From Bacillota bacterium (lineage in GTDB: Bacteria; Bacillota_I; Bacilli_A; Erysipelotrichales; Erysipelotrichaceae): a stretch of 47,148 nucleotides of DNA. The stretch covers positions 1-47,148 of the forward strand of contig JAQXNC010000130.1 of the NCBI GenBank assembly GCA_029097145.1, in the 5' to 3' direction. The notes below the pieces were generated by a model. It had not been told where the DNA came from, searched no databases, and worked only from the letters and a program-made list of their open reading frames with translations. A program made the position numbers and the translations under genes. Positions 1 to 47,148 of this stretch are shown piece after piece (the stretch's first letter is position 1; each line of letters opens with the position of its first letter).

Positions 1-604
1 AATACAATATTGAATAATCCATCTCGTTTTCTGCGTAAAACAATTCTTCAACTCTATTCAAGAACCCTTCTCTATTAAGCCCGCCTGTAATCGTATCGAC
101 ATAACTTAATTCATGAGTAGAAGTATTATCAAACATCATTCCAATGTCATCTTCTTTTTTGAATAGTATCCATTTAAATTCTTTATTCTTGGAAATGACT
201 TTAAGTTCAAACTCATCCTCTTTAAACTCAGTTTCAAACGAACTGTGAACGACAACATCATTGATTTTTATATCATCATATCCAAGATATTTAGCCAGCA
301 CCCTTTCACCTTCAACTGCGTCTTTTTCCATCTGCCAATATCCAATAAAGTTTGATGCAGTTTCAGACGACTCTTCTATAACGCCACATATCTCATTATC
401 GAAAGTCTTAACACGAATTTTTAAACAAACATTACCGGCATATATTTTAGTTTCATCACTAATTCCGGCTTTGATGTTTTTAAGAAAGATGGTATTATCA
501 TTCATCAATAAAAATCGTTCAAAGTCATTACTGCTGATTATTTTTCTGGTTGCATCGTCAATTAAAAAGCCATTGATGTATTTGAAGAACCCTATATTAT
601 TCAT
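1..604 (-). CDS. GGDEF-domain protein, C-terminal part outside the window
   Basis: The frame is open from an ATG at 604-602 to the window edge (about 201 codons). The first ~165 residues show no family I recognise. They are followed by YVDTITGGLNREGFLNRVEE, which matches the start of a GGDEF domain (usual form D-x-LTGL-x-NR-x-x-F). GGDEF domains make cyclic di-GMP or are degenerate sensors; the catalytic GGDEF loop lies beyond the edge, so activity cannot be judged. The ATG overlaps the stop of the upstream signal peptidase gene (AATGAATAA), so translation is probably coupled. It is the last visible gene of a four-gene overlapping operon. The TGGLNR form instead of TGLLNR hints at a divergent domain. 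Confidence 0.7.
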   Translation of the reverse strand, partial: MNNIGFFKYINGFLIDDATRKIISSNDFERFLLMNDNTIFLKNIKAGISDETKIYAGNVCLKIRVKTFDNEICGVIEESSETASNFIGYWQMEKDAVEGERVLAKYLGYDDIKINDVVVHSSFETEFKEDEFELKVISKNKEFKWILFKKEDDIGMMFDNTSTHELSYVDTITGGLNREGFLNRVEELFYAENEMDYSILY

Positions 605-1106
605 TTTCGTCCAACTCCTTCTTACATCTAATAGCATCCATAAGACTGCTGATTAACATAATCAGTAAAGGCACAGCAATACATCCGAAGAAAATAATCG
701 GATTAGACATTAATGTCATAACCTCACCAATGAAGTATGATTGGAAAATAACTTTACCGATAACATTATCTTTACTTACAGGATAAATATCATTAAAGTC
801 GTTAGCATCGCCTTTTGTAGTAATTCGGTCGCCATCAATACTGACAACACGATGAGTGTTTACCATTCCGCTAATTGAAGGGTCTGATGAAAAGAAGGAA
901 ATAATATCTCCTTCGGTAAATTCTTCTTCATGAACTACAATCAATGAATTTGTTTTAATGGCTGGTTCCATTGAGCCTGTTAGGACACGATATGTATGAT
1001 AACCATAATTAGCACTTCCGACAAAATTTAAAATTAACACCAATGTAGCAAGACCAATGAGGACTGCTGATACTATGTCTAATATTACTGAAATAACTTT
1101 TTTCAT
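597..1106 (-). CDS. SipW-like (S26B) signal peptidase I
   Basis: A 169-aa membrane protease with an N-terminal membrane segment (residues ~8-30) and a C-terminal one (~133-157). The nucleophile is Ser45 in GSMEPAI. The usual bacterial lysine is replaced by His85 in NTHRV, with an aspartate in the TKGDAND motif (~D100). This Ser-His-Asp arrangement is typical of SipW and of archaeal/ER signal peptidases, which in Bacillus release biofilm proteins such as TasA. The start overlaps the stop of the upstream coiled-coil gene by ATGA, and its own stop overlaps the GGDEF gene. No TasA-like or camelysin substrate is visible nearby, so the substrate is unknown. A second, divergent copy lies at 8613-9260. 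Confidence 0.85.
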   Translation of the reverse strand: MKKVISVILDIVSAVLIGLATLVLILNFVGSANYGYHTYRVLTGSMEPAIKTNSLIVVHEEEFTEGDIISFFSSDPSISGMVNTHRVVSIDGDRITTKGDANDFNDIYPVSKDNVIGKVIFQSYFIGEVMTLMSNPIIFFGCIAVPLLIMLISSLMDAIRCKKELDENE

Positions 1107-2671
1107 GAAGTGCTCCTTTTGAATAAACTGAAACGTTCCTGTTTTTTAATTTGTGAACGTAATTCTTCGTTTTCTTTGTTAAGTCGTTTAATCTCCTCTT
1201 GGTAGGAAATAATATTATTGCCCGCACTCTCCAGTTCGGATTTTATCTTGTCATATCCATCTAGTTTTGGCTGTACAACCTGTAATAGTTTTCCTATGGC
1301 ATTTAATTTAGTGGTACGGGTATTAAGCATATTAGCCAATTCAATATTTTTATTTGTAGTGTTTTCGAGTTTGCGTTTTACTCTAGCAAGTTCGTCAATA
1401 TAACCTGCATTTTCTTGTTCAAGCAAACTTATCTGGCCACTGTATTCAGATGATAACTTTTCTCTGATATTTTCAATTTCTCTGTTTGTTAAATCCATCT
1501 GTTGATCAAGTTGTCTTGTCAGATAATCAAGTTTAGTGCTGATGGTATTCTTTTCATCTGTTAATTCTTTGATGATTTCTTTTAATACTTCAATCTGCTT
1601 TTTGGCTTCAAGTTCACCTTCTGTTACTTCTTCAACAATGACCTGCCTGATTTCAACATTTGGTATATTATAGTCATCGACAACTTCATCCTGAATTGTC
1701 TTAACAAACTTCGGCTTAAAATTCTTATGCTTCTTTTGTTTAATCTTATCTAAATTTCTTCCATCTTTAGAAAGAATTGATTTAAATGTTGTATATGTAT
1801 TAATCAAGTTAGAATACATCTGCAATAAAAATTCTTGGTCAAAATCAACCAATGATTTCTTAATGTCGATACTGTATCCAACGTCATCATATCGCTCCAA
1901 AAACTGCCATAACTGATAACACTTTTTATAGTCAGGGTCTTTGATTAATAAGTTGGTTCTTTGAATCGGACTTCGTACCCTAGCACAACCATTCATCGTC
2001 GAATAAAATGTTGTATCTCTTAACGACAGAACCTGTTTCCTAACTTTATCAATACGCATAAACAAATCCATATTATCAGGCCCACTCTCGGCGAAGGTTT
2101 TATGGTTATTAACGATAATCTCGAGTTTGTATTCAACATCTTCCGTTTTCCCTTTTATCTTGGAATTCATATTAATTACATCTCTAATTTCATCGCCTTC
2201 AGTCCAGAAAATAATATCAGTACGCTGATCGATAAAAGAAATCAGTTTCTGTATTAAACAATAAACGAATCGATTTTCGTATAAATCGTAGGTTTCTTCA
2301 TTTGATACTGTTAGAATTCTTGTTGGTTGAATTTCTTCATCTGTTGCTGAGGCGATAAATTGAGTATTCTGCGATAAGTGTCTGATTGAATCGGCACTAA
2401 TTTTTTTAGCGTGTGAAGTTGGCACAACCTCCTCGACTGTTTTGATGAAACGCCTCGGTTTGTTGATTACTTTATTTAACGACTCTAATGAATCCTCGAT
2501 AGTTGTTAGCCACTTTTCATCGAGTTCTTTGTGCAGAGTCTGTTGTGAGTATTGAATTTCATTGTTTCCGCCTGATAACGTGTTGAATAAATATTGATAA
2601 AACTCATCTTCTTCTAATGAGCGTAATTTTCTTGATAATTTTCCGTATAAGCCTTCTATTGTTTTCGCCAT
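1103..2671 (-). CDS. DUF2357-like protein with long C-terminal coiled coil
   Basis: 522 aa. Residues ~100-310 resemble DUF2357, a domain found beside McrB-like ATPases in modification-dependent restriction and related systems; the ENRFVYCLI and LLIKDPDYKKCYQLW stretches are the features I used. Residues ~345-515 are a charged heptad-rich coiled coil. I see no PD-(D/E)XK nuclease motif, unlike McrC-type proteins, so it may be a structural or sensor subunit. The start codon lies inside the end of the acyltransferase gene, with GGGGGTAGG as ribosome binding site. The McrB-like AAA+ gene at 6984-8609 is a plausible partner although it sits in a separate transcript. The family call is from memory of motifs and is moderate. 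Confidence 0.55.
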   Translation of the reverse strand: MAKTIEGLYGKLSRKLRSLEEDEFYQYLFNTLSGGNNEIQYSQQTLHKELDEKWLTTIEDSLESLNKVINKPRRFIKTVEEVVPTSHAKKISADSIRHLSQNTQFIASATDEEIQPTRILTVSNEETYDLYENRFVYCLIQKLISFIDQRTDIIFWTEGDEIRDVINMNSKIKGKTEDVEYKLEIIVNNHKTFAESGPDNMDLFMRIDKVRKQVLSLRDTTFYSTMNGCARVRSPIQRTNLLIKDPDYKKCYQLWQFLERYDDVGYSIDIKKSLVDFDQEFLLQMYSNLINTYTTFKSILSKDGRNLDKIKQKKHKNFKPKFVKTIQDEVVDDYNIPNVEIRQVIVEEVTEGELEAKKQIEVLKEIIKELTDEKNTISTKLDYLTRQLDQQMDLTNREIENIREKLSSEYSGQISLLEQENAGYIDELARVKRKLENTTNKNIELANMLNTRTTKLNAIGKLLQVVQPKLDGYDKIKSELESAGNNIISYQEEIKRLNKENEELRSQIKKQERFSLFKRSTS

Positions 2672-3591
2672 AACCTACCCCCATTTATAAATGCAAACAT
2701 GAGTGTTGCTATTAAGATTGATACCAATAAATTAATGTACTTATTATTTATGTCCAGAAGTCTTGATAGATAACCAATCACTACCGGCTGATACAGATAG
2801 ATTTCTAAAGTACCGGTGAGTTTAGGAAATTTCTTAATAGTAAAAGCAAAATCAAATATTCCTAATGCACTAATCATTATTAGTAAGTTGTCGTAGCAAC
2901 TAATAAAACGAGTAAAGTTAGATGGACGCTGACCAAAATTATATGCAACACACGTCAGTAATATCGTTATAGCCAGCCAAACAAAAATACTATTTCGATG
3001 ACCTAATTTATCTCTTATTAAGTAAAGTTGATGTCCTAATAACAAATAAGCCATGTATCTAAATAGCGGATATAATAAATCAGCATACACACCAAAACCC
3101 AATAAGTATATTGCATTGATTCCAAATAACACTAGCAAAAAGTCAAGGGCATGTTTATTTCTTGCTAACACTTTAATCCATGGCATAAATAGATAAACAA
3201 ATATCATAAACTTAGATACATACCAAAGATGACCGCTGAATGGAGCATTGTTAATTTTTAATATTAGAATGTTCTTGATAATACTTGGTAGGGAAACTAC
3301 ATACTGATTGAATGATTTACAGTTTAATCCGTATGCAAATAAATATGCTACGACTGCCAATACATATAATTTAATTGCCTTTTTGATAAGTCCCTTATTT
3401 GACTCCTTATGTAGTTCAAGAAAACCAGTCAGCATAACAAAAATAGGAACACCAATCATACTTGCCATTGACAGCAAAATCATAAAAAGGTCGGAGTTCC
3501 CGCCCGAAAACATAAAAGATGAAGTACTGTGTAAAATAACGACCATTGCACAAGCAACCAGTCGTAAAAAGTCAATTCCTGAATATCTCAT
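2656..3591 (-). CDS. Acyltransferase 3 family membrane protein
   Basis: 311 aa with about ten hydrophobic segments. It begins MRYSGIDFLRLVACAMVVIL followed by HSTSSF: the DFLR...H pattern of the acyltransferase-3 family (OatA/NodX/WecH type), where the early histidine is part of the active site. These proteins transfer acetyl or other acyl groups to cell-wall or exported sugars. It is the first gene of an overlapping operon with the DUF2357, signal peptidase and GGDEF genes (16-nt overlap with the next gene). It diverges from the plus-strand DUF4234 gene, leaving about 110 bp for both promoters. Acceptor substrate unknown. The family is secure; its role in this cluster is inference. Confidence 0.8.
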   Translation of the reverse strand: MRYSGIDFLRLVACAMVVILHSTSSFMFSGGNSDLFMILLSMASMIGVPIFVMLTGFLELHKESNKGLIKKAIKLYVLAVVAYLFAYGLNCKSFNQYVVSLPSIIKNILILKINNAPFSGHLWYVSKFMIFVYLFMPWIKVLARNKHALDFLLVLFGINAIYLLGFGVYADLLYPLFRYMAYLLLGHQLYLIRDKLGHRNSIFVWLAITILLTCVAYNFGQRPSNFTRFISCYDNLLIMISALGIFDFAFTIKKFPKLTGTLEIYLYQPVVIGYLSRLLDINNKYINLLVSILIATLMFAFINGGRLWRKQ

Positions 3592-3701
3592 ATTAGATAA
3601 TACGCCGGCAATATGACAAACCTAATATTTTTGTTCGCTTTGAGCCTCTAAATGATAAATATGGCAATAGTTCGTATCATTTTGTAGAGAGGTACTAAAA
3701 G

Positions 3702-4037
3702 ATGAAAAAGAGAAATCCTGGTCTAGCATTACTCCTGTCTTTACTGACTTGTGGGTTATATGCAATATATTGGGAAATCGTTTTAGTCGATGATGTCAAC
3801 TTCGTTACAGAAAGGAGAACAACTTCAGGTGTAATGGTATTCCTACTAAGTATTTTAACTTGTGGAATTTACTGGTTATTCTGGGTTTATCAGGCTGGAG
3901 TAGCGATTGATGATGCAAGAGCAAAGGCTGGATTACCTGCAACAAACAAGGGTATCCTATGTCTCATACTAAGCATTTTCGGACTAGGCATTATCGCTAT
4001 GATGATTATTCAAAACGACGTAAATGAATTGGCATAA
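3702..4037 (+). CDS. DUF4234 membrane protein
   Basis: 111 aa with three hydrophobic segments. It carries two copies of a motif of the type LLSLLTCGLYAIYW / LLSILTCGIYWLFW, characteristic of the DUF4234 family of small membrane proteins of unknown function. The ribosome binding site is GAGAGG upstream of the ATG. The final 14 bases overlap the start of the DUF2752 gene, so the two are probably co-translated; the same pairing is common in Firmicutes. No enzymatic motif is visible. Confidence 0.75.
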   Translation: MKKRNPGLALLLSLLTCGLYAIYWEIVLVDDVNFVTERRTTSGVMVFLLSILTCGIYWLFWVYQAGVAIDDARAKAGLPATNKGILCLILSIFGLGIIAMMIIQNDVNELA

Positions 4038-4368
4038 ATCAAAAATGGGCAGGATTTGTTTAGCATTTCTTGCCCTCGTCTTATTGACACAAGCCATCCC
4101 TGTCCCATGTGCATTTAGAACTATCACTGGTATTAAGTGTCCTGGGTGTGGAATAACCAGATCCTTCCTCTCTTTAATGCGATTAGATTTTGTGAATGCT
4201 TTTTATTATAATGCTTTTGTGATAACACTAATTCCATTAACAATAATCTACCTCTTGATAAGAAAGAAACTTTCCGAAAGAACAGAAAACACAATCATCA
4301 TGGTAGTTATTATCCTGGCTTTTATGTTCATGGGAGTCAGAAATCTAAATATTTTGCCAATATATTAG
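4024..4368 (+). CDS. DUF2752 membrane protein
   Basis: 114 aa. An N-terminal hydrophobic segment is followed by CPGCGITRSFLSLMRLDFVN, the signature of DUF2752 (CPGCG-x-TR), and then two more membrane segments. The cysteine pair could bind a metal or form a disulphide, but no function is established. It starts inside the end of the DUF4234 gene, and an in-frame Met8 is an alternative start. A strong hairpin terminator follows at 4413-4440. Confidence 0.75.
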   Translation: MNWHKSKMGRICLAFLALVLLTQAIPVPCAFRTITGIKCPGCGITRSFLSLMRLDFVNAFYYNAFVITLIPLTIIYLLIRKKLSERTENTIIMVVIILAFMFMGVRNLNILPIY

Positions 4369-4412
4369 GACAATTACGGAATATTGTGGTTGTCCAAAAC
4401 CCTATAAATAAA

Positions 4413-4440
4413 GGATATTAGTTGATAATATCCTTTTTTA
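4413..4440 (+). terminator. Rho-independent terminator after the DUF4234-DUF2752 pair
   Basis: Perfect 8-bp stem GGATATTA / TAATATCC with loop GTTGA, followed by six T residues. Confidence 0.85.
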
Positions 4441-4523
4441 CTGCCTTATGAGACTGGATCCATGTCTAAATTTTTAGATAATTTCGTTTTGAGGCCATTT
4501 TAATACTAAAAGTTCATGTCATC

Positions 4524-4529
4524 TATAAT
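4524..4529 (+). promoter_or_regulatory. Candidate -10 box of the restriction-modification gene
   Basis: Perfect TATAAT 20 bases ahead of the start codon of the gene at 4549. The -35 region is weak, so start-site mapping would be needed. The ACGGGG ribosome binding site lies between. Confidence 0.45.
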
Positions 4530-4548
4530 CTAGCAACGGGGAATTTAT

Positions 4549-6699
4549 ATGGCAAAGAATTATTTAACCGAGCGAGAAGGACAAATTGCGTTTTTCAACA
4601 ATTTCAGAATTGATTATGAGAATAATCCTGTCCTAATAGACAACACCGATGGTGTCTGGAAAGGAAATATATTAGAGTTCAAATTAAATATAACGAATCT
4701 AAATAAAGTCGTTTTCCAGACAATCAAGTATCTTTCAAAAATGAGAATTAAGGGAGAGGCTGTTCCTGCTAATATTCTTATTGTTGATTTAAATCAAGAG
4801 ATTTGTTATGTGTATCATTCTCAAGATTACTTTGAGGATATTCATAAAGTTTATATAGGTGGTGCTTCTACAAATAACGAAAATTTCACCGCTGGTAACT
4901 ACAGAGAAAAAATTGATTACAGCACACAAGAAGGTTCATTAAGAGTTCTTCAGTTATTACAAGAAAATAACTACATGAAAATTAAAATTGATGAGAACTG
5001 TATTGTTGGATGGGCGGAAAGATATTATAAAGAGCATCCACATGCGAATAAAGGTGATTTTCTCGGTGATGAAACTGGAAAAATAAAAGTTAAAGGTGAA
5101 ATTAGAGAACCTAAATATTTCAAGGAATACATTCTACCATTTGAAGATACTACAAATGAAAGATTTAAGTATTTGATGGGTGTTTTAAATGATAGACTGA
5201 ATAAAAAAGAATTAGGTGCTTTCTATACACCAATGTTATATGCTGAAAAGGCTTGTGAATTAGTTAAGATGGCTATTGATAGAGTTCCGGAAGGTAATGA
5301 TTATATTATTCTTGATAGATGTTCTGGAACCGGAAATCTTGAACAGGCAATTATAAATAAATTAGGTGATGATGTTGCTTCACATATTATCTGCTCAACC
5401 TTTGAATATTATGAATATAAAGTTCTTCTTGAAAGAATTGGAGATAAAGTTAAAGCCATAATTCCGCCAACAGAAGAAAATGTAATATATAGCAATGGTT
5501 GTGTATTAAACGCTGATGCTTTAAGTAAAGACTATATTAATAATCCAATTATTAAAAGTTATGTAGATAACCCAGAGTGCTCAATTATTCTGTTTGAAAA
5601 TCCACCCTATCATGATGAAAGTTCAAACTCACAAGGAAACCAAGCCAGAACAAGAAACATTTCTTATGTAAAAGAAGAAATGAAAAAGGAGATAAAAGGA
5701 AACGCTTCAAATGATTTGGCGAATAGATTTATATGGTCAGCATTTAAATATTATTTAAGACAAGATACTGACAGTTATATATTATTCTCACCTCTCAAAT
5801 ACTGGAAATCTCAATCTTTGGTAAATAAGAAATTTGTTAAAGGATATTTATTCAACAGAAAACACTTTAATGCCACTGAATCAGGTGTAGGCTGTGTTTT
5901 CTGGAAGAATGAAGAAGATAAAACAAATGAGATTTCCTTAGAGGCATTCAACATCTGTGATGACGAACTAAAGTTAGATAAAAATATAACTGTTAAAAAA
6001 GTCTTTAATACACCTGCTAAATTGTTTGATAAAAGAAAAGAAGATAACTATATTGCCTATATGAACTGTTCTGGCTTTAATTTAAGCAACGACAGCAGAA
6101 GTTTATATAGAACAAACACGGTGAAAGGGCATGGAAGTTGTTTTTATGTATATCCAGATGTATATTTAGAAAAACTTCCTTTGTTTGTAGCAAAATTATA
6201 TCCTCAGGATAATTGGTTTGAAAAAGATGTTATTTATACCACAACTGATAAGGGTGATGCCTACAAAGAAGATGAAGATTTCTTAATGAAGTGCTTAATT
6301 TATGCTTGTCTCACAAATCAAAATAAATGTCTTTCATTCACGGATAATAATGGCAAGTATTACAATAATGAATTATGCTTTGATAAAGATACCCTTGCTT
6401 CAAAAGAATTAGAAAAGTATGAATTAAACGATGATGAGAATGAAGTTATAAATCTCTGGAATAGTATATTGACTGAAATAAAAACTCACCCTGAATATAA
6501 CGCCAATTTAAGATATGGAACATATCAGATAAATGAAGAAATAAATATATATACCGAAATAAATGATGGTAGAAGAAAAGAAAGAAGATATAAATATCCA
6601 GATTTAAACGGCAATTTAGACTCATTAGGAACTAAACTTAAAGACTATTATAAGAAATATATTGCTCCTAAAATGTTTGAATATGAATTGTTAAAGTAA
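4549..6699 (+). CDS. Single-chain restriction enzyme / N6-adenine DNA methyltransferase
   Basis: 716 aa. Residues ~25-50 contain D34...E43-F-K45, which fits a PD-(D/E)XK nuclease core. Residues ~220-460 are an amino-methyltransferase: AdoMet-binding motif I DRCSGTGN (256-263) and catalytic NPPY (351-354), preceded by the KKELGAFYTP stretch typical of type IIG/Eco57I-like enzymes. The C-terminal ~250 residues probably recognise DNA. One polypeptide would therefore cut and methylate. It stands alone on the plus strand between two minus-strand clusters, with its own -10 box and terminator, as expected of a mobile defence gene. The nuclease assignment is less sure than the methyltransferase; it could be an orphan methylase. 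Confidence 0.78.
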   Translation: MAKNYLTEREGQIAFFNNFRIDYENNPVLIDNTDGVWKGNILEFKLNITNLNKVVFQTIKYLSKMRIKGEAVPANILIVDLNQEICYVYHSQDYFEDIHKVYIGGASTNNENFTAGNYREKIDYSTQEGSLRVLQLLQENNYMKIKIDENCIVGWAERYYKEHPHANKGDFLGDETGKIKVKGEIREPKYFKEYILPFEDTTNERFKYLMGVLNDRLNKKELGAFYTPMLYAEKACELVKMAIDRVPEGNDYIILDRCSGTGNLEQAIINKLGDDVASHIICSTFEYYEYKVLLERIGDKVKAIIPPTEENVIYSNGCVLNADALSKDYINNPIIKSYVDNPECSIILFENPPYHDESSNSQGNQARTRNISYVKEEMKKEIKGNASNDLANRFIWSAFKYYLRQDTDSYILFSPLKYWKSQSLVNKKFVKGYLFNRKHFNATESGVGCVFWKNEEDKTNEISLEAFNICDDELKLDKNITVKKVFNTPAKLFDKRKEDNYIAYMNCSGFNLSNDSRSLYRTNTVKGHGSCFYVYPDVYLEKLPLFVAKLYPQDNWFEKDVIYTTTDKGDAYKEDEDFLMKCLIYACLTNQNKCLSFTDNNGKYYNNELCFDKDTLASKELEKYELNDDENEVINLWNSILTEIKTHPEYNANLRYGTYQINEEINIYTEINDGRRKERRYKYPDLNGNLDSLGTKLKDYYKKYIAPKMFEYELLK

Positions 6700-6703
6700 A
6701 GAA

Positions 6704-6735
6704 GACGAAACTAATTAAGGTTTCGCCTTTTTCTT
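6704..6735 (+). terminator. Terminator of the restriction-modification gene
   Basis: Stem GACGAAAC / GTTTCGCC (one mismatch) with an 8-base loop, followed by TTTTTC, starting five bases after the stop codon. Confidence 0.75.
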
Positions 6736-6814
6736 TCTTGTTGATCTTAAGTTGCCTCAATAAAATTATACCAATTTTTGAGGTTAAAACCAGCCTTATA
6801 ACACCAAAAATAAA

Positions 6815-6835
6815 GAGGTTATCTAAAATAACCCC
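6815..6835 (-). terminator. Possible minus-strand terminator hairpin
   Basis: GAGGTTAT / ATAACCCC with a 5-base loop; on the minus strand it is followed by TTTATTTTT. It could back up the terminator at the end of the AAA+ gene. Confidence 0.5.
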
Positions 6836-6887
6836 TTATAAATCATATTTTAAATGGACACATGAATCCGTAATAGTCCATATATTA

Positions 6888-6910
6888 GAGCGATGTTATC
6901 GCTCTTTTTT
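6888..6910 (+). terminator. Plus-strand hairpin terminator
   Basis: Perfect stem GAGCGAT / ATCGCTC with a GTT loop and six T residues. No plus-strand gene is visible between it and the terminator at 6704-6735, so it may end a short unidentified RNA or be a relic. Confidence 0.6.
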
Positions 6911-6914
6911 ATAT

Positions 6915-6950
6915 GACCAGATAAATGACCAGATAAATGTCCGGATAAAC
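6915..6950. repeat. Three tandem 12-bp units
   Basis: GACCAGATAAAT occurs twice in a row and is followed by a third, degenerate unit GTCCGGATAAAC. Confidence 0.7.
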
Positions 6951-6966
6951 GTTCTAAATATAAGAA

Positions 6967-6985
6967 AACTGGGATTTCCCCAGTT
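6967..6985 (-). terminator. Terminator overlapping the stop of the AAA+ gene
   Basis: AACTGGG / CCCAGTT hairpin. The minus-strand transcript continues TTCTTATATTT. The stop codon at 6986-6984 lies at the hairpin edge. Confidence 0.65.
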
Positions 6986-8609
6986 AAAATGTATTTTGAA
7001 TTCTTATTAAATAGTTTTTAGAATCAGTCATTCCTGTTTTGCCAAATAGTTTTTCAATATAAGAGATAAGACCTTTTATTTCATCTCGAACAAAACCGAT
7101 GTTCAATGACTCGAACTTCTTCAGTACTTTTCTTGATAAGATATAGTCAACAGCATCCAATTCTGAACCTCCTGTCGCAACATAAACAGGAATAAAATCG
7201 TTCAGTTGTTTAAAGATACGATTACCAATAGACAACTTAAATCTTGTCTGAAGATATCCATCTAACTTATATATTTTATCCATCATTTCATCTGATACCT
7301 TATACAATTCTTTTGCCTTATCAAACATTTCTACAAGATGAGCATTTGTAATAGAGATCTGCCCCTGATCTTGGGCTTCAAATGGTTCAGCCCTTTCGTT
7401 AAGTTCAATAGGCATTGCTCTATCATATACCTTATCTGTAATAGTAAATGTTGAATCATCATTATTTGCAGTACCAACAAAATACAGATTAGGTGTCATA
7501 CGAACCTTACCATCGGTCATCAGTTTTGGATCGTTTGTCCAAGCAGTTGGAACTAAATCCAGTACCCATTCGTCGAAACTTGGCATTTCGAGAATTGATA
7601 AAGGTTCAGCAAAATAATATTCAATACGAGCAAGGTTCATTTCATCAAGAACAATAAAGCATGGATCTTTACGATAGTTTGCTTCATATACTGCTCTTAA
7701 AAATTCTGTCTCATTAAAACGTTTTGAAAACTCGTTAAAGTATCCTAAAATTTCTGTTCTGTCTCTAAAGTTAGGTTGCACAGATACAATTGTTGCTGGA
7801 TTGTTCAGAAATCTTGATAAGGAATAAGGTAAACTTGTTTTACCTGTACCAGAAATACCTTCAAGAATCATAATATGTGATGAAGCCATACCAGCTACAA
7901 AACGTCTGATAGTTTCGATACTATAATACAGTTTCATACGATTGCCAGCAAACTGGCGGAACTTTTCACAAAACTGTTCAAGCGTAATTTCATTATCCCA
8001 TTCTGGCTCAACGTATTCAGCGTATCGTTCATCAACGTTATATAGTTTAGGAAATCTTATGACGGAATCTTTTTCCCTCTGATCTGCAAGCATTTTAGCA
8101 TTAACAGTTGCAGTTGCCATTGACTCGGCTGATTTCTCATCAAAATTTAAACCACTTGCAACGATATTGCCGTTAACAGTACCACCGATAGTATCGGTTG
8201 CTAAGGCACTTTCGCCAATATAGTTATTTGCTCCGGTAGCCTTAACCTGCAACGCAAGAATTCTATTTTTCTCATCTATTAAGTCTAATACCTGCTTATT
8301 CAATTTACCAATTTCTTTATAAAGTTCTGCATTATCTTCAGTAGTAGCACGCAACTTAATATTTAGTATAATGCGTCTTACTATGATAACGACAATCAGG
8401 ATTGGAATAGCAATTAAAACAATTGCCAGCAAGATTGCAAGTATCTTGGAGAACAAATTAAGTTCAGGAAAATACGACATAAATATTGATGAGTATGCTC
8501 CAAAAAAGAGTAGACTGAAAAGCCCGTTGAAAAAGTTAACTATCCAATCGGTTAAGTTGTAGATAATTTGGGATATGAGTTCAAACGCAAGGTTTAGAAA
8601 TTCACTCAT
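6984..8609 (-). CDS. Membrane-anchored McrB-like AAA+ ATPase
   Basis: 541 aa. Residues ~8-80 hold two or three hydrophobic segments; ~90-125 look like a short coiled coil. An AAA_5/McrB-type ATPase follows: Walker A GISGTGKTS (251-259), Walker B FIVLDEMNLARIEYYF (LDEMN at ~321-325) and a sensor region GTANNDDSTFTITDKVYDRA. McrB proteins are GTP-dependent DNA translocases of modification-dependent restriction, but they are soluble; the N-terminal membrane anchor is unusual and suggests action at the envelope. It starts three bases after the stop of a SipW-like signal peptidase. The nuclease partner (McrC) is absent; the DUF2357 protein at 1103-2671 is a candidate partner. ATP versus GTP use is unknown. 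Confidence 0.75.
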   Translation of the reverse strand: MSEFLNLAFELISQIIYNLTDWIVNFFNGLFSLLFFGAYSSIFMSYFPELNLFSKILAILLAIVLIAIPILIVVIIVRRIILNIKLRATTEDNAELYKEIGKLNKQVLDLIDEKNRILALQVKATGANNYIGESALATDTIGGTVNGNIVASGLNFDEKSAESMATATVNAKMLADQREKDSVIRFPKLYNVDERYAEYVEPEWDNEITLEQFCEKFRQFAGNRMKLYYSIETIRRFVAGMASSHIMILEGISGTGKTSLPYSLSRFLNNPATIVSVQPNFRDRTEILGYFNEFSKRFNETEFLRAVYEANYRKDPCFIVLDEMNLARIEYYFAEPLSILEMPSFDEWVLDLVPTAWTNDPKLMTDGKVRMTPNLYFVGTANNDDSTFTITDKVYDRAMPIELNERAEPFEAQDQGQISITNAHLVEMFDKAKELYKVSDEMMDKIYKLDGYLQTRFKLSIGNRIFKQLNDFIPVYVATGGSELDAVDYILSRKVLKKFESLNIGFVRDEIKGLISYIEKLFGKTGMTDSKNYLIRIQNTF

Positions 8610-8612
8610 ACT

Positions 8613-9260
8613 TTATTCCCTCTTTTGTGCCTCTTCTCGAATCTTCTTTGCTTCTTCTAAAATTCTGTTTGCTTCTTCAAGTTTAGCATTCGCTTCGTTT
8701 GTCTGACCTTCTTCTTTTTCAGCGTTCTTGAGTTCAAGAATAGTCATGATCAATCTGTATACCTGATAGATGAAGAATATTAATAACGGAATAATAATTA
8801 CCAGTAAGAAACCAATTGAACTAGATAAGAACTTCATCAGTAATCCAAGACCAGCGATTTTTAGAACATACTTACCTACAATATCGCCACTGCTGACAAT
8901 CTTCTTATCTTCTACTGGGTTATTATCACCTTTTGTGTTGAAAACCTTTAATCCATTCTCATCTGTAATTTTAGTAATTCTATGTGTATTTAAAGAATAC
9001 TGATTTTCTATTAGAGCGTGGAATGTAATGATGTCGCCCTCTTTTAAAGTTTCAGGATCACATTCTTTAATAATGATCAGATCGCTGGTTGTAAAAGTTG
9101 GACTCATTGATTCGGATGATACAGTTAGAGGTGTATATCCAAAAATGTTTGATACCGAATTAGTATCTTTAGTGGCAAGCGTTGTAAACACAAATAATGC
9201 TGACATAAATATGATTATCCATAATACAACACTTAAAACGGTTGACAGAACTTTCTTCAT
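8613..9260 (-). CDS. SipW-like signal peptidase I, second copy
   Basis: 215 aa starting at the ATG preceded by AAAGGAGATTTTT; an in-frame GTG 21 bases upstream lacks such a site. Catalytic pattern: Ser51 in SSESMSPTF, His93 in NTHRI and Asp112 in TKGDNNP, the Ser-His-Asp arrangement of SipW and archaeal enzymes. It has membrane segments at ~7-28 and ~135-165, and a C-terminal charged helix rich in EEA repeats (~180-215) that the copy at 597-1106 lacks. It is followed directly by the membrane AAA+ gene. Substrate unknown. The two copies differ in sequence, so each may serve its own operon partner. Confidence 0.85.
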   Translation of the reverse strand: MKKVLSTVLSVVLWIIIFMSALFVFTTLATKDTNSVSNIFGYTPLTVSSESMSPTFTTSDLIIIKECDPETLKEGDIITFHALIENQYSLNTHRITKITDENGLKVFNTKGDNNPVEDKKIVSSGDIVGKYVLKIAGLGLLMKFLSSSIGFLLVIIIPLLIFFIYQVYRLIMTILELKNAEKEEGQTNEANAKLEEANRILEEAKKIREEAQKRE

Positions 9261-9331
9261 AAAAATCTCCTTTATAATCACGAAATTTTACATACAAATT
9301 AGCGTTTATATTATTTTTATCTTGCCTAAAG

Positions 9332-9358
9332 CAAAAATAAAACAACCTTACAAGGTTG
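9332..9358 (-). terminator. Terminator behind the 48-aa ORF
   Basis: CAACCTT / AAGGTTG stem with a 2-base loop, followed on the minus strand by TTTTATTTTT. It separates the small ORF from the signal peptidase gene. Confidence 0.75.
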
Positions 9359-9369
9359 CTATGCCAGTC

Positions 9370-9516
9370 TTACCTGACATCGATTTTGCAAATCTTCAGT
9401 TTCCTGTACCCAAGCCCCCAATAGCTATCAAAAGCCTTAAGAGCATATTCTTTTTTGGGGAAAGTACCAAGATACTCCAACTGTCCCAGAAAACTGGTAC
9501 CGAATAGTTCGTACAT
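9370..9516 (-). CDS. Small 48-aa protein
   Basis: The ORF starts at an ATG with the strong ribosome binding site GGAGGAAATATAG and encodes 48 residues beginning MYELFGTSFLGQLEYLGTF, rich in aromatic and basic residues (GLGYRKLKICKIDVR at the end). There is no membrane segment and no recognised family. Its own terminator at 9332-9358 supports a real gene. It resembles the short conserved proteins that repeat a domain seen in larger accessory proteins, but this is a guess. It lies upstream of the signal-peptidase/AAA+ operon. Confidence 0.6.
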   Translation of the reverse strand: MYELFGTSFLGQLEYLGTFPKKEYALKAFDSYWGLGYRKLKICKIDVR

Positions 9517-9646
9517 CTATATTTCCTCCATACCGAACATTATACCTTTCTATTTTTAAAATATAAAAATGCTTATCAAAAGATGGAACATGTGTGCGTT
9601 AACTTCTTTTGAAGTTAGAAATTAATAATTATTGTAGAGTTCTTAT

Positions 9647-9680
9647 TAAAAAAACAAAAAGCAGATTATATTCTGCTTTT
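9647..9680 (-). terminator. Terminator of the 118-aa gene
   Basis: AAAGCAGA / TCTGCTTT hairpin overlapping the stop codon, followed on the minus strand by TTGTTTTTTT. Confidence 0.85.
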
Positions 9681-10022
9681 ATAGTATGCCTCTTCATCTT
9701 CTACAAGAACCGGGTGTCCTAATGCATAAATCCATTCTGCTTCCGCCACTTTGAGTTCATCATAGTATGATGGATCGGTTATGGCTTTTGCTCTTGCATC
9801 AGACATTCTCTTTGCGATTTCACTGAAGCGACTTTCATCAATATGACCGATTTTGCCATCTAATAAAACATAAACCCAATCATTTTCGAAATAGTAGTCA
9901 GGATTATCGACCATTATTTCAATGCTAGGTTCATTACCTTCTAAGATATCTTCGAAAGCGTAACACTCGAATTCTAGTATTAGATTTTTGTTAACAATTT
10001 CTCTAACTCTATATGTTTTCAT
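9666..10022 (-). CDS. Hypothetical protein, 118 aa
   Basis: An acidic soluble protein starting MKTYRVREIVNKNLILEFEC. The N-terminal half looks like a small beta-rich domain (a KIGHIDESRF turn near residue 60), and the C-terminal half is helical. I recognise no family. The ribosome binding site AAGGACTG precedes the ATG, and a strong terminator overlaps the stop. It lies 58 bases downstream of the metallo-beta-lactamase gene and is probably co-transcribed with it. The PDYYFENDWVYVLLDGKIGH region recalls HIRAN or short SH3-like folds, but I cannot confirm that. Confidence 0.65.
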   Translation of the reverse strand: MKTYRVREIVNKNLILEFECYAFEDILEGNEPSIEIMVDNPDYYFENDWVYVLLDGKIGHIDESRFSEIAKRMSDARAKAITDPSYYDELKVAEAEWIYALGHPVLVEDEEAYYKSRI

Positions 10023-10080
10023 TCTTACAGTCCTTTCTCTTCTTCATAGTAATTATACGCTCCGAATCATCATTGTTTCC

Positions 10081-11664
10081 TTATTTGAATTCACATGTTG
10101 ATTGCTGATAAAAATCATCAATTCTGTCATTATACTCATCGAGCAGAGCTTCGCCATAGGCTGCATTTTCATATTTTTTAGGATTGTTAATTAAGAAGTC
10201 CTTGTTGAATATCTTGTTTTTTATGTTTATTCCTAGCGTCAGAGTTTTTAGCACAACATCTTCACACAGATTATTCAATTCGTTGAAATCATTTGGAAGA
10301 AGATTTGCAATCAGCCTGCGGTTTCGTAAATCCCCTTCTCTTCTTTTTTGTGATACAATTTCTTCTTTTAGATCTCTCTTGGACTGTTCTTGTATTTTTT
10401 TAGTTCTCACATACACTTCATCATCTTTCACCGTTAAGTGAATGTCATCTAAAAAGTAAGTTGATAATACTCTAAAATTGCATCGAGATTTCACATTTGA
10501 GTCATCTCCATGTTCTCTGCCGATCGAACTGATACCAATGCGAACATTTTTAGCATGCGATAAAGCATAGTGCCCTGTAGCACTGTCTAGTCCGTGATGA
10601 GCCATAATCTGAACCACTGCTTCTTCCATCATATTTTTAAAATCTAATGCTTTCCCTTTCTTGAAGATTTGCTCCATAGCATTTTCTAGCACGGTTTCCG
10701 AGTCTCCGGGGAAAAAGAATTTAGTATTTTTAACCTTCAGGCACATTAAAATGGAATTATTATTGGTAGTGTCTATTTTATTAAGTTTTTTATCACCCTT
10801 GTTGTATAATTCGGGGTTAACTCTTAATATCTCAATAACTACATCATCCGATATGCGAATTGTTTTTCGAATGTATTCTTTAGGTTTGTCTATAAAAGTT
10901 ACTCTTGTTGAAATCAATTCCCTAGGCAAACCTTTTATATTTCTTTTTGAGTACTCTCTTCTTAAATCTCTTTCGAAGTCCAACATCTGAGCTTCTTTGA
11001 ACAATCGTTTATCTTTATCAGCTGAATCGACCGTTGGATTCACATACTCATTAATAACCAAGCTCTTAACATCTAAACTGTCTGTTCTGCTGAAAATATC
11101 AAGTTGAGCCTCTCGATAAAGTTCAAAACCGTTACCCGACTTATTGAAACGGTCAACTGTTTCCCTAACGAATGCCTGACCTTCTTTACTAAGCTTCCCA
11201 AAACGACTATCAAAACTCTTATTTCTATCATGTAAACCGTTAGCCGTTTCTAAATATCTGTATAAACATTCATTAATGACTTTCACTTCGTCTACACTAA
11301 AATTTATAGGGTTCTCTATCTTTAATTCTGGGTATTTTTTGAGAATCATTTTAGTCATGACTTCGTTTAACCCTTTTTGAATTGCATAATTGTTTGGAGG
11401 TGTTGGTAAGACAAGTTCTTTAATATGAATATCACAGTCAACACAATAGCTGATCGCTGAAAACAAATTGCCATAATGATCCTTATCCCAATGTGATAAG
11501 AAAAACGAAACACTCTTTGGTTTTGCTTTTTCAATAGTGTTTTTTATTCCCTTCCAGCTATAATTTGTCGCCGTGTCAACGAAGACTAAATTTTTTCCAT
11601 CATATATTGATATGGATAAAGCGTCAGCAACATCAATAACGTTTACATCAACCATGTTACTCAT
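10081..11664 (-). CDS. ComEC-like metallo-beta-lactamase fold protein
   Basis: 527 aa. The metal-binding motif HWDKDH (58-63, form HxDxDH) is typical of the ComEC/Rec2 branch of metallo-beta-lactamases. Further ligands are in FFFPGDSE and IMAHHGLDSATGHYALSHAK, the ComEC-like HHG...S block. Unlike ComEC it has no membrane segments, and it carries a helical insertion of ~190 residues between the first and later motifs. Related stand-alone proteins are predicted nucleases or phosphodiesterases in conflict systems. The start has an AGAGG site, and a TATAAT box lies at 11682-11687. It sits downstream of the RNA kinase/phosphatase/ligase, separated by a terminator. Nucleic-acid processing is likely but not shown. 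Confidence 0.75.
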   Translation of the reverse strand: MSNMVDVNVIDVADALSISIYDGKNLVFVDTATNYSWKGIKNTIEKAKPKSVSFFLSHWDKDHYGNLFSAISYCVDCDIHIKELVLPTPPNNYAIQKGLNEVMTKMILKKYPELKIENPINFSVDEVKVINECLYRYLETANGLHDRNKSFDSRFGKLSKEGQAFVRETVDRFNKSGNGFELYREAQLDIFSRTDSLDVKSLVINEYVNPTVDSADKDKRLFKEAQMLDFERDLRREYSKRNIKGLPRELISTRVTFIDKPKEYIRKTIRISDDVVIEILRVNPELYNKGDKKLNKIDTTNNNSILMCLKVKNTKFFFPGDSETVLENAMEQIFKKGKALDFKNMMEEAVVQIMAHHGLDSATGHYALSHAKNVRIGISSIGREHGDDSNVKSRCNFRVLSTYFLDDIHLTVKDDEVYVRTKKIQEQSKRDLKEEIVSQKRREGDLRNRRLIANLLPNDFNELNNLCEDVVLKTLTLGINIKNKIFNKDFLINNPKKYENAAYGEALLDEYNDRIDDFYQQSTCEFK

Positions 11665-11681
11665 CTTTTTACCTCTTCTAT

Positions 11682-11687
11682 ATTATA
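11682..11687 (-). promoter_or_regulatory. Candidate -10 box within a dyad, upstream of the MBL gene
   Basis: Minus-strand TATAAT about 20 bases from the start codon. It lies inside the inverted repeat CTATATT / AATATAG, which could be an operator. Confidence 0.45.
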
Positions 11688-11778
11688 TCGAATATAGTGA
11701 GGTTTTACTTAAAAATATGTTAGTTTTTAGTTCTGTTTAGAGCTTGGGAGTTGGTGTACTTCATGTTAAGAACTACGC

Positions 11779-11821
11779 ATAAATAAAAGAGTTTTGAGAC
11801 TCCAAAACGGACTCAAAACTC
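11779..11821 (-). terminator. Terminator of the RNA repair gene
   Basis: Perfect 10-bp stem GAGTTTTGAG / CTCAAAACTC with an additional inner TCC/GGA, followed on the minus strand by TTTTATTT. Confidence 0.9.
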
Positions 11822-11843
11822 CCAAAAATCTAAGCACAACTTA

Positions 11844-13931
11844 TTATCGTACTTTCTCGTCTTCGTTGATTTTCTTATACACATCTATAATATTTGTTAG
11901 TTCGTCTTTATGTTGAAGCATCCAATCAGTTTCGTAAGATACTTCTCGAGGCTGCTTACCATCTTTGATGCGTTCCATATCTTTACGCAATTCTTTTAAG
12001 TGCAGATAATAGTCAAATTTCATCTTGCACATAAAGTTTCCTGACTCAATGACAATCCCTTCTAGGTTATCAATATACTTAGTACCACGAGTTTTTGTTT
12101 CATCGTACCACTTTCTAAATTCATCGAAGTTCTTCCATCTTGCGTATTCTTGTTTGACCTCGGCGTGAATTTGATCGGATAGTTTCTGAAGGTCTTGGTA
12201 AGGAAGTCTTTCAAATTCCAGTTGATTTTTTATTACATCAAGTAAGACAATTTTTGAATGGTCGTATTCGATGATATGAGGATCGCGTTCCTGATCAATA
12301 ACTTCAAAGACAGCCGAACAATTATTGTCTTTTAGATATTGCTTTAATTTATCGGCGTCAATTCCACTCTTATAGAACAGGTCTTTAAAATATCCTGCAA
12401 AGTCGCTCTTATCAGTTGATTTAGAACAGAACTTTAATTGATCGTCAACACAAGACATAATTCCTAAAAAACCGTTTTCCTTTTTATAGGCTATGATTTC
12501 GCCAGTTAATCCTTGATTAAGGTTTTCTATTCTTGTTTCTGGTGTTTCATTAATGTTCATAAACTTATCATATGATCTTAATACTACTCGACTGTTTTCT
12601 GGTGTGATATTAGATGGATCACTTGTCGCTACAAATAAACCTCTTGCCTTAGTAGTTAAATCATTCCACTCTTTATGCTGGAATGCATCTCTTGTAAAAT
12701 TGCACGAGCACAGTGTTGAACCATCCTTTAATTTGCCGAGATTTTTGATCTCAACTAGATCGCTTTTAAAGAAGTCTTTGATTTTGACCTGTGATTCATT
12801 TTGAATTTTTATCACATCTAAATCTCGTAAAACAGATAAGCATCCGCCTTTTTCAACACCACTTTCAAGATTGACAGCGTTTTTATATACACATCTATTA
12901 AACAGATTACGATGGCCGTGAATTTGAACTATGCTTTTCTCATTAACTGACCATTCTTCATCTACATCATATTCATATCTACCGATACCTTTAATAAGTT
13001 GAATAGTAGGAACCATAATCAGATTATCAGGCATTTTGTCAAGCCCACCGTGATTAACAAAATAGGTTGTACCGTCTTTTTCATACATGACACACTGTCT
13101 TAGATTTCTACAGAATAGTCTCAGATCTTTTTTAGAGAAATCTTTAATATCCTGCATTGTGTGAAGTTTAAATTCTTTTGATTTAATCTGATCTATCTCA
13201 TCGTTAGCATAATGTCTTAGCCATTTTTCATGATTACCTTCGATAAATATGAAGTTTGGTTTTTTATAATGGCTTAGTAAGAAATCCATTATCTCTTTAT
13301 TCTCTCTGCCTCGATCGAGATAATCACCACAGAAGATATACATTTCATTTTCAGACTCAGGATACTTATCGAAAAATTCCTTTAATGGAGTATAGCATCC
13401 ATGAATATCACCAAAGACATTAACGTGTTCGTAGTTATTAAAATCTTCGGTACGCCACTTAATTTTGTCATTAAATTCACTGCTGTCAATCATATTTTTA
13501 ATTTGACTATCAGTTGATTTAATACGGTTATACATCTTATCAATTGTTTTGTCAGGAACTCTGTTAAGTTCAGGTCTTAAAGCATTTCTTCTTTTTGCTT
13601 CTTCAAGCGAAATGTCAAAATTAACAACAGTAGTTCTATATCCGTATTTACTTGTTAATTTGTCGTATTGCTTTATATCTTCAATTTTGGCATGAGTTGC
13701 ATCAACGATAACAAATTCTCCGCCTTCCATTCTATTTTCCAAAAATTGATATAACGTTTTCCATACTAAGTCAGTAGACTGTTGCGTAATTCCAGATTGC
13801 CCCATGTGAGGTCCATTCGCTAATAATCTAAATTCATCAGCGTTTAACGTATATCTTTCTAAATTATTTTCCTTTATAAAAGTCGATTTGCCAGATGCTG
13901 GCACACCTCTTAGTAATACAAGTTGTTTCAT
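11844..13931 (-). CDS. RNA end-healing and sealing enzyme: kinase-phosphatase-RNA ligase
   Basis: 695 aa from the ATG with site GGAGGTG; 19 further codons upstream lack one. Domain 1 (1-160) is a polynucleotide-kinase P-loop: GVPASGKST (9-17). Domain 2 (170-380) is a calcineurin-like phosphatase: FGDIHG (173), GDYLDRG (202), GNHEKW (232), NHGG (293), HGH (338). Domain 3 (390-695) is an Rnl1-type RNA ligase: ARGLF (429), nucleophile motif KENG (Lys484), FEVI (542), EGIVIE (624), KMKFD (636). It would convert 2',3'-cyclic phosphate and 5'-OH ends, as left by tRNA anticodon nucleases, to 3'-OH and 5'-phosphate, then join them. This is comparable in logic to T4 Pnkp+Rnl1 or bacterial Pnkp. All catalytic motifs are intact. 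It follows the DUF2828 gene and RNA-like elements. Confidence 0.88.
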   Translation of the reverse strand: MKQLVLLRGVPASGKSTFIKENNLERYTLNADEFRLLANGPHMGQSGITQQSTDLVWKTLYQFLENRMEGGEFVIVDATHAKIEDIKQYDKLTSKYGYRTTVVNFDISLEEAKRRNALRPELNRVPDKTIDKMYNRIKSTDSQIKNMIDSSEFNDKIKWRTEDFNNYEHVNVFGDIHGCYTPLKEFFDKYPESENEMYIFCGDYLDRGRENKEIMDFLLSHYKKPNFIFIEGNHEKWLRHYANDEIDQIKSKEFKLHTMQDIKDFSKKDLRLFCRNLRQCVMYEKDGTTYFVNHGGLDKMPDNLIMVPTIQLIKGIGRYEYDVDEEWSVNEKSIVQIHGHRNLFNRCVYKNAVNLESGVEKGGCLSVLRDLDVIKIQNESQVKIKDFFKSDLVEIKNLGKLKDGSTLCSCNFTRDAFQHKEWNDLTTKARGLFVATSDPSNITPENSRVVLRSYDKFMNINETPETRIENLNQGLTGEIIAYKKENGFLGIMSCVDDQLKFCSKSTDKSDFAGYFKDLFYKSGIDADKLKQYLKDNNCSAVFEVIDQERDPHIIEYDHSKIVLLDVIKNQLEFERLPYQDLQKLSDQIHAEVKQEYARWKNFDEFRKWYDETKTRGTKYIDNLEGIVIESGNFMCKMKFDYYLHLKELRKDMERIKDGKQPREVSYETDWMLQHKDELTNIIDVYKKINEDEKVR

Positions 13932-14025
13932 ATAAACACCTCCACAGAGATAATACATATAACCATTCCATATATAGCCGACCGACAAATGTTCCGGTCA
14001 AAGCTGAGAAAGAATTTTATGAGAA

Positions 14026-14050
14026 CAGATAGCAATATCTGCTTTTTTAT
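14026..14050 (+). terminator. Plus-strand terminator opposite the repair-gene leader
   Basis: Stem CAGATA / TATCTG with a GCAA (GNRA) tetraloop, followed by CTTTTTTAT. No plus-strand gene precedes it, so it may end a small RNA antisense to the leader of the RNA ligase gene; a GACCG/CGGTC dyad lies just upstream at 13979-13999. Confidence 0.5.
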
Positions 14051-14180
14051 TATCACTCTTCCCCTAACTTTCATAGACAACCCCAGACAATCTGGAGGTT
14101 TATTTATATTGATGTCGTTTCCGAACAGTCATTTTCTTTCTCGAAATAGTAATACTGGAATTATTTTTTTATGCTAATGG

Positions 14181-14203
14181 TGAAGTCACAAAATGTGATT
14201 TCA
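14181..14203. repeat. 10-bp inverted repeat
   Basis: TGAAGTCACA AAA TGTGATTTCA, with one G-T pair on the plus strand. No T-run follows on either strand, so it is either an operator or an RNA hairpin rather than a terminator. Confidence 0.55.
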
Positions 14204-14258
14204 TGGAATGTTCAGATGGCAGACAGGGCATCATGATACAAAAATCATTTCAGCCAAG

Positions 14259-14405
14259 GCCAAAAGAAAAACGTCACTAAGGACGTTAATTAACAAATAA
14301 GACGCACTTTTGTGAGCCTTTCCCTGATACAAGGAAGCGACAAGTTCGGACGATATGTTCAGCATGAACTATAATTTTATATTTACTGCACGAACAATGC
14401 GTCTT
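14259..14405 (-). ncRNA. Candidate structured RNA 1 with terminator
   Basis: Minus strand. A 107-nt segment (14405-14299) is closed by the 8-bp helix AAGACGCA / TGCGTCTT. Inside it is a GTTC/GAAC hairpin. Twelve bases further on is a terminator hairpin AACGTC / GACGTT (14270-14287) followed by TTTCTTTT. A TATAAA sequence just before the helix could be a -10 box. It lies between the DUF2828 gene and the RNA ligase gene. The closed-ended shape and length recall Y RNAs, but I cannot match the sequence to a known family. Confidence 0.45.
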
Positions 14406-14418
14406 TTATATTTTTGTC

Positions 14419-14486
14419 AAAGCGATTTTAGTCTATGTTTAATCTCAAAAAGTGATTTATAGAATATTTTTTTGCAGTAATCGCTT
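14419..14486. repeat. 9-bp long-range inverted repeat after the DUF2828 gene
   Basis: AAAGCGATT (near 14419) pairs with AATCGCTTT (ending near 14486), enclosing about 49 bases. It lies just downstream of the DUF2828 stop and could protect the mRNA 3' end. Confidence 0.45.
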
Positions 14487-14496
14487 TTCTCTTAAA

Positions 14497-15822
14497 TTAT
14501 ACTATCTTCTGTTGATATTCGTCAAGCAACTTATTTAGGAATTGCTTGCCATCAAAACCTGCTTCAAGATATTTTAATAACATAGGACTGTATCCCGACA
14601 AGAAGATATTACCATAGTCATCAGTTTCAGGAGACGTAGCATTTCTAACATCAAAGTTCCACCATACAATTTTGGTAGTATATCCTTTTTGTTTCCAGAG
14701 CTTCATTAATTTATCTTTACTATCAGAAGAACCATTATTGAACTCCATATCGCTTAATACGACTAGATATTCAGGAACTTCTTTTAGATCTTTGAATAAA
14801 TCCATGACAGCACCTAAATTAGTATCTGTGCAATCACCTGTGTATAAAGATTCGATCTCTTCACAGTAATTGTTCCCTTTTATCTTCATTAAGTGAGGGC
14901 GAGAAGAGAACGGTACTACATATCCGTTACAGAAAGTAGAGCATTTAGCTAGATAGTGTCCGATACTCAATGCTTTACCTACTGCATCTGTGTCGCCCCA
15001 ATACATAGAACCAGATGTATCTACTATTGGTATACAAGAAATAGAAATCTTTTCTATCTTATCGAAGAATAAATCAGCATCGATCTTCTCTCGATTTCTA
15101 TAAATGTCATAAACTGTAGAAGTAGCAACGTTTAATTTGTTTTTACCACTTTTAACACCTTCAATATACTCTTCAAATCTTTCTTTAGTATCTTCACGAG
15201 TTTTGAAAGCATCATAATACTTCATCATTGCTAGTGAAGGAACGTGTTCGAAATCAATAGTGTCAACAAGTGGATGACTAAAACCACCCTTGCTAAATAC
15301 TTCTTCTAAAGGGTTCTGAGATGTTACCTCAGAATAAGACAGTTTGTATTCAACAGTATCTGGAGTCTTAATAAAAGCACGATATTCTTTTTCTGTCATG
15401 TCCCAGTGCTTAGCAAGCAGCTTTGCTTCCTTGGCATTCTTACCAGTTAATCTTGGTGCCCATTTCTTTGCTAATGCATTTCCTGCTTCAATTTCATGTT
15501 TCCAGAAATCTAAGGCTTCATCACTTGCGATTGCTAATAAATCATCATATCTACCAGCCTTAACAACATTCTCAGGGCTAACCTTTGATTGATACATAAG
15601 TTCACGTCCAAGATCACGTCTACCTAATCCAAGTCGAGGGTCTCTGATAAACATACTAAAAAGTTTTTCTTTATCTGAATTCCCAATTTTAACTTCAGAC
15701 ATGTTTTTCTCTAAATAACTTGTCATGAACAAAATGTCAAGCAAATCATCTCCGGTAGATGAATAGGCTTCATCACCATTTTCAGTAAGTTTCTTTAATT
15801 TTTCTTTCTCTAATAAATTCAT
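14497..15822 (-). CDS. DUF2828 / TROVE-related protein with von Willebrand A domain
   Basis: 441 aa from the ATG with site GGAGG (an upstream GTG reading is less likely because the site would lie inside the gene). Residues ~20-250 are helical, with GLGRRDLGRELMY, GRYDDLLAI and LAKKWAPRLTG, which match the DUF2828 family, a relative of the TROVE/Ro60 RNA-binding ring. Residues ~262-430 are a vWA domain with an intact MIDAS: DTSGSM (Asp268), a later TDTNLG and VVLSDMEF. Ro60/Rsr proteins bind misfolded RNAs and Y RNAs. The gene sits between candidate structured RNAs and the RNA ligase gene, which fits RNA surveillance and repair. A TATAAT lies about 100 bases upstream. RNA binding is inferred from the family. 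Confidence 0.8.
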   Translation of the reverse strand: MNLLEKEKLKKLTENGDEAYSSTGDDLLDILFMTSYLEKNMSEVKIGNSDKEKLFSMFIRDPRLGLGRRDLGRELMYQSKVSPENVVKAGRYDDLLAIASDEALDFWKHEIEAGNALAKKWAPRLTGKNAKEAKLLAKHWDMTEKEYRAFIKTPDTVEYKLSYSEVTSQNPLEEVFSKGGFSHPLVDTIDFEHVPSLAMMKYYDAFKTREDTKERFEEYIEGVKSGKNKLNVATSTVYDIYRNREKIDADLFFDKIEKISISCIPIVDTSGSMYWGDTDAVGKALSIGHYLAKCSTFCNGYVVPFSSRPHLMKIKGNNYCEEIESLYTGDCTDTNLGAVMDLFKDLKEVPEYLVVLSDMEFNNGSSDSKDKLMKLWKQKGYTTKIVWWNFDVRNATSPETDDYGNIFLSGYSPMLLKYLEAGFDGKQFLNKLLDEYQQKIV

Positions 15823-15921
15823 TTTTAACCTCCAAAACACCTGTATGGCTTTTTCAATAAAAGTGAAAGATATATATGCTGTAAGTGTTTTTCTATTAGA
15901 TATTATTAATACGTTAACATT

Positions 15922-15927
15922 ATTATA
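15922..15927 (-). promoter_or_regulatory. Candidate -10 box of the DUF2828 gene
   Basis: Minus-strand TATAAT within AGGTTATAATAATGT. The very similar AGGTTATAATAGTGT occurs at 17020-17033, upstream of the 139-aa gene, suggesting a shared promoter type. Confidence 0.5.
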
Positions 15928-15929
15928 AC

Positions 15930-16094
15930 CTATTTTTGTAGATTATTTAATATAATCGTGATTGTTACAATCATATTAAAATTGACCAACTTCAATAGTT
16001 GTTCCTGTTGAATCTTACCTTTAAATATTGTAACGTTATTGTCAAAACTTCTACCAATGGCTGGAGTTAGTTTTGATAGTTTGTATATTTCCAT
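15930..16094 (-). CDS. Small 54-aa protein upstream of the DUF2828 gene
   Basis: Starts at an ATG with AAGAAGGTACAATA as binding site and encodes MEIYKLSKLTPAIGRSFDNN..., 54 residues ending in a hydrophobic stretch (FNMIVTITIILNNLQK). I recognise no family. It lies between the terminator of the repeat element at 16172-16285 and the -10 box of the DUF2828 gene, so it may have its own short transcript or be co-transcribed with DUF2828. An upstream in-frame extension (to 16166) lacks a ribosome binding site. Confidence 0.45.
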   Translation of the reverse strand: MEIYKLSKLTPAIGRSFDNNVTIFKGKIQQEQLLKLVNFNMIVTITIILNNLQK

Positions 16095-16171
16095 TATTGT
16101 ACCTTCTTTCTGTATTACAAGATTGCACAGTGATATTATCTGAAACTTGCGATTAATGCATATCAATCAAA

Positions 16172-16285
16172 AAAACAGAACCTACCACGATAGGGTTGCA
16201 ACCGAGTTTAATGTGTTGTTCGCCCACAAATCATTAGGCTATCCCTTCGATAGGTTTCAGACATCCTTGTCGCCTAAACTTGTCC
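16172..16285 (-). ncRNA. Candidate structured RNA, 74-bp repeat copy A, with terminator
   Basis: Minus strand. The core 16269-16196 is identical to 17504-17431. Predicted fold: three-way junction with P1 TTAGG/CCTAA, P2 GACA/TGTC and P3 CTATC/GATAG, followed by TAATG/CATTA enclosing TTGT/ACAA. It ends in the palindrome GGTTGCAACC and the hairpin AACC-CTA / TAG-GTT followed by CTGTTTTTTT, a good intrinsic terminator. No start codon with a ribosome binding site precedes it. Family unknown to me. Confidence 0.55.
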
Positions 16286-16321
16286 CTATGCTATTCTCTT
16301 CTTATGGTAAGTTCTATTCTT

Positions 16322-16379
16322 CTTAGTTTAATGTATGCTTATTGGCGATACTTGCTACTTGTACGTAAGACAAACTAAG
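16322..16379 (-). repeat. 8-bp inverted repeat enclosing 42 bases
   Basis: CTTAGTTT / AAACTAAG closes a 58-nt segment just upstream of repeat copy A. It may be part of the same transcript, and its closed shape recalls the other RNA candidates here. Confidence 0.4.
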
Positions 16380-16451
16380 TGAAGCCCGTTTAGTACAAAT
16401 ATTCTCTTAGTAGAGAAACATTAGATGTTAGTCTTGAAAATTTGTTTTTAT

Positions 16452-16469
16452 CACACGGATTTTCAGTCC
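16452..16469 (-). other. 18-bp copy of the tRNA-Phe anticodon arm
   Basis: CACACGGATTTTCAGTCC here is identical to 17870-17887 inside the tRNA-Phe gene, covering the anticodon loop and both sides of its stem. It overlaps the stop codon of the 139-aa gene. It may be an attachment-site duplication from an integrative element or a tRNA-mimic segment; no integrase gene is in the window. Confidence 0.6.
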
Positions 16470-16882
16470 CATAAATCCCAGAAATATCTTTTGAATAAAT
16501 CTAATGCTTCGTTCTTGCAATTATCTCGATAATGCCAAATTTCATTTTCTCTTTCGATGAATTTTTGTCGTATATCATCAGGACAGCGATTAACATACTT
16601 TCCATTCTCGATATCTACATTGGCAGATACCTGATCTGCATATTCATTAACCATTGAACACTTATCTTCGTTGGCTTCGTCTAGTAAGTGCGATATATAT
16701 AATAACTTATCTTTCCAATCTTTAAATGTTTTTATTTCTTCATATCTTCCTTCTGGCCATGAATGACAATTTTCGGCGTGTCGTTTTAGTAATTCTGAAC
16801 CCTTATTAATAAACCAGGAAAAGATATCCCATGCATCATTTGATGCCTCATTAAACTGTTTAGTTGTTATCTTCTTACTCAT
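16463..16882 (-). CDS. Hypothetical protein, 139 aa
   Basis: A soluble, probably all-helical acidic protein starting MSKKITTKQFNEASNDAWDI, with the binding site GAGGTG ahead of the ATG. It is rich in Trp, Glu and His/Cys (HAENCHSWPEGRYEE), with no membrane segment. I recognise no family. It lies between structured RNA candidates in the repair locus, downstream of a terminator hairpin at 16940-16974 that could act as an attenuator. The last codons coincide with the copied tRNA-Phe anticodon arm, so the original C-terminus may have been altered by an insertion event. Confidence 0.65.
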   Translation of the reverse strand: MSKKITTKQFNEASNDAWDIFSWFINKGSELLKRHAENCHSWPEGRYEEIKTFKDWKDKLLYISHLLDEANEDKCSMVNEYADQVSANVDIENGKYVNRCPDDIRQKFIERENEIWHYRDNCKNEALDLFKRYFWDLWD

Positions 16883-16939
16883 ATTTCACCTCAAAGCATT
16901 AGATTCTACTAAGAAACAAAAACACCAAAACCCGAAAAA

Positions 16940-16974
16940 CAAAAAAAGTTGAGTATTGCGAACACGCTCTCAAC
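16940..16974 (-). terminator. Terminator of a minus-strand RNA upstream of the 139-aa gene
   Basis: GTTGAG / CTCAAC outer stem with inner GCG/CGC, followed on the minus strand by TTTTTTTGTTTTT. No protein gene ends here, which argues for a non-coding RNA starting near 17080. Confidence 0.8.
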
Positions 16975-17016
16975 TATGGTGCCGATTCTTAAACAGAACC
17001 AAAACTATATTTATGC

Positions 17017-17080
17017 AAGACACTATTATAACCTTTTAAATAAAATATTTACCGGAAGAAAGTTTTGCTGTTAGTGTCTT
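17017..17080 (-). ncRNA. Candidate structured RNA 2 (homologue of 17715-17777)
   Basis: Minus strand, 64 nt, closed by the 9-bp helix AAGACACTA / TAGTGTCTT. It contains CAGCAAA, TTCCGG and then a 15-nt hairpin TAAATA-TTT-TATTTA. The element at 17777-17715 has the same order of motifs with base changes that keep the helices. A terminator lies 43 bases downstream. A TATAAT (17030-17025) inside the 3' half could alternatively be a promoter. Confidence 0.55.
17025..17030 (-). promoter_or_regulatory. Candidate -10 box
   Basis: Minus-strand TATAAT in AGGTTATAATAGTGT, matching the context of the DUF2828 promoter box. It would start a ~75-nt transcript ending at the terminator 16940-16974, an alternative to reading this stretch as the 3' side of RNA 2. 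Confidence 0.4.
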
Positions 17081-17412
17081 TTCTTATACAGGAACAAGGC
17101 TTATAAGTTGTAACGGTTTTTCTTCATTTATGCCCCCGTTTACCATAGCATGAGCATATGAGTTGCGTCCCCTGAGCGGGACGTGGTCAATTTAAAATAA
17201 ATAGACAATAAACTTTAATTAAAATTTGTTTGCAGATATAAAATAAGCCTTTCTTTCCTTCTCGTCTAAGTCTTGTTTTTAATTCTGGAGCAAGAATTGT
17301 ACTACCCATAGTATATAATAAAATAACTGAGATATCAACGGTCAATAGATGGGTCTTAAATGTTTTTGAGCCATGTGGGAGTACGTCAATATGACAATAG
17401 ATTTACGGTGAG

Positions 17413-17515
17413 GCAGTTGTGCCAACTGGATTGCAACCGAGTTTAATGTGTTGTTCGCCCACAAATCATTAGGCTATCCCTTCGATAGGTTTCAGACATC
17501 CTTGCCACCTAACTT
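17413..17515 (-). ncRNA. Candidate structured RNA, 74-bp repeat copy B
   Basis: Core 17504-17431 is identical to copy A over 74 bases. Homology continues past the identical part into AAGTTAGG with substitutions. The P2 helix changes from GACA/TGTC to GGCA/TGTC and still pairs. A CAGTTG/CAACTG hairpin follows (17414-17428), but there is no T-run, so this copy lacks an obvious terminator. It could be processed from read-through of the upstream tRNA array. Confidence 0.5.
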
Positions 17516-17714
17516 GTTCCAGTGAAGATTATACTTCTTTCTATTTTCTTTTGGTTAACTGCCAACAGACCGTAGCTGGGAAATACATATTTTTGTATTT
17601 CACTTCTTCCAGATTATATCTGGTATTAATAGTGTACTTAATAGCGAACACGAAAATATCTATAGGAAAATTTAACAGAAATGAATTTTCTGCTTGTGTT
17701 AAAACAAAATTAAC

Positions 17715-17777
17715 AAGGCACCAAAATTACCATCATATCTTAAAAGGATACCGGAAAACGTTTGCTGAGTGTGCCTT
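17715..17777 (-). ncRNA. Candidate structured RNA 3 (homologue of 17017-17080)
   Basis: Minus strand, 63 nt. Closing helix AAGGCAC / GTGCCTT, where RNA 2 has AAGACAC / GTGTCTT: an A-U to G-C double change. It shares CAGCAAA and TTTTCCGG, then a 15-nt hairpin TATC-CTTTTAA-GATA in place of TAAATA-TTT-TATTTA. It lies 62 bases downstream of tRNA-Phe in the same orientation. Confidence 0.55.
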
Positions 17778-17788
17778 TCGTTTTATTA

Positions 17789-17829
17789 AAGCTAACAAAT
17801 ACATATTTCTTGTTAGAAACGTTAGCTTA
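17789..17829 (-). terminator. Possible terminator of the tRNA array
   Basis: AAGCTAAC / GTTAGCTT 8-bp inverted repeat downstream of tRNA-Phe. The following minus-strand sequence TTAATAAAA is a poor T-run, so read-through into the repair locus is possible. Confidence 0.4.
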
Positions 17830-17839
17830 AATATTAACA

Positions 17840-17915
17840 TGGTGGTTCCGGCCAGAGTTGAACTGGCGACACACGGATTTTCAGTCCGATGCTCTACCTG
17901 CTGAGCTACAGAACC
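17840..17915 (-). tRNA. tRNA-Phe (GAA)
   Basis: Cloverleaf with acceptor GGTTCTG / CGGAACC, anticodon loop CTGAAAA, T-arm GTTCAAC and an encoded CCA. Last gene of the array; its anticodon arm is copied at 16452-16469. Confidence 0.95.
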
Positions 17916-17918
17916 ATT

Positions 17919-17994
17919 TGGGGTAAGCAATGGGAATCGCACCCATATCACCAGAGCCACAATCTGGTATTCTAACTATTGAACTATACTTACC
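17919..17994 (-). tRNA. tRNA-His (GTG)
   Basis: Anticodon loop TTGTGGC, an extra 5' G paired with C73 as expected of tRNA-His, and an encoded CCA. Confidence 0.95.
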
Positions 17995-17998
17995 AATT

Positions 17999-18074
17999 TG
18001 GTGGAGCATAGCGGGATCGAACCGCTGACCTCCTGCGTGCAAAGCAGGCGCTCTCCCAGCTGAGCTAATGCCCC
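17999..18074 (-). tRNA. tRNA-Ala (TGC)
   Basis: Acceptor GGGGCAT, anticodon loop TTTGCAC, T-loop GGTTCGATCC, encoded CCA. Confidence 0.96.
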
Positions 18075-18077
18075 ATT

Positions 18078-18154
<77 letters not shown>

Positions 18155-18161
18155 ATAATAA

Positions 18162-18252
18162 TGGCGGAGGAACTGGGATTCGAACCCAGGCGCCGGTTTC
18201 CCGACCTACCGGTTTTCAAGACCGGACCCTTCAGCCACTTGGGTATTCCTCC
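18162..18252 (-). tRNA. tRNA-Ser (TGA)
   Basis: 91 nt with a long variable arm, anticodon loop CTTGAAA, discriminator G73 and an encoded CCA. Confidence 0.95.
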
Positions 18253-18273
18253 ATATATTTAATTTTTGATTTT

Positions 18274-18350
18274 TGGTGGACCCTGTAGGACTCGAACCTA
18301 CGACCAACCGGTTATGAGCCGGTAGCTCTGACCAACTGAGCTAAGGGTCC
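18274..18350 (-). tRNA. tRNA-Ile2 (CAT, lysidine-dependent)
   Basis: CAT anticodon in loop CTCATAA. The body (GGACCCTTAGCTCAGTTGG, T-arm GTAGGTTCGAGTCCTAC) resembles Bacillus tRNA-Ile(CAU) rather than elongator Met, so the C34 is probably modified by TilS (gene at 38922-40103). Elongator Met remains possible. Confidence 0.8.
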
Positions 18351-18355
18351 AAAAC

Positions 18356-18432
18356 TGGTAGCGAGGGTGGGACTCGAACCCACGACCTCCCGGGTATGAA
18401 CCGAGCGCTCTAGCCAACTAAGCTACCTCGCC
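18356..18432 (-). tRNA. tRNA-Met (CAT), elongator
   Basis: Anticodon loop TTCATAC as in Bacillus elongator tRNA-Met, and an encoded CCA. The first acceptor pair is G1-U72. Confidence 0.85.
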
Positions 18433-18457
18433 ATGTTTTTTGCACGTTCCAATCAAA

Positions 18458-18534
18458 TGGTCGGGATGACAGGATTTGAACCTGCGACCCCTTGATCCCA
18501 AATCAAGTGCACTACCAAGCTGTGCTACATCCCG
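18458..18534 (-). tRNA. tRNA-Pro (TGG)
   Basis: Acceptor CGGGATG, anticodon loop TTTGGGA, encoded CCA. Confidence 0.95.
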
Positions 18535-18550
18535 AAGATTGAATAAATAA

Positions 18551-18627
18551 TGGCGCGCCCAGTAGGAATCGAACCCGCAACCTTTTGATCCGTAGTCAAA
18601 CGCTCTATCCAGTTGAGCTATGGGCGC
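18551..18627 (-). tRNA. tRNA-Arg (ACG)
   Basis: Anticodon loop CTACGGA. A34 would be deaminated to inosine. Encoded CCA. Confidence 0.95.
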
Positions 18628-18640
18628 ATTAAATAAAAAG

Positions 18641-18726
18641 TGGTGGGGGCAGAGGGACTTGAACCCTCACGGTATTGCTACCGCCGGATTTTAAGTCCGA
18701 CGCGTCTACCATTCCGCCATGCCCCC
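18641..18726 (-). tRNA. tRNA-Leu (TAA)
   Basis: Long variable arm, anticodon loop CTTAAAA, acceptor GGGGGCA / TGCCCCC, encoded CCA. Confidence 0.95.
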
Positions 18727-18731
18727 ACTTC

Positions 18732-18805
18732 TGGAGGTTCCTGCCAGATTCGAACTGGCGATCACAGAGTTGCAGTCTATTGCCTTACCACTTGGCTAAG
18801 GAACC
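18732..18805 (-). tRNA. tRNA-Cys (GCA)
   Basis: Anticodon loop CTGCAAC, discriminator U73 as expected of tRNA-Cys, encoded CCA. First gene of the eleven-tRNA array. Confidence 0.95.
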
Positions 18806-18827
18806 GCTCTATCTTCCGTGCTTTATA

Positions 18828-18856
18828 ATATTACCAAAAAGATAACTGTTATGCAA
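18828..18856 (-). promoter_or_regulatory. Promoter of the tRNA array
   Basis: Minus strand: TTGCAT, 17-base spacer, TAATAT, with the predicted start about 15 bases before tRNA-Cys. The same TTGCAW-17-TAWTAT form precedes the tRNA genes at 28014 and 43320. Confidence 0.75.
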
Positions 18857-18977
18857 GCATTTTTTTATCTTTTTAATAAACTTTTACCAAGCATCTTTGG
18901 ATGGCTTTCATATTATAACATATCTCTAACCAATATTAATAATAATTTATAAAAAAGAAGAGAATTATCTCTTCTGC

Positions 18978-19679
18978 TTAATCATGGTGATTGCCATGAT
19001 GATTTGAACTGTTATGACTCTCTTGAGAATGATGACTTTCTATTTCACTATGAATTTCAGTTATTGACATTTCCCTGCATCTATCGACAGTAGTCGTTTT
19101 GTCATATTCTTTTAATACCAGATATTGACTGTATTTACCAATACTCATCTCAGCATTATTTGCTTCTTCAATTATATGACTATCACAGCTTTGAACTTTA
19201 GCGTTTATATAATAGTCATCAATCATTGACTGAAGCTCTTTAATATAAATATCAGTATCGTCACTTTGATTACTGATTGAAATCAAAAGAAATGAATCAT
19301 TCTTTATATATTCATCAAATTTTACTGAGATAATCTCCTTACATACATCAAGATAATTATGCCCTTCGTATTCAATATCCTCAGAAATTTTTATTCCTTC
19401 ATCATTATAGGCATTTATTCCCGTTACATATCCGTCTTTGTTGACTGTCAATTGAATTGAAGGATTAATATCGAGACTGATATATGTCTCTGCCTTAACA
19501 GCGAAGTTTTTCGGAATAATCATAACCATCATGATAAAACAGGCACATAATGCCACTGCATAGTATAACTTAGGCTGATGTTTTTTATTTATTTTTTCAT
19601 GTTCAATTCTTGAATATGTCTTATTGATCAAATCATCATTAACCTTAATTTTATCAAGCGTCTTCCTGTATCGACTCAT
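18978..19679 (-). CDS. RsgI-like anti-sigma factor with histidine-rich C-terminus
   Basis: 233 aa from the ATG preceded by AGGAGAAAGTG. A cytoplasmic N-terminus (~1-38) is followed by one membrane segment (~39-58) and an extracytoplasmic domain beginning AETYISLDINPSIQLTVNKD, with GYVTGINAYNDEG. This matches the middle domain of RsgI-type anti-sigma factors. The tail (~205-233) alternates His, Ser and Asn (SHHSQESHNSSNHHGNHHD) and would bind divalent metal. The gene overlaps the end of the sigma factor gene by 26 bases. I infer that it holds the ECF sigma factor at the membrane and releases it on an external signal, perhaps metal. Confidence 0.7.
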   Translation of the reverse strand: MSRYRKTLDKIKVNDDLINKTYSRIEHEKINKKHQPKLYYAVALCACFIMMVMIIPKNFAVKAETYISLDINPSIQLTVNKDGYVTGINAYNDEGIKISEDIEYEGHNYLDVCKEIISVKFDEYIKNDSFLLISISNQSDDTDIYIKELQSMIDDYYINAKVQSCDSHIIEEANNAEMSIGKYSQYLVLKEYDKTTTVDRCREMSITEIHSEIESHHSQESHNSSNHHGNHHD

Positions 19680-20151
19680 CACTTTCTCCTTTCAGCAGTT
19701 CTTTTAGTTTTTCTCGACCTCTTTTAAGCAAAGAGTAAACCGTATTGGTTTTCATATGAAGAATTGCAGCTATTTCGTCAGCTTTATACTCCTCATAATA
19801 AAACATGTATATAACACTGCGGTATTTATTAGGTAAAGACAAGATTGCTTCCATCACTCCATAGTCATCATTATCTATCTCTTGTGTACCATAAATATCT
19901 TCGAGTTCTATTTTGTTTTTCCAGAAATGTCTTCGATGGTAATCGTTTGCGATATTGATACTGATTCTGATAAGGTAAGCCTTTAGATGCTCGTCAGAAA
20001 TAAACTCTTCATTTGAACGATACAATCTTACAAATACATCCTGGAACGCATCATCACTATCAGCTTTATTCCCGATATGACAGATAAGTATACGATATAC
20101 CATATCGGCATAATTACTGATTGCCCTGTTTATTAAACTGTCAGACTGCAT
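19654..20151 (-). CDS. ECF-type RNA polymerase sigma factor
   Basis: 165 aa. Region 2 (~10-75) includes DAFQDVFVRLYRS and AYLIRISINIANDYHRR; region 4 (~100-152) is the helix-turn-helix LPNKYRSVIYMFYYEEYKAD... then NTVYSLLKRGREKLKELL. This is the minimal two-domain ECF architecture. There is no clear ribosome binding site: its ATG is five bases after the stop of the His-rich peptide gene, suggesting translational coupling. The next gene encodes its probable membrane anti-sigma factor. Which promoters it controls is unknown; autoregulation is likely in such operons. Confidence 0.88.
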   Translation of the reverse strand: MQSDSLINRAISNYADMVYRILICHIGNKADSDDAFQDVFVRLYRSNEEFISDEHLKAYLIRISINIANDYHRRHFWKNKIELEDIYGTQEIDNDDYGVMEAILSLPNKYRSVIYMFYYEEYKADEIAAILHMKTNTVYSLLKRGREKLKELLKGESDESIQEDA

Positions 20152-20156
20152 GATTA

Positions 20157-20366
20157 TTAATGATGATTATTGCTGTGATGACTATTTTCATGATGATAGT
20201 ATTCATGATATCCATTATCATAATAATTATCATTGTGCTCATGATGTTTATATACTACTTCTTCTTTAGTTGTTGCCTTTGATTCTATGCCGATGTTATG
20301 ACAATTGATACCGGCAGTACAGCTCATTGCTAGACATAATAGTGTTTTTGTTAATCTGTATTTCAT
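20157..20366 (-). CDS. Small secreted histidine-rich peptide
   Basis: 69 aa. N-terminal signal peptide (MKYRLTKTLLCLAMSCTAG), then a mature part dominated by His, Tyr, Asn and Glu (KHHEHNDNYYDNGYHEYYHH and a SHHSNNHH end). Such composition binds Zn, Ni or Cu ions. It is the first gene of the operon with the ECF sigma factor and an anti-sigma factor that also ends in a His-rich tail. I infer an extracytoplasmic metal-binding or sensing accessory; no family is recognised. The ribosome binding site AAGAAGGTAG precedes the ATG. Confidence 0.7.
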   Translation of the reverse strand: MKYRLTKTLLCLAMSCTAGINCHNIGIESKATTKEEVVYKHHEHNDNYYDNGYHEYYHHENSHHSNNHH

Positions 20367-20388
20367 ATTCTACCTTCTTTCACTAATA

Positions 20389-20416
20389 ATACGTTATAAA
20401 TACATATATCCTTGCA
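20389..20416 (-). promoter_or_regulatory. Possible ECF-type promoter
   Basis: Minus-strand TGCAAGG followed about 17 bases later by CGTAT, ahead of the His-rich peptide gene. It loosely resembles ECF -35/-10 pairs and would allow autoregulation; weak evidence. Confidence 0.3.
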
Positions 20417-20459
20417 CAAATTTTAAAAAAGTTTAAATTATATTCGAATAGAGGTTTAT

Positions 20460-21005
20460 ATGTTATATCAGGAAGAAAAAATCAATTATAAAAATCATAC
20501 TATCACTTTTAGATCGGCTGTTGACGAAGATGCACCAGTACTTGTTGATTATCTTAAGAAAGTCAGCGGTGAAACACCATATCTTTTATCAGAACCTGAA
20601 GAAATCAACCTGACCCTTGAAGATGAGTACAGATTTATTCATAAGTATAACTCAAGCGATTCAAGTTTATTATTATTGGCTTTTGTTGATGATGAATATG
20701 CCGGGAACTGTTCGTTTTGCGGTTATTCACGTATACGTGAAAGACACCGTGCTGATATTGGAGTTGCGTTATATCAGAAATATACCGGATTTGGTCTTGG
20801 CAGACTGATACTTGAAAGACTGATTTCCATCATCAGGGAAGCGGGATTCAAACAGGCTGAGTTGACCGTTGTCAGCACCAACGGAAGAGCCAGAAACTTA
20901 TATGAAAAACTTGGATTTGTTGAATGTGGTCGCATACCTAATGCCAATAAATATAAAGATGGTACTTATAGTGATAATATACTGATGGTACTGCATATAA
21001 AATAA
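20460..21005 (+). CDS. GNAT family N-acetyltransferase
   Basis: 181 aa. The acetyl-CoA binding motif A region reads IGVALYQKYTGFGLGRLILE, followed by the conserved ELTVVSTNGRARNLYEKLGF. It is similar to RimI/PhnO-like and spermidine-acetyltransferase-like proteins. It is a single plus-strand gene, convergent with the polyamine importer operon, with a shared bidirectional terminator. The substrate cannot be told from sequence; a polyamine is one possibility given its neighbour. The AGAGG site lies 6-10 bases before the ATG. Confidence 0.85.
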   Translation: MLYQEEKINYKNHTITFRSAVDEDAPVLVDYLKKVSGETPYLLSEPEEINLTLEDEYRFIHKYNSSDSSLLLLAFVDDEYAGNCSFCGYSRIRERHRADIGVALYQKYTGFGLGRLILERLISIIREAGFKQAELTVVSTNGRARNLYEKLGFVECGRIPNANKYKDGTYSDNILMVLHIK

Positions 21006-21033
21006 AAACTACAATGCAGTAGTTTTTATTTTT
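21005..21033 (+). terminator. Bidirectional terminator between GNAT and potC
   Basis: AAAACTAC / GTAGTTTT stem with a 6-base loop, then TATTTTT. On the minus strand it also serves the polyamine operon. Confidence 0.85.
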
Positions 21034-21036
21034 AGG

Positions 21037-21828
21037 CTATATCAGCTTTTTCTTTTTGCGTTCTGATATCATTGGAATAACATTAACAAGAATCAGAACA
21101 ATAGTTATCGCAAAGACAATGAGTGAAGATAAAGCATTTACACTCGGATTAATACGCTTAACGCTGGAATAAACATATGTTGAGATGTTGTTGATACCAG
21201 GACCTGTTACAAAATATGATATTACAAAATCATCAAAAGACATTGTAAATGCAATCAAAGCACCAGATACAATACCAGGTGTTATCTGAGGGATTATAAC
21301 CTTATATAGAGCCTGAAATGGTGTACAGCCTAAGTCCAGTGCTGCTTCAGCAATATTGTCGTCCAGCTGCCTTAATTTTGGCATAATAGACAAGATAACA
21401 TAAGGAATACAGAAGATGATATGTGCCAAAAGTAATGTCACAAAACCAAACTCCATATTAATCGATGTAAAAAACAGCATCAATCCAATTGCAGTAACAA
21501 TTTCTGGATTCAGCATTGGCAGATTATTTACCTGATTGACTGATTCTTTAATCAGTCTTTTTGATTTACTAAGACCGATTGCAGTTATTGTACCCACAAT
21601 AGTAGACACAACAGTCGCAATTATCGCAATAATCACGGTATAGTATATCGATTCCATCATGGTACGATTTTCAAACATTTTTTCATACCATTTTAAAGAG
21701 AAACCGGTAAAATTAGTCAGTGATTTAGATTCATTAAATGAGAATACTACAACATAAATAATTGGCAAATAAAAGAATAGAATAATGAGTGCCAGATATA
21801 TCTTTGAGAATATTTTCTTGTTTTTCAT
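21037..21828 (-). CDS. potC: Spermidine/putrescine ABC transporter permease PotC
   Basis: 263 aa, six membrane segments, with the EAA loop AAEAALDLGCTPFQALYKVI that contacts the ATPase. N-terminal KIYLALIILFFYLPIIYVVV and FNESKSL are typical of PotC. Its ATG overlaps the stop of potB by one base. In most operons potD (the binding protein) follows or is fused to potC; here the operon ends at a terminator, so the binding protein is encoded elsewhere or missing. Confidence 0.92.
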   Translation of the reverse strand: MKNKKIFSKIYLALIILFFYLPIIYVVVFSFNESKSLTNFTGFSLKWYEKMFENRTMMESIYYTVIIAIIATVVSTIVGTITAIGLSKSKRLIKESVNQVNNLPMLNPEIVTAIGLMLFFTSINMEFGFVTLLLAHIIFCIPYVILSIMPKLRQLDDNIAEAALDLGCTPFQALYKVIIPQITPGIVSGALIAFTMSFDDFVISYFVTGPGINNISTYVYSSVKRINPSVNALSSLIVFAITIVLILVNVIPMISERKKKKLI

Positions 21829-22607
21829 CAGTTATTCTCCTTCTCATAATCAAACTTTCTTGTAAAGTACATTGATATCAGAATTACAATAGTCATAATC
21901 AGACTGACAGCTGAACCAAAGTTCCAATCACCTGTTGTGACGAAATAATTCTCAACAAGATTACCAACCAATACATAGCTACCACCACCAAGCAGTTTAG
22001 GAATAAAGAAACTAGATACCGCTGGCAGGAATACAAGTGTAATACCCGAAATAATACCAGGAACCGATAATGGTAATGTGACTTTCAGAAAAGCCATACG
22101 ATTATCACATCCTAAATCATTAGCTGCTGCAATCAGACTTTTATCCATTTTTGATAATGATGTATAAATCTGCAGAATCATAAATGGTAAAAAGTTATAT
22201 ACCATACCGATATATACCTTGATTTCAGGAGATAAACCTGTTTCAAGCAGAATACCGCGCCATGCATAAGTACGTACCAGCATGTTAATCCACATTGGAA
22301 TAGTTATTAAAAGAATCATCAGCCCTTGTGAATTAGGTTTAAGTTTAGCAATAAAGTATGCACAAGGATATCCAATAATAATGCATATAACAGTAGTAAT
22401 AACAGCCAGTTTTAAAGATCTAAGCAAAACATCGATAAAAATCTTATCCTGGAAAAAACGTATAAAATTATCAAAAGTAAACTTTACTGTTAACACTGAA
22501 TTCCCCTGCTTTGTAAAAGCATAGAATACTATCATCAGCATTGGTATAACAATAAAGATAAATGCCCATACTATATAAGGGTAAACCAGTCTTCTAAAGC
22601 TTTTCAT
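21828..22607 (-). CDS. potB: Spermidine/putrescine ABC transporter permease PotB
   Basis: 259 aa, six membrane segments. It has the PotB-like N-terminus RRLVYPYIVWAFIFIVIPML and the EAA loop AAANDLGCDNRMAFLKVTLP. It overlaps potA and potC by one base each, a tight potABC operon. Together with PotC it forms the membrane channel for polyamine import, driven by PotA. Confidence 0.92.
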   Translation of the reverse strand: MKSFRRLVYPYIVWAFIFIVIPMLMIVFYAFTKQGNSVLTVKFTFDNFIRFFQDKIFIDVLLRSLKLAVITTVICIIIGYPCAYFIAKLKPNSQGLMILLITIPMWINMLVRTYAWRGILLETGLSPEIKVYIGMVYNFLPFMILQIYTSLSKMDKSLIAAANDLGCDNRMAFLKVTLPLSVPGIISGITLVFLPAVSSFFIPKLLGGGSYVLVGNLVENYFVTTGDWNFGSAVSLIMTIVILISMYFTRKFDYEKENN

Positions 22608-24181
22608 TACATATTCACCATCTTTGACATAACATGAATATCTTCAGGTCCAAAAGCGATAGAAACTCTCGCACCTTCCTTAAATTCTTTGGTTGTATGA
22701 ATCTTATATTCACGTCCTTCAGTAGAGAATGTAATCTTATAGTCACCCTCTTCAATTTCATTAGGATCAAAATCAAAACGGACATTGGTAATAGCGACTT
22801 CTTCATCATCGTCCAAATACCATGCATAAGCATCTGCCCATGTCTTTAAGTCAACACTGATCGCCATAGATTCCTTGATTTCATCAACAGTCTTATAAAA
22901 GTCAAAGGCTGTAATACCAACATTCGAACTCTTATCTTCAACATATTTAGGTTCAACTACATTGACATGCACTGTAATTAATGTACCATTATGAGTCTTA
23001 AAGGTAACAGGATACTTACCAGCCTTCATTTCAATATTGTATTCAACACTGGCAATTGAAATATCTTCTTCACTTTCAGCATCCCACGCTTGTGCATTAG
23101 CACGGGCAATAATCTCCTGATCAGTAATTTCACTGACATCATCAAGGTCCATAGTGAAGTCAGAAGCGTGCATCTTTTCTTTCTTCTCCTGATTGAAGAC
23201 ATCGCGATCATCAAGCACATGCATCGTTACTGTTTTTGATGTACCAACCATGGTTTCAACAATAACTTCATAATGAACACCTTTAAATAAAACTGATTTT
23301 ACTTCACCATTAAGCTGTCCTTTACCACGTTCCCTGATTTCAATATCTTCAGGACGAATTACAATATCAACCGGTTCATCTTTCTTGAAACCAAAATCAA
23401 CACATTTGTAGTCTTTTTCATCAAAAGATACAAGGTAATCTTCTTTCATGATACCATCTAAAATATTTGACTCACCAATGAAATTGGCAACATATTCATT
23501 AACAGGTTCATTATAAATTTCAGTTGGTGTACCAATCTGCTGAATATTTCCATCCTTCATGACAACTATTTTATCCGACATTGTCAAAGCTTCTTCCTGG
23601 TCATGCGTTACAAATATAAACGTAATACCAACTTCCTGCTGAATACGTTTTAATTCATGTTGCATTTCCTTACGCAGTTTCAGATCAAGCGCTCCTAAAG
23701 GTTCATCAAGCAGCAGTACATCTGGTTCATTAACAAGAGCTCTTGCGATAGCTACACGCTGCTGCTGTCCACCTGACAGGAGTGTTACATCTCTTTTCTG
23801 AAAACCATCCAGACCAACAAGCTGAATCATACGATTGACCTTAGATTCAATAATATCTTTTGGTGTTTTCTTTATCTTTAATCCAAAAGCCACATTTTCA
23901 AATACATTCAGATGCGGAAAGAGAGCATACTTCTGGAATACAGTATTAATTGGTCTTTTATATGCTGGAACACTTGAAATATCTTCCCCATCAAATATAA
24001 CACTACCCTGGTCCTGTTCGAGGAATCCACCAAGTATTCTAAGTAAAGTTGTTTTACCACATCCAGAAGGACCTAATAAAGTTACAAACTCATTTTCATA
24101 TATATCAAGATTAATACCTTTAAGAACAATATTCCCATCAAATTCCTTAACAATATTCTTAAATTCTATCAGTTTTTTCAT
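22607..24181 (-). CDS. potA: Spermidine/putrescine ABC transporter ATPase PotA with Ig-like insertion
   Basis: 524 aa, about 150 longer than usual PotA. The ATPase core is intact: Walker [10 protein letters not shown] (37-45), signature LLSGGQQQR (134-142), Walker B VLLLDEP and switch histidine in FVTHDQEE. The TOBE domain starts at ~285 ([19 protein letters not shown]) and resumes at ~499 ([20 protein letters not shown]). Between them lie ~185 residues with two related beta-rich units (~354-408 and ~433-497) sharing an A-W-x-x-x-x-E-x-x-I and G-x-Y-x-(V/I)-TF pattern, as in bacterial Ig-like repeats. These are normally extracellular, so an insertion in a cytoplasmic regulatory domain is odd. 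The ATG overlaps nothing upstream; the regulator gene ends 16 bases before it. Confidence 0.92.
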
Positions 24182-24196
24182 TTCCTTTTCTCCCTA

Positions 24197-24736
24197 TTAA
24201 AATACTGGCGGTGTACATATCCAAAGCAGCTTTGCAATCTTCTCAGTACGATTAACTATATAGTGTTCATCGTTACCTTTAAGATAAAATGTCTCGCCTT
24301 TTTTCAGATGATATTCCTCATCCCTTGTAACATTGATGATCACCACACTGCCTCTTAAAACATAGCCAAATTCTTCTCCTTCATGAGGCTTCACAACAAA
24401 CGATTCAGCCTTAGGTTCAAGCTCATACAGCACTGGTTCCATTTCATTTTTCTGTGCATCAGGCACAAGCCATGTAATGGTAGAATCTTCCTTCTCATCA
24501 ACATAATAGTCATCATCACCAAAGGTATAACGAACATCTTTCTCTTCCTTAAAGAAATTAGACATCGAGACCCCTAATACTTCAGCAATATCTTCAAGAG
24601 TATTGATACTCGGAGACGTCAGATTTCTTTCAAGTTGTGAGAGGAAACCTTTAGACAATTCACATCTAGATGCCAGTTCCTCAAGCGTCAAACTCTTTTT
24701 CATCCTAAGCTGTCTTATACGATTTCCTATATCCAT
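24197..24736 (-). CDS. XRE-cupin transcriptional regulator of the polyamine operon
   Basis: 179 aa from the ATG with site AAGGAGG. The N-terminal Cro/XRE helix-turn-helix (residues ~6-60) includes LEELASRCELSKGFLSQLER; the C-terminal cupin (~105-178) includes PHEGEEFGYVLRG and LKKGETFYLKGNDEHYIVN. This is the PuuR-like architecture often found beside potABCD, sensing polyamines through the cupin. It is the first gene of the potABC operon (16-base gap to potA), so it probably regulates itself and the transporter, using the palindrome at 24749-24771 next to its own ribosome binding site. Confidence 0.88.
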   Translation of the reverse strand: MDIGNRIRQLRMKKSLTLEELASRCELSKGFLSQLERNLTSPSINTLEDIAEVLGVSMSNFFKEEKDVRYTFGDDDYYVDEKEDSTITWLVPDAQKNEMEPVLYELEPKAESFVVKPHEGEEFGYVLRGSVVIINVTRDEEYHLKKGETFYLKGNDEHYIVNRTEKIAKLLWICTPPVF

Positions 24737-24748
24737 AAGCAATCCTCC

Positions 24749-24771
24749 TTAGTTTAGCCATACTAAACTAA
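24749..24771 (-). promoter_or_regulatory. Palindromic operator candidate ahead of the XRE-cupin/pot operon
   Basis: TTAGTTTAG-CCATA-CTAAACTAA, a perfect 9-bp inverted repeat between the start codon and a minus-strand TATAAT at 24778-24783. The position fits repression by the adjacent regulator. Confidence 0.65.
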
Positions 24772-24826
24772 ATGTTTATTATAAACAAATATAATTATAT
24801 TTATTATCTTAAAAAATGCAATACAT

Positions 24827-24864
24827 AATAAAAAGAACCTTAGGATTATAAGAACCCCAAGGTT
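24827..24864 (-). terminator. Terminator of trxA
   Basis: AACCTT / AAGGTT stem with a partly paired GG/CC inner part; the minus strand continues CTTTTTATT. Confidence 0.75.
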
Positions 24865-24872
24865 TTATTTAA

Positions 24873-25181
24873 CTATTTCTTGTAGTTATTTATAAAAGCT
24901 CTCAATGAATCGATAGGCTGCATACCACCAGTTTTACCAACAACCTCTCCATCTTTTAAAAGAAACAGTGCCGGGATTGACATGATGCCATACTTCATAG
25001 CCAGTTCCTCTTCTTCATCGACATCAACTTTTACAAATTTGACATCTGTATATTCTTTTGATAATTCTTCAACAACAGGTGATAACATCTTGCATGGACC
25101 ACACCATGTCGCAAAGAAATCAACAAATGTATAACCTTCTTTGATTAAACTATCAAATTCATTCTTGTTTACTTTCTGCAT
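24873..25181 (-). CDS. trxA: Thioredoxin
   Basis: 102 aa. The classic active site WCGPC lies in FVDFFATWCGPCKML, and the cis-proline is in MSIPALFLLKDG. It reduces protein disulphides in the cytoplasm using electrons from thioredoxin reductase (not in this window). It is a single gene with its own terminator, and the full family length is present. Confidence 0.95.
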   Translation of the reverse strand: MQKVNKNEFDSLIKEGYTFVDFFATWCGPCKMLSPVVEELSKEYTDVKFVKVDVDEEEELAMKYGIMSIPALFLLKDGEVVGKTGGMQPIDSLRAFINNYKK

Positions 25182-25244
25182 ACGAATACTCCTTTAACTA
25201 ACTAGATTATATATTGATTCTCAGAATCTTCCAATCAATATGCA

Positions 25245-26075
25245 CTAAATAAGTTCAATTGAGTATGCACTCAAAAATGATCGACCAGATTCAAGAGAAA
25301 TGATTCCTTCTCTTTCTTCAAAAGGTATATTGTTTTCAGCGAAATCACCATGTGAATGCCATGGTTCAATACATACAAATGGAGCGTTGGCTGGTGACCA
25401 TATTGCAAGAATTGGATATCCAGCGCAAGTTACCTTTACGCCATGTCTGCCGTTTGTCAGTGTTACAAAAGCTGAATTGAGATTATAATAAACAACAGTC
25501 TTGTATTTATCGAATAATTCACGATTAAGTGACAATTTATGATCCTTAATCAGTTTTAATTCATCAGTATCTTCACCTTCTTTTGAAGAAAACTCAATAT
25601 AATAATCTTCAAACGCACCATTATCAGCTGGACAATTAAAAGCTGGATGCAGACCAAAGCCAAAAGGCATAGTTTCTTCATCATTATTGGTAATGGTGTA
25701 GTTAATTTCAAGTCGCTTACCGATCAATTGATATCTAACCTGTAATTCAAAATCGTAAGGATATAAAGACATGGTGTTTTCATCAGCCTTAAGACTTAAT
25801 GTGAGGCTATCTTCACAAGAAGAAACGAAACTGAATTCAGCATTTCTGGCAAGACCGTGGTTACCCATGTGATATTCCTTGCCCTTAAAAACCTGAGTTT
25901 TATTATATGTATTGCCTACCTGTGGAAACAGAATTGGGTTTCTTCCTGCCCAATACTCTGGATTACCATTCCACATCATTTCGATACCATTGTCTTTGGC
26001 AACAAAACTGTGAATTTCAGCAGCTTTTGTGCTTATGACAACTCTGGCTTCACTGTTTTCTAAAATATACTCCAT
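25245..26075 (-). CDS. Aldose 1-epimerase family protein (LacX-like)
   Basis: 276 aa, beta-sandwich galactose-mutarotase fold. Conserved FGFGLHPAFNCP carries the catalytic-type histidine, and CIEPWHSHGDF the C-terminal Glu/His block. LacX-like proteins interconvert sugar anomers, but the substrate is not known. It follows the PduL-like gene by three bases and is probably co-transcribed with it. The ATG at 26075 is the only well-placed start. Confidence 0.85.
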   Translation of the reverse strand: MEYILENSEARVVISTKAAEIHSFVAKDNGIEMMWNGNPEYWAGRNPILFPQVGNTYNKTQVFKGKEYHMGNHGLARNAEFSFVSSCEDSLTLSLKADENTMSLYPYDFELQVRYQLIGKRLEINYTITNNDEETMPFGFGLHPAFNCPADNGAFEDYYIEFSSKEGEDTDELKLIKDHKLSLNRELFDKYKTVVYYNLNSAFVTLTNGRHGVKVTCAGYPILAIWSPANAPFVCIEPWHSHGDFAENNIPFEEREGIISLESGRSFLSAYSIELI

Positions 26076-26078
26076 ATA

Positions 26079-26648
26079 TTATTTAACTAATTCACCCATT
26101 GCTGAACCTTTGATTCCAGCAGCATTTGCTTCATCTGTATCAATATGCATAGCTAAAGCGAACTTATCTGATACTCTGACTACTGTATCACCGAAAGTCA
26201 GACTACGTTCTTCAGTTTCAATCTTCACACTAACGATGTCACCATTAGCTACACCATAAGTTTCAGCATCTTTTGTAGTCATATGGATATGACGTTTAGC
26301 AGCGATAACACCTTCGTTTAATTCAACTGTTCCACATGGTCCAACAAGAGTAACTCCAGCTGTTCCTTCAATATTACCAGATTCACGAATTAATGCAGTA
26401 ACACCTAGTGTTCTGGCATCAGTTAATGATACTTCGACCTGGCTTGCGTTTCTTACTGGTCCTAATACAGACATTTTAAGTTCGCCCTTAGGTCCTTTTA
26501 CAGTAACCTTTTCTTCACAGGCAAACTGTCCTGGCTGAGATAATTCCTTCTTGCATGTTAATTCATGGTTTTCACCAAACAGAATGTCAACATGTTCCTT
26601 TGATAAATGAATGTGACGTGCAGATACTTCTACTAAAAACTTTTCCAC
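26079..26648 (-). CDS. PduL-type phosphate acyltransferase
   Basis: 189 aa. Two PduL half-domains: N-terminal VEVSARHIHLSKEHVDILFG and C-terminal AKRHIHMTTKDAETYGV, whose histidines bind the catalytic zinc. PduL converts acyl-CoA and phosphate to acyl-phosphate. Here no microcompartment shell or diol dehydratase genes are near, and there is no N-terminal encapsulation peptide, so it more likely works as the cell's phosphotransacetylase feeding acetate kinase. The site AAGGAG precedes the ATG. Confidence 0.88.
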   Translation of the reverse strand: MEKFLVEVSARHIHLSKEHVDILFGENHELTCKKELSQPGQFACEEKVTVKGPKGELKMSVLGPVRNASQVEVSLTDARTLGVTALIRESGNIEGTAGVTLVGPCGTVELNEGVIAAKRHIHMTTKDAETYGVANGDIVSVKIETEERSLTFGDTVVRVSDKFALAMHIDTDEANAAGIKGSAMGELVK

Positions 26649-26721
26649 AATAAAATCTCCTTTAATATTAGCTAATTAATTATATTACATATAAATATCT
26701 TATTCAATTGAGATGGTTATT

Positions 26722-26750
26722 AAAAAAGTCTATCTTTTACAATAGACTTT
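26722..26750 (-). terminator. Terminator of the AI-2E family gene
   Basis: AAAGTCTAT / ATAGACTTT stem overlapping the stop codon, followed on the minus strand by TTTTTT. Confidence 0.85.
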
Positions 26751-27927
26751 CATCGATTTCACCATTTTTCTTCTTAACTTTTAAACGATAATTAATAAAA
26801 TCAGTAAAAAATGTATAGATACAGGCTGTAAATGGCACCGCAATCAACATACCAACAGCTCCAAACAATCCGCCAAAGAACAGCACCGACACAAGTATCC
26901 ATAATGCCGGTAAACCAAGTGACTTACCAATGATCTTTGGATAAATCAGGTTTCCATCAAGATTCTGCACAATCTGATATATCACAAAGAAACCAAGAGC
27001 GTAAAAGATATTATCCGAAGCTAGAAGCAAACAGGCAATGATTGTCGCAATCAGAGAACCAACAACCGGAATAATCGTCATAATTGCACATAGACATGAA
27101 ATCAGTAAAGCGAAAGGCAGTTTAAATATAATCATGGAAACATAAACCATAAGACCTACAATAATAACCTCAATCAGTTTACCACCAACAAAATCCTTAA
27201 AGATATCATTTGACACTCTGCATATACGTAATATATAGCTGGCAATATCATGACTGAAGATAGCCACTATAACCTTCTTAAACTGTCTAATCAAGTTTTC
27301 TTTTGAACCCAGAAGATACATTGAAACAACAAACCCCATAAAGATATCAAACAGAAGATTGCCAACATAACCAATCTGCTTACTCAATATATCTCCAGTT
27401 CCTCCAATAAGCGCTGAAGATGCATTCTGAATAATAGAGGCATAATCTAAACCAAGGCTGTTTAAAAGGTTCTCAAGTTTGACGTTGTTGAGGTTTTCGG
27501 TATCGACATGCAGATAATCAAGAAACTGATTGATATTACCGATCAGAGAATTAAAATAATTGGCGAGGTTGTTGATTAGTCTGATTATTGATTCAGATAA
27601 TTCAGGTAAAATAAACATTATCAGCATCGTAATTACTGCTATAAATAGAATTGCTGATAAAGTAATCGAGATACCTCTTTTGAACTTTCTTATGATGGAT
27701 TCATCACTGGTATTATTAAGAATAGCGTTTTCAATTTTAACCATCGGAATATTCATGACAAAAGCCATTACCAGTCCATAAAACAAGACATTGAGATTAC
27801 TGAAAACAATGCCCAAAATATTAATGATTGCCCCAAAATTAATAACGATAAAAACCATCAGTGCTGCAAAACTGATAACTATCAACCACGGTTTAACCTT
27901 TAAAAGTTCATCTTTAATATTCTTCAT
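26737..27927 (-). CDS. AI-2E family transporter (YdiK/PerM type)
   Basis: 396 aa with about eight membrane segments. The C-terminal block includes PVVGSLIATIIACLLL and YQIVQNLDGNLIYPKIIGKS, the hallmark of the AI-2E/PerM family. Members export autoinducer-2 or act in Na+/H+ exchange or permease roles; the substrate is not determinable. It is a lone gene divergent from tRNA-Leu, with its own terminator. Confidence 0.88.
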   Translation of the reverse strand: MKNIKDELLKVKPWLIVISFAALMVFIVINFGAIINILGIVFSNLNVLFYGLVMAFVMNIPMVKIENAILNNTSDESIIRKFKRGISITLSAILFIAVITMLIMFILPELSESIIRLINNLANYFNSLIGNINQFLDYLHVDTENLNNVKLENLLNSLGLDYASIIQNASSALIGGTGDILSKQIGYVGNLLFDIFMGFVVSMYLLGSKENLIRQFKKVIVAIFSHDIASYILRICRVSNDIFKDFVGGKLIEVIIVGLMVYVSMIIFKLPFALLISCLCAIMTIIPVVGSLIATIIACLLLASDNIFYALGFFVIYQIVQNLDGNLIYPKIIGKSLGLPALWILVSVLFFGGLFGAVGMLIAVPFTACIYTFFTDFINYRLKVKKKNGEIDESLL

Positions 27928-27960
27928 ACCACTATTCTAAAGCTTTTTTGTAATATTGTC

Positions 27961-27989
27961 TTGCATAATTATCTTAAATGTTGTATTAT
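27961..27989 (+). promoter_or_regulatory. Promoter of tRNA-Leu(TAG)
   Basis: TTGCAT, 17-base spacer, TATTAT; the predicted start is about 18 bases before the tRNA. Confidence 0.8.
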
Positions 27990-28013
27990 TTTAAAGCAAG
28001 TAAATTTTGATGT

Positions 28014-28096
28014 GCGGGTGTGGTGAAATTGGCAGACACGATAGACTTAGGATCTATTGCTTCGGCATGGGGGTTCGAGTCCCTTCACCCGCACCA
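28014..28096 (+). tRNA. tRNA-Leu (TAG)
   Basis: Acceptor GCGGGTG / CACCCGC, anticodon loop CTTAGGA, variable arm, encoded CCA. Confidence 0.96.
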
Positions 28097-28113
28097 CTTT
28101 TTTTATTTTATGG

Positions 28114-28141
28114 CCTGTAACTTAAATAGTTACAGGTTTTT
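28114..28141 (+). terminator. Terminator of tRNA-Leu(TAG)
   Basis: Perfect CCTGTAACT / AGTTACAGG stem with a 5-base loop and TTTTTA. Confidence 0.9.
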
Positions 28142-28148
28142 ATTATTA

Positions 28149-28189
28149 AAAATACCCATAACAGAATAAATGTCTGTTATGGGTATTTT
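28149..28189 (-). terminator. Terminator of metK
   Basis: Long stem AAAATACCCATAACAG / CTGTTATGGGTATTTT with a 9-base loop. The minus strand continues TTAATAATA; it can act in both directions. Confidence 0.8.
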
Positions 28190-28200
28190 ATAGAATACTA

Positions 28201-29340
28201 TTATAGATAACTTTTGAGTCTTTCTACCTTATCAAGGCTTTCAAATCTGACATTAAGTTCATCACGACCCATATGACCATAGCTGGCTAAAGGTCGATAT
28301 TTTGTATTGGTTAAATCCAGTTCATCAATCAGATTCCTAACTCTTAAATCAAAACAGTTGTTGATCGCATCATATATATTATCCATAGTTGTATGGTTTG
28401 AGCCATAGCAGTCAACATATAAAGATACTGGTTTCGCCACACCAATGGCATATGATACCTGAACCATGGCTTTATCACAAAGTCCAGCAGCCACCAGATT
28501 CTTGGCGATATATCTTGTATAATAAGCACCACTTCTATCAACTTTTGAAGGATCTTTACCACTGAAAGCACCACCGCCATGAGGTGCATAACCTCCATAT
28601 GTATCAACAATGATTTTTCTTCCGGTTAATCCTGCATCACCAATCGGACCACCGATTACGAAACGTCCAGTTGGATTAATGTATATCTTGGTATTTTCAT
28701 CAAGTAAATCTTCAGGAATACTCTTAACAATTACGTTATTGTAGATGAATTCTCTGAGCTCATCTAGCGAAATATCGTCGCTGTGCTGATTAGAAACTAC
28801 TACAGTATCAACTCTAGATATAACACCATCATTATATTCAACACTAATCTGTGCTTTACCATCAGGTCCTAAAAAATCAGTTGTCTTTTTAACTTCATCA
28901 AGTTTCTTGCAGAGTTTTGATGCCAGATCAAATGATAAAGGCATATAGTTCGAAGTCTCTTTGCAAGCAAAACCAAACATCATACCCTGATCGCCAGCTC
29001 CTGTCTCATCTTTCGAAAGACATACACCCTGATTGATATCAGATGACTGATTGCTCATAGCTACCTTAACTTCAATCTCATCATATTTAAATCCCCATTT
29101 AGGATCATCGTAACCAATCTCTTTAATTACTTCTCTAGCGATCTTTTCATAATCAACTACTACATTAGATCCTACTTCACCTGTTATAAGCAATAAATTT
29201 TTTGAGGCTACTGTTTCGCATGCAACGTGGGCATTCTTATCTTCACTTAAAATCGCATCCAGGATTGCGTCTGAAATCTGATCGCAAACCTTATCTGGAT
29301 GTCCACTACAAACACATTCAGATGTAAAAATTGTCTTCAT
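28201..29340 (-). CDS. metK: S-adenosylmethionine synthetase
   Basis: 379 aa. Signature motifs: SGHPDKVCDQISDAILDA (N-terminal, methionine/ATP site), GAGDQGMMFGFA (central) and GGGAFSGKDPSKVDRS (C-terminal P-loop-like). It makes SAM from methionine and ATP. The leader carries a SAM-I riboswitch with an intrinsic terminator (29359-29499), so SAM shuts its own synthesis off. The site AGGAG precedes the ATG. The downstream SAM hydrolase/ECF genes are a separate unit upstream in transcription order. Confidence 0.97.
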   Translation of the reverse strand: MKTIFTSECVCSGHPDKVCDQISDAILDAILSEDKNAHVACETVASKNLLLITGEVGSNVVVDYEKIAREVIKEIGYDDPKWGFKYDEIEVKVAMSNQSSDINQGVCLSKDETGAGDQGMMFGFACKETSNYMPLSFDLASKLCKKLDEVKKTTDFLGPDGKAQISVEYNDGVISRVDTVVVSNQHSDDISLDELREFIYNNVIVKSIPEDLLDENTKIYINPTGRFVIGGPIGDAGLTGRKIIVDTYGGYAPHGGGAFSGKDPSKVDRSGAYYTRYIAKNLVAAGLCDKAMVQVSYAIGVAKPVSLYVDCYGSNHTTMDNIYDAINNCFDLRVRNLIDELDLTNTKYRPLASYGHMGRDELNVRFESLDKVERLKSYL

Positions 29341-29358
29341 ATTTCTCCTCTTTCTTTA

Positions 29359-29499
29359 TAAAATAAAACCTCTTCTATCAAGAAGAGGAAAATATACTAT
29401 ATATTTCCTCATCTTCCAGACTATAGTCTGCAGGATTTAGCACCTTGAAATCAGGTTGCCGGGTATCTAAGGGCCTGTCCCTCCACCACTCTTGATAAG
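29359..29499 (-). promoter_or_regulatory. SAM-I (S-box) riboswitch with terminator
   Basis: Minus strand. P1 is CTTATC / GATGAG (29499-29408). The conserved core GAGGGACAGGCCC, GATACCCGGCAACC and GGTGCTAAATCC is present. The expression platform is a terminator CCTCTTCT / AGAAGAGG plus TTTTATTTT (29359-29388), and TATCAAG of the P1 side can pair with CTTGATA in the terminator loop as an antiterminator. It controls metK: an OFF switch with SAM. Confidence 0.96.
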
Positions 29500-29514
29500 G
29501 TTTTACAGTAGGCA

Positions 29515-29542
29515 ATTATAGCATAATCTATTGATTACGCAA
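29515..29542 (-). promoter_or_regulatory. Promoter of the riboswitch-metK transcript
   Basis: Minus strand TTGCGT, 16-base spacer, TATAAT, starting a few bases before the SAM-I aptamer. Confidence 0.7.
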
Positions 29543-29659
29543 TAGGTTTTATGTTATTTTTTATTTTTTATTGATTGATTCTGTCACCAGTAAATAAACA
29601 CCATAAAAAAATCCTCCCATTATCAGTAACGAGAGGATAGTATAAAACATCAATCAAAA

Positions 29660-30502
29660 CTATTCAGGTTTTTCAAATCTGATAGTCCAGGGACTACCTA
29701 CACCTATGGCATAAGCTTTCGCAAAAGAACCCTGATTAATAGCTAAAGCCATATGATATACAGAATTCATATAGATAATAGGCATACCAAGTGATACATC
29801 AGCGAATGATTTACCATATGTGACACGATTGGAATAGACCATAGTTTTATTATTAAATATCTGTACTTCAATACGATCTCCATAGCTGAAGCCAAGATTA
29901 TTAAATGTTTCAAATGGAATGGATGTCCATAAAGAACCAAATCTGACATCCAGAATATCTATCTGTCCAACTACCGAATTATCATCGACAGTGTTCTCAA
30001 ACAATTCAAGTTCAACAATTTCATCAAGTTTCATTAAAGGTCCAACCTCTTCAAAACCGATTGTACCAGAAGCCAGTCGTGCTCCAGTATATGCATATAC
30101 ATCACGGCCATGGAAAGTATATGAATGTTCAGTATTCGAACGACGATTTACACTTTCTTCAATTTCGCGGATTTCATCAATCCCAACAAAACGGTTGATA
30201 TGAGTAAGGGTTCCGTTGTTTGGAGTAACGATATACTGATTCTTTGAAGTCTTTACAACGACACTCTTACGACTGGTACCAACACCTGGATCAACTACTG
30301 AGACAAATACTGTGCCTTCAGGCCAGTATTCTACCGTTTGAAACAGACGATAAGATCCTTCGAAGATATTATATTGGGTAATATCATGAGTAATATGAGC
30401 AATCTTTAATTCACTGCAGACATTGTAGGCCACGCCCTCCATAGCACTTACTGCACCATCGACCAGTCCAAAATCACTCTGAAAAACCAAAAATTTATTC
30501 AT
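29660..30502 (-). CDS. SAM hydrolase (SAM hydroxide adenosyltransferase, DUF62), copy 2
   Basis: 280 aa. The N-terminal FQSDFGLVDGAVSAMEGV and VVDPGVGTSRKSVVVKT motifs are those of the DUF62/SalL fold, in which water attacks SAM to give adenosine and L-methionine; chlorinase/fluorinase relatives use a halide. The C-terminal beta-barrel contains SLGMPIIYMNSVYHMALAIN. The ATG overlaps the stop of a paralogous gene by one base. The two paralogues share the same motifs but differ widely, suggesting a heteromeric enzyme or different substrates. It is the last gene of the ECF-transporter operon. Confidence 0.85.
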   Translation of the reverse strand: MNKFLVFQSDFGLVDGAVSAMEGVAYNVCSELKIAHITHDITQYNIFEGSYRLFQTVEYWPEGTVFVSVVDPGVGTSRKSVVVKTSKNQYIVTPNNGTLTHINRFVGIDEIREIEESVNRRSNTEHSYTFHGRDVYAYTGARLASGTIGFEEVGPLMKLDEIVELELFENTVDDNSVVGQIDILDVRFGSLWTSIPFETFNNLGFSYGDRIEVQIFNNKTMVYSNRVTYGKSFADVSLGMPIIYMNSVYHMALAINQGSFAKAYAIGVGSPWTIRFEKPE

Positions 30503-31350
30503 TATTTCTTATAGAATACAACTCTGTAATCAGGGCCAAAATCCAGGTTATATTCTTTACATAGATTACCAATCACAACAGCCATAGCAATCTTGTTTAT
30601 TTCATTGTTGTAAATCATAACTGTATGGTTTGCAGCTGTTGAGAATGACTGATAATAATATAATTCATCATCAAAAACCTTTTCATCTTTATGATAAATC
30701 TCTGTATGTATCTTATCTCCGAACTTAAAGCCAGCTTCCTTGAAACTCTTTAAAGTAATATTAGACCATAAATTACCAAAATTAGGATCATTTATCTCAA
30801 ATATACCTTCAATACGATCATCATAGATATGTGGCTCTAAGATTTCATGAGTCTTAATCTTTTCAACACTGTAGGCTGGACCAACTTCTTCATATGTAAT
30901 AATTCCGCTTGCAAGTCTTGCAGCACAATATCCAAATAAGTCACGTCCATGGAAAATAGCGACTTCAGTATTGTCATCACGTTTTAAACGGTTAACTGTT
31001 TCATCTATTTCACGAACCTCATCAATACCCATATATTTTTTTATATGTGTCAGAGTACCATTATCTGGAGTTACAACATAATATCCATTAGATGTTTTAG
31101 CTACACAAGCTTTGCGGCTTGTACCAACACCTGGGTCAACAACTGATACAAAGATTGTACCTTTAGGCCAGAATGACATTGACTGATATAAACGATATGA
31201 TGCTGACCATGTATCATACTGAGGTAATTCATGAGTACCATCAATAATTTCAAGCGAACGGTCTACTGATTTAACAACTCCATACATTGCACAGACTGCA
31301 CCTTCCTTATAGGTAAAATCAGTCTGAAACACTAACATTGGTTTTTCCAT
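30502..31350 (-). CDS. SAM hydrolase (SAM hydroxide adenosyltransferase, DUF62), copy 1
   Basis: 282 aa. FQTDFTYKEGAVCAMYGV and VVDPGVGTSRKACVAKTSNG are the DUF62 motifs; the aspartate of the first and the DPGVGT/R pair line the SAM pocket in characterised members. The product would be adenosine plus methionine. It lies 15 bases after the ECF transmembrane gene and overlaps the second copy by one base, so all are one transcript. Context suggests salvage of an adenosyl compound brought in by the ECF transporter. FQTDFTYKEG deviates from the more usual FGxxDG. Confidence 0.83.
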   Translation of the reverse strand: MEKPMLVFQTDFTYKEGAVCAMYGVVKSVDRSLEIIDGTHELPQYDTWSASYRLYQSMSFWPKGTIFVSVVDPGVGTSRKACVAKTSNGYYVVTPDNGTLTHIKKYMGIDEVREIDETVNRLKRDDNTEVAIFHGRDLFGYCAARLASGIITYEEVGPAYSVEKIKTHEILEPHIYDDRIEGIFEINDPNFGNLWSNITLKSFKEAGFKFGDKIHTEIYHKDEKVFDDELYYYQSFSTAANHTVMIYNNEINKIAMAVVIGNLCKEYNLDFGPDYRVVFYKK

Positions 31351-31365
31351 TTCAATTCCTCCCTC

Positions 31366-32199
31366 TTAAATAAATGGATTAAAGAATAAATTCTTTGTAA
31401 CTGCAAAACGCATAAATAAAGTAAATACTAATACCATTAAACATACAAATAAACTTAAGTAATCATTTCTATCAAGTTTTTTATACGAATACCATGTACG
31501 CTTTTTATTTTTGCCATAACCTCTTAAATCCATGGCATTAGTAATCAGTTCAACACGATCTAGTGTTGAAAAGATCAATGGTATCAGAATATTAGTCATA
31601 TTTTTAAGTCGTTTTATAACCTTTTCTTTTTTACTCATCTCGATTCCTCGAGCCTGCTGTGCCAAAGAAATTGTATGATAATCTCTTTGAACATCAGGAA
31701 AGTATCTAAGTGTCAGTGATACAGCTGAGCATGCTCTGTAATTAATCCCAACACTGTTTAAACTGCTGGCAAACTCGCTTGGATTGGTTGTAAAAAAGAA
31801 TATTAGTCCCAGCGGTATCACTGAGAGATACTTTGAAAACTTGGTTATCTGATAAAACAGCTGTTCTAAAGTAACAATATAATGCGAATTAAATCTGAAA
31901 ACTTCATGACATGTACCATATATCTCAACGCCATACATTGGTGAGAAAAGATAGGTCAAAAAGAAATTGGTCACAAGAAAGATAAAGACATAAATAAACA
32001 TCAGTCTGACCTTTTTAAATTCAATCTTAGCAACTTTAAACAGTATCAGTGATAATACCATTATTCCAAGAATAATACGTATATCAAACGTCAACATAAC
32101 ACTTGTTGTCAGAAATAGGAAACAGATCAGTTTTGTTAAACCTGATAAACGATGAATAAAAGTATCAAGCTGACTGTATGAGAATAATTTAGTTTTCAT
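31366..32199 (-). CDS. ECF transporter transmembrane subunit EcfT
   Basis: 277 aa with about five membrane segments. The two cytoplasmic coupling motifs are visible: AQQARGIEMS and AMDLRGYGKNK (Ala-Arg-Gly type). It joins the ATPase with the substrate-binding S component. The start overlaps the end of the ATPase gene by 11 bases. It is probably dedicated to the UPF0397 S component encoded upstream, since all lie in one operon (group I-like arrangement). Confidence 0.9.
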   Translation of the reverse strand: MKTKLFSYSQLDTFIHRLSGLTKLICFLFLTTSVMLTFDIRIILGIMVLSLILFKVAKIEFKKVRLMFIYVFIFLVTNFFLTYLFSPMYGVEIYGTCHEVFRFNSHYIVTLEQLFYQITKFSKYLSVIPLGLIFFFTTNPSEFASSLNSVGINYRACSAVSLTLRYFPDVQRDYHTISLAQQARGIEMSKKEKVIKRLKNMTNILIPLIFSTLDRVELITNAMDLRGYGKNKKRTWYSYKKLDRNDYLSLFVCLMVLVFTLFMRFAVTKNLFFNPFI

Positions 32200-33904
32200 G
32201 AATTCTCAGCTCCTTTTCTTCTGCTATGAAGGTCTTAATAAAACCTAATGCGTCATCAATTCCTGCTTTCTTAGCCAAAGTATAAAGACTTGTTTTATTG
32301 AGATTAGCTTCTTTTATCCATTCATCGTTAATTAAGACTTCGCTAGCTAAAGTATCAGCGACTTTCAAGCCATTAGAAAGTACTACTGCTCGCTTCGTAT
32401 ATTCAAGCATCAGATGCATATCGTGAGTAATCAATATGATTGTTTGTCCTTCATCATTTAATGACTTTAAGAATTCCATTATTTCACTGTAATGATGATA
32501 ATCCTGCCCGGCAGTAGGTTCATCAAGAATAATGATTTTTGGTTCTAAAGCCAGAATCGAAGCAATTGTAACTCTCTTTTTTTGACCATAGCTTAAAGCG
32601 GATATAGGCCAGTCAATAAAAGGTGCTAAACCACATATCTTAAGTGTCTTTTCAACACGTTTTCTGATTTCTGTTTCATCGAGGCCCTGATTACGCAAAC
32701 CAAGCGCCACTTCATCATAAATCATCGTTTTACATATCATCTGATTTGGATTCTGCAAGACATAACCGATTACTTCACCACGTTCCTTAATAGACATGGT
32801 ACTTATTTCATGATTCTTAAGCATCATTTCACCACTGTCAGGATTCTCAAATCCGACAATAATCTTGGATAACGTTGATTTACCAGCGCCATTTTTACCA
32901 ACTATCGCCATCATTTCATGTTCATATACTTCAAAATTTATGTCGTTCAATACTTTTTTTACACCGTCATAACTGAAATTTAAATGATTTATTTTTAAGA
33001 TAACATCCTCTTTTTTGTCATCTTCCCTGATAGCTGCATTACGATACCAGTTTCTGAGTTTTTCTTCATTGCCTTTTAAGTCAAAACGTTCAATATTTTC
33101 TGGGTGCATATCTGCGGTAATCTTAATATCTGCATACTTACATGCCGTAACATATAAAGGCTCTCTTATGCCATGCTTTATCAGTATATCACTGGCTAAT
33201 ACTTCACTGCTTGATGCATCCATCAGAATATGCCCATCATCCATGACAATAATTCTATCAACATCATGATGTAATACATCTTCAATACGATGTTCGATAA
33301 TAATGATGGTCTTATTGGTCTTCTTATGAATATCATCGATCAGTTCAATTGCTGTCTTACCGGTGGCTGGGTCCAGATTCGCTAATGGTTCATCGAAAAG
33401 TAAAATATCGACATCATCAACCATTACCCCGGCTAAAGATACTCTTTGTTTTTGACCTCCAGATAACTCCTGACATGAACGATCAAGAAAATTATCCATA
33501 TCAACAATCTTTGCGATTTCCTGAACTTTATCTTTCATCACTTCCTGATTAACCATATCATTCTCAAGCGAGAAAGCAATATCTTCACCGACATTCAACC
33601 CAACAAACTGTCCATCGGCATCCTGAAGAACAGTACCGATATTCTTTGACAGTTTAAAAATATTAGCATCCTTTGTTTCTATACCATTTACCTTTAAAGA
33701 GCCACTGATCTTACCTTTATAAGCGAAAGGTATCAGGCCATTTAAGCAATGTCCAAGTGTAGATTTACCACACCCTGATGGGCCAACAATCAGCACCTTT
33801 TCCCCAGGATAAATATTTAGATTGATATTGTACAATGTAGGTTCAGACTGAGCAAAATATTGAAACGTAAAATCTTCAAATTTAATAATTGCTTCTTTTT
33901 CCAT
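32189..33904 (-). CDS. ECF transporter double ATPase (EcfA-EcfA' fusion)
   Basis: 571 aa containing two complete ABC domains. First: Walker A GPSGCGKST (~38), LSGGQKQR and VDILLFDEP. Second: Walker A GKNGAGKST (~333), LSYGQKKR and PKIIILDEPTAGQ. The fused arrangement is typical of YkoD-like ECF systems. It powers vitamin- or precursor-type uptake together with EcfT and the S component. A terminator-like hairpin separates it from the S-component gene and could lower its expression. Confidence 0.93.
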   Translation of the reverse strand: MEKEAIIKFEDFTFQYFAQSEPTLYNINLNIYPGEKVLIVGPSGCGKSTLGHCLNGLIPFAYKGKISGSLKVNGIETKDANIFKLSKNIGTVLQDADGQFVGLNVGEDIAFSLENDMVNQEVMKDKVQEIAKIVDMDNFLDRSCQELSGGQKQRVSLAGVMVDDVDILLFDEPLANLDPATGKTAIELIDDIHKKTNKTIIIIEHRIEDVLHHDVDRIIVMDDGHILMDASSSEVLASDILIKHGIREPLYVTACKYADIKITADMHPENIERFDLKGNEEKLRNWYRNAAIREDDKKEDVILKINHLNFSYDGVKKVLNDINFEVYEHEMMAIVGKNGAGKSTLSKIIVGFENPDSGEMMLKNHEISTMSIKERGEVIGYVLQNPNQMICKTMIYDEVALGLRNQGLDETEIRKRVEKTLKICGLAPFIDWPISALSYGQKKRVTIASILALEPKIIILDEPTAGQDYHHYSEIMEFLKSLNDEGQTIILITHDMHLMLEYTKRAVVLSNGLKVADTLASEVLINDEWIKEANLNKTSLYTLAKKAGIDDALGFIKTFIAEEKELRIHEN

Positions 33905-33931
33905 ATAAATCCTCTCCTATATATTATAAGT

Positions 33932-33968
33932 AAAAAATGTTTGATGCAGAAGAAACATCAAACATTTT
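33932..33968 (-). terminator. Intra-operon terminator/attenuator between the S component and the ECF ATPase
   Basis: 13-bp stem AAAATGTTTGATG / CATCAAACATTTT with a 9-base loop and a short T-run. It would give more S component than ATPase. Confidence 0.75.
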
Positions 33969-33992
33969 GACACTTAGAATTGTATTTATTTA

Positions 33993-34544
33993 TTATTTCT
34001 TGCTTAAAGAACCTTCTTTGGTCTTTGTCTTAGCATAAGCGAAAGCTAAAGCTCCACCAACTACTACAACAACAATAGCGTCCATAATAAAAGCTACAGC
34101 ACCCTGAGTAAATACCAGACTTACTGGTTCAGCATACATCACGATATCAAGTACAGGCGCAACAACTACCCATGCAACCGCATTTGCAATCACATTCCAG
34201 ATAACAAATGTCTTAACATCAAATTCGCCCTGTTCAATATCAGTTTTAGATTTAAGATATGCAACACCACCAATTGCACCAGCAACACCAGATGCAACAA
34301 CCCAGCTCCACCAAGGTGAACCATATGATAAGAAGTCTGATAATGCATGTCCAATGAATGCAATTAATCCACCTGCTACAGGACCAAATAATAATCCAAA
34401 GAAGCCTGAAATTGCATATGCAAGCTGTAAATTAGTTTCAGGTACAGGTGAAGGAACTTTAACAAACATGAACAATACCATGAATAGTGCTCCACCTAAA
34501 CCAGTTGCGACAATTGTCTTTGTTGAAAAGATACTCTTTTTCAT
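33993..34544 (-). CDS. ECF transporter S component, UPF0397 family
   Basis: 183 aa with about five membrane segments. The sequence KVPSPVPETNLQLAYAISGF and GHALSDFLSYGSPWWSWVVA are hallmarks of UPF0397, often labelled riboflavin-type ECF substrate-binding protein. The true ligand in this family is not settled. Being followed by ECF energising genes and two SAM hydrolases suggests SAM, adenosine or a related purine compound here. AGGGGGG precedes the ATG, and a minus-strand TATAAT lies about 30 bases upstream. No riboswitch is seen in its short leader. Confidence 0.85.
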   Translation of the reverse strand: MKKSIFSTKTIVATGLGGALFMVLFMFVKVPSPVPETNLQLAYAISGFFGLLFGPVAGGLIAFIGHALSDFLSYGSPWWSWVVASGVAGAIGGVAYLKSKTDIEQGEFDVKTFVIWNVIANAVAWVVVAPVLDIVMYAEPVSLVFTQGAVAFIMDAIVVVVVGGALAFAYAKTKTKEGSLSKK

Positions 34545-34614
34545 AATATAACCCCCCTAATCAACGCAAAAATTATAACTCAATTAAACTAATAATCATA
34601 GTCCTTTATTTAGA

Positions 34615-35592
34615 TTATTTAAGCGAAAATAGATAATTACTGTATTCATCAAGAATACTTCTTAAATCTTCATATGTTTCTAGATCATTACACATTCTTT
34701 TATATTTTGCGCACATAGGTAACCCCGTCAGATAATGTGAAGCTATCCCTCTCATCTGATGCATTGCGTTTTTTTCGCCCATAATCGCTATCAGTTTTTC
34801 AGTATGTTTAAGGCACATATCAAATCTTTCCTGGTATGTAACCTCGTAATTCTCAAGACCATTTTGATAATTGATAATTTCTTTAATCAAAAATGGATTA
34901 CCGACCAGAGCTCTACCAATCATAATCGCATCAGCACCAGTTACTCTTTGACATTCAATTGCATCTTCAACTGTCTTGATATCACCATTGGCGATTACCG
35001 GAATACTAACCTGTTCTTTCAGTTTTCTGATCAATTCCCAGTCTGCATGACCTTCATACATATCACTGCGGCATCTGGCATGAAGAGCGATTGCACTGAC
35101 ACCAACTTCTTGTAGACCTTTAGACAATTCTATGTAATTCATGGTACTTCTGGTAAAACCAAGACGCATTTTGACCGTCACAGGCTTAGATACATTTTTT
35201 ATTATTTCCCTAACGATATTAACAGCTTTTTCAGGTTCCTTCATTAAGGCGCTGCCCGCACCTGTCTTAATAACTTTATTGACCGGACAACCCATATTGA
35301 TATCAATAATATCAGCGTTGGTATGTCTATCAAGATAAATAGCTGCCTGTACCATTGATTCAACATCGCTGCCAAACAGCTGAACACTGACTGGATGAAA
35401 GGAGTCATCAATTAATGACATATTTTTGGTCTTCTCATTTTCATATACAATAGCCTTATCACTTAACATTTCTGTATATACAAGCCCAGCTCCCTCCTTA
35501 AAACAGAGTTCGCGAAAAGCACCATTACTGATGCCAGCCATTGGTGCTACAACGATATTATTTTTAATTTCAATATCTCTAATTTTCCACAT
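34615..35592 (-). CDS. dus: tRNA-dihydrouridine synthase
   Basis: 325 aa from the ATG that lies inside the end of hslO (14-base overlap). FMN-binding TIM barrel: [18 protein letters not shown], the active-site cysteine in NMGCPVNKV, and phosphate binding in [16 protein letters not shown]. Dus reduces uridines in the D-loop of tRNA; the DusB subgroup is likely from length and gene context (hslO-dus is common in Firmicutes). The reading could also start at a TTG nine bases upstream. Confidence 0.92.
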
Positions 35593-36463
35593 GTTCCTCA
35601 ATAAATTTCAGCAGTTCATCTTTGCTGATATGATAGAAGGTATTGCAGTATTCACACTTCAGCTCAATCATATCATCCTTCATAACTTCTTCAAGATCAT
35701 TCTTATTCAGCGTTAATAACGCTTCCATAAAACGTTCCTTTGAGCAGTCACAATGAAATCTCACTTCACGTCTTTCAAGAATTTCAGCATCTTCAAAAAG
35801 CATATTCAGTATCTCATCTGGTGTATTCTCCATCATCATTTCACTGACTGGTTTAAGCTTCTTAGCAGCATTTTCGACATATTCGATATCTTCATCGGTA
35901 TGTCCTGGCAGCATTTCAATAATAATAGCTCCAGCTGATTTAGTAGAATAATCAGTATCAACTAAAACACCAACCGATACAAGCGATGGAATCTGTTCAG
36001 ATACCGTAAAATAATAGGCAAAATCTTCACCAATTTCACCTGTTTGCAGTTCAATCTGTGAAGTAAATATATTTTTTAGACCCATGTTTTTTGCTACTTT
36101 AATATAACCATCAGTACCTACTGCCAGACCGACTGCCAGTTTATTATTGCTGTTATATTTCATATAGATTGTGTTATCGCCAACAAAACCCTTAAGATTA
36201 CCATCACCTCTGGCCTCTACCAGAATTGTACCAATAGGACCACCACCATTGATTTCTATCGTAACTTTTTCATCTGCGCGCTTAAGCATGGCGCCCATCA
36301 GGGCTGCAATTGATAATACACGACCCATGGCAGCATTTGATGTTGGGTACAAATCATGAGTCAGACGAGCATCTTCACATAGTTTTGTTGTTTCAGCCAT
36401 CAGAATACGCACACGTCTGTTTCTGGCAACTGCCATTAAAATATTTGATTCTTTCATAGTCAC
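35579..36463 (-). CDS. hslO: Hsp33 redox-regulated chaperonin
   Basis: 294 aa. The C-terminal redox switch is complete: [10 protein letters not shown] and [10 protein letters not shown] (C-x-C...C-x-x-C) binds zinc when reduced; oxidation by hypochlorous acid or peroxide releases zinc and activates chaperone function. The N-terminal substrate-binding domain is intact ([20 protein letters not shown]). It follows ftsH after a terminator-like hairpin and overlaps dus. Confidence 0.94.
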
Positions 36464-36468
36464 CTCTT

Positions 36469-36501
36469 AAAAAGAAACTGAGTTTACTCAGCTTCTTTTA
36501 T
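36469..36501 (-). terminator. Hairpin between ftsH and hslO
   Basis: AGAAGCTGAGT / ACTCAGTTTCT with a 2-base loop, overlapping the ftsH stop and followed by a short T-run; probably partial termination. Confidence 0.65.
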
Positions 36502-38364
36502 TTCACTTTCTTTATTTACAAGCTTACCATCTACGATAACAAGTTTATCATTGATTACTTCATCGATTTCTTCAGCTGTCAGAGTTTCATTAACAATCAG
36601 TGCCTCTGCAATCTTTACGAGGTCTTCCTTATGCGTATTAATGATATCTGTAGCCTTATCGTGACAGTAATCTACAATCTTACGAACTTCCTGATCAATT
36701 TCAAACGCAACCTGACTTGAAACATTTGATGGAGAATTATAATCTCTACCAAGGAATACATTCTTTGATCCATGGTCATACTGTACAGGACCAAGTCCAC
36801 TCATACCATATAAGGTAACCATATCCTTGGCAATCTTAGTAGCCTGCTCAATATCACCGCTGGCACCAGTTGAAATATCATCAAAGAAAATTTCTTCTGC
36901 ACATCTTCCACCCATATATGATGTAATTGTATCTACAAGTTCCTTACGGGTATTAAGAATACGTTCCTTACGTGGAGTAATGAGGTTATAACCTCCGGCA
37001 CTACCACGAGGGATAATTGTAACTTTCTGAACGATTGCACCATCAGGAAGATTTAAACCAACAATGGCATGTCCTGCTTCATGATAGGCAACCAGTTTCT
37101 TTGAATAGTCATCATATTTACGAGACTTCTTGGCTGGACCCATCATAACTCTATCAATGGCTTCGTCGATATTATTCATTGTGATAGTATCGCTATTTTC
37201 TCTTACTGCCAGAATAGCTGCTTCGTTTAAAACATTTTCAAGATCGGCACCAGAGAATCCAGGTGTACGATTTGCCAACGCCTCAAGATTGATATCAGCG
37301 CTCAGGTGTTTATTACGAGCATGAACCTTGAGGATGGCTTCACGTCCCTTTTTATCAGGTAATGAAACTGTAATCTGACGGTCAAAACGTCCTGGTCTTA
37401 AAAGTGCAGGGTCCAAGACATCTGGTCGGTTAGTTGCTGCAATTACAACAATACCACTGTTGTCAGACATACCATCCATCTCAACCAGCAACTGATTGAG
37501 TGTCTGTTCTCTTTCGTCATGGCCACCACCCATACCAGCACCACGTTGACGTCCAACAGCATCAATTTCATCAATAAATATCATACAAGGCGCAGTCTGT
37601 TTAGCTTTTTTAAACATATCTCTAACACGGCTGGCACCAACACCAACAAACATTTCAACGAAATCAGAACCAGAAATTGAATAGAATGGTACATTAGCTT
37701 CACCAGCTACAGCCTTAGCGAGCAAGGTCTTACCAGTACCTGGAGAACCAACCATCAGAATACCTTTAGGTATACGGGCACCCATTTTAGCAAACTTTCT
37801 AGGTGTTTTCAGATATTCAATAATTTCAGCCATTTCTTCTTTTTCTTCGTCACATCCTGCAACATCGTGGAAACGAACCTTGATATCACTTTCAAGACGT
37901 GCTCTAGATTTAGAGAAATCGAAAGCCTGTTTATTGGCTCCTCCGCCACTGTTAAGTGTCCTAAGCATGAAGATACCAAAACCTAAGAATAGAAGAATTG
38001 GGATAATTGAACCCAGCAATTCTAAAAATACTGAAGATTCATTTGCATCTGTAATACTGATGTTACTATTCTTCTTTAATGCATCCATCACCTCAGTAAA
38101 TTCTGATTCTGAGTTAGGAATTGTTGCGGTAAAGTTATGACTTTCGCCATTTACTTCATACATACCACTAACAGTAGTAGTATTGTAATCAACAGAAACA
38201 TTGGCTTTAGTGATTTCGCCGCTCTTTAATACCTTTGTAAATTCAGAATAAGTAAGTGTCTCTGCTTTGCTGCCAAGTGGATTCATAAATGTGATAGATA
38301 AAATAAATAACATCACAATCAGATATGGCAGACTGTATAATAATCTGTTTTTGTTATTTGGCAT
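36484..38364 (-). CDS. ftsH: ATP-dependent zinc metalloprotease FtsH
   Basis: 626 aa. Two N-terminal membrane segments (~10-28 and ~108-130) flank an extracytoplasmic domain. The AAA+ module has Walker A GSPGTGKT, Walker [13 protein letters not shown] and the [21 protein letters not shown]; the protease site is HEAGH with the third zinc ligand further on. It degrades membrane and regulatory proteins. The order hpt-ftsH-hslO-dus, downstream of tilS, is the classic Firmicutes arrangement. Confidence 0.97.
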
Positions 38365-38368
38365 TTAA

Positions 38369-38905
38369 TTACTCCTTATAGCAATCTTCTTTCAAAATAC
38401 CTACATATGGTAAATTACGGTATTTCTGATTAAAATCAAGCCCAAACCCAACGACAAAGGCATCAGGGATAGTAAATCCAATATAATCAGCCTTTAGATC
38501 GACAATACGACGTTCGGGTTTATCTAATAATGATACAATTCTAACACTATTAGCTCCTTTAGAATATAATAAACCAACGACTTTTTGAAGTGTTTTGCCT
38601 GTATCAACAATATCTTCTACCACTATTACATCATCACCAACGATAGAATTAGATAAATCCTTATCAATTCTGACATCACCAGTCGATTCAGTTCCTGAAT
38701 AACTTGATACATCCATAAAATCAATTTCCATGTTGATTTCAATACGTTTCATCAGTTCAGCCAGAAAAGGCACTGATCCTTTTAATAAACCAATCAGAAT
38801 AGGTGTTTTTCCCTGATAATCTTTGGTTATCTCTTTACCAAGTTCCTTGCACCTGTTGATAATTTCATCTTCAGTAATAAGTATTTCCTTAATGTCGTTG
38901 TTCAT
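38369..38905 (-). CDS. hpt: Hypoxanthine phosphoribosyltransferase
   Basis: 178 aa. The PRPP-binding motif VVEDIVDTGKTLQKV is intact, as is the flexible-loop SYSGTESTGDVRI. It salvages hypoxanthine and guanine to IMP and GMP. Four bases separate its stop from ftsH; it lies 16 bases after tilS, so all are one operon. Confidence 0.96.
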   Translation of the reverse strand: MNNDIKEILITEDEIINRCKELGKEITKDYQGKTPILIGLLKGSVPFLAELMKRIEINMEIDFMDVSSYSGTESTGDVRIDKDLSNSIVGDDVIVVEDIVDTGKTLQKVVGLLYSKGANSVRIVSLLDKPERRIVDLKADYIGFTIPDAFVVGFGLDFNQKYRNLPYVGILKEDCYKE

Positions 38906-38921
38906 ATACTTCCTCCGTATT

Positions 38922-40103
38922 TTATAATTCTATCATAAATATATTGTGTTTTATAGAATAATGTGTTTTATTACAACCTATTTGTGGTACCAGTATTATT
39001 TCATTTTTCCTGTTAAGCATTACTGGCCATGTCAGTCTTTTATTGACTGGTATCTTTTTATCAATAAAGAAACGTGAAATCTTCTTGGTTCCATAACACA
39101 TTTCGATTGCGTCTCCATCTTGATAATTCCTGATAGTTATTGGAAAATCATCGTCTTTTAATGTCACTCCATGAAAACTGTCACCATTTGATGATAGTTT
39201 AAAGTAATGATGATTTAAATACTTAATTGAATCAAGTGTAATGCAGTAACTGTAATCGCTGTTCATAAAGTATATATAGTCATTCTGTTTCAATAAAAGA
39301 CGTTCTCTGATGTTAAGTTTCATCTTTTGTGAACATAAAATCTGACGGTTGATTTCCATAAGATAATCATCACCCAGATCTTCATAAAGTTTAACTCTTA
39401 AAAAAGTTCGAATATCCTTGATTTCTTGATATTCCTCAAGACTGTAATCTTCTTTTGTGTATTGTTGACGATAATTATCAAGATATGTATCTCTTTTGTG
39501 ATTTATTGTTTCAATCTTATCGTAAATCAGTCTTTTAGTCTTACGATCAAGCTTTTCAATTATCTTATGTCTAATGATATTCCTGGTATAGTGGTCTTCA
39601 AGATTTGATTCATCTATTCCATATTCAACACCATTATCATGGCAATAATTAACGAGATCCTGTTTTGTATATTTGAGTAATGGCCTGATAACTCTTAAAC
39701 CTTTTTCATTCATGATTGCTCTGATACCAAAATAGAAAGGTGTTGATCCTCTTTGTGATTGCATAATCGCTGTCTCAAGATAATCATCGAGCTGATGAGC
39801 CATTAAAATGTTATTTGTTCCATATATCTTAGCTACATGATTAAAAAAATCATAGCGATAATCTCTAGCCCACATCTGGAAATTACCAGTCGCATCGTAT
39901 GCATCTTTTTTAATAAAAGGAATCTGATACTTTTGACAGTATCGAGCGACAATCATTTCATCACGATAGGCTGTATCTCTTTTATGATAGTTCACATGCA
40001 GACATACAAGAGATATACCATATCTTCTTGCCATATCGAAAAGAGCCATTGAATCTGGCCCTCCACTTACCGCTATCAGCATTTTAAGTTTTTCTCTATT
40101 CAT
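38922..40103 (-). CDS. tilS: tRNA(Ile)-lysidine synthetase
   Basis: 393 aa. PP-loop AVSGGPDSMAL near the N-terminus binds ATP; HQLDDYLETAIMQSQRG is the second conserved block. The C-terminal substrate domain is present. It converts C34 of tRNA-Ile(CAU) to lysidine so that AUA is read as Ile; a fitting target tRNA is encoded at 18274-18350. Its start overlaps the upstream acetyltransferase gene by 8 bases. Confidence 0.95.
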   Translation of the reverse strand: MNREKLKMLIAVSGGPDSMALFDMARRYGISLVCLHVNYHKRDTAYRDEMIVARYCQKYQIPFIKKDAYDATGNFQMWARDYRYDFFNHVAKIYGTNNILMAHQLDDYLETAIMQSQRGSTPFYFGIRAIMNEKGLRVIRPLLKYTKQDLVNYCHDNGVEYGIDESNLEDHYTRNIIRHKIIEKLDRKTKRLIYDKIETINHKRDTYLDNYRQQYTKEDYSLEEYQEIKDIRTFLRVKLYEDLGDDYLMEINRQILCSQKMKLNIRERLLLKQNDYIYFMNSDYSYCITLDSIKYLNHHYFKLSSNGDSFHGVTLKDDDFPITIRNYQDGDAIEMCYGTKKISRFFIDKKIPVNKRLTWPVMLNRKNEIILVPQIGCNKTHYSIKHNIFMIEL

Positions 40104-40773
40104 TGCGTATCAACCAGTATTCACATTTTTCTGATTCTTCCAGGCCAAGTTTTCTCTGTAGAGCCATTGAAGATTCATTATCAACCATCACATCACAAAC
40201 AATTTCCATTGCATTATCTAACATATGATTAATCATTAAACCTTCAAGCTGATATGCATATCCCCTGTTTCTGTATTCATCAAAAATTCTAAGCATCCCC
40301 AATGTTCCTTCACGATGAATACCGATAAAACCAGCCAGATTATTTTCAACAAACAATCCAAAAATATTACCTGTCTTAATTCTCTCAGTTATTTCAACAG
40401 TATCGAGATAAGGATATTCTCTATCAACAGTATCAACATACTTTAGATCCAACTGTCTGAAATCACCTTCTAAACCATCAAACTTTTCTTTACTGTTATA
40501 TTTAAAAACCTTAAATTTCAGAATTTCATTAAATCCAATATTCTTTGATTTAATATATTCAGCGATATCTTCTTCATAACAGATTACTGAATAATAATCA
40601 TCGAATATAACTTCTGCATTTGATTTCTTAACTGTATCAAGATTATCCGCAACTATATAAAGATACCCTTCAATGTCATCTCCAATTATCTTGATATCAT
40701 TTTTATCAAGAATCATTCGAGCACCATCGTTGATAGCTCTATTTAATACTGTGTAACGTATATCACTAGACAT
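40096..40773 (-). CDS. GNAT/FR47-like acetyltransferase
   Basis: 225 aa from the ATG overlapping the last codons of ychF (ATGTCTAG). The C-terminal half is a GNAT fold: FGLFVENNLAGFIGIHREGT, then the acetyl-CoA site YRNRGYAYQLEGLMINHMLD and the NESSMALQRKLGL helix. The N-terminal half is more divergent. Substrate unknown. It sits between ychF and tilS, overlapping both, so it is translated with them. An upstream in-frame start (to 40812) would overlap ychF more deeply and has no binding site. Confidence 0.75.
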   Translation of the reverse strand: MSSDIRYTVLNRAINDGARMILDKNDIKIIGDDIEGYLYIVADNLDTVKKSNAEVIFDDYYSVICYEEDIAEYIKSKNIGFNEILKFKVFKYNSKEKFDGLEGDFRQLDLKYVDTVDREYPYLDTVEITERIKTGNIFGLFVENNLAGFIGIHREGTLGMLRIFDEYRNRGYAYQLEGLMINHMLDNAMEIVCDVMVDNESSMALQRKLGLEESEKCEYWLIRNE

Positions 40774-41866
40774 TAAATCTGAAATGCATGATGTCTCCGT
40801 CTTTTGCGACATAGTCCTTACCCTCTAATCTCAACTTACCAACTTCTTTAAGCTTAGCCTCAGTTTTATATTCCATAATATCTTCATATGTATAAACTTC
40901 AGCCTTAATAAAACCTTTCTGGAAATCTGAATGAATGACACCGGCACATTCCGGAGCAGTCATTCCATCCTTGAATGTCCAGCCACGACATTCATCTTTA
41001 CCTACTGTAAAGAATGTTTTTAAGCCTAAAGTCTTATAAGCTTTCAAAATAAGTTCATCAAGTCCTGAATGATGAATACCTAGATCTTCAAGAAAAGCCA
41101 GTTTCTCTTCCTTGTCAAGATCACTTAAATCTTCTTCAATCTTGGCACTGATCGCAACGACTTCACTGTTTTCTTCTTTCGCCAGTTTTACTACCTCGCG
41201 ATAGTGTTCATTAATATCAGGATCATTAATCTCATCTTCTTTGATGTTAGCGATATAAATTATTGGTTTAGATGTCAAAAAATTCATCGTCTTGACATAT
41301 AACTTCTCTTCTTTATCAAATTCCAACGTATTAATTAGCTTGCCGCTATTTAGACATTCATTGATACGTGTCAGAATATTATACTCATATACGGCATCCT
41401 TATCTTTAGTCTGGGCTTTTTTTACAATCTTTGACATACGGTTTTCAACAGTTACCATATCAGCCATAATCAATTCATAATTAATGATTTCGATATCTCT
41501 TTTTGGATCAACCGTATTATAGACATGCGTAATATCATTATCCTCAAAGCATCTGACTACATGACATATCGCATCAACTTCACGGATATTGGCCAAAAAC
41601 TTGTTTCCCAGACCTTCACCTTTAGATGCACCCTTGACAAGACCGGCAATGTCAGTGAATTCAAATGTTGTATAAATAGTCTTTAATGGTTCAAATAGTT
41701 CTGATAATTTAACCAGTCTTTCATCCTTAACTTCAACAACCCCAACATTAGGTTCTATAGTCGCAAAAGGATAATTGGCTGCTTCTATTTTACTGTTTGT
41801 AATCGCATTGAATAATGTTGATTTACCAACATTTGGTAAACCGACGATACCTGCTGTTAAACTCAT
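40766..41866 (-). CDS. ychF: Ribosome-associated GTPase/ATPase YchF
   Basis: 366 aa. P-loop [16 protein letters not shown]3 [20 protein letters not shown] (switch II), and the NxxE motif characteristic of YchF in place of NKxD, conferring ATP preference. The C-terminal TGS domain is present (ending [16 protein letters not shown]). It acts in translation and oxidative stress response. It starts the run toward tilS. Confidence 0.96.
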
Positions 41867-41906
41867 TTTCTACGTTCCCCTTTGTTAATTAATCTAATTT
41901 ATTCTA

Positions 41907-42416
41907 TCACAAATCATATTCAATAATTCCAAATATCAATGAAATCATCATTAAAAAGATAATTTCCATTAATCCATTTACACATAAACTGTATGTATAA
42001 ATCCCAAATATACCAGTCATACTCAAAACATATATCAACATCAGCAATCTGAATTTCTTTAGACTGTATATGCGATAGCTGTAAACTGTTTTTAAAAGAC
42101 AGTAGTTTAGAAGCCCAAATCCCAGATAGCATGATATGATATGCAGATTCATCAAGATACTATTGTCTTCGATATATGGAAGATATACAGCGAGAATAAT
42201 TGACAAGATAAAAAGATAAAAATCTTTATTTGTAAGTATAGTTTTAATCACATGGCCATATGTCACAATCATGATTAAACCCATGATTAACTCAAATATA
42301 TAATACTGCCTTGAGATACCTGAAAGATTGCTCAAAAAAAGATCAGCCCGACTGATAAGGCCGATCGTATAAACATTGAGTAACAGATATAATAAGAACT
42401 TAAATTTCCTTTTCAT
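41907..42416 (-). CDS. Hypothetical membrane protein, 169 aa
   Basis: Five or six hydrophobic segments separated by short loops, starting [20 protein letters not shown]. No recognised domain or catalytic motif. The start overlaps the end of the nucleoside phosphorylase gene by 17 bases, so it is translated with it. It could be a transporter-like or regulatory membrane protein, but nothing in the sequence says which. Confidence 0.7.
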
Positions 42417-43179
42417 CTTTAATCAATATTCTAATTGCCTCGATAGCTGTTTTGATGGCAGAATCAGTATCGTGACACTGTCTGTTTTCAAGTCCCAGTT
42501 TCGCTCTTTCCTGATTAGCTACAGCCAGTAATACACTGCCGCATCTCACCCCAAGATATGACGCTACCACAAATAGTGCAGCCGATTCCATTTCACTGGC
42601 CTTGGTTCCCAGTTTAACCCATGCATCCCACTTATTTATTAGTTCAAAAGAATTAGGTAAAGTTTCAGGACGATGTTGACCATAAAATGAATCCTTACAC
42701 TGAACTACACCAACATGATAATTAAACTGCAATTTTTTTGAAGCCTTTATAAGCGCATTAACAATCTCAATATCAGCAACTGCCGGAAATTCAATTGGTG
42801 CATATTCCTTGGAAGTACCTTCAAAACGGATGGCTCCACTTGCAATCACAAGATCTCCACCCTTGACATTAATATCCATACCACCACATGTACCTACTCT
42901 AATAAAAGTTCTGGCACCACATTTAACCAGCTCTTCCATAGCGATTGAAGCACTCGGACCACCAATACCGGTTGAAGTAACCGATACCTTGACACCATCA
43001 AGATATCCAGTGTATGTCACAAATTCCCTTGAATCCCCAACAAGTACTGGTTCATCGAAGTACTTGGCAATAAGCGCACAACGTTTTGGATCACCAGGCA
43101 GAATAACATATTCACCAACATCTCCCTTACCAACACCGATATGATATTCTTTATTAGAACCTTCAGTATAATCAATCAT
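42400..43179 (-). CDS. udp: Uridine phosphorylase family nucleoside phosphorylase
   Basis: 259 aa from the ATG with site AGGTGA (three further codons upstream begin with GTG inside that site). Phosphate-binding VILPGDPKR, nucleoside-site [20 protein letters not shown] and RVGTCGGM, and the family block [21 protein letters not shown]. It splits uridine (or a related nucleoside) with phosphate to base and ribose-1-phosphate. The ESAALF signature and the length fit Udp better than DeoD. Confidence 0.9.
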
Positions 43180-43272
43180 TTCTTTCACCTAAATCAATAT
43201 CTGATTAACCTTTCTAGCTTATTATTTTTAATCTATATTAGATAAATCAATTATACATAAAAGATTTTCTTA

Positions 43273-43301
43273 TTGCAAAAAGTGACATTATATAGTATTA
43301 T
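43273..43301 (+). promoter_or_regulatory. Promoter of the tRNA-Glu/Trp operon
   Basis: TTGCAA, 17-base spacer, TATTAT, 19 bases before tRNA-Glu. Confidence 0.8.
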
Positions 43302-43319
43302 TAGTAAGCACTTAAGACT

Positions 43320-43396
43320 GGCTTGTTGGTGAAGCGGCTTAACACACCGCCCTTTCACGGCGGCATTCACGGGTTCGAATCCCGTACAAGTCACCA
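43320..43396 (+). tRNA. tRNA-Glu (TTC)
   Basis: Anticodon loop CTTTCAC on stem CCGCC/GGCGG, T-arm CGGGTTCGAATCCCG, encoded CCA. Confidence 0.95.
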
Positions 43397-43398
43397 GT

Positions 43399-43472
43399 AG
43401 GGGTGTAGTACAATGGTAGTATAACGGTCTCCAAAACCGCTGATACGGGTTCGATCCCTGTCACCCCTGCCA
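43399..43472 (+). tRNA. tRNA-Trp (CCA)
   Basis: Acceptor AGGGGTG / CACCCCT, anticodon loop CTCCAAA, discriminator G, encoded CCA. It is two bases after tRNA-Glu in one transcript. Confidence 0.95.
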
Positions 43473-43481
43473 TTAGAGTGT

Positions 43482-43494
43482 ATGCCTTCTGAAG
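43482..43494. repeat. Left copy of the 13-bp target duplication
   Basis: ATGCCTTCTGAAG, identical to 45200-45212. Confidence 0.85.
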
Positions 43495-45199
43495 GCTCAA
43501 GTGAAAAGTTAAATTCAACTTCAAAAGGTGTTTGAAAAATAGTTGAATTTACTCTTTCAAAATGATTAATTCAGGCAGTTATTGTAATGATAACTGTCTT
43601 TTTTATTGTAGATATAACTTTTACTGTTAGAATATAGATATAGATTAAGACAAAAAAGGCAATATTAAAACCTCATGGAATTTAATACTTTAAATCGCTT
43701 GAAAGAGTAAATTCCACTTGATATCAGGTAATGATGGCCTCTTGTGTCTTACTATAATTATCTTTATTTATTCCTTAATATGTAGGGCTTAAGGGTGACG
43801 CTGTCTTTGGCTATATGAGATAAACCATATTCATAAAACTTATTAGCCAAATCCATATTGAGGAACTCAAGAAGTTCAAAGGAGTTTCTGCCTTTGAGCT
43901 TTTCTTTTGGATATGAATTGATGTGTGATGATATAATATTAGCCTTATCCTGAGATGTTAATCCAATATTATAAAGATCAGTATTCTTAGGACATATTTC
44001 TCTTAGAAGGATATGAATATTCTCTAAAGAACCTTTTTGACATGCAGCCATTGGATCACAATAATAAACCCTGGTTCTCCTTGAACCATCATCTCTTATT
44101 TCAATATTATCAGCCAGTACAAACTCACTTCCTCTGTCTGTCTTTATAACTGATACTGTTTCATTGAATAAATCTTCACCAAGAATCTTTTCAAGTAGTA
44201 ATATACCATTAAGCATAGATTTCGAATCTTTACTTGTGTGGTATACACAGAATAAAAGATCATAATCAAGAAACTTAAAAGTCTGAATAAAAGGACCATT
44301 TGTAATATCGTTATATACAGTATCCATCTCAACGATACTGGCATTTGGATTATTACTTATATATTCAGTATATTCTTTTTGAGTACGACCTTTTAAATAT
44401 GTTCTGTCTTGTCTTTTGGCATATTTAACCTTTTTATTACTGACTTTCCTTCTAACCTGTCTTTTTAAATCAAGAAGAGTAATTGAAACACCTGCATCCT
44501 GAAATACATTGTCTTTGATATATGTATATATGGTCTTTTCTGAATATGTAATCTCTGGATGATTATTAAGAATTGCATATATTGACTGTCCTTTATCCAT
44601 TAGTGGTTTAAGTATTAAGCCAAGCTCTTTTATTTCATTTAAAGTAGCGTTAACACCACTTCTGGTTTCAACTAATGATAATCGATATTCATGTTCAGCA
44701 TCAGAAGATATATATCGATACTTGTCATATCTGCAATGATTATACTTTTCACATCCATTACAGGCACCAGGTGATCTATCTCTTCTAACACATCTATATT
44801 TCTGATATTCAGGACATTCATTATTACAGTTATCTGTATGTCTTCTTTTACAGACAGAATATTTACTACAGTCGATATCATAAGTAGATTTATATGATAA
44901 AGTTCTATGAAGCTTTATCTCTTTACATATAGTACTTTTATCCTTACCGAGAACGTTGGCTATAGCAGTTTTGGTTGAACCATTATTAATACCATTTTCA
45001 ATTATCTGTCTGTCACTTAAAGTGAGATGTGTATTCTTATTGTCTTTCATATAATTCTTACCTCCTTTAGTGTTTGTAAGACAACAAGAGACCTTAATAT
45101 TATTACTGCATAATGTAAAAGTAACTTCAACTGGAACTTACTGAAAGAGTAATTTCATCTTCTGTACTTTTGAAGTTGAATTTAACTTTTCACTTGAGA
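43495..45199. mobile_element. IS30-family insertion sequence
   Basis: About 1.7 kb, bounded by 32-bp perfect terminal inverted repeats (43496-43527 and 45167-45198; they begin CTCAAGTGAAAAGTTAAATT) and flanked by a 13-bp direct repeat ATGCCTTCTGAAG at 43482-43494 and 45200-45212. Subterminal GAAAGAGTAA motifs lie at both ends (near 43548 and 43699, and 45142). It carries one transposase gene. It sits in the terminator of the tRNA-Glu/Trp operon. Confidence 0.9.
43764..45050 (-). CDS. IS30-family transposase
   Basis: 428 aa. The N-terminal helix-turn-helix includes LTLSDRQIIENGINNGSTKT and KDKSTICKEI; a cysteine-rich segment (~65-115) follows, as in several IS30 members of Firmicutes. The DDE catalytic core is intact: Asp in VEMDTVYN, Asp in VIKTDRGSEF and Glu in QKGSLENIH. 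A GAGG site lies ahead of the ATG. The gene looks functional, with no frameshift. Confidence 0.93.
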   Translation of the reverse strand: MKDNKNTHLTLSDRQIIENGINNGSTKTAIANVLGKDKSTICKEIKLHRTLSYKSTYDIDCSKYSVCKRRHTDNCNNECPEYQKYRCVRRDRSPGACNGCEKYNHCRYDKYRYISSDAEHEYRLSLVETRSGVNATLNEIKELGLILKPLMDKGQSIYAILNNHPEITYSEKTIYTYIKDNVFQDAGVSITLLDLKRQVRRKVSNKKVKYAKRQDRTYLKGRTQKEYTEYISNNPNASIVEMDTVYNDITNGPFIQTFKFLDYDLLFCVYHTSKDSKSMLNGILLLEKILGEDLFNETVSVIKTDRGSEFVLADNIEIRDDGSRRTRVYYCDPMAACQKGSLENIHILLREICPKNTDLYNIGLTSQDKANIISSHINSYPKEKLKGRNSFELLEFLNMDLANKFYEYGLSHIAKDSVTLKPYILRNK

Positions 45200-45212
45200 A
45201 TGCCTTCTGAAG
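45200..45212. repeat. Right copy of the 13-bp target duplication
   Basis: ATGCCTTCTGAAG, identical to 43482-43494, and part of the terminator at 45203-45223. Confidence 0.85.
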
Positions 45213-45223
45213 AAGGTTTTTTT
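45203..45223 (+). terminator. Original tRNA-Glu/Trp terminator, displaced by the IS30 element
   Basis: CCTTC-TGAA-GAAGG followed by seven T residues. Its 5' half is duplicated next to tRNA-Trp, 1.7 kb away, so tRNA transcripts now read into the element. Confidence 0.8.
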
Positions 45224-45224
45224 A

Positions 45225-45253
45225 TTGAAATAAGTCATGTTTTATATTAAAAT
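45225..45253 (+). promoter_or_regulatory. Promoter of tRNA-Leu(CAA)
   Basis: TTGAAA, 17-base spacer, TAAAAT, about 12 bases before the tRNA. Confidence 0.65.
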
Positions 45254-45264
45254 AAATAGGAATA

Positions 45265-45351
45265 TCCCCATATGGCGGAATTGGTAGACGCGAACGACTC
45301 AAAATCGTTTGGTGAACAACCATGCCGGTTCGAGTCCGGCTTTGGGGACCA
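45265..45351 (+). tRNA. tRNA-Leu (CAA)
   Basis: 87 nt with variable arm, anticodon loop CTCAAAA, T-arm GCCGGTTCGAGTCCGGC, encoded CCA. One acceptor pair (position 7) is mismatched. Confidence 0.93.
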
Positions 45352-45360
45352 TTTAGGTAG

Positions 45361-47031
45361 TATAAACTATCGTGTGGGTTGACATAACCCATCTATAAAT
45401 TATCGTGTGGGTACTACATACGATAAAAGTATTAAATGAGGCATGAATATAGCTTGATTATGAGTTATATCCATGCCTTTTTATGTGGTCGAATATATGA
45501 TTAATTATTATTGTTTTATCTTATTGTAAGGACCTCTTTTTGGTCTTGTATACTTATCACTCCTTAGCTTATCACTAATAGAGAAATAGGCTGATGAATT
45601 AAGTGCGTATAATACTCTTTTCCTGAATCTTTTAAAATTAGTAAGTCCTTTGGAGATAATTACGTATTGGTTTAATTTACCATTTATATTCTCTGTGAGT
45701 GCATTTGACAGCTTATGTTTATCATAAGGCTTTAAAAATGAATTCAGTATCTCATCTTTCCATTTACCAAGTATTTGTACAAAATCGTCATATTCTCTGA
45801 TACCTGAATTCTTAAACTTCATGTATAGATCATCATACTTAGCTTTGGCTTCATGATAGCTGCAGGTTTTAACCATATCTCTAAACTCTTCTTTAAGCAG
45901 ATATGCCTCATATAATAAAGGGAAGTTATCTGCCATGATATTGAATATATCTCTTCTGTTTAATTCTTCATTAAATACACGGTTATATGTTTTTCCATTA
46001 TCTAAGTCAATATCGTCCTTAGTAAAAAGATAGTTCCACTTTTTTAAAAGATAATAGGCTGGACTACCATATTCACACTGATTCATAAGATTGATTCTTA
46101 ATCTTTCAAAGCCATCACACAGATGTTTTATATAGTGAAATGGATCAATAGCTACAATACAGTTTGGAAAGTATCTGATAGCCAAATCCTTATATGTTTC
46201 CCACATATCAATAGTTACATATCTCACATTTAATCTTTCTTCCTTATCAATCTTAGAGAAATAGTTACTTAGTGTATCCTTTGACCTTGAACCCAATATG
46301 TCAAATAATCTTCTTTTTTCACCATCCACCATTACACATAGATAAGAAGCATTTTTATAAGTTAGTGAATCAGAGTGAATCTCATCTATTCCAAGCCATT
46401 CAGGAAGTCTTAATTTAGGAACTACTATATATGAATCAATATAATTATTTATGTGTGTTGATGATATATTGAGCTCCTTAGATATCATATCAAGCGTGTA
46501 ATTGAGATTCTTAAGATATTTCATTACTTCTTTAATCTTGGAGTATGAATTATTAAATCTGTTAAATGTAAATGGGTTATTTTCAAGTTTAGTCTTATGG
46601 CAATATTTACATATATATCTGTTGGCAATATGGTAAATAGTACCATCATATCCTCTGATATTGGGATGAGATATCTTTCTTTTTTTGACACCATGCCCAA
46701 TCATTTTTTCATGACAGTAATCACAATACATTTCTTTTCTTTTAAGCTTTATCTCGTATATTACTTCATCACCATTAATACTAGTCTTAAGATTTTCGAT
46801 ATCATCCTTGTCTATATTTAAAATATGTATGATAAAATCATCTATAGGAATAAATATTCCTCCCTTCATGTTAGTTTATTCGACCAAATAAATCGTATAA
46901 CAGAAGGGTATTTTTTATTACTGAAAATATATACCCACACAATAATTTATAGATTACCCACACAAATAAAAAATACCATGTATTTTTACCCACATGATAT
47001 TTTATAGATAACCCACACCCACACAAAAATT
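45361..47031. mobile_element. ISL3-family insertion sequence with multiple terminal repeats
   Basis: The transposase gene is flanked by inverted copies of a ~22-bp motif ATCTATAAATTATYGTGTGGGT. Left: 45361-45379 (partial) and 45391-45412. Right, inverted: 46933-46954, 46988-47009 and a partial copy near 47011-47031. The inner pair differs at one position. The exact element ends and the target duplication could not be fixed. It lies ten bases after tRNA-Leu(CAA). Confidence 0.75.
45508..46869 (-). CDS. ISL3-family transposase
   Basis: 453 aa. The N-terminal zinc-finger-like region (CDYCHEKM...CKYCHKTK) is followed by a helix-turn-helix (~120-150) and the DDE_Tnp_ISL3 core: GIDEIHSDSL, a later YVTIDMWETYKDLA and AIDPFHYIKHL, then the helical region ending SNALTENINGKLN. 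The reading frame is intact, so the element may be active. An internal ATG near 46851 is an alternative start; the first ATG (46869) has GGAG close by. Confidence 0.9.
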   Translation of the reverse strand: MKGGIFIPIDDFIIHILNIDKDDIENLKTSINGDEVIYEIKLKRKEMYCDYCHEKMIGHGVKKRKISHPNIRGYDGTIYHIANRYICKYCHKTKLENNPFTFNRFNNSYSKIKEVMKYLKNLNYTLDMISKELNISSTHINNYIDSYIVVPKLRLPEWLGIDEIHSDSLTYKNASYLCVMVDGEKRRLFDILGSRSKDTLSNYFSKIDKEERLNVRYVTIDMWETYKDLAIRYFPNCIVAIDPFHYIKHLCDGFERLRINLMNQCEYGSPAYYLLKKWNYLFTKDDIDLDNGKTYNRVFNEELNRRDIFNIMADNFPLLYEAYLLKEEFRDMVKTCSYHEAKAKYDDLYMKFKNSGIREYDDFVQILGKWKDEILNSFLKPYDKHKLSNALTENINGKLNQYVIISKGLTNFKRFRKRVLYALNSSAYFSISDKLRSDKYTRPKRGPYNKIKQ

Positions 47032-47053
47032 TAGAGGGCCTGATTAACTGCCT

Positions 47054-47148
47054 TTAGTCATTTTTTGCTTTGTAGTAATTGAGCTTATTTGAGAGGAACA
47101 GTGCAAAGAATATCTGCAGTACCTGGTTTGGACTTGAATAATTATATG
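47054..47148 (-). CDS. C-terminal end of an unidentified protein (partial)
   Basis: The frame is open from the window edge to a TAA at 47056-47054, giving about 31 residues that end LFLSNKLNYYKAKND. The composition looks protein-like, but this is too short to place in a family. The 5' part lies beyond the window, on the far side of the ISL3 element. Confidence 0.35.
   Translation of the reverse strand, partial: YNYSSPNQVLQIFFALFLSNKLNYYKAKND

What the first reader, a model, noticed from the sequence alone, without database searches (positions are those of the whole stretch)
597..9516. Two SipW-like signal peptidases paired with a membrane McrB-like ATPase and a DUF2357 coiled-coil protein
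Seen: two Ser-His-Asp signal peptidases, each in a tight operon, one with a membrane-anchored AAA+ ATPase of the McrB type, the other with an acyltransferase, a DUF2357-like coiled-coil protein and a GGDEF protein, all overlapping. Known: McrB and DUF2357 proteins occur together in restriction-type systems; SipW-type peptidases mature specific exported proteins. Inference: a membrane-located assembly that couples an McrB-like motor to envelope processing, possibly phage defence or cyclic di-GMP-linked surface control. No nuclease domain was found.
Basis: partly seen in the sequence, partly recalled or inferred. Interest (0 to 1): 0.72.

Follow-up and report, generated by a model that had tools for sequence, protein, structure and literature searches.

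The report
McrBC-like motor linked to surface fibres
This bacterium carries a membrane-anchored relative of a DNA-cutting defence machine that has lost its cutter and sits with two dedicated signal peptidases; in dozens of relatives the same set is embedded among TasA-like surface-fibre genes and cyclic-di-GMP genes, so it most likely helps build or control surface fibres rather than cut foreign DNA.

Summary
Two SipW/ER-type signal peptidases flank a membrane-anchored McrB-like NTPase (NxD motif) and a DUF2357 (McrC-like) coiled-coil protein with no nuclease. The layout matches CoCoPALM, named but not analysed in 2024 (Bell et al., PMC11090510). In 80 related loci the order pilins-SipW1-TM-McrB-McrC-SipW2 is strongly conserved: SipW1 70/76, McrC 69/71, SipW2 55/57, SipW-type pilins 37/41, c-di-GMP genes 31/41. 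Eleven control McrB loci have none of this and no TM segment. The pilins (an orthologous set lies on another contig of this genome) fold like TasA and other donor-strand fibre subunits. I conclude that a McrBC-derived membrane NTPase works in maturation, assembly or gating of SipW-dependent surface fibres, often under c-di-GMP control. Phage defence has little support; the acyltransferase is a local addition. What the motor does is inferred, not shown. The locus is a new member of a known but uncharacterised kind; the functional assignment is the interesting part.

The parts
8613..9281 (-). SipW1: SipW/ER-type signal peptidase (Ser-His-Asp), 222 aa, with a cytosolic E/K/A-rich helical C-tail
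   Evidence: TIGR02228 114 bits (cutoff 51.85), NF046067 SipW 118 bits (below its 190 cutoff); SipW directly upstream of McrB in 70/76 loci; charged tails over 25 aa in 73/74 SipW1
6984..8609 (-). TM-McrB: membrane-anchored McrB-like AAA+ NTPase, NxD motif GTANNDDS, 541 aa
   Evidence: AAA_5; PDB matches McrB only; TM in 79/79 clade members vs 0/11 controls; TM clade 100/99 in tree
1103..2671 (-). McrC-like DUF2357 protein with C-terminal coiled coils, no nuclease, 522 aa; the only DUF2357 gene found in this genome
   Evidence: PF09823 E=1.6e-12; AF2 model matches McrC: 6ut5_G Z 8.6, 6hz4_M Z 8.3 over residues 47-263; genome search
597..1106 (-). SipW2: second SipW/ER-type signal peptidase, 169 aa
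   Evidence: TIGR02228 80 bits; SipW2 downstream of McrC in 55/57 loci
2..637 (-). N-terminal 212 aa of a gene cut by the contig edge; possible start of a GGDEF domain at its end
   Evidence: open reading frame; no Pfam hit; EAL/GGDEF/PilZ genes occupy this place in many relatives
2656..3591 (-). Acyltransferase (PF01757), 311 aa, overlapping McrC; local addition, not conserved
   Evidence: no homologue in any related locus
3702..4037 (+). DUF4234 membrane protein, part of the inserted block
   Evidence: PF14018 E=1.9e-20; absent from other loci
4024..4368 (+). DUF2752 membrane protein, part of the inserted block
   Evidence: PF10825 E=5.7e-20; absent from other loci
4549..6699 (+). 716-aa methyltransferase-like protein (motifs DRCSGTGN and ENPPY), inserted between McrB and McrC
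   Evidence: motifs read from sequence; no Pfam, NCBIfam or PADLOC family

Best explanation
This is a CoCoPALM-type locus: a McrBC-derived, nuclease-free NTPase pair anchored in the membrane and dedicated to SipW-dependent surface fibres. Shown or strongly supported by comparison: (1) TM-McrB, McrC and two SipW peptidases form a conserved operon; (2) relatives flank them with tandem arrays of exported proteins bearing SipW-type N-termini, one of which was modelled and has a TasA/donor-strand fold; (3) c-di-GMP enzymes and PilZ receptors are frequent neighbours; (4) this genome has an orthologous four-pilin array on contig C52. Inferred: SipW1/SipW2 release fibre subunits from their N-terminal anchors. 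TM-McrB forms a hexamer on the inner face of the membrane, is stimulated by the DUF2357 protein as in McrBC, and is linked by coiled coils to SipW1 and McrC. NTP hydrolysis then gates or orders subunit delivery, cleavage or release, with c-di-GMP as the on/off signal.
For: Conserved order in 80 loci: SipW1 70/76, McrC 69/71, SipW2 55/57, pilins 37/41 full loci, c-di-GMP proteins 31/41. The SipW-type N-terminal motif occurs on 144 of 1025 ORFs on the operon strand at these loci vs 3 of 817 on the other strand and 0 of 168 control ORFs; one G188 pilin exceeds the TIGR04088 cutoff. TM in 79/79 clade McrBs vs 0/11 control NxD McrBs, which lack SipW and pilins. Pilin model pLDDT 88.6; best structural matches TasA fibre 8aur Z 6.8, TasA 5of1 Z 6.2, archaeal thread 7pnb Z 5.9, then fimbrial subunits. 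Own-genome pilin array on C52, orthologous in order. McrC model matches McrC but ends in coiled coils; several relatives stop right after DUF2357. Published precedent: TasA and BsaA fibres need SipW (PMC9674648, PMC7395162). TM-McrB loci without SipW (L122, L123) sit beside large adhesin-like exported proteins with YDG, MBG or BspA-LRR domains.
Against: No experiment. The McrBC role in fibre biogenesis is guilt by association: published descriptions of the B. subtilis TasA and C. perfringens BsaA operons include no McrBC. In this genome McrB and McrC are separated and the pilins lie on another contig, so the unit may be partly broken here. Pilin fold Z values (under 7) are moderate. Two sampled TM-McrB loci show no McrC (L119, L120) and three show no SipW (L122, L123, L125). 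The system is rare in the window's own order and absent from eight congeners, as is also expected of accessory defence genes.
Confidence: 0.7

Rival explanations
1. A membrane-tethered type IV restriction-like or abortive anti-phage system, in which TM-McrB/McrC senses invasion and the peptidases or surface proteins are effectors or entry blockers.
For: McrBC ancestry; nearest non-TM relatives are CoCoNuT-like operons with TerY-P-type genes on plasmids; PADLOC candidate PDC-M26A matches the ATPase domain; sporadic distribution in the order; in this genome methyltransferase and MBL genes lie beside it.
Against: No nuclease or toxin domain in the conserved core; recurrent neighbours are fibre subunits and c-di-GMP genes; McrC lacks PD-(D/E)xK; the defence-like genes here are not conserved with it; 79 of 392 genomes in the phylum sample carry close homologues, often several copies.
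Confidence: 0.12
2. McrB/McrC does not act on fibres directly but is an NTPase signalling or chaperone module that controls SipW activity or subunit folding at the inner membrane face, with c-di-GMP as input.
For: McrC stimulates McrB hydrolysis in characterised systems (PMC11090510); helical charged tails on SipW1 and coiled coils on McrC; EAL/GGDEF/PilZ neighbours.
Against: No interaction data; genomics alone cannot separate it from a direct assembly role.
Confidence: 0.3
3. In this genome the operon is a decaying remnant: pilins, McrB and McrC have been scattered by insertions and mobile elements and no longer work as a unit.
For: 3.4-kb opposite-strand block between McrB and McrC; pilins on C52, followed by other genes; transposases near the right end of the contig; acyltransferase not found elsewhere.
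Against: All core frames are intact, with conserved motifs; McrB is 70% identical to that of G188; one intact copy of each in the genome. No test of selection was run.
Confidence: 0.15

Closest known systems
[quoted passage not shown] 2024, PMC11090510
   Same: NxD McrB-like GTPase fused to a TM/coiled-coil segment, McrC homologue with coiled coil, associated signal peptidases
   Different: Here the pair is split by an inserted block, with an acyltransferase added; the passages of the paper that I read do not describe TasA-like substrates or c-di-GMP genes
CoCoNuT type IV systems (PMC11090510)
   Same: NxD GTPase and DUF2357 protein; nearest homologues outside the TM clade (37-41% identity)
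   Different: No TM anchor, no SipW or pilins; CoCoNuTs carry RNase/nuclease genes and, on the plasmids read here, VWA, phosphatase and kinase genes
E. coli / T. gammatolerans McrBC
   Same: AAA+ domain and McrC N-terminal fold
   Different: No PD-(D/E)xK nuclease, no nucleic-acid recognition domain, a membrane anchor, NxD instead of NxxD
TapA-SipW-TasA (B. subtilis) and SipW-BsaA (C. perfringens) fibre operons
   Same: Dedicated SipW peptidase and fibre subunits; TasA fold
   Different: Those operons have one SipW and no McrBC-like NTPase

Membership tests
CoCoPALM | NxD variant of the McrB signature motif | tested here: met
   GTANNDDS in window; N(N/K)DD in the clade loci
CoCoPALM | McrB domain fused to an N-terminal transmembrane segment | tested here: met
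   hydropathy 3.68 at residue 59; 79/79 clade members, 0/11 controls
CoCoPALM | FtsB-like homology / coiled coil after the TM in McrB | tested here: inconclusive
   a charged helical-looking stretch follows the TM, but no FtsB profile or coiled-coil program was run
CoCoPALM | Associated signal peptidase genes | tested here: met
   two in the window; SipW1 70/76, SipW2 55/57 loci
CoCoPALM | McrC homologue (DUF2357) with coiled coil | tested here: met
   PF09823 E=1.6e-12; helices 339-520; McrC Z 8.6
CoCoPALM | Placement inside the published CoCoPALM GTPase clade | tested here: inconclusive
McrBC type IV restriction | PD-(D/E)xK endonuclease domain in McrC | tested here: not met
   no Pfam match, none in the model; relatives end after DUF2357
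McrBC type IV restriction | N-terminal nucleic-acid recognition domain on McrB | tested here: not met
   N-terminus is a membrane segment and linker; no such Pfam domain
SipW-dependent TasA-like fibre system | SipW/ER-type signal peptidase with Ser-His-Asp | tested here: met
   TIGR02228 above cutoff for both
SipW-dependent TasA-like fibre system | TasA-fold fibre subunits with SipW-type signal peptide in the same genome | tested here: met
   C52 four-gene array orthologous to the L030 pilins; the L030 orthologue folds like TasA, Z 6.8
SipW-dependent TasA-like fibre system | Polymerised extracellular fibres | not testable with these tools
   needs microscopy and biochemistry

The most novel reading that the evidence does not exclude
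A whole branch of the McrBC family has been turned from nucleic-acid restriction into a membrane NTPase machine that drives or gates assembly of donor-strand (TasA-like) surface fibres, with c-di-GMP input: an energy-using assembly machine for a fibre class so far described with only a SipW peptidase and a nucleating accessory protein.
Probability: 0.5. Interest if true: 0.85.

Novelty: new member of a known kind. Interest (0 to 1): 0.62.

Why it matters
CoCoPALM has a name but no assigned function. The conserved link to TasA-like fibre subunits, paired SipW peptidases and c-di-GMP genes gives a concrete, testable role and argues that McrBC-type motors are not always defence systems. About 20% of sampled genomes in the phylum (79 of 392) carry close homologues, so this may be a common, overlooked surface-fibre pathway of gut and rumen bacteria, and such loci should not be counted as restriction systems in defence surveys.

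Tried and rejected
GGDEF in the window: not supported by Pfam; none of the GGDEF matches in G000 was identified as the missing half of the cut gene. Acyltransferase, DUF4234, DUF2752, methyltransferase and 118-aa gene as system parts: no homologues at related loci. The first genome scan with the window protein alone found nothing; an alignment query solved it. A search of the own genome for the TM beta protein of G188 found nothing, which shows little. PDB sequence search for the pilins: no match. Foldseek alone gave weak pilin matches topped by unrelated beta folds; the VIA second look put TasA on top. An early script used E-values as scores and mislabelled cross-hitting families (the c-di-GMP count there of 0/41 is that error); corrected; the SipW, McrB and McrC counts were unaffected. 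The Mrr_cat nuclease family was not found in the genome.

Full report
What is in the window. All core genes read on the minus strand. SipW1 (8613-9281) is followed after 3 bp by an McrB-like AAA+ ATPase (6984-8609). Then, after a 3.4-kb stretch with three plus-strand genes (3702-6699), come an acyltransferase (2656-3591), a DUF2357 protein (1103-2671), SipW2 (597-1106) and an ORF cut by the contig end (2-637), overlapping by 16, 4 and 41 bp. Pfam supports AAA_5, DUF2357, Acyl_transf_3 and Peptidase_S26. Both peptidases exceed the cutoff of TIGR02228, the archaeal/ER-type signal peptidase I model, and match the SipW model below its cutoff. The cut ORF has no Pfam hit, so 'GGDEF' is a reading of about 30 residues at the contig edge.

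McrB and McrC identity. The only PDB sequences matching the ATPase alignment are E. coli McrB. The window protein has a strong hydrophobic N-terminal segment and the motif GTANNDDS, that is NxD. The AF2 model of the DUF2357 protein (pLDDT 79.5) has a core (1-301) that aligns with McrC of T. gammatolerans (Z 8.6) and E. coli (Z 8.3) and ends in two long helices; no nuclease domain is present. Several relatives stop right after the DUF2357 core. It is the only DUF2357 gene found in this genome.

Neighbourhood survey. A genome-contig scan with a four-sequence alignment gave 80 loci. Counting only loci with enough flank: SipW within 300 bp upstream of McrB 70/76; McrC within 400 bp downstream 69/71 (in the other two it lies about 0.7 and 1.0 kb away); SipW2 after McrC 55/57; proteins with the SipW-type N-terminal motif in 37 of 41 full loci, up to six per locus; EAL, GGDEF, PilZ or HD-GYP proteins in 31/41 (domain identities). 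For scale, this genome has nine GGDEF matches in 1.65 Mb. Eleven control loci with other NxD McrBs (seven from the same order, four CoCoNuT-like plasmid loci) have no TM, no SipW and no pilin. The TM type is one side of a branch with 100/99 support. The 80 loci were chosen by similarity, so they are not a random sample of the class.

The substrates. The nearest relative with a complete operon (G188; L016 and L030 are the same contig) has four pilin genes, SipW1, TM-McrB, McrC, SipW2, an EAL protein, a PilZ protein, a TM beta protein and two more pilins. A search of the window's own genome led to contig C52 with orthologues of the four pilins in the same order. In C52 they are followed by an MBL-fold gene and a small gene; SipW1 in the window is preceded by a weakly similar MBL-fold gene and a small gene, so the operon appears rearranged in this genome. 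The AF2 model of the fourth pilin from L030 (pLDDT 88.6) ranks the TasA fibre 8aur first (Z 6.8), then TasA crystals, the archaeal thread filament, and FimA and other fimbrial subunits. Published work shows that TasA polymerises by donor-strand exchange and is cleaved by SipW (PMC9674648), and that BsaA fibres of C. perfringens need SipW (PMC7395162).

Breadth. In 392 genomes spread over the window's phylum, 79 carry a close homologue, often more than one. Ten of these loci were read: seven have SipW and/or SipW-type exported proteins; the three without SipW (L122, L123, L125) still carry a TM. L122 and L123 sit beside very large exported proteins with YDG, MBG, LRR or transglutaminase-like domains and carry two or three McrB copies; L119 and L120 show no McrC. 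The common theme is the cell surface, not nucleases.

Comparison with what is known. Bell et al. 2024 describe in one paragraph a clade of NxD GTPases fused to an FtsB-like TM/coiled-coil segment, associated with signal peptidases and coiled-coil McrC homologues, and call them CoCoPALM, deferring analysis to a later paper. The library search found no other paper on them apart from its preprint. The defining features that I could test are met; the published clade itself could not be compared.

Mechanism. Shown: gene content, conservation, predicted folds. From established knowledge: McrC-type proteins stimulate McrB-type hexamers; SipW cleaves TasA-like subunits. Inferred: the hexamer sits on the cytoplasmic membrane face, coupled by coiled coils to SipW1 and McrC, and uses NTP to gate or order subunit release; c-di-GMP switches the system. 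The last two steps have no direct evidence. Defence is the main functional rival and is disfavoured by the lack of effectors and by the neighbours.

What the window adds and lacks. The acyltransferase, the DUF4234/DUF2752/methyltransferase block and the MBL gene are not found at the related loci and are best seen as local insertions. Whether the split operon still works here cannot be told from sequence.

Noticed in passing
window 3702-6699: Three plus-strand genes (DUF4234, DUF2752, 716-aa protein with methyltransferase motifs DRCSGTGN and ENPPY but no family hit) lie between McrB and McrC; the last may be a type IIG-like modification gene.
   Followed up: partly
window 9666-11664; L029 2595-4508: An MBL-fold protein (weak PADLOC LmuA match) plus a small gene lies upstream of SipW1, and a weakly similar MBL-fold/small-gene pair follows the pilin array on contig C52.
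   Followed up: partly
window 11844-13988: Polynucleotide kinase-phosphatase-like protein (TIGR04075 77 bits, far below its cutoff of 750), resembling part of bacterial Pnkp RNA repair enzymes.
   Followed up: no
window 14497-15840: Protein with DUF7788 and DUF2828 domains, near the Pnkp-like gene.
   Followed up: no
window 43764-46869: Two transposase-like genes (one with HTH_38, one DDE_Tnp_ISL3) near the right contig end, a possible cause of assembly breaks and rearrangement.
   Followed up: no
L122 5627-11659; L123 8086-12334: TM-McrB relatives in two or three copies around one McrC, beside very large exported adhesin-like proteins and without SipW: a probable sister system.
   Followed up: partly
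L119 7720-18314; L120 9840-19901: TM-McrB loci with no recognisable McrC, followed by small SipW-type exported proteins and a 2100-2300-aa exported protein with no Pfam family.
   Followed up: partly
L124 7962-17240; L128 8214-17236: SipW plus TM-McrB linked to an ABC-2-type transporter and an 816-837-aa exported protein of unknown family.
   Followed up: no
L023-L026 (plasmids): Closest non-TM relatives of the NTPase are CoCoNuT-like operons with VWA, PP2C phosphatase, Ser/Thr kinase and further AAA-domain genes on plasmids of Deinococcus, Pseudanabaena, Rhodoferax and Nostoc.
   Followed up: no
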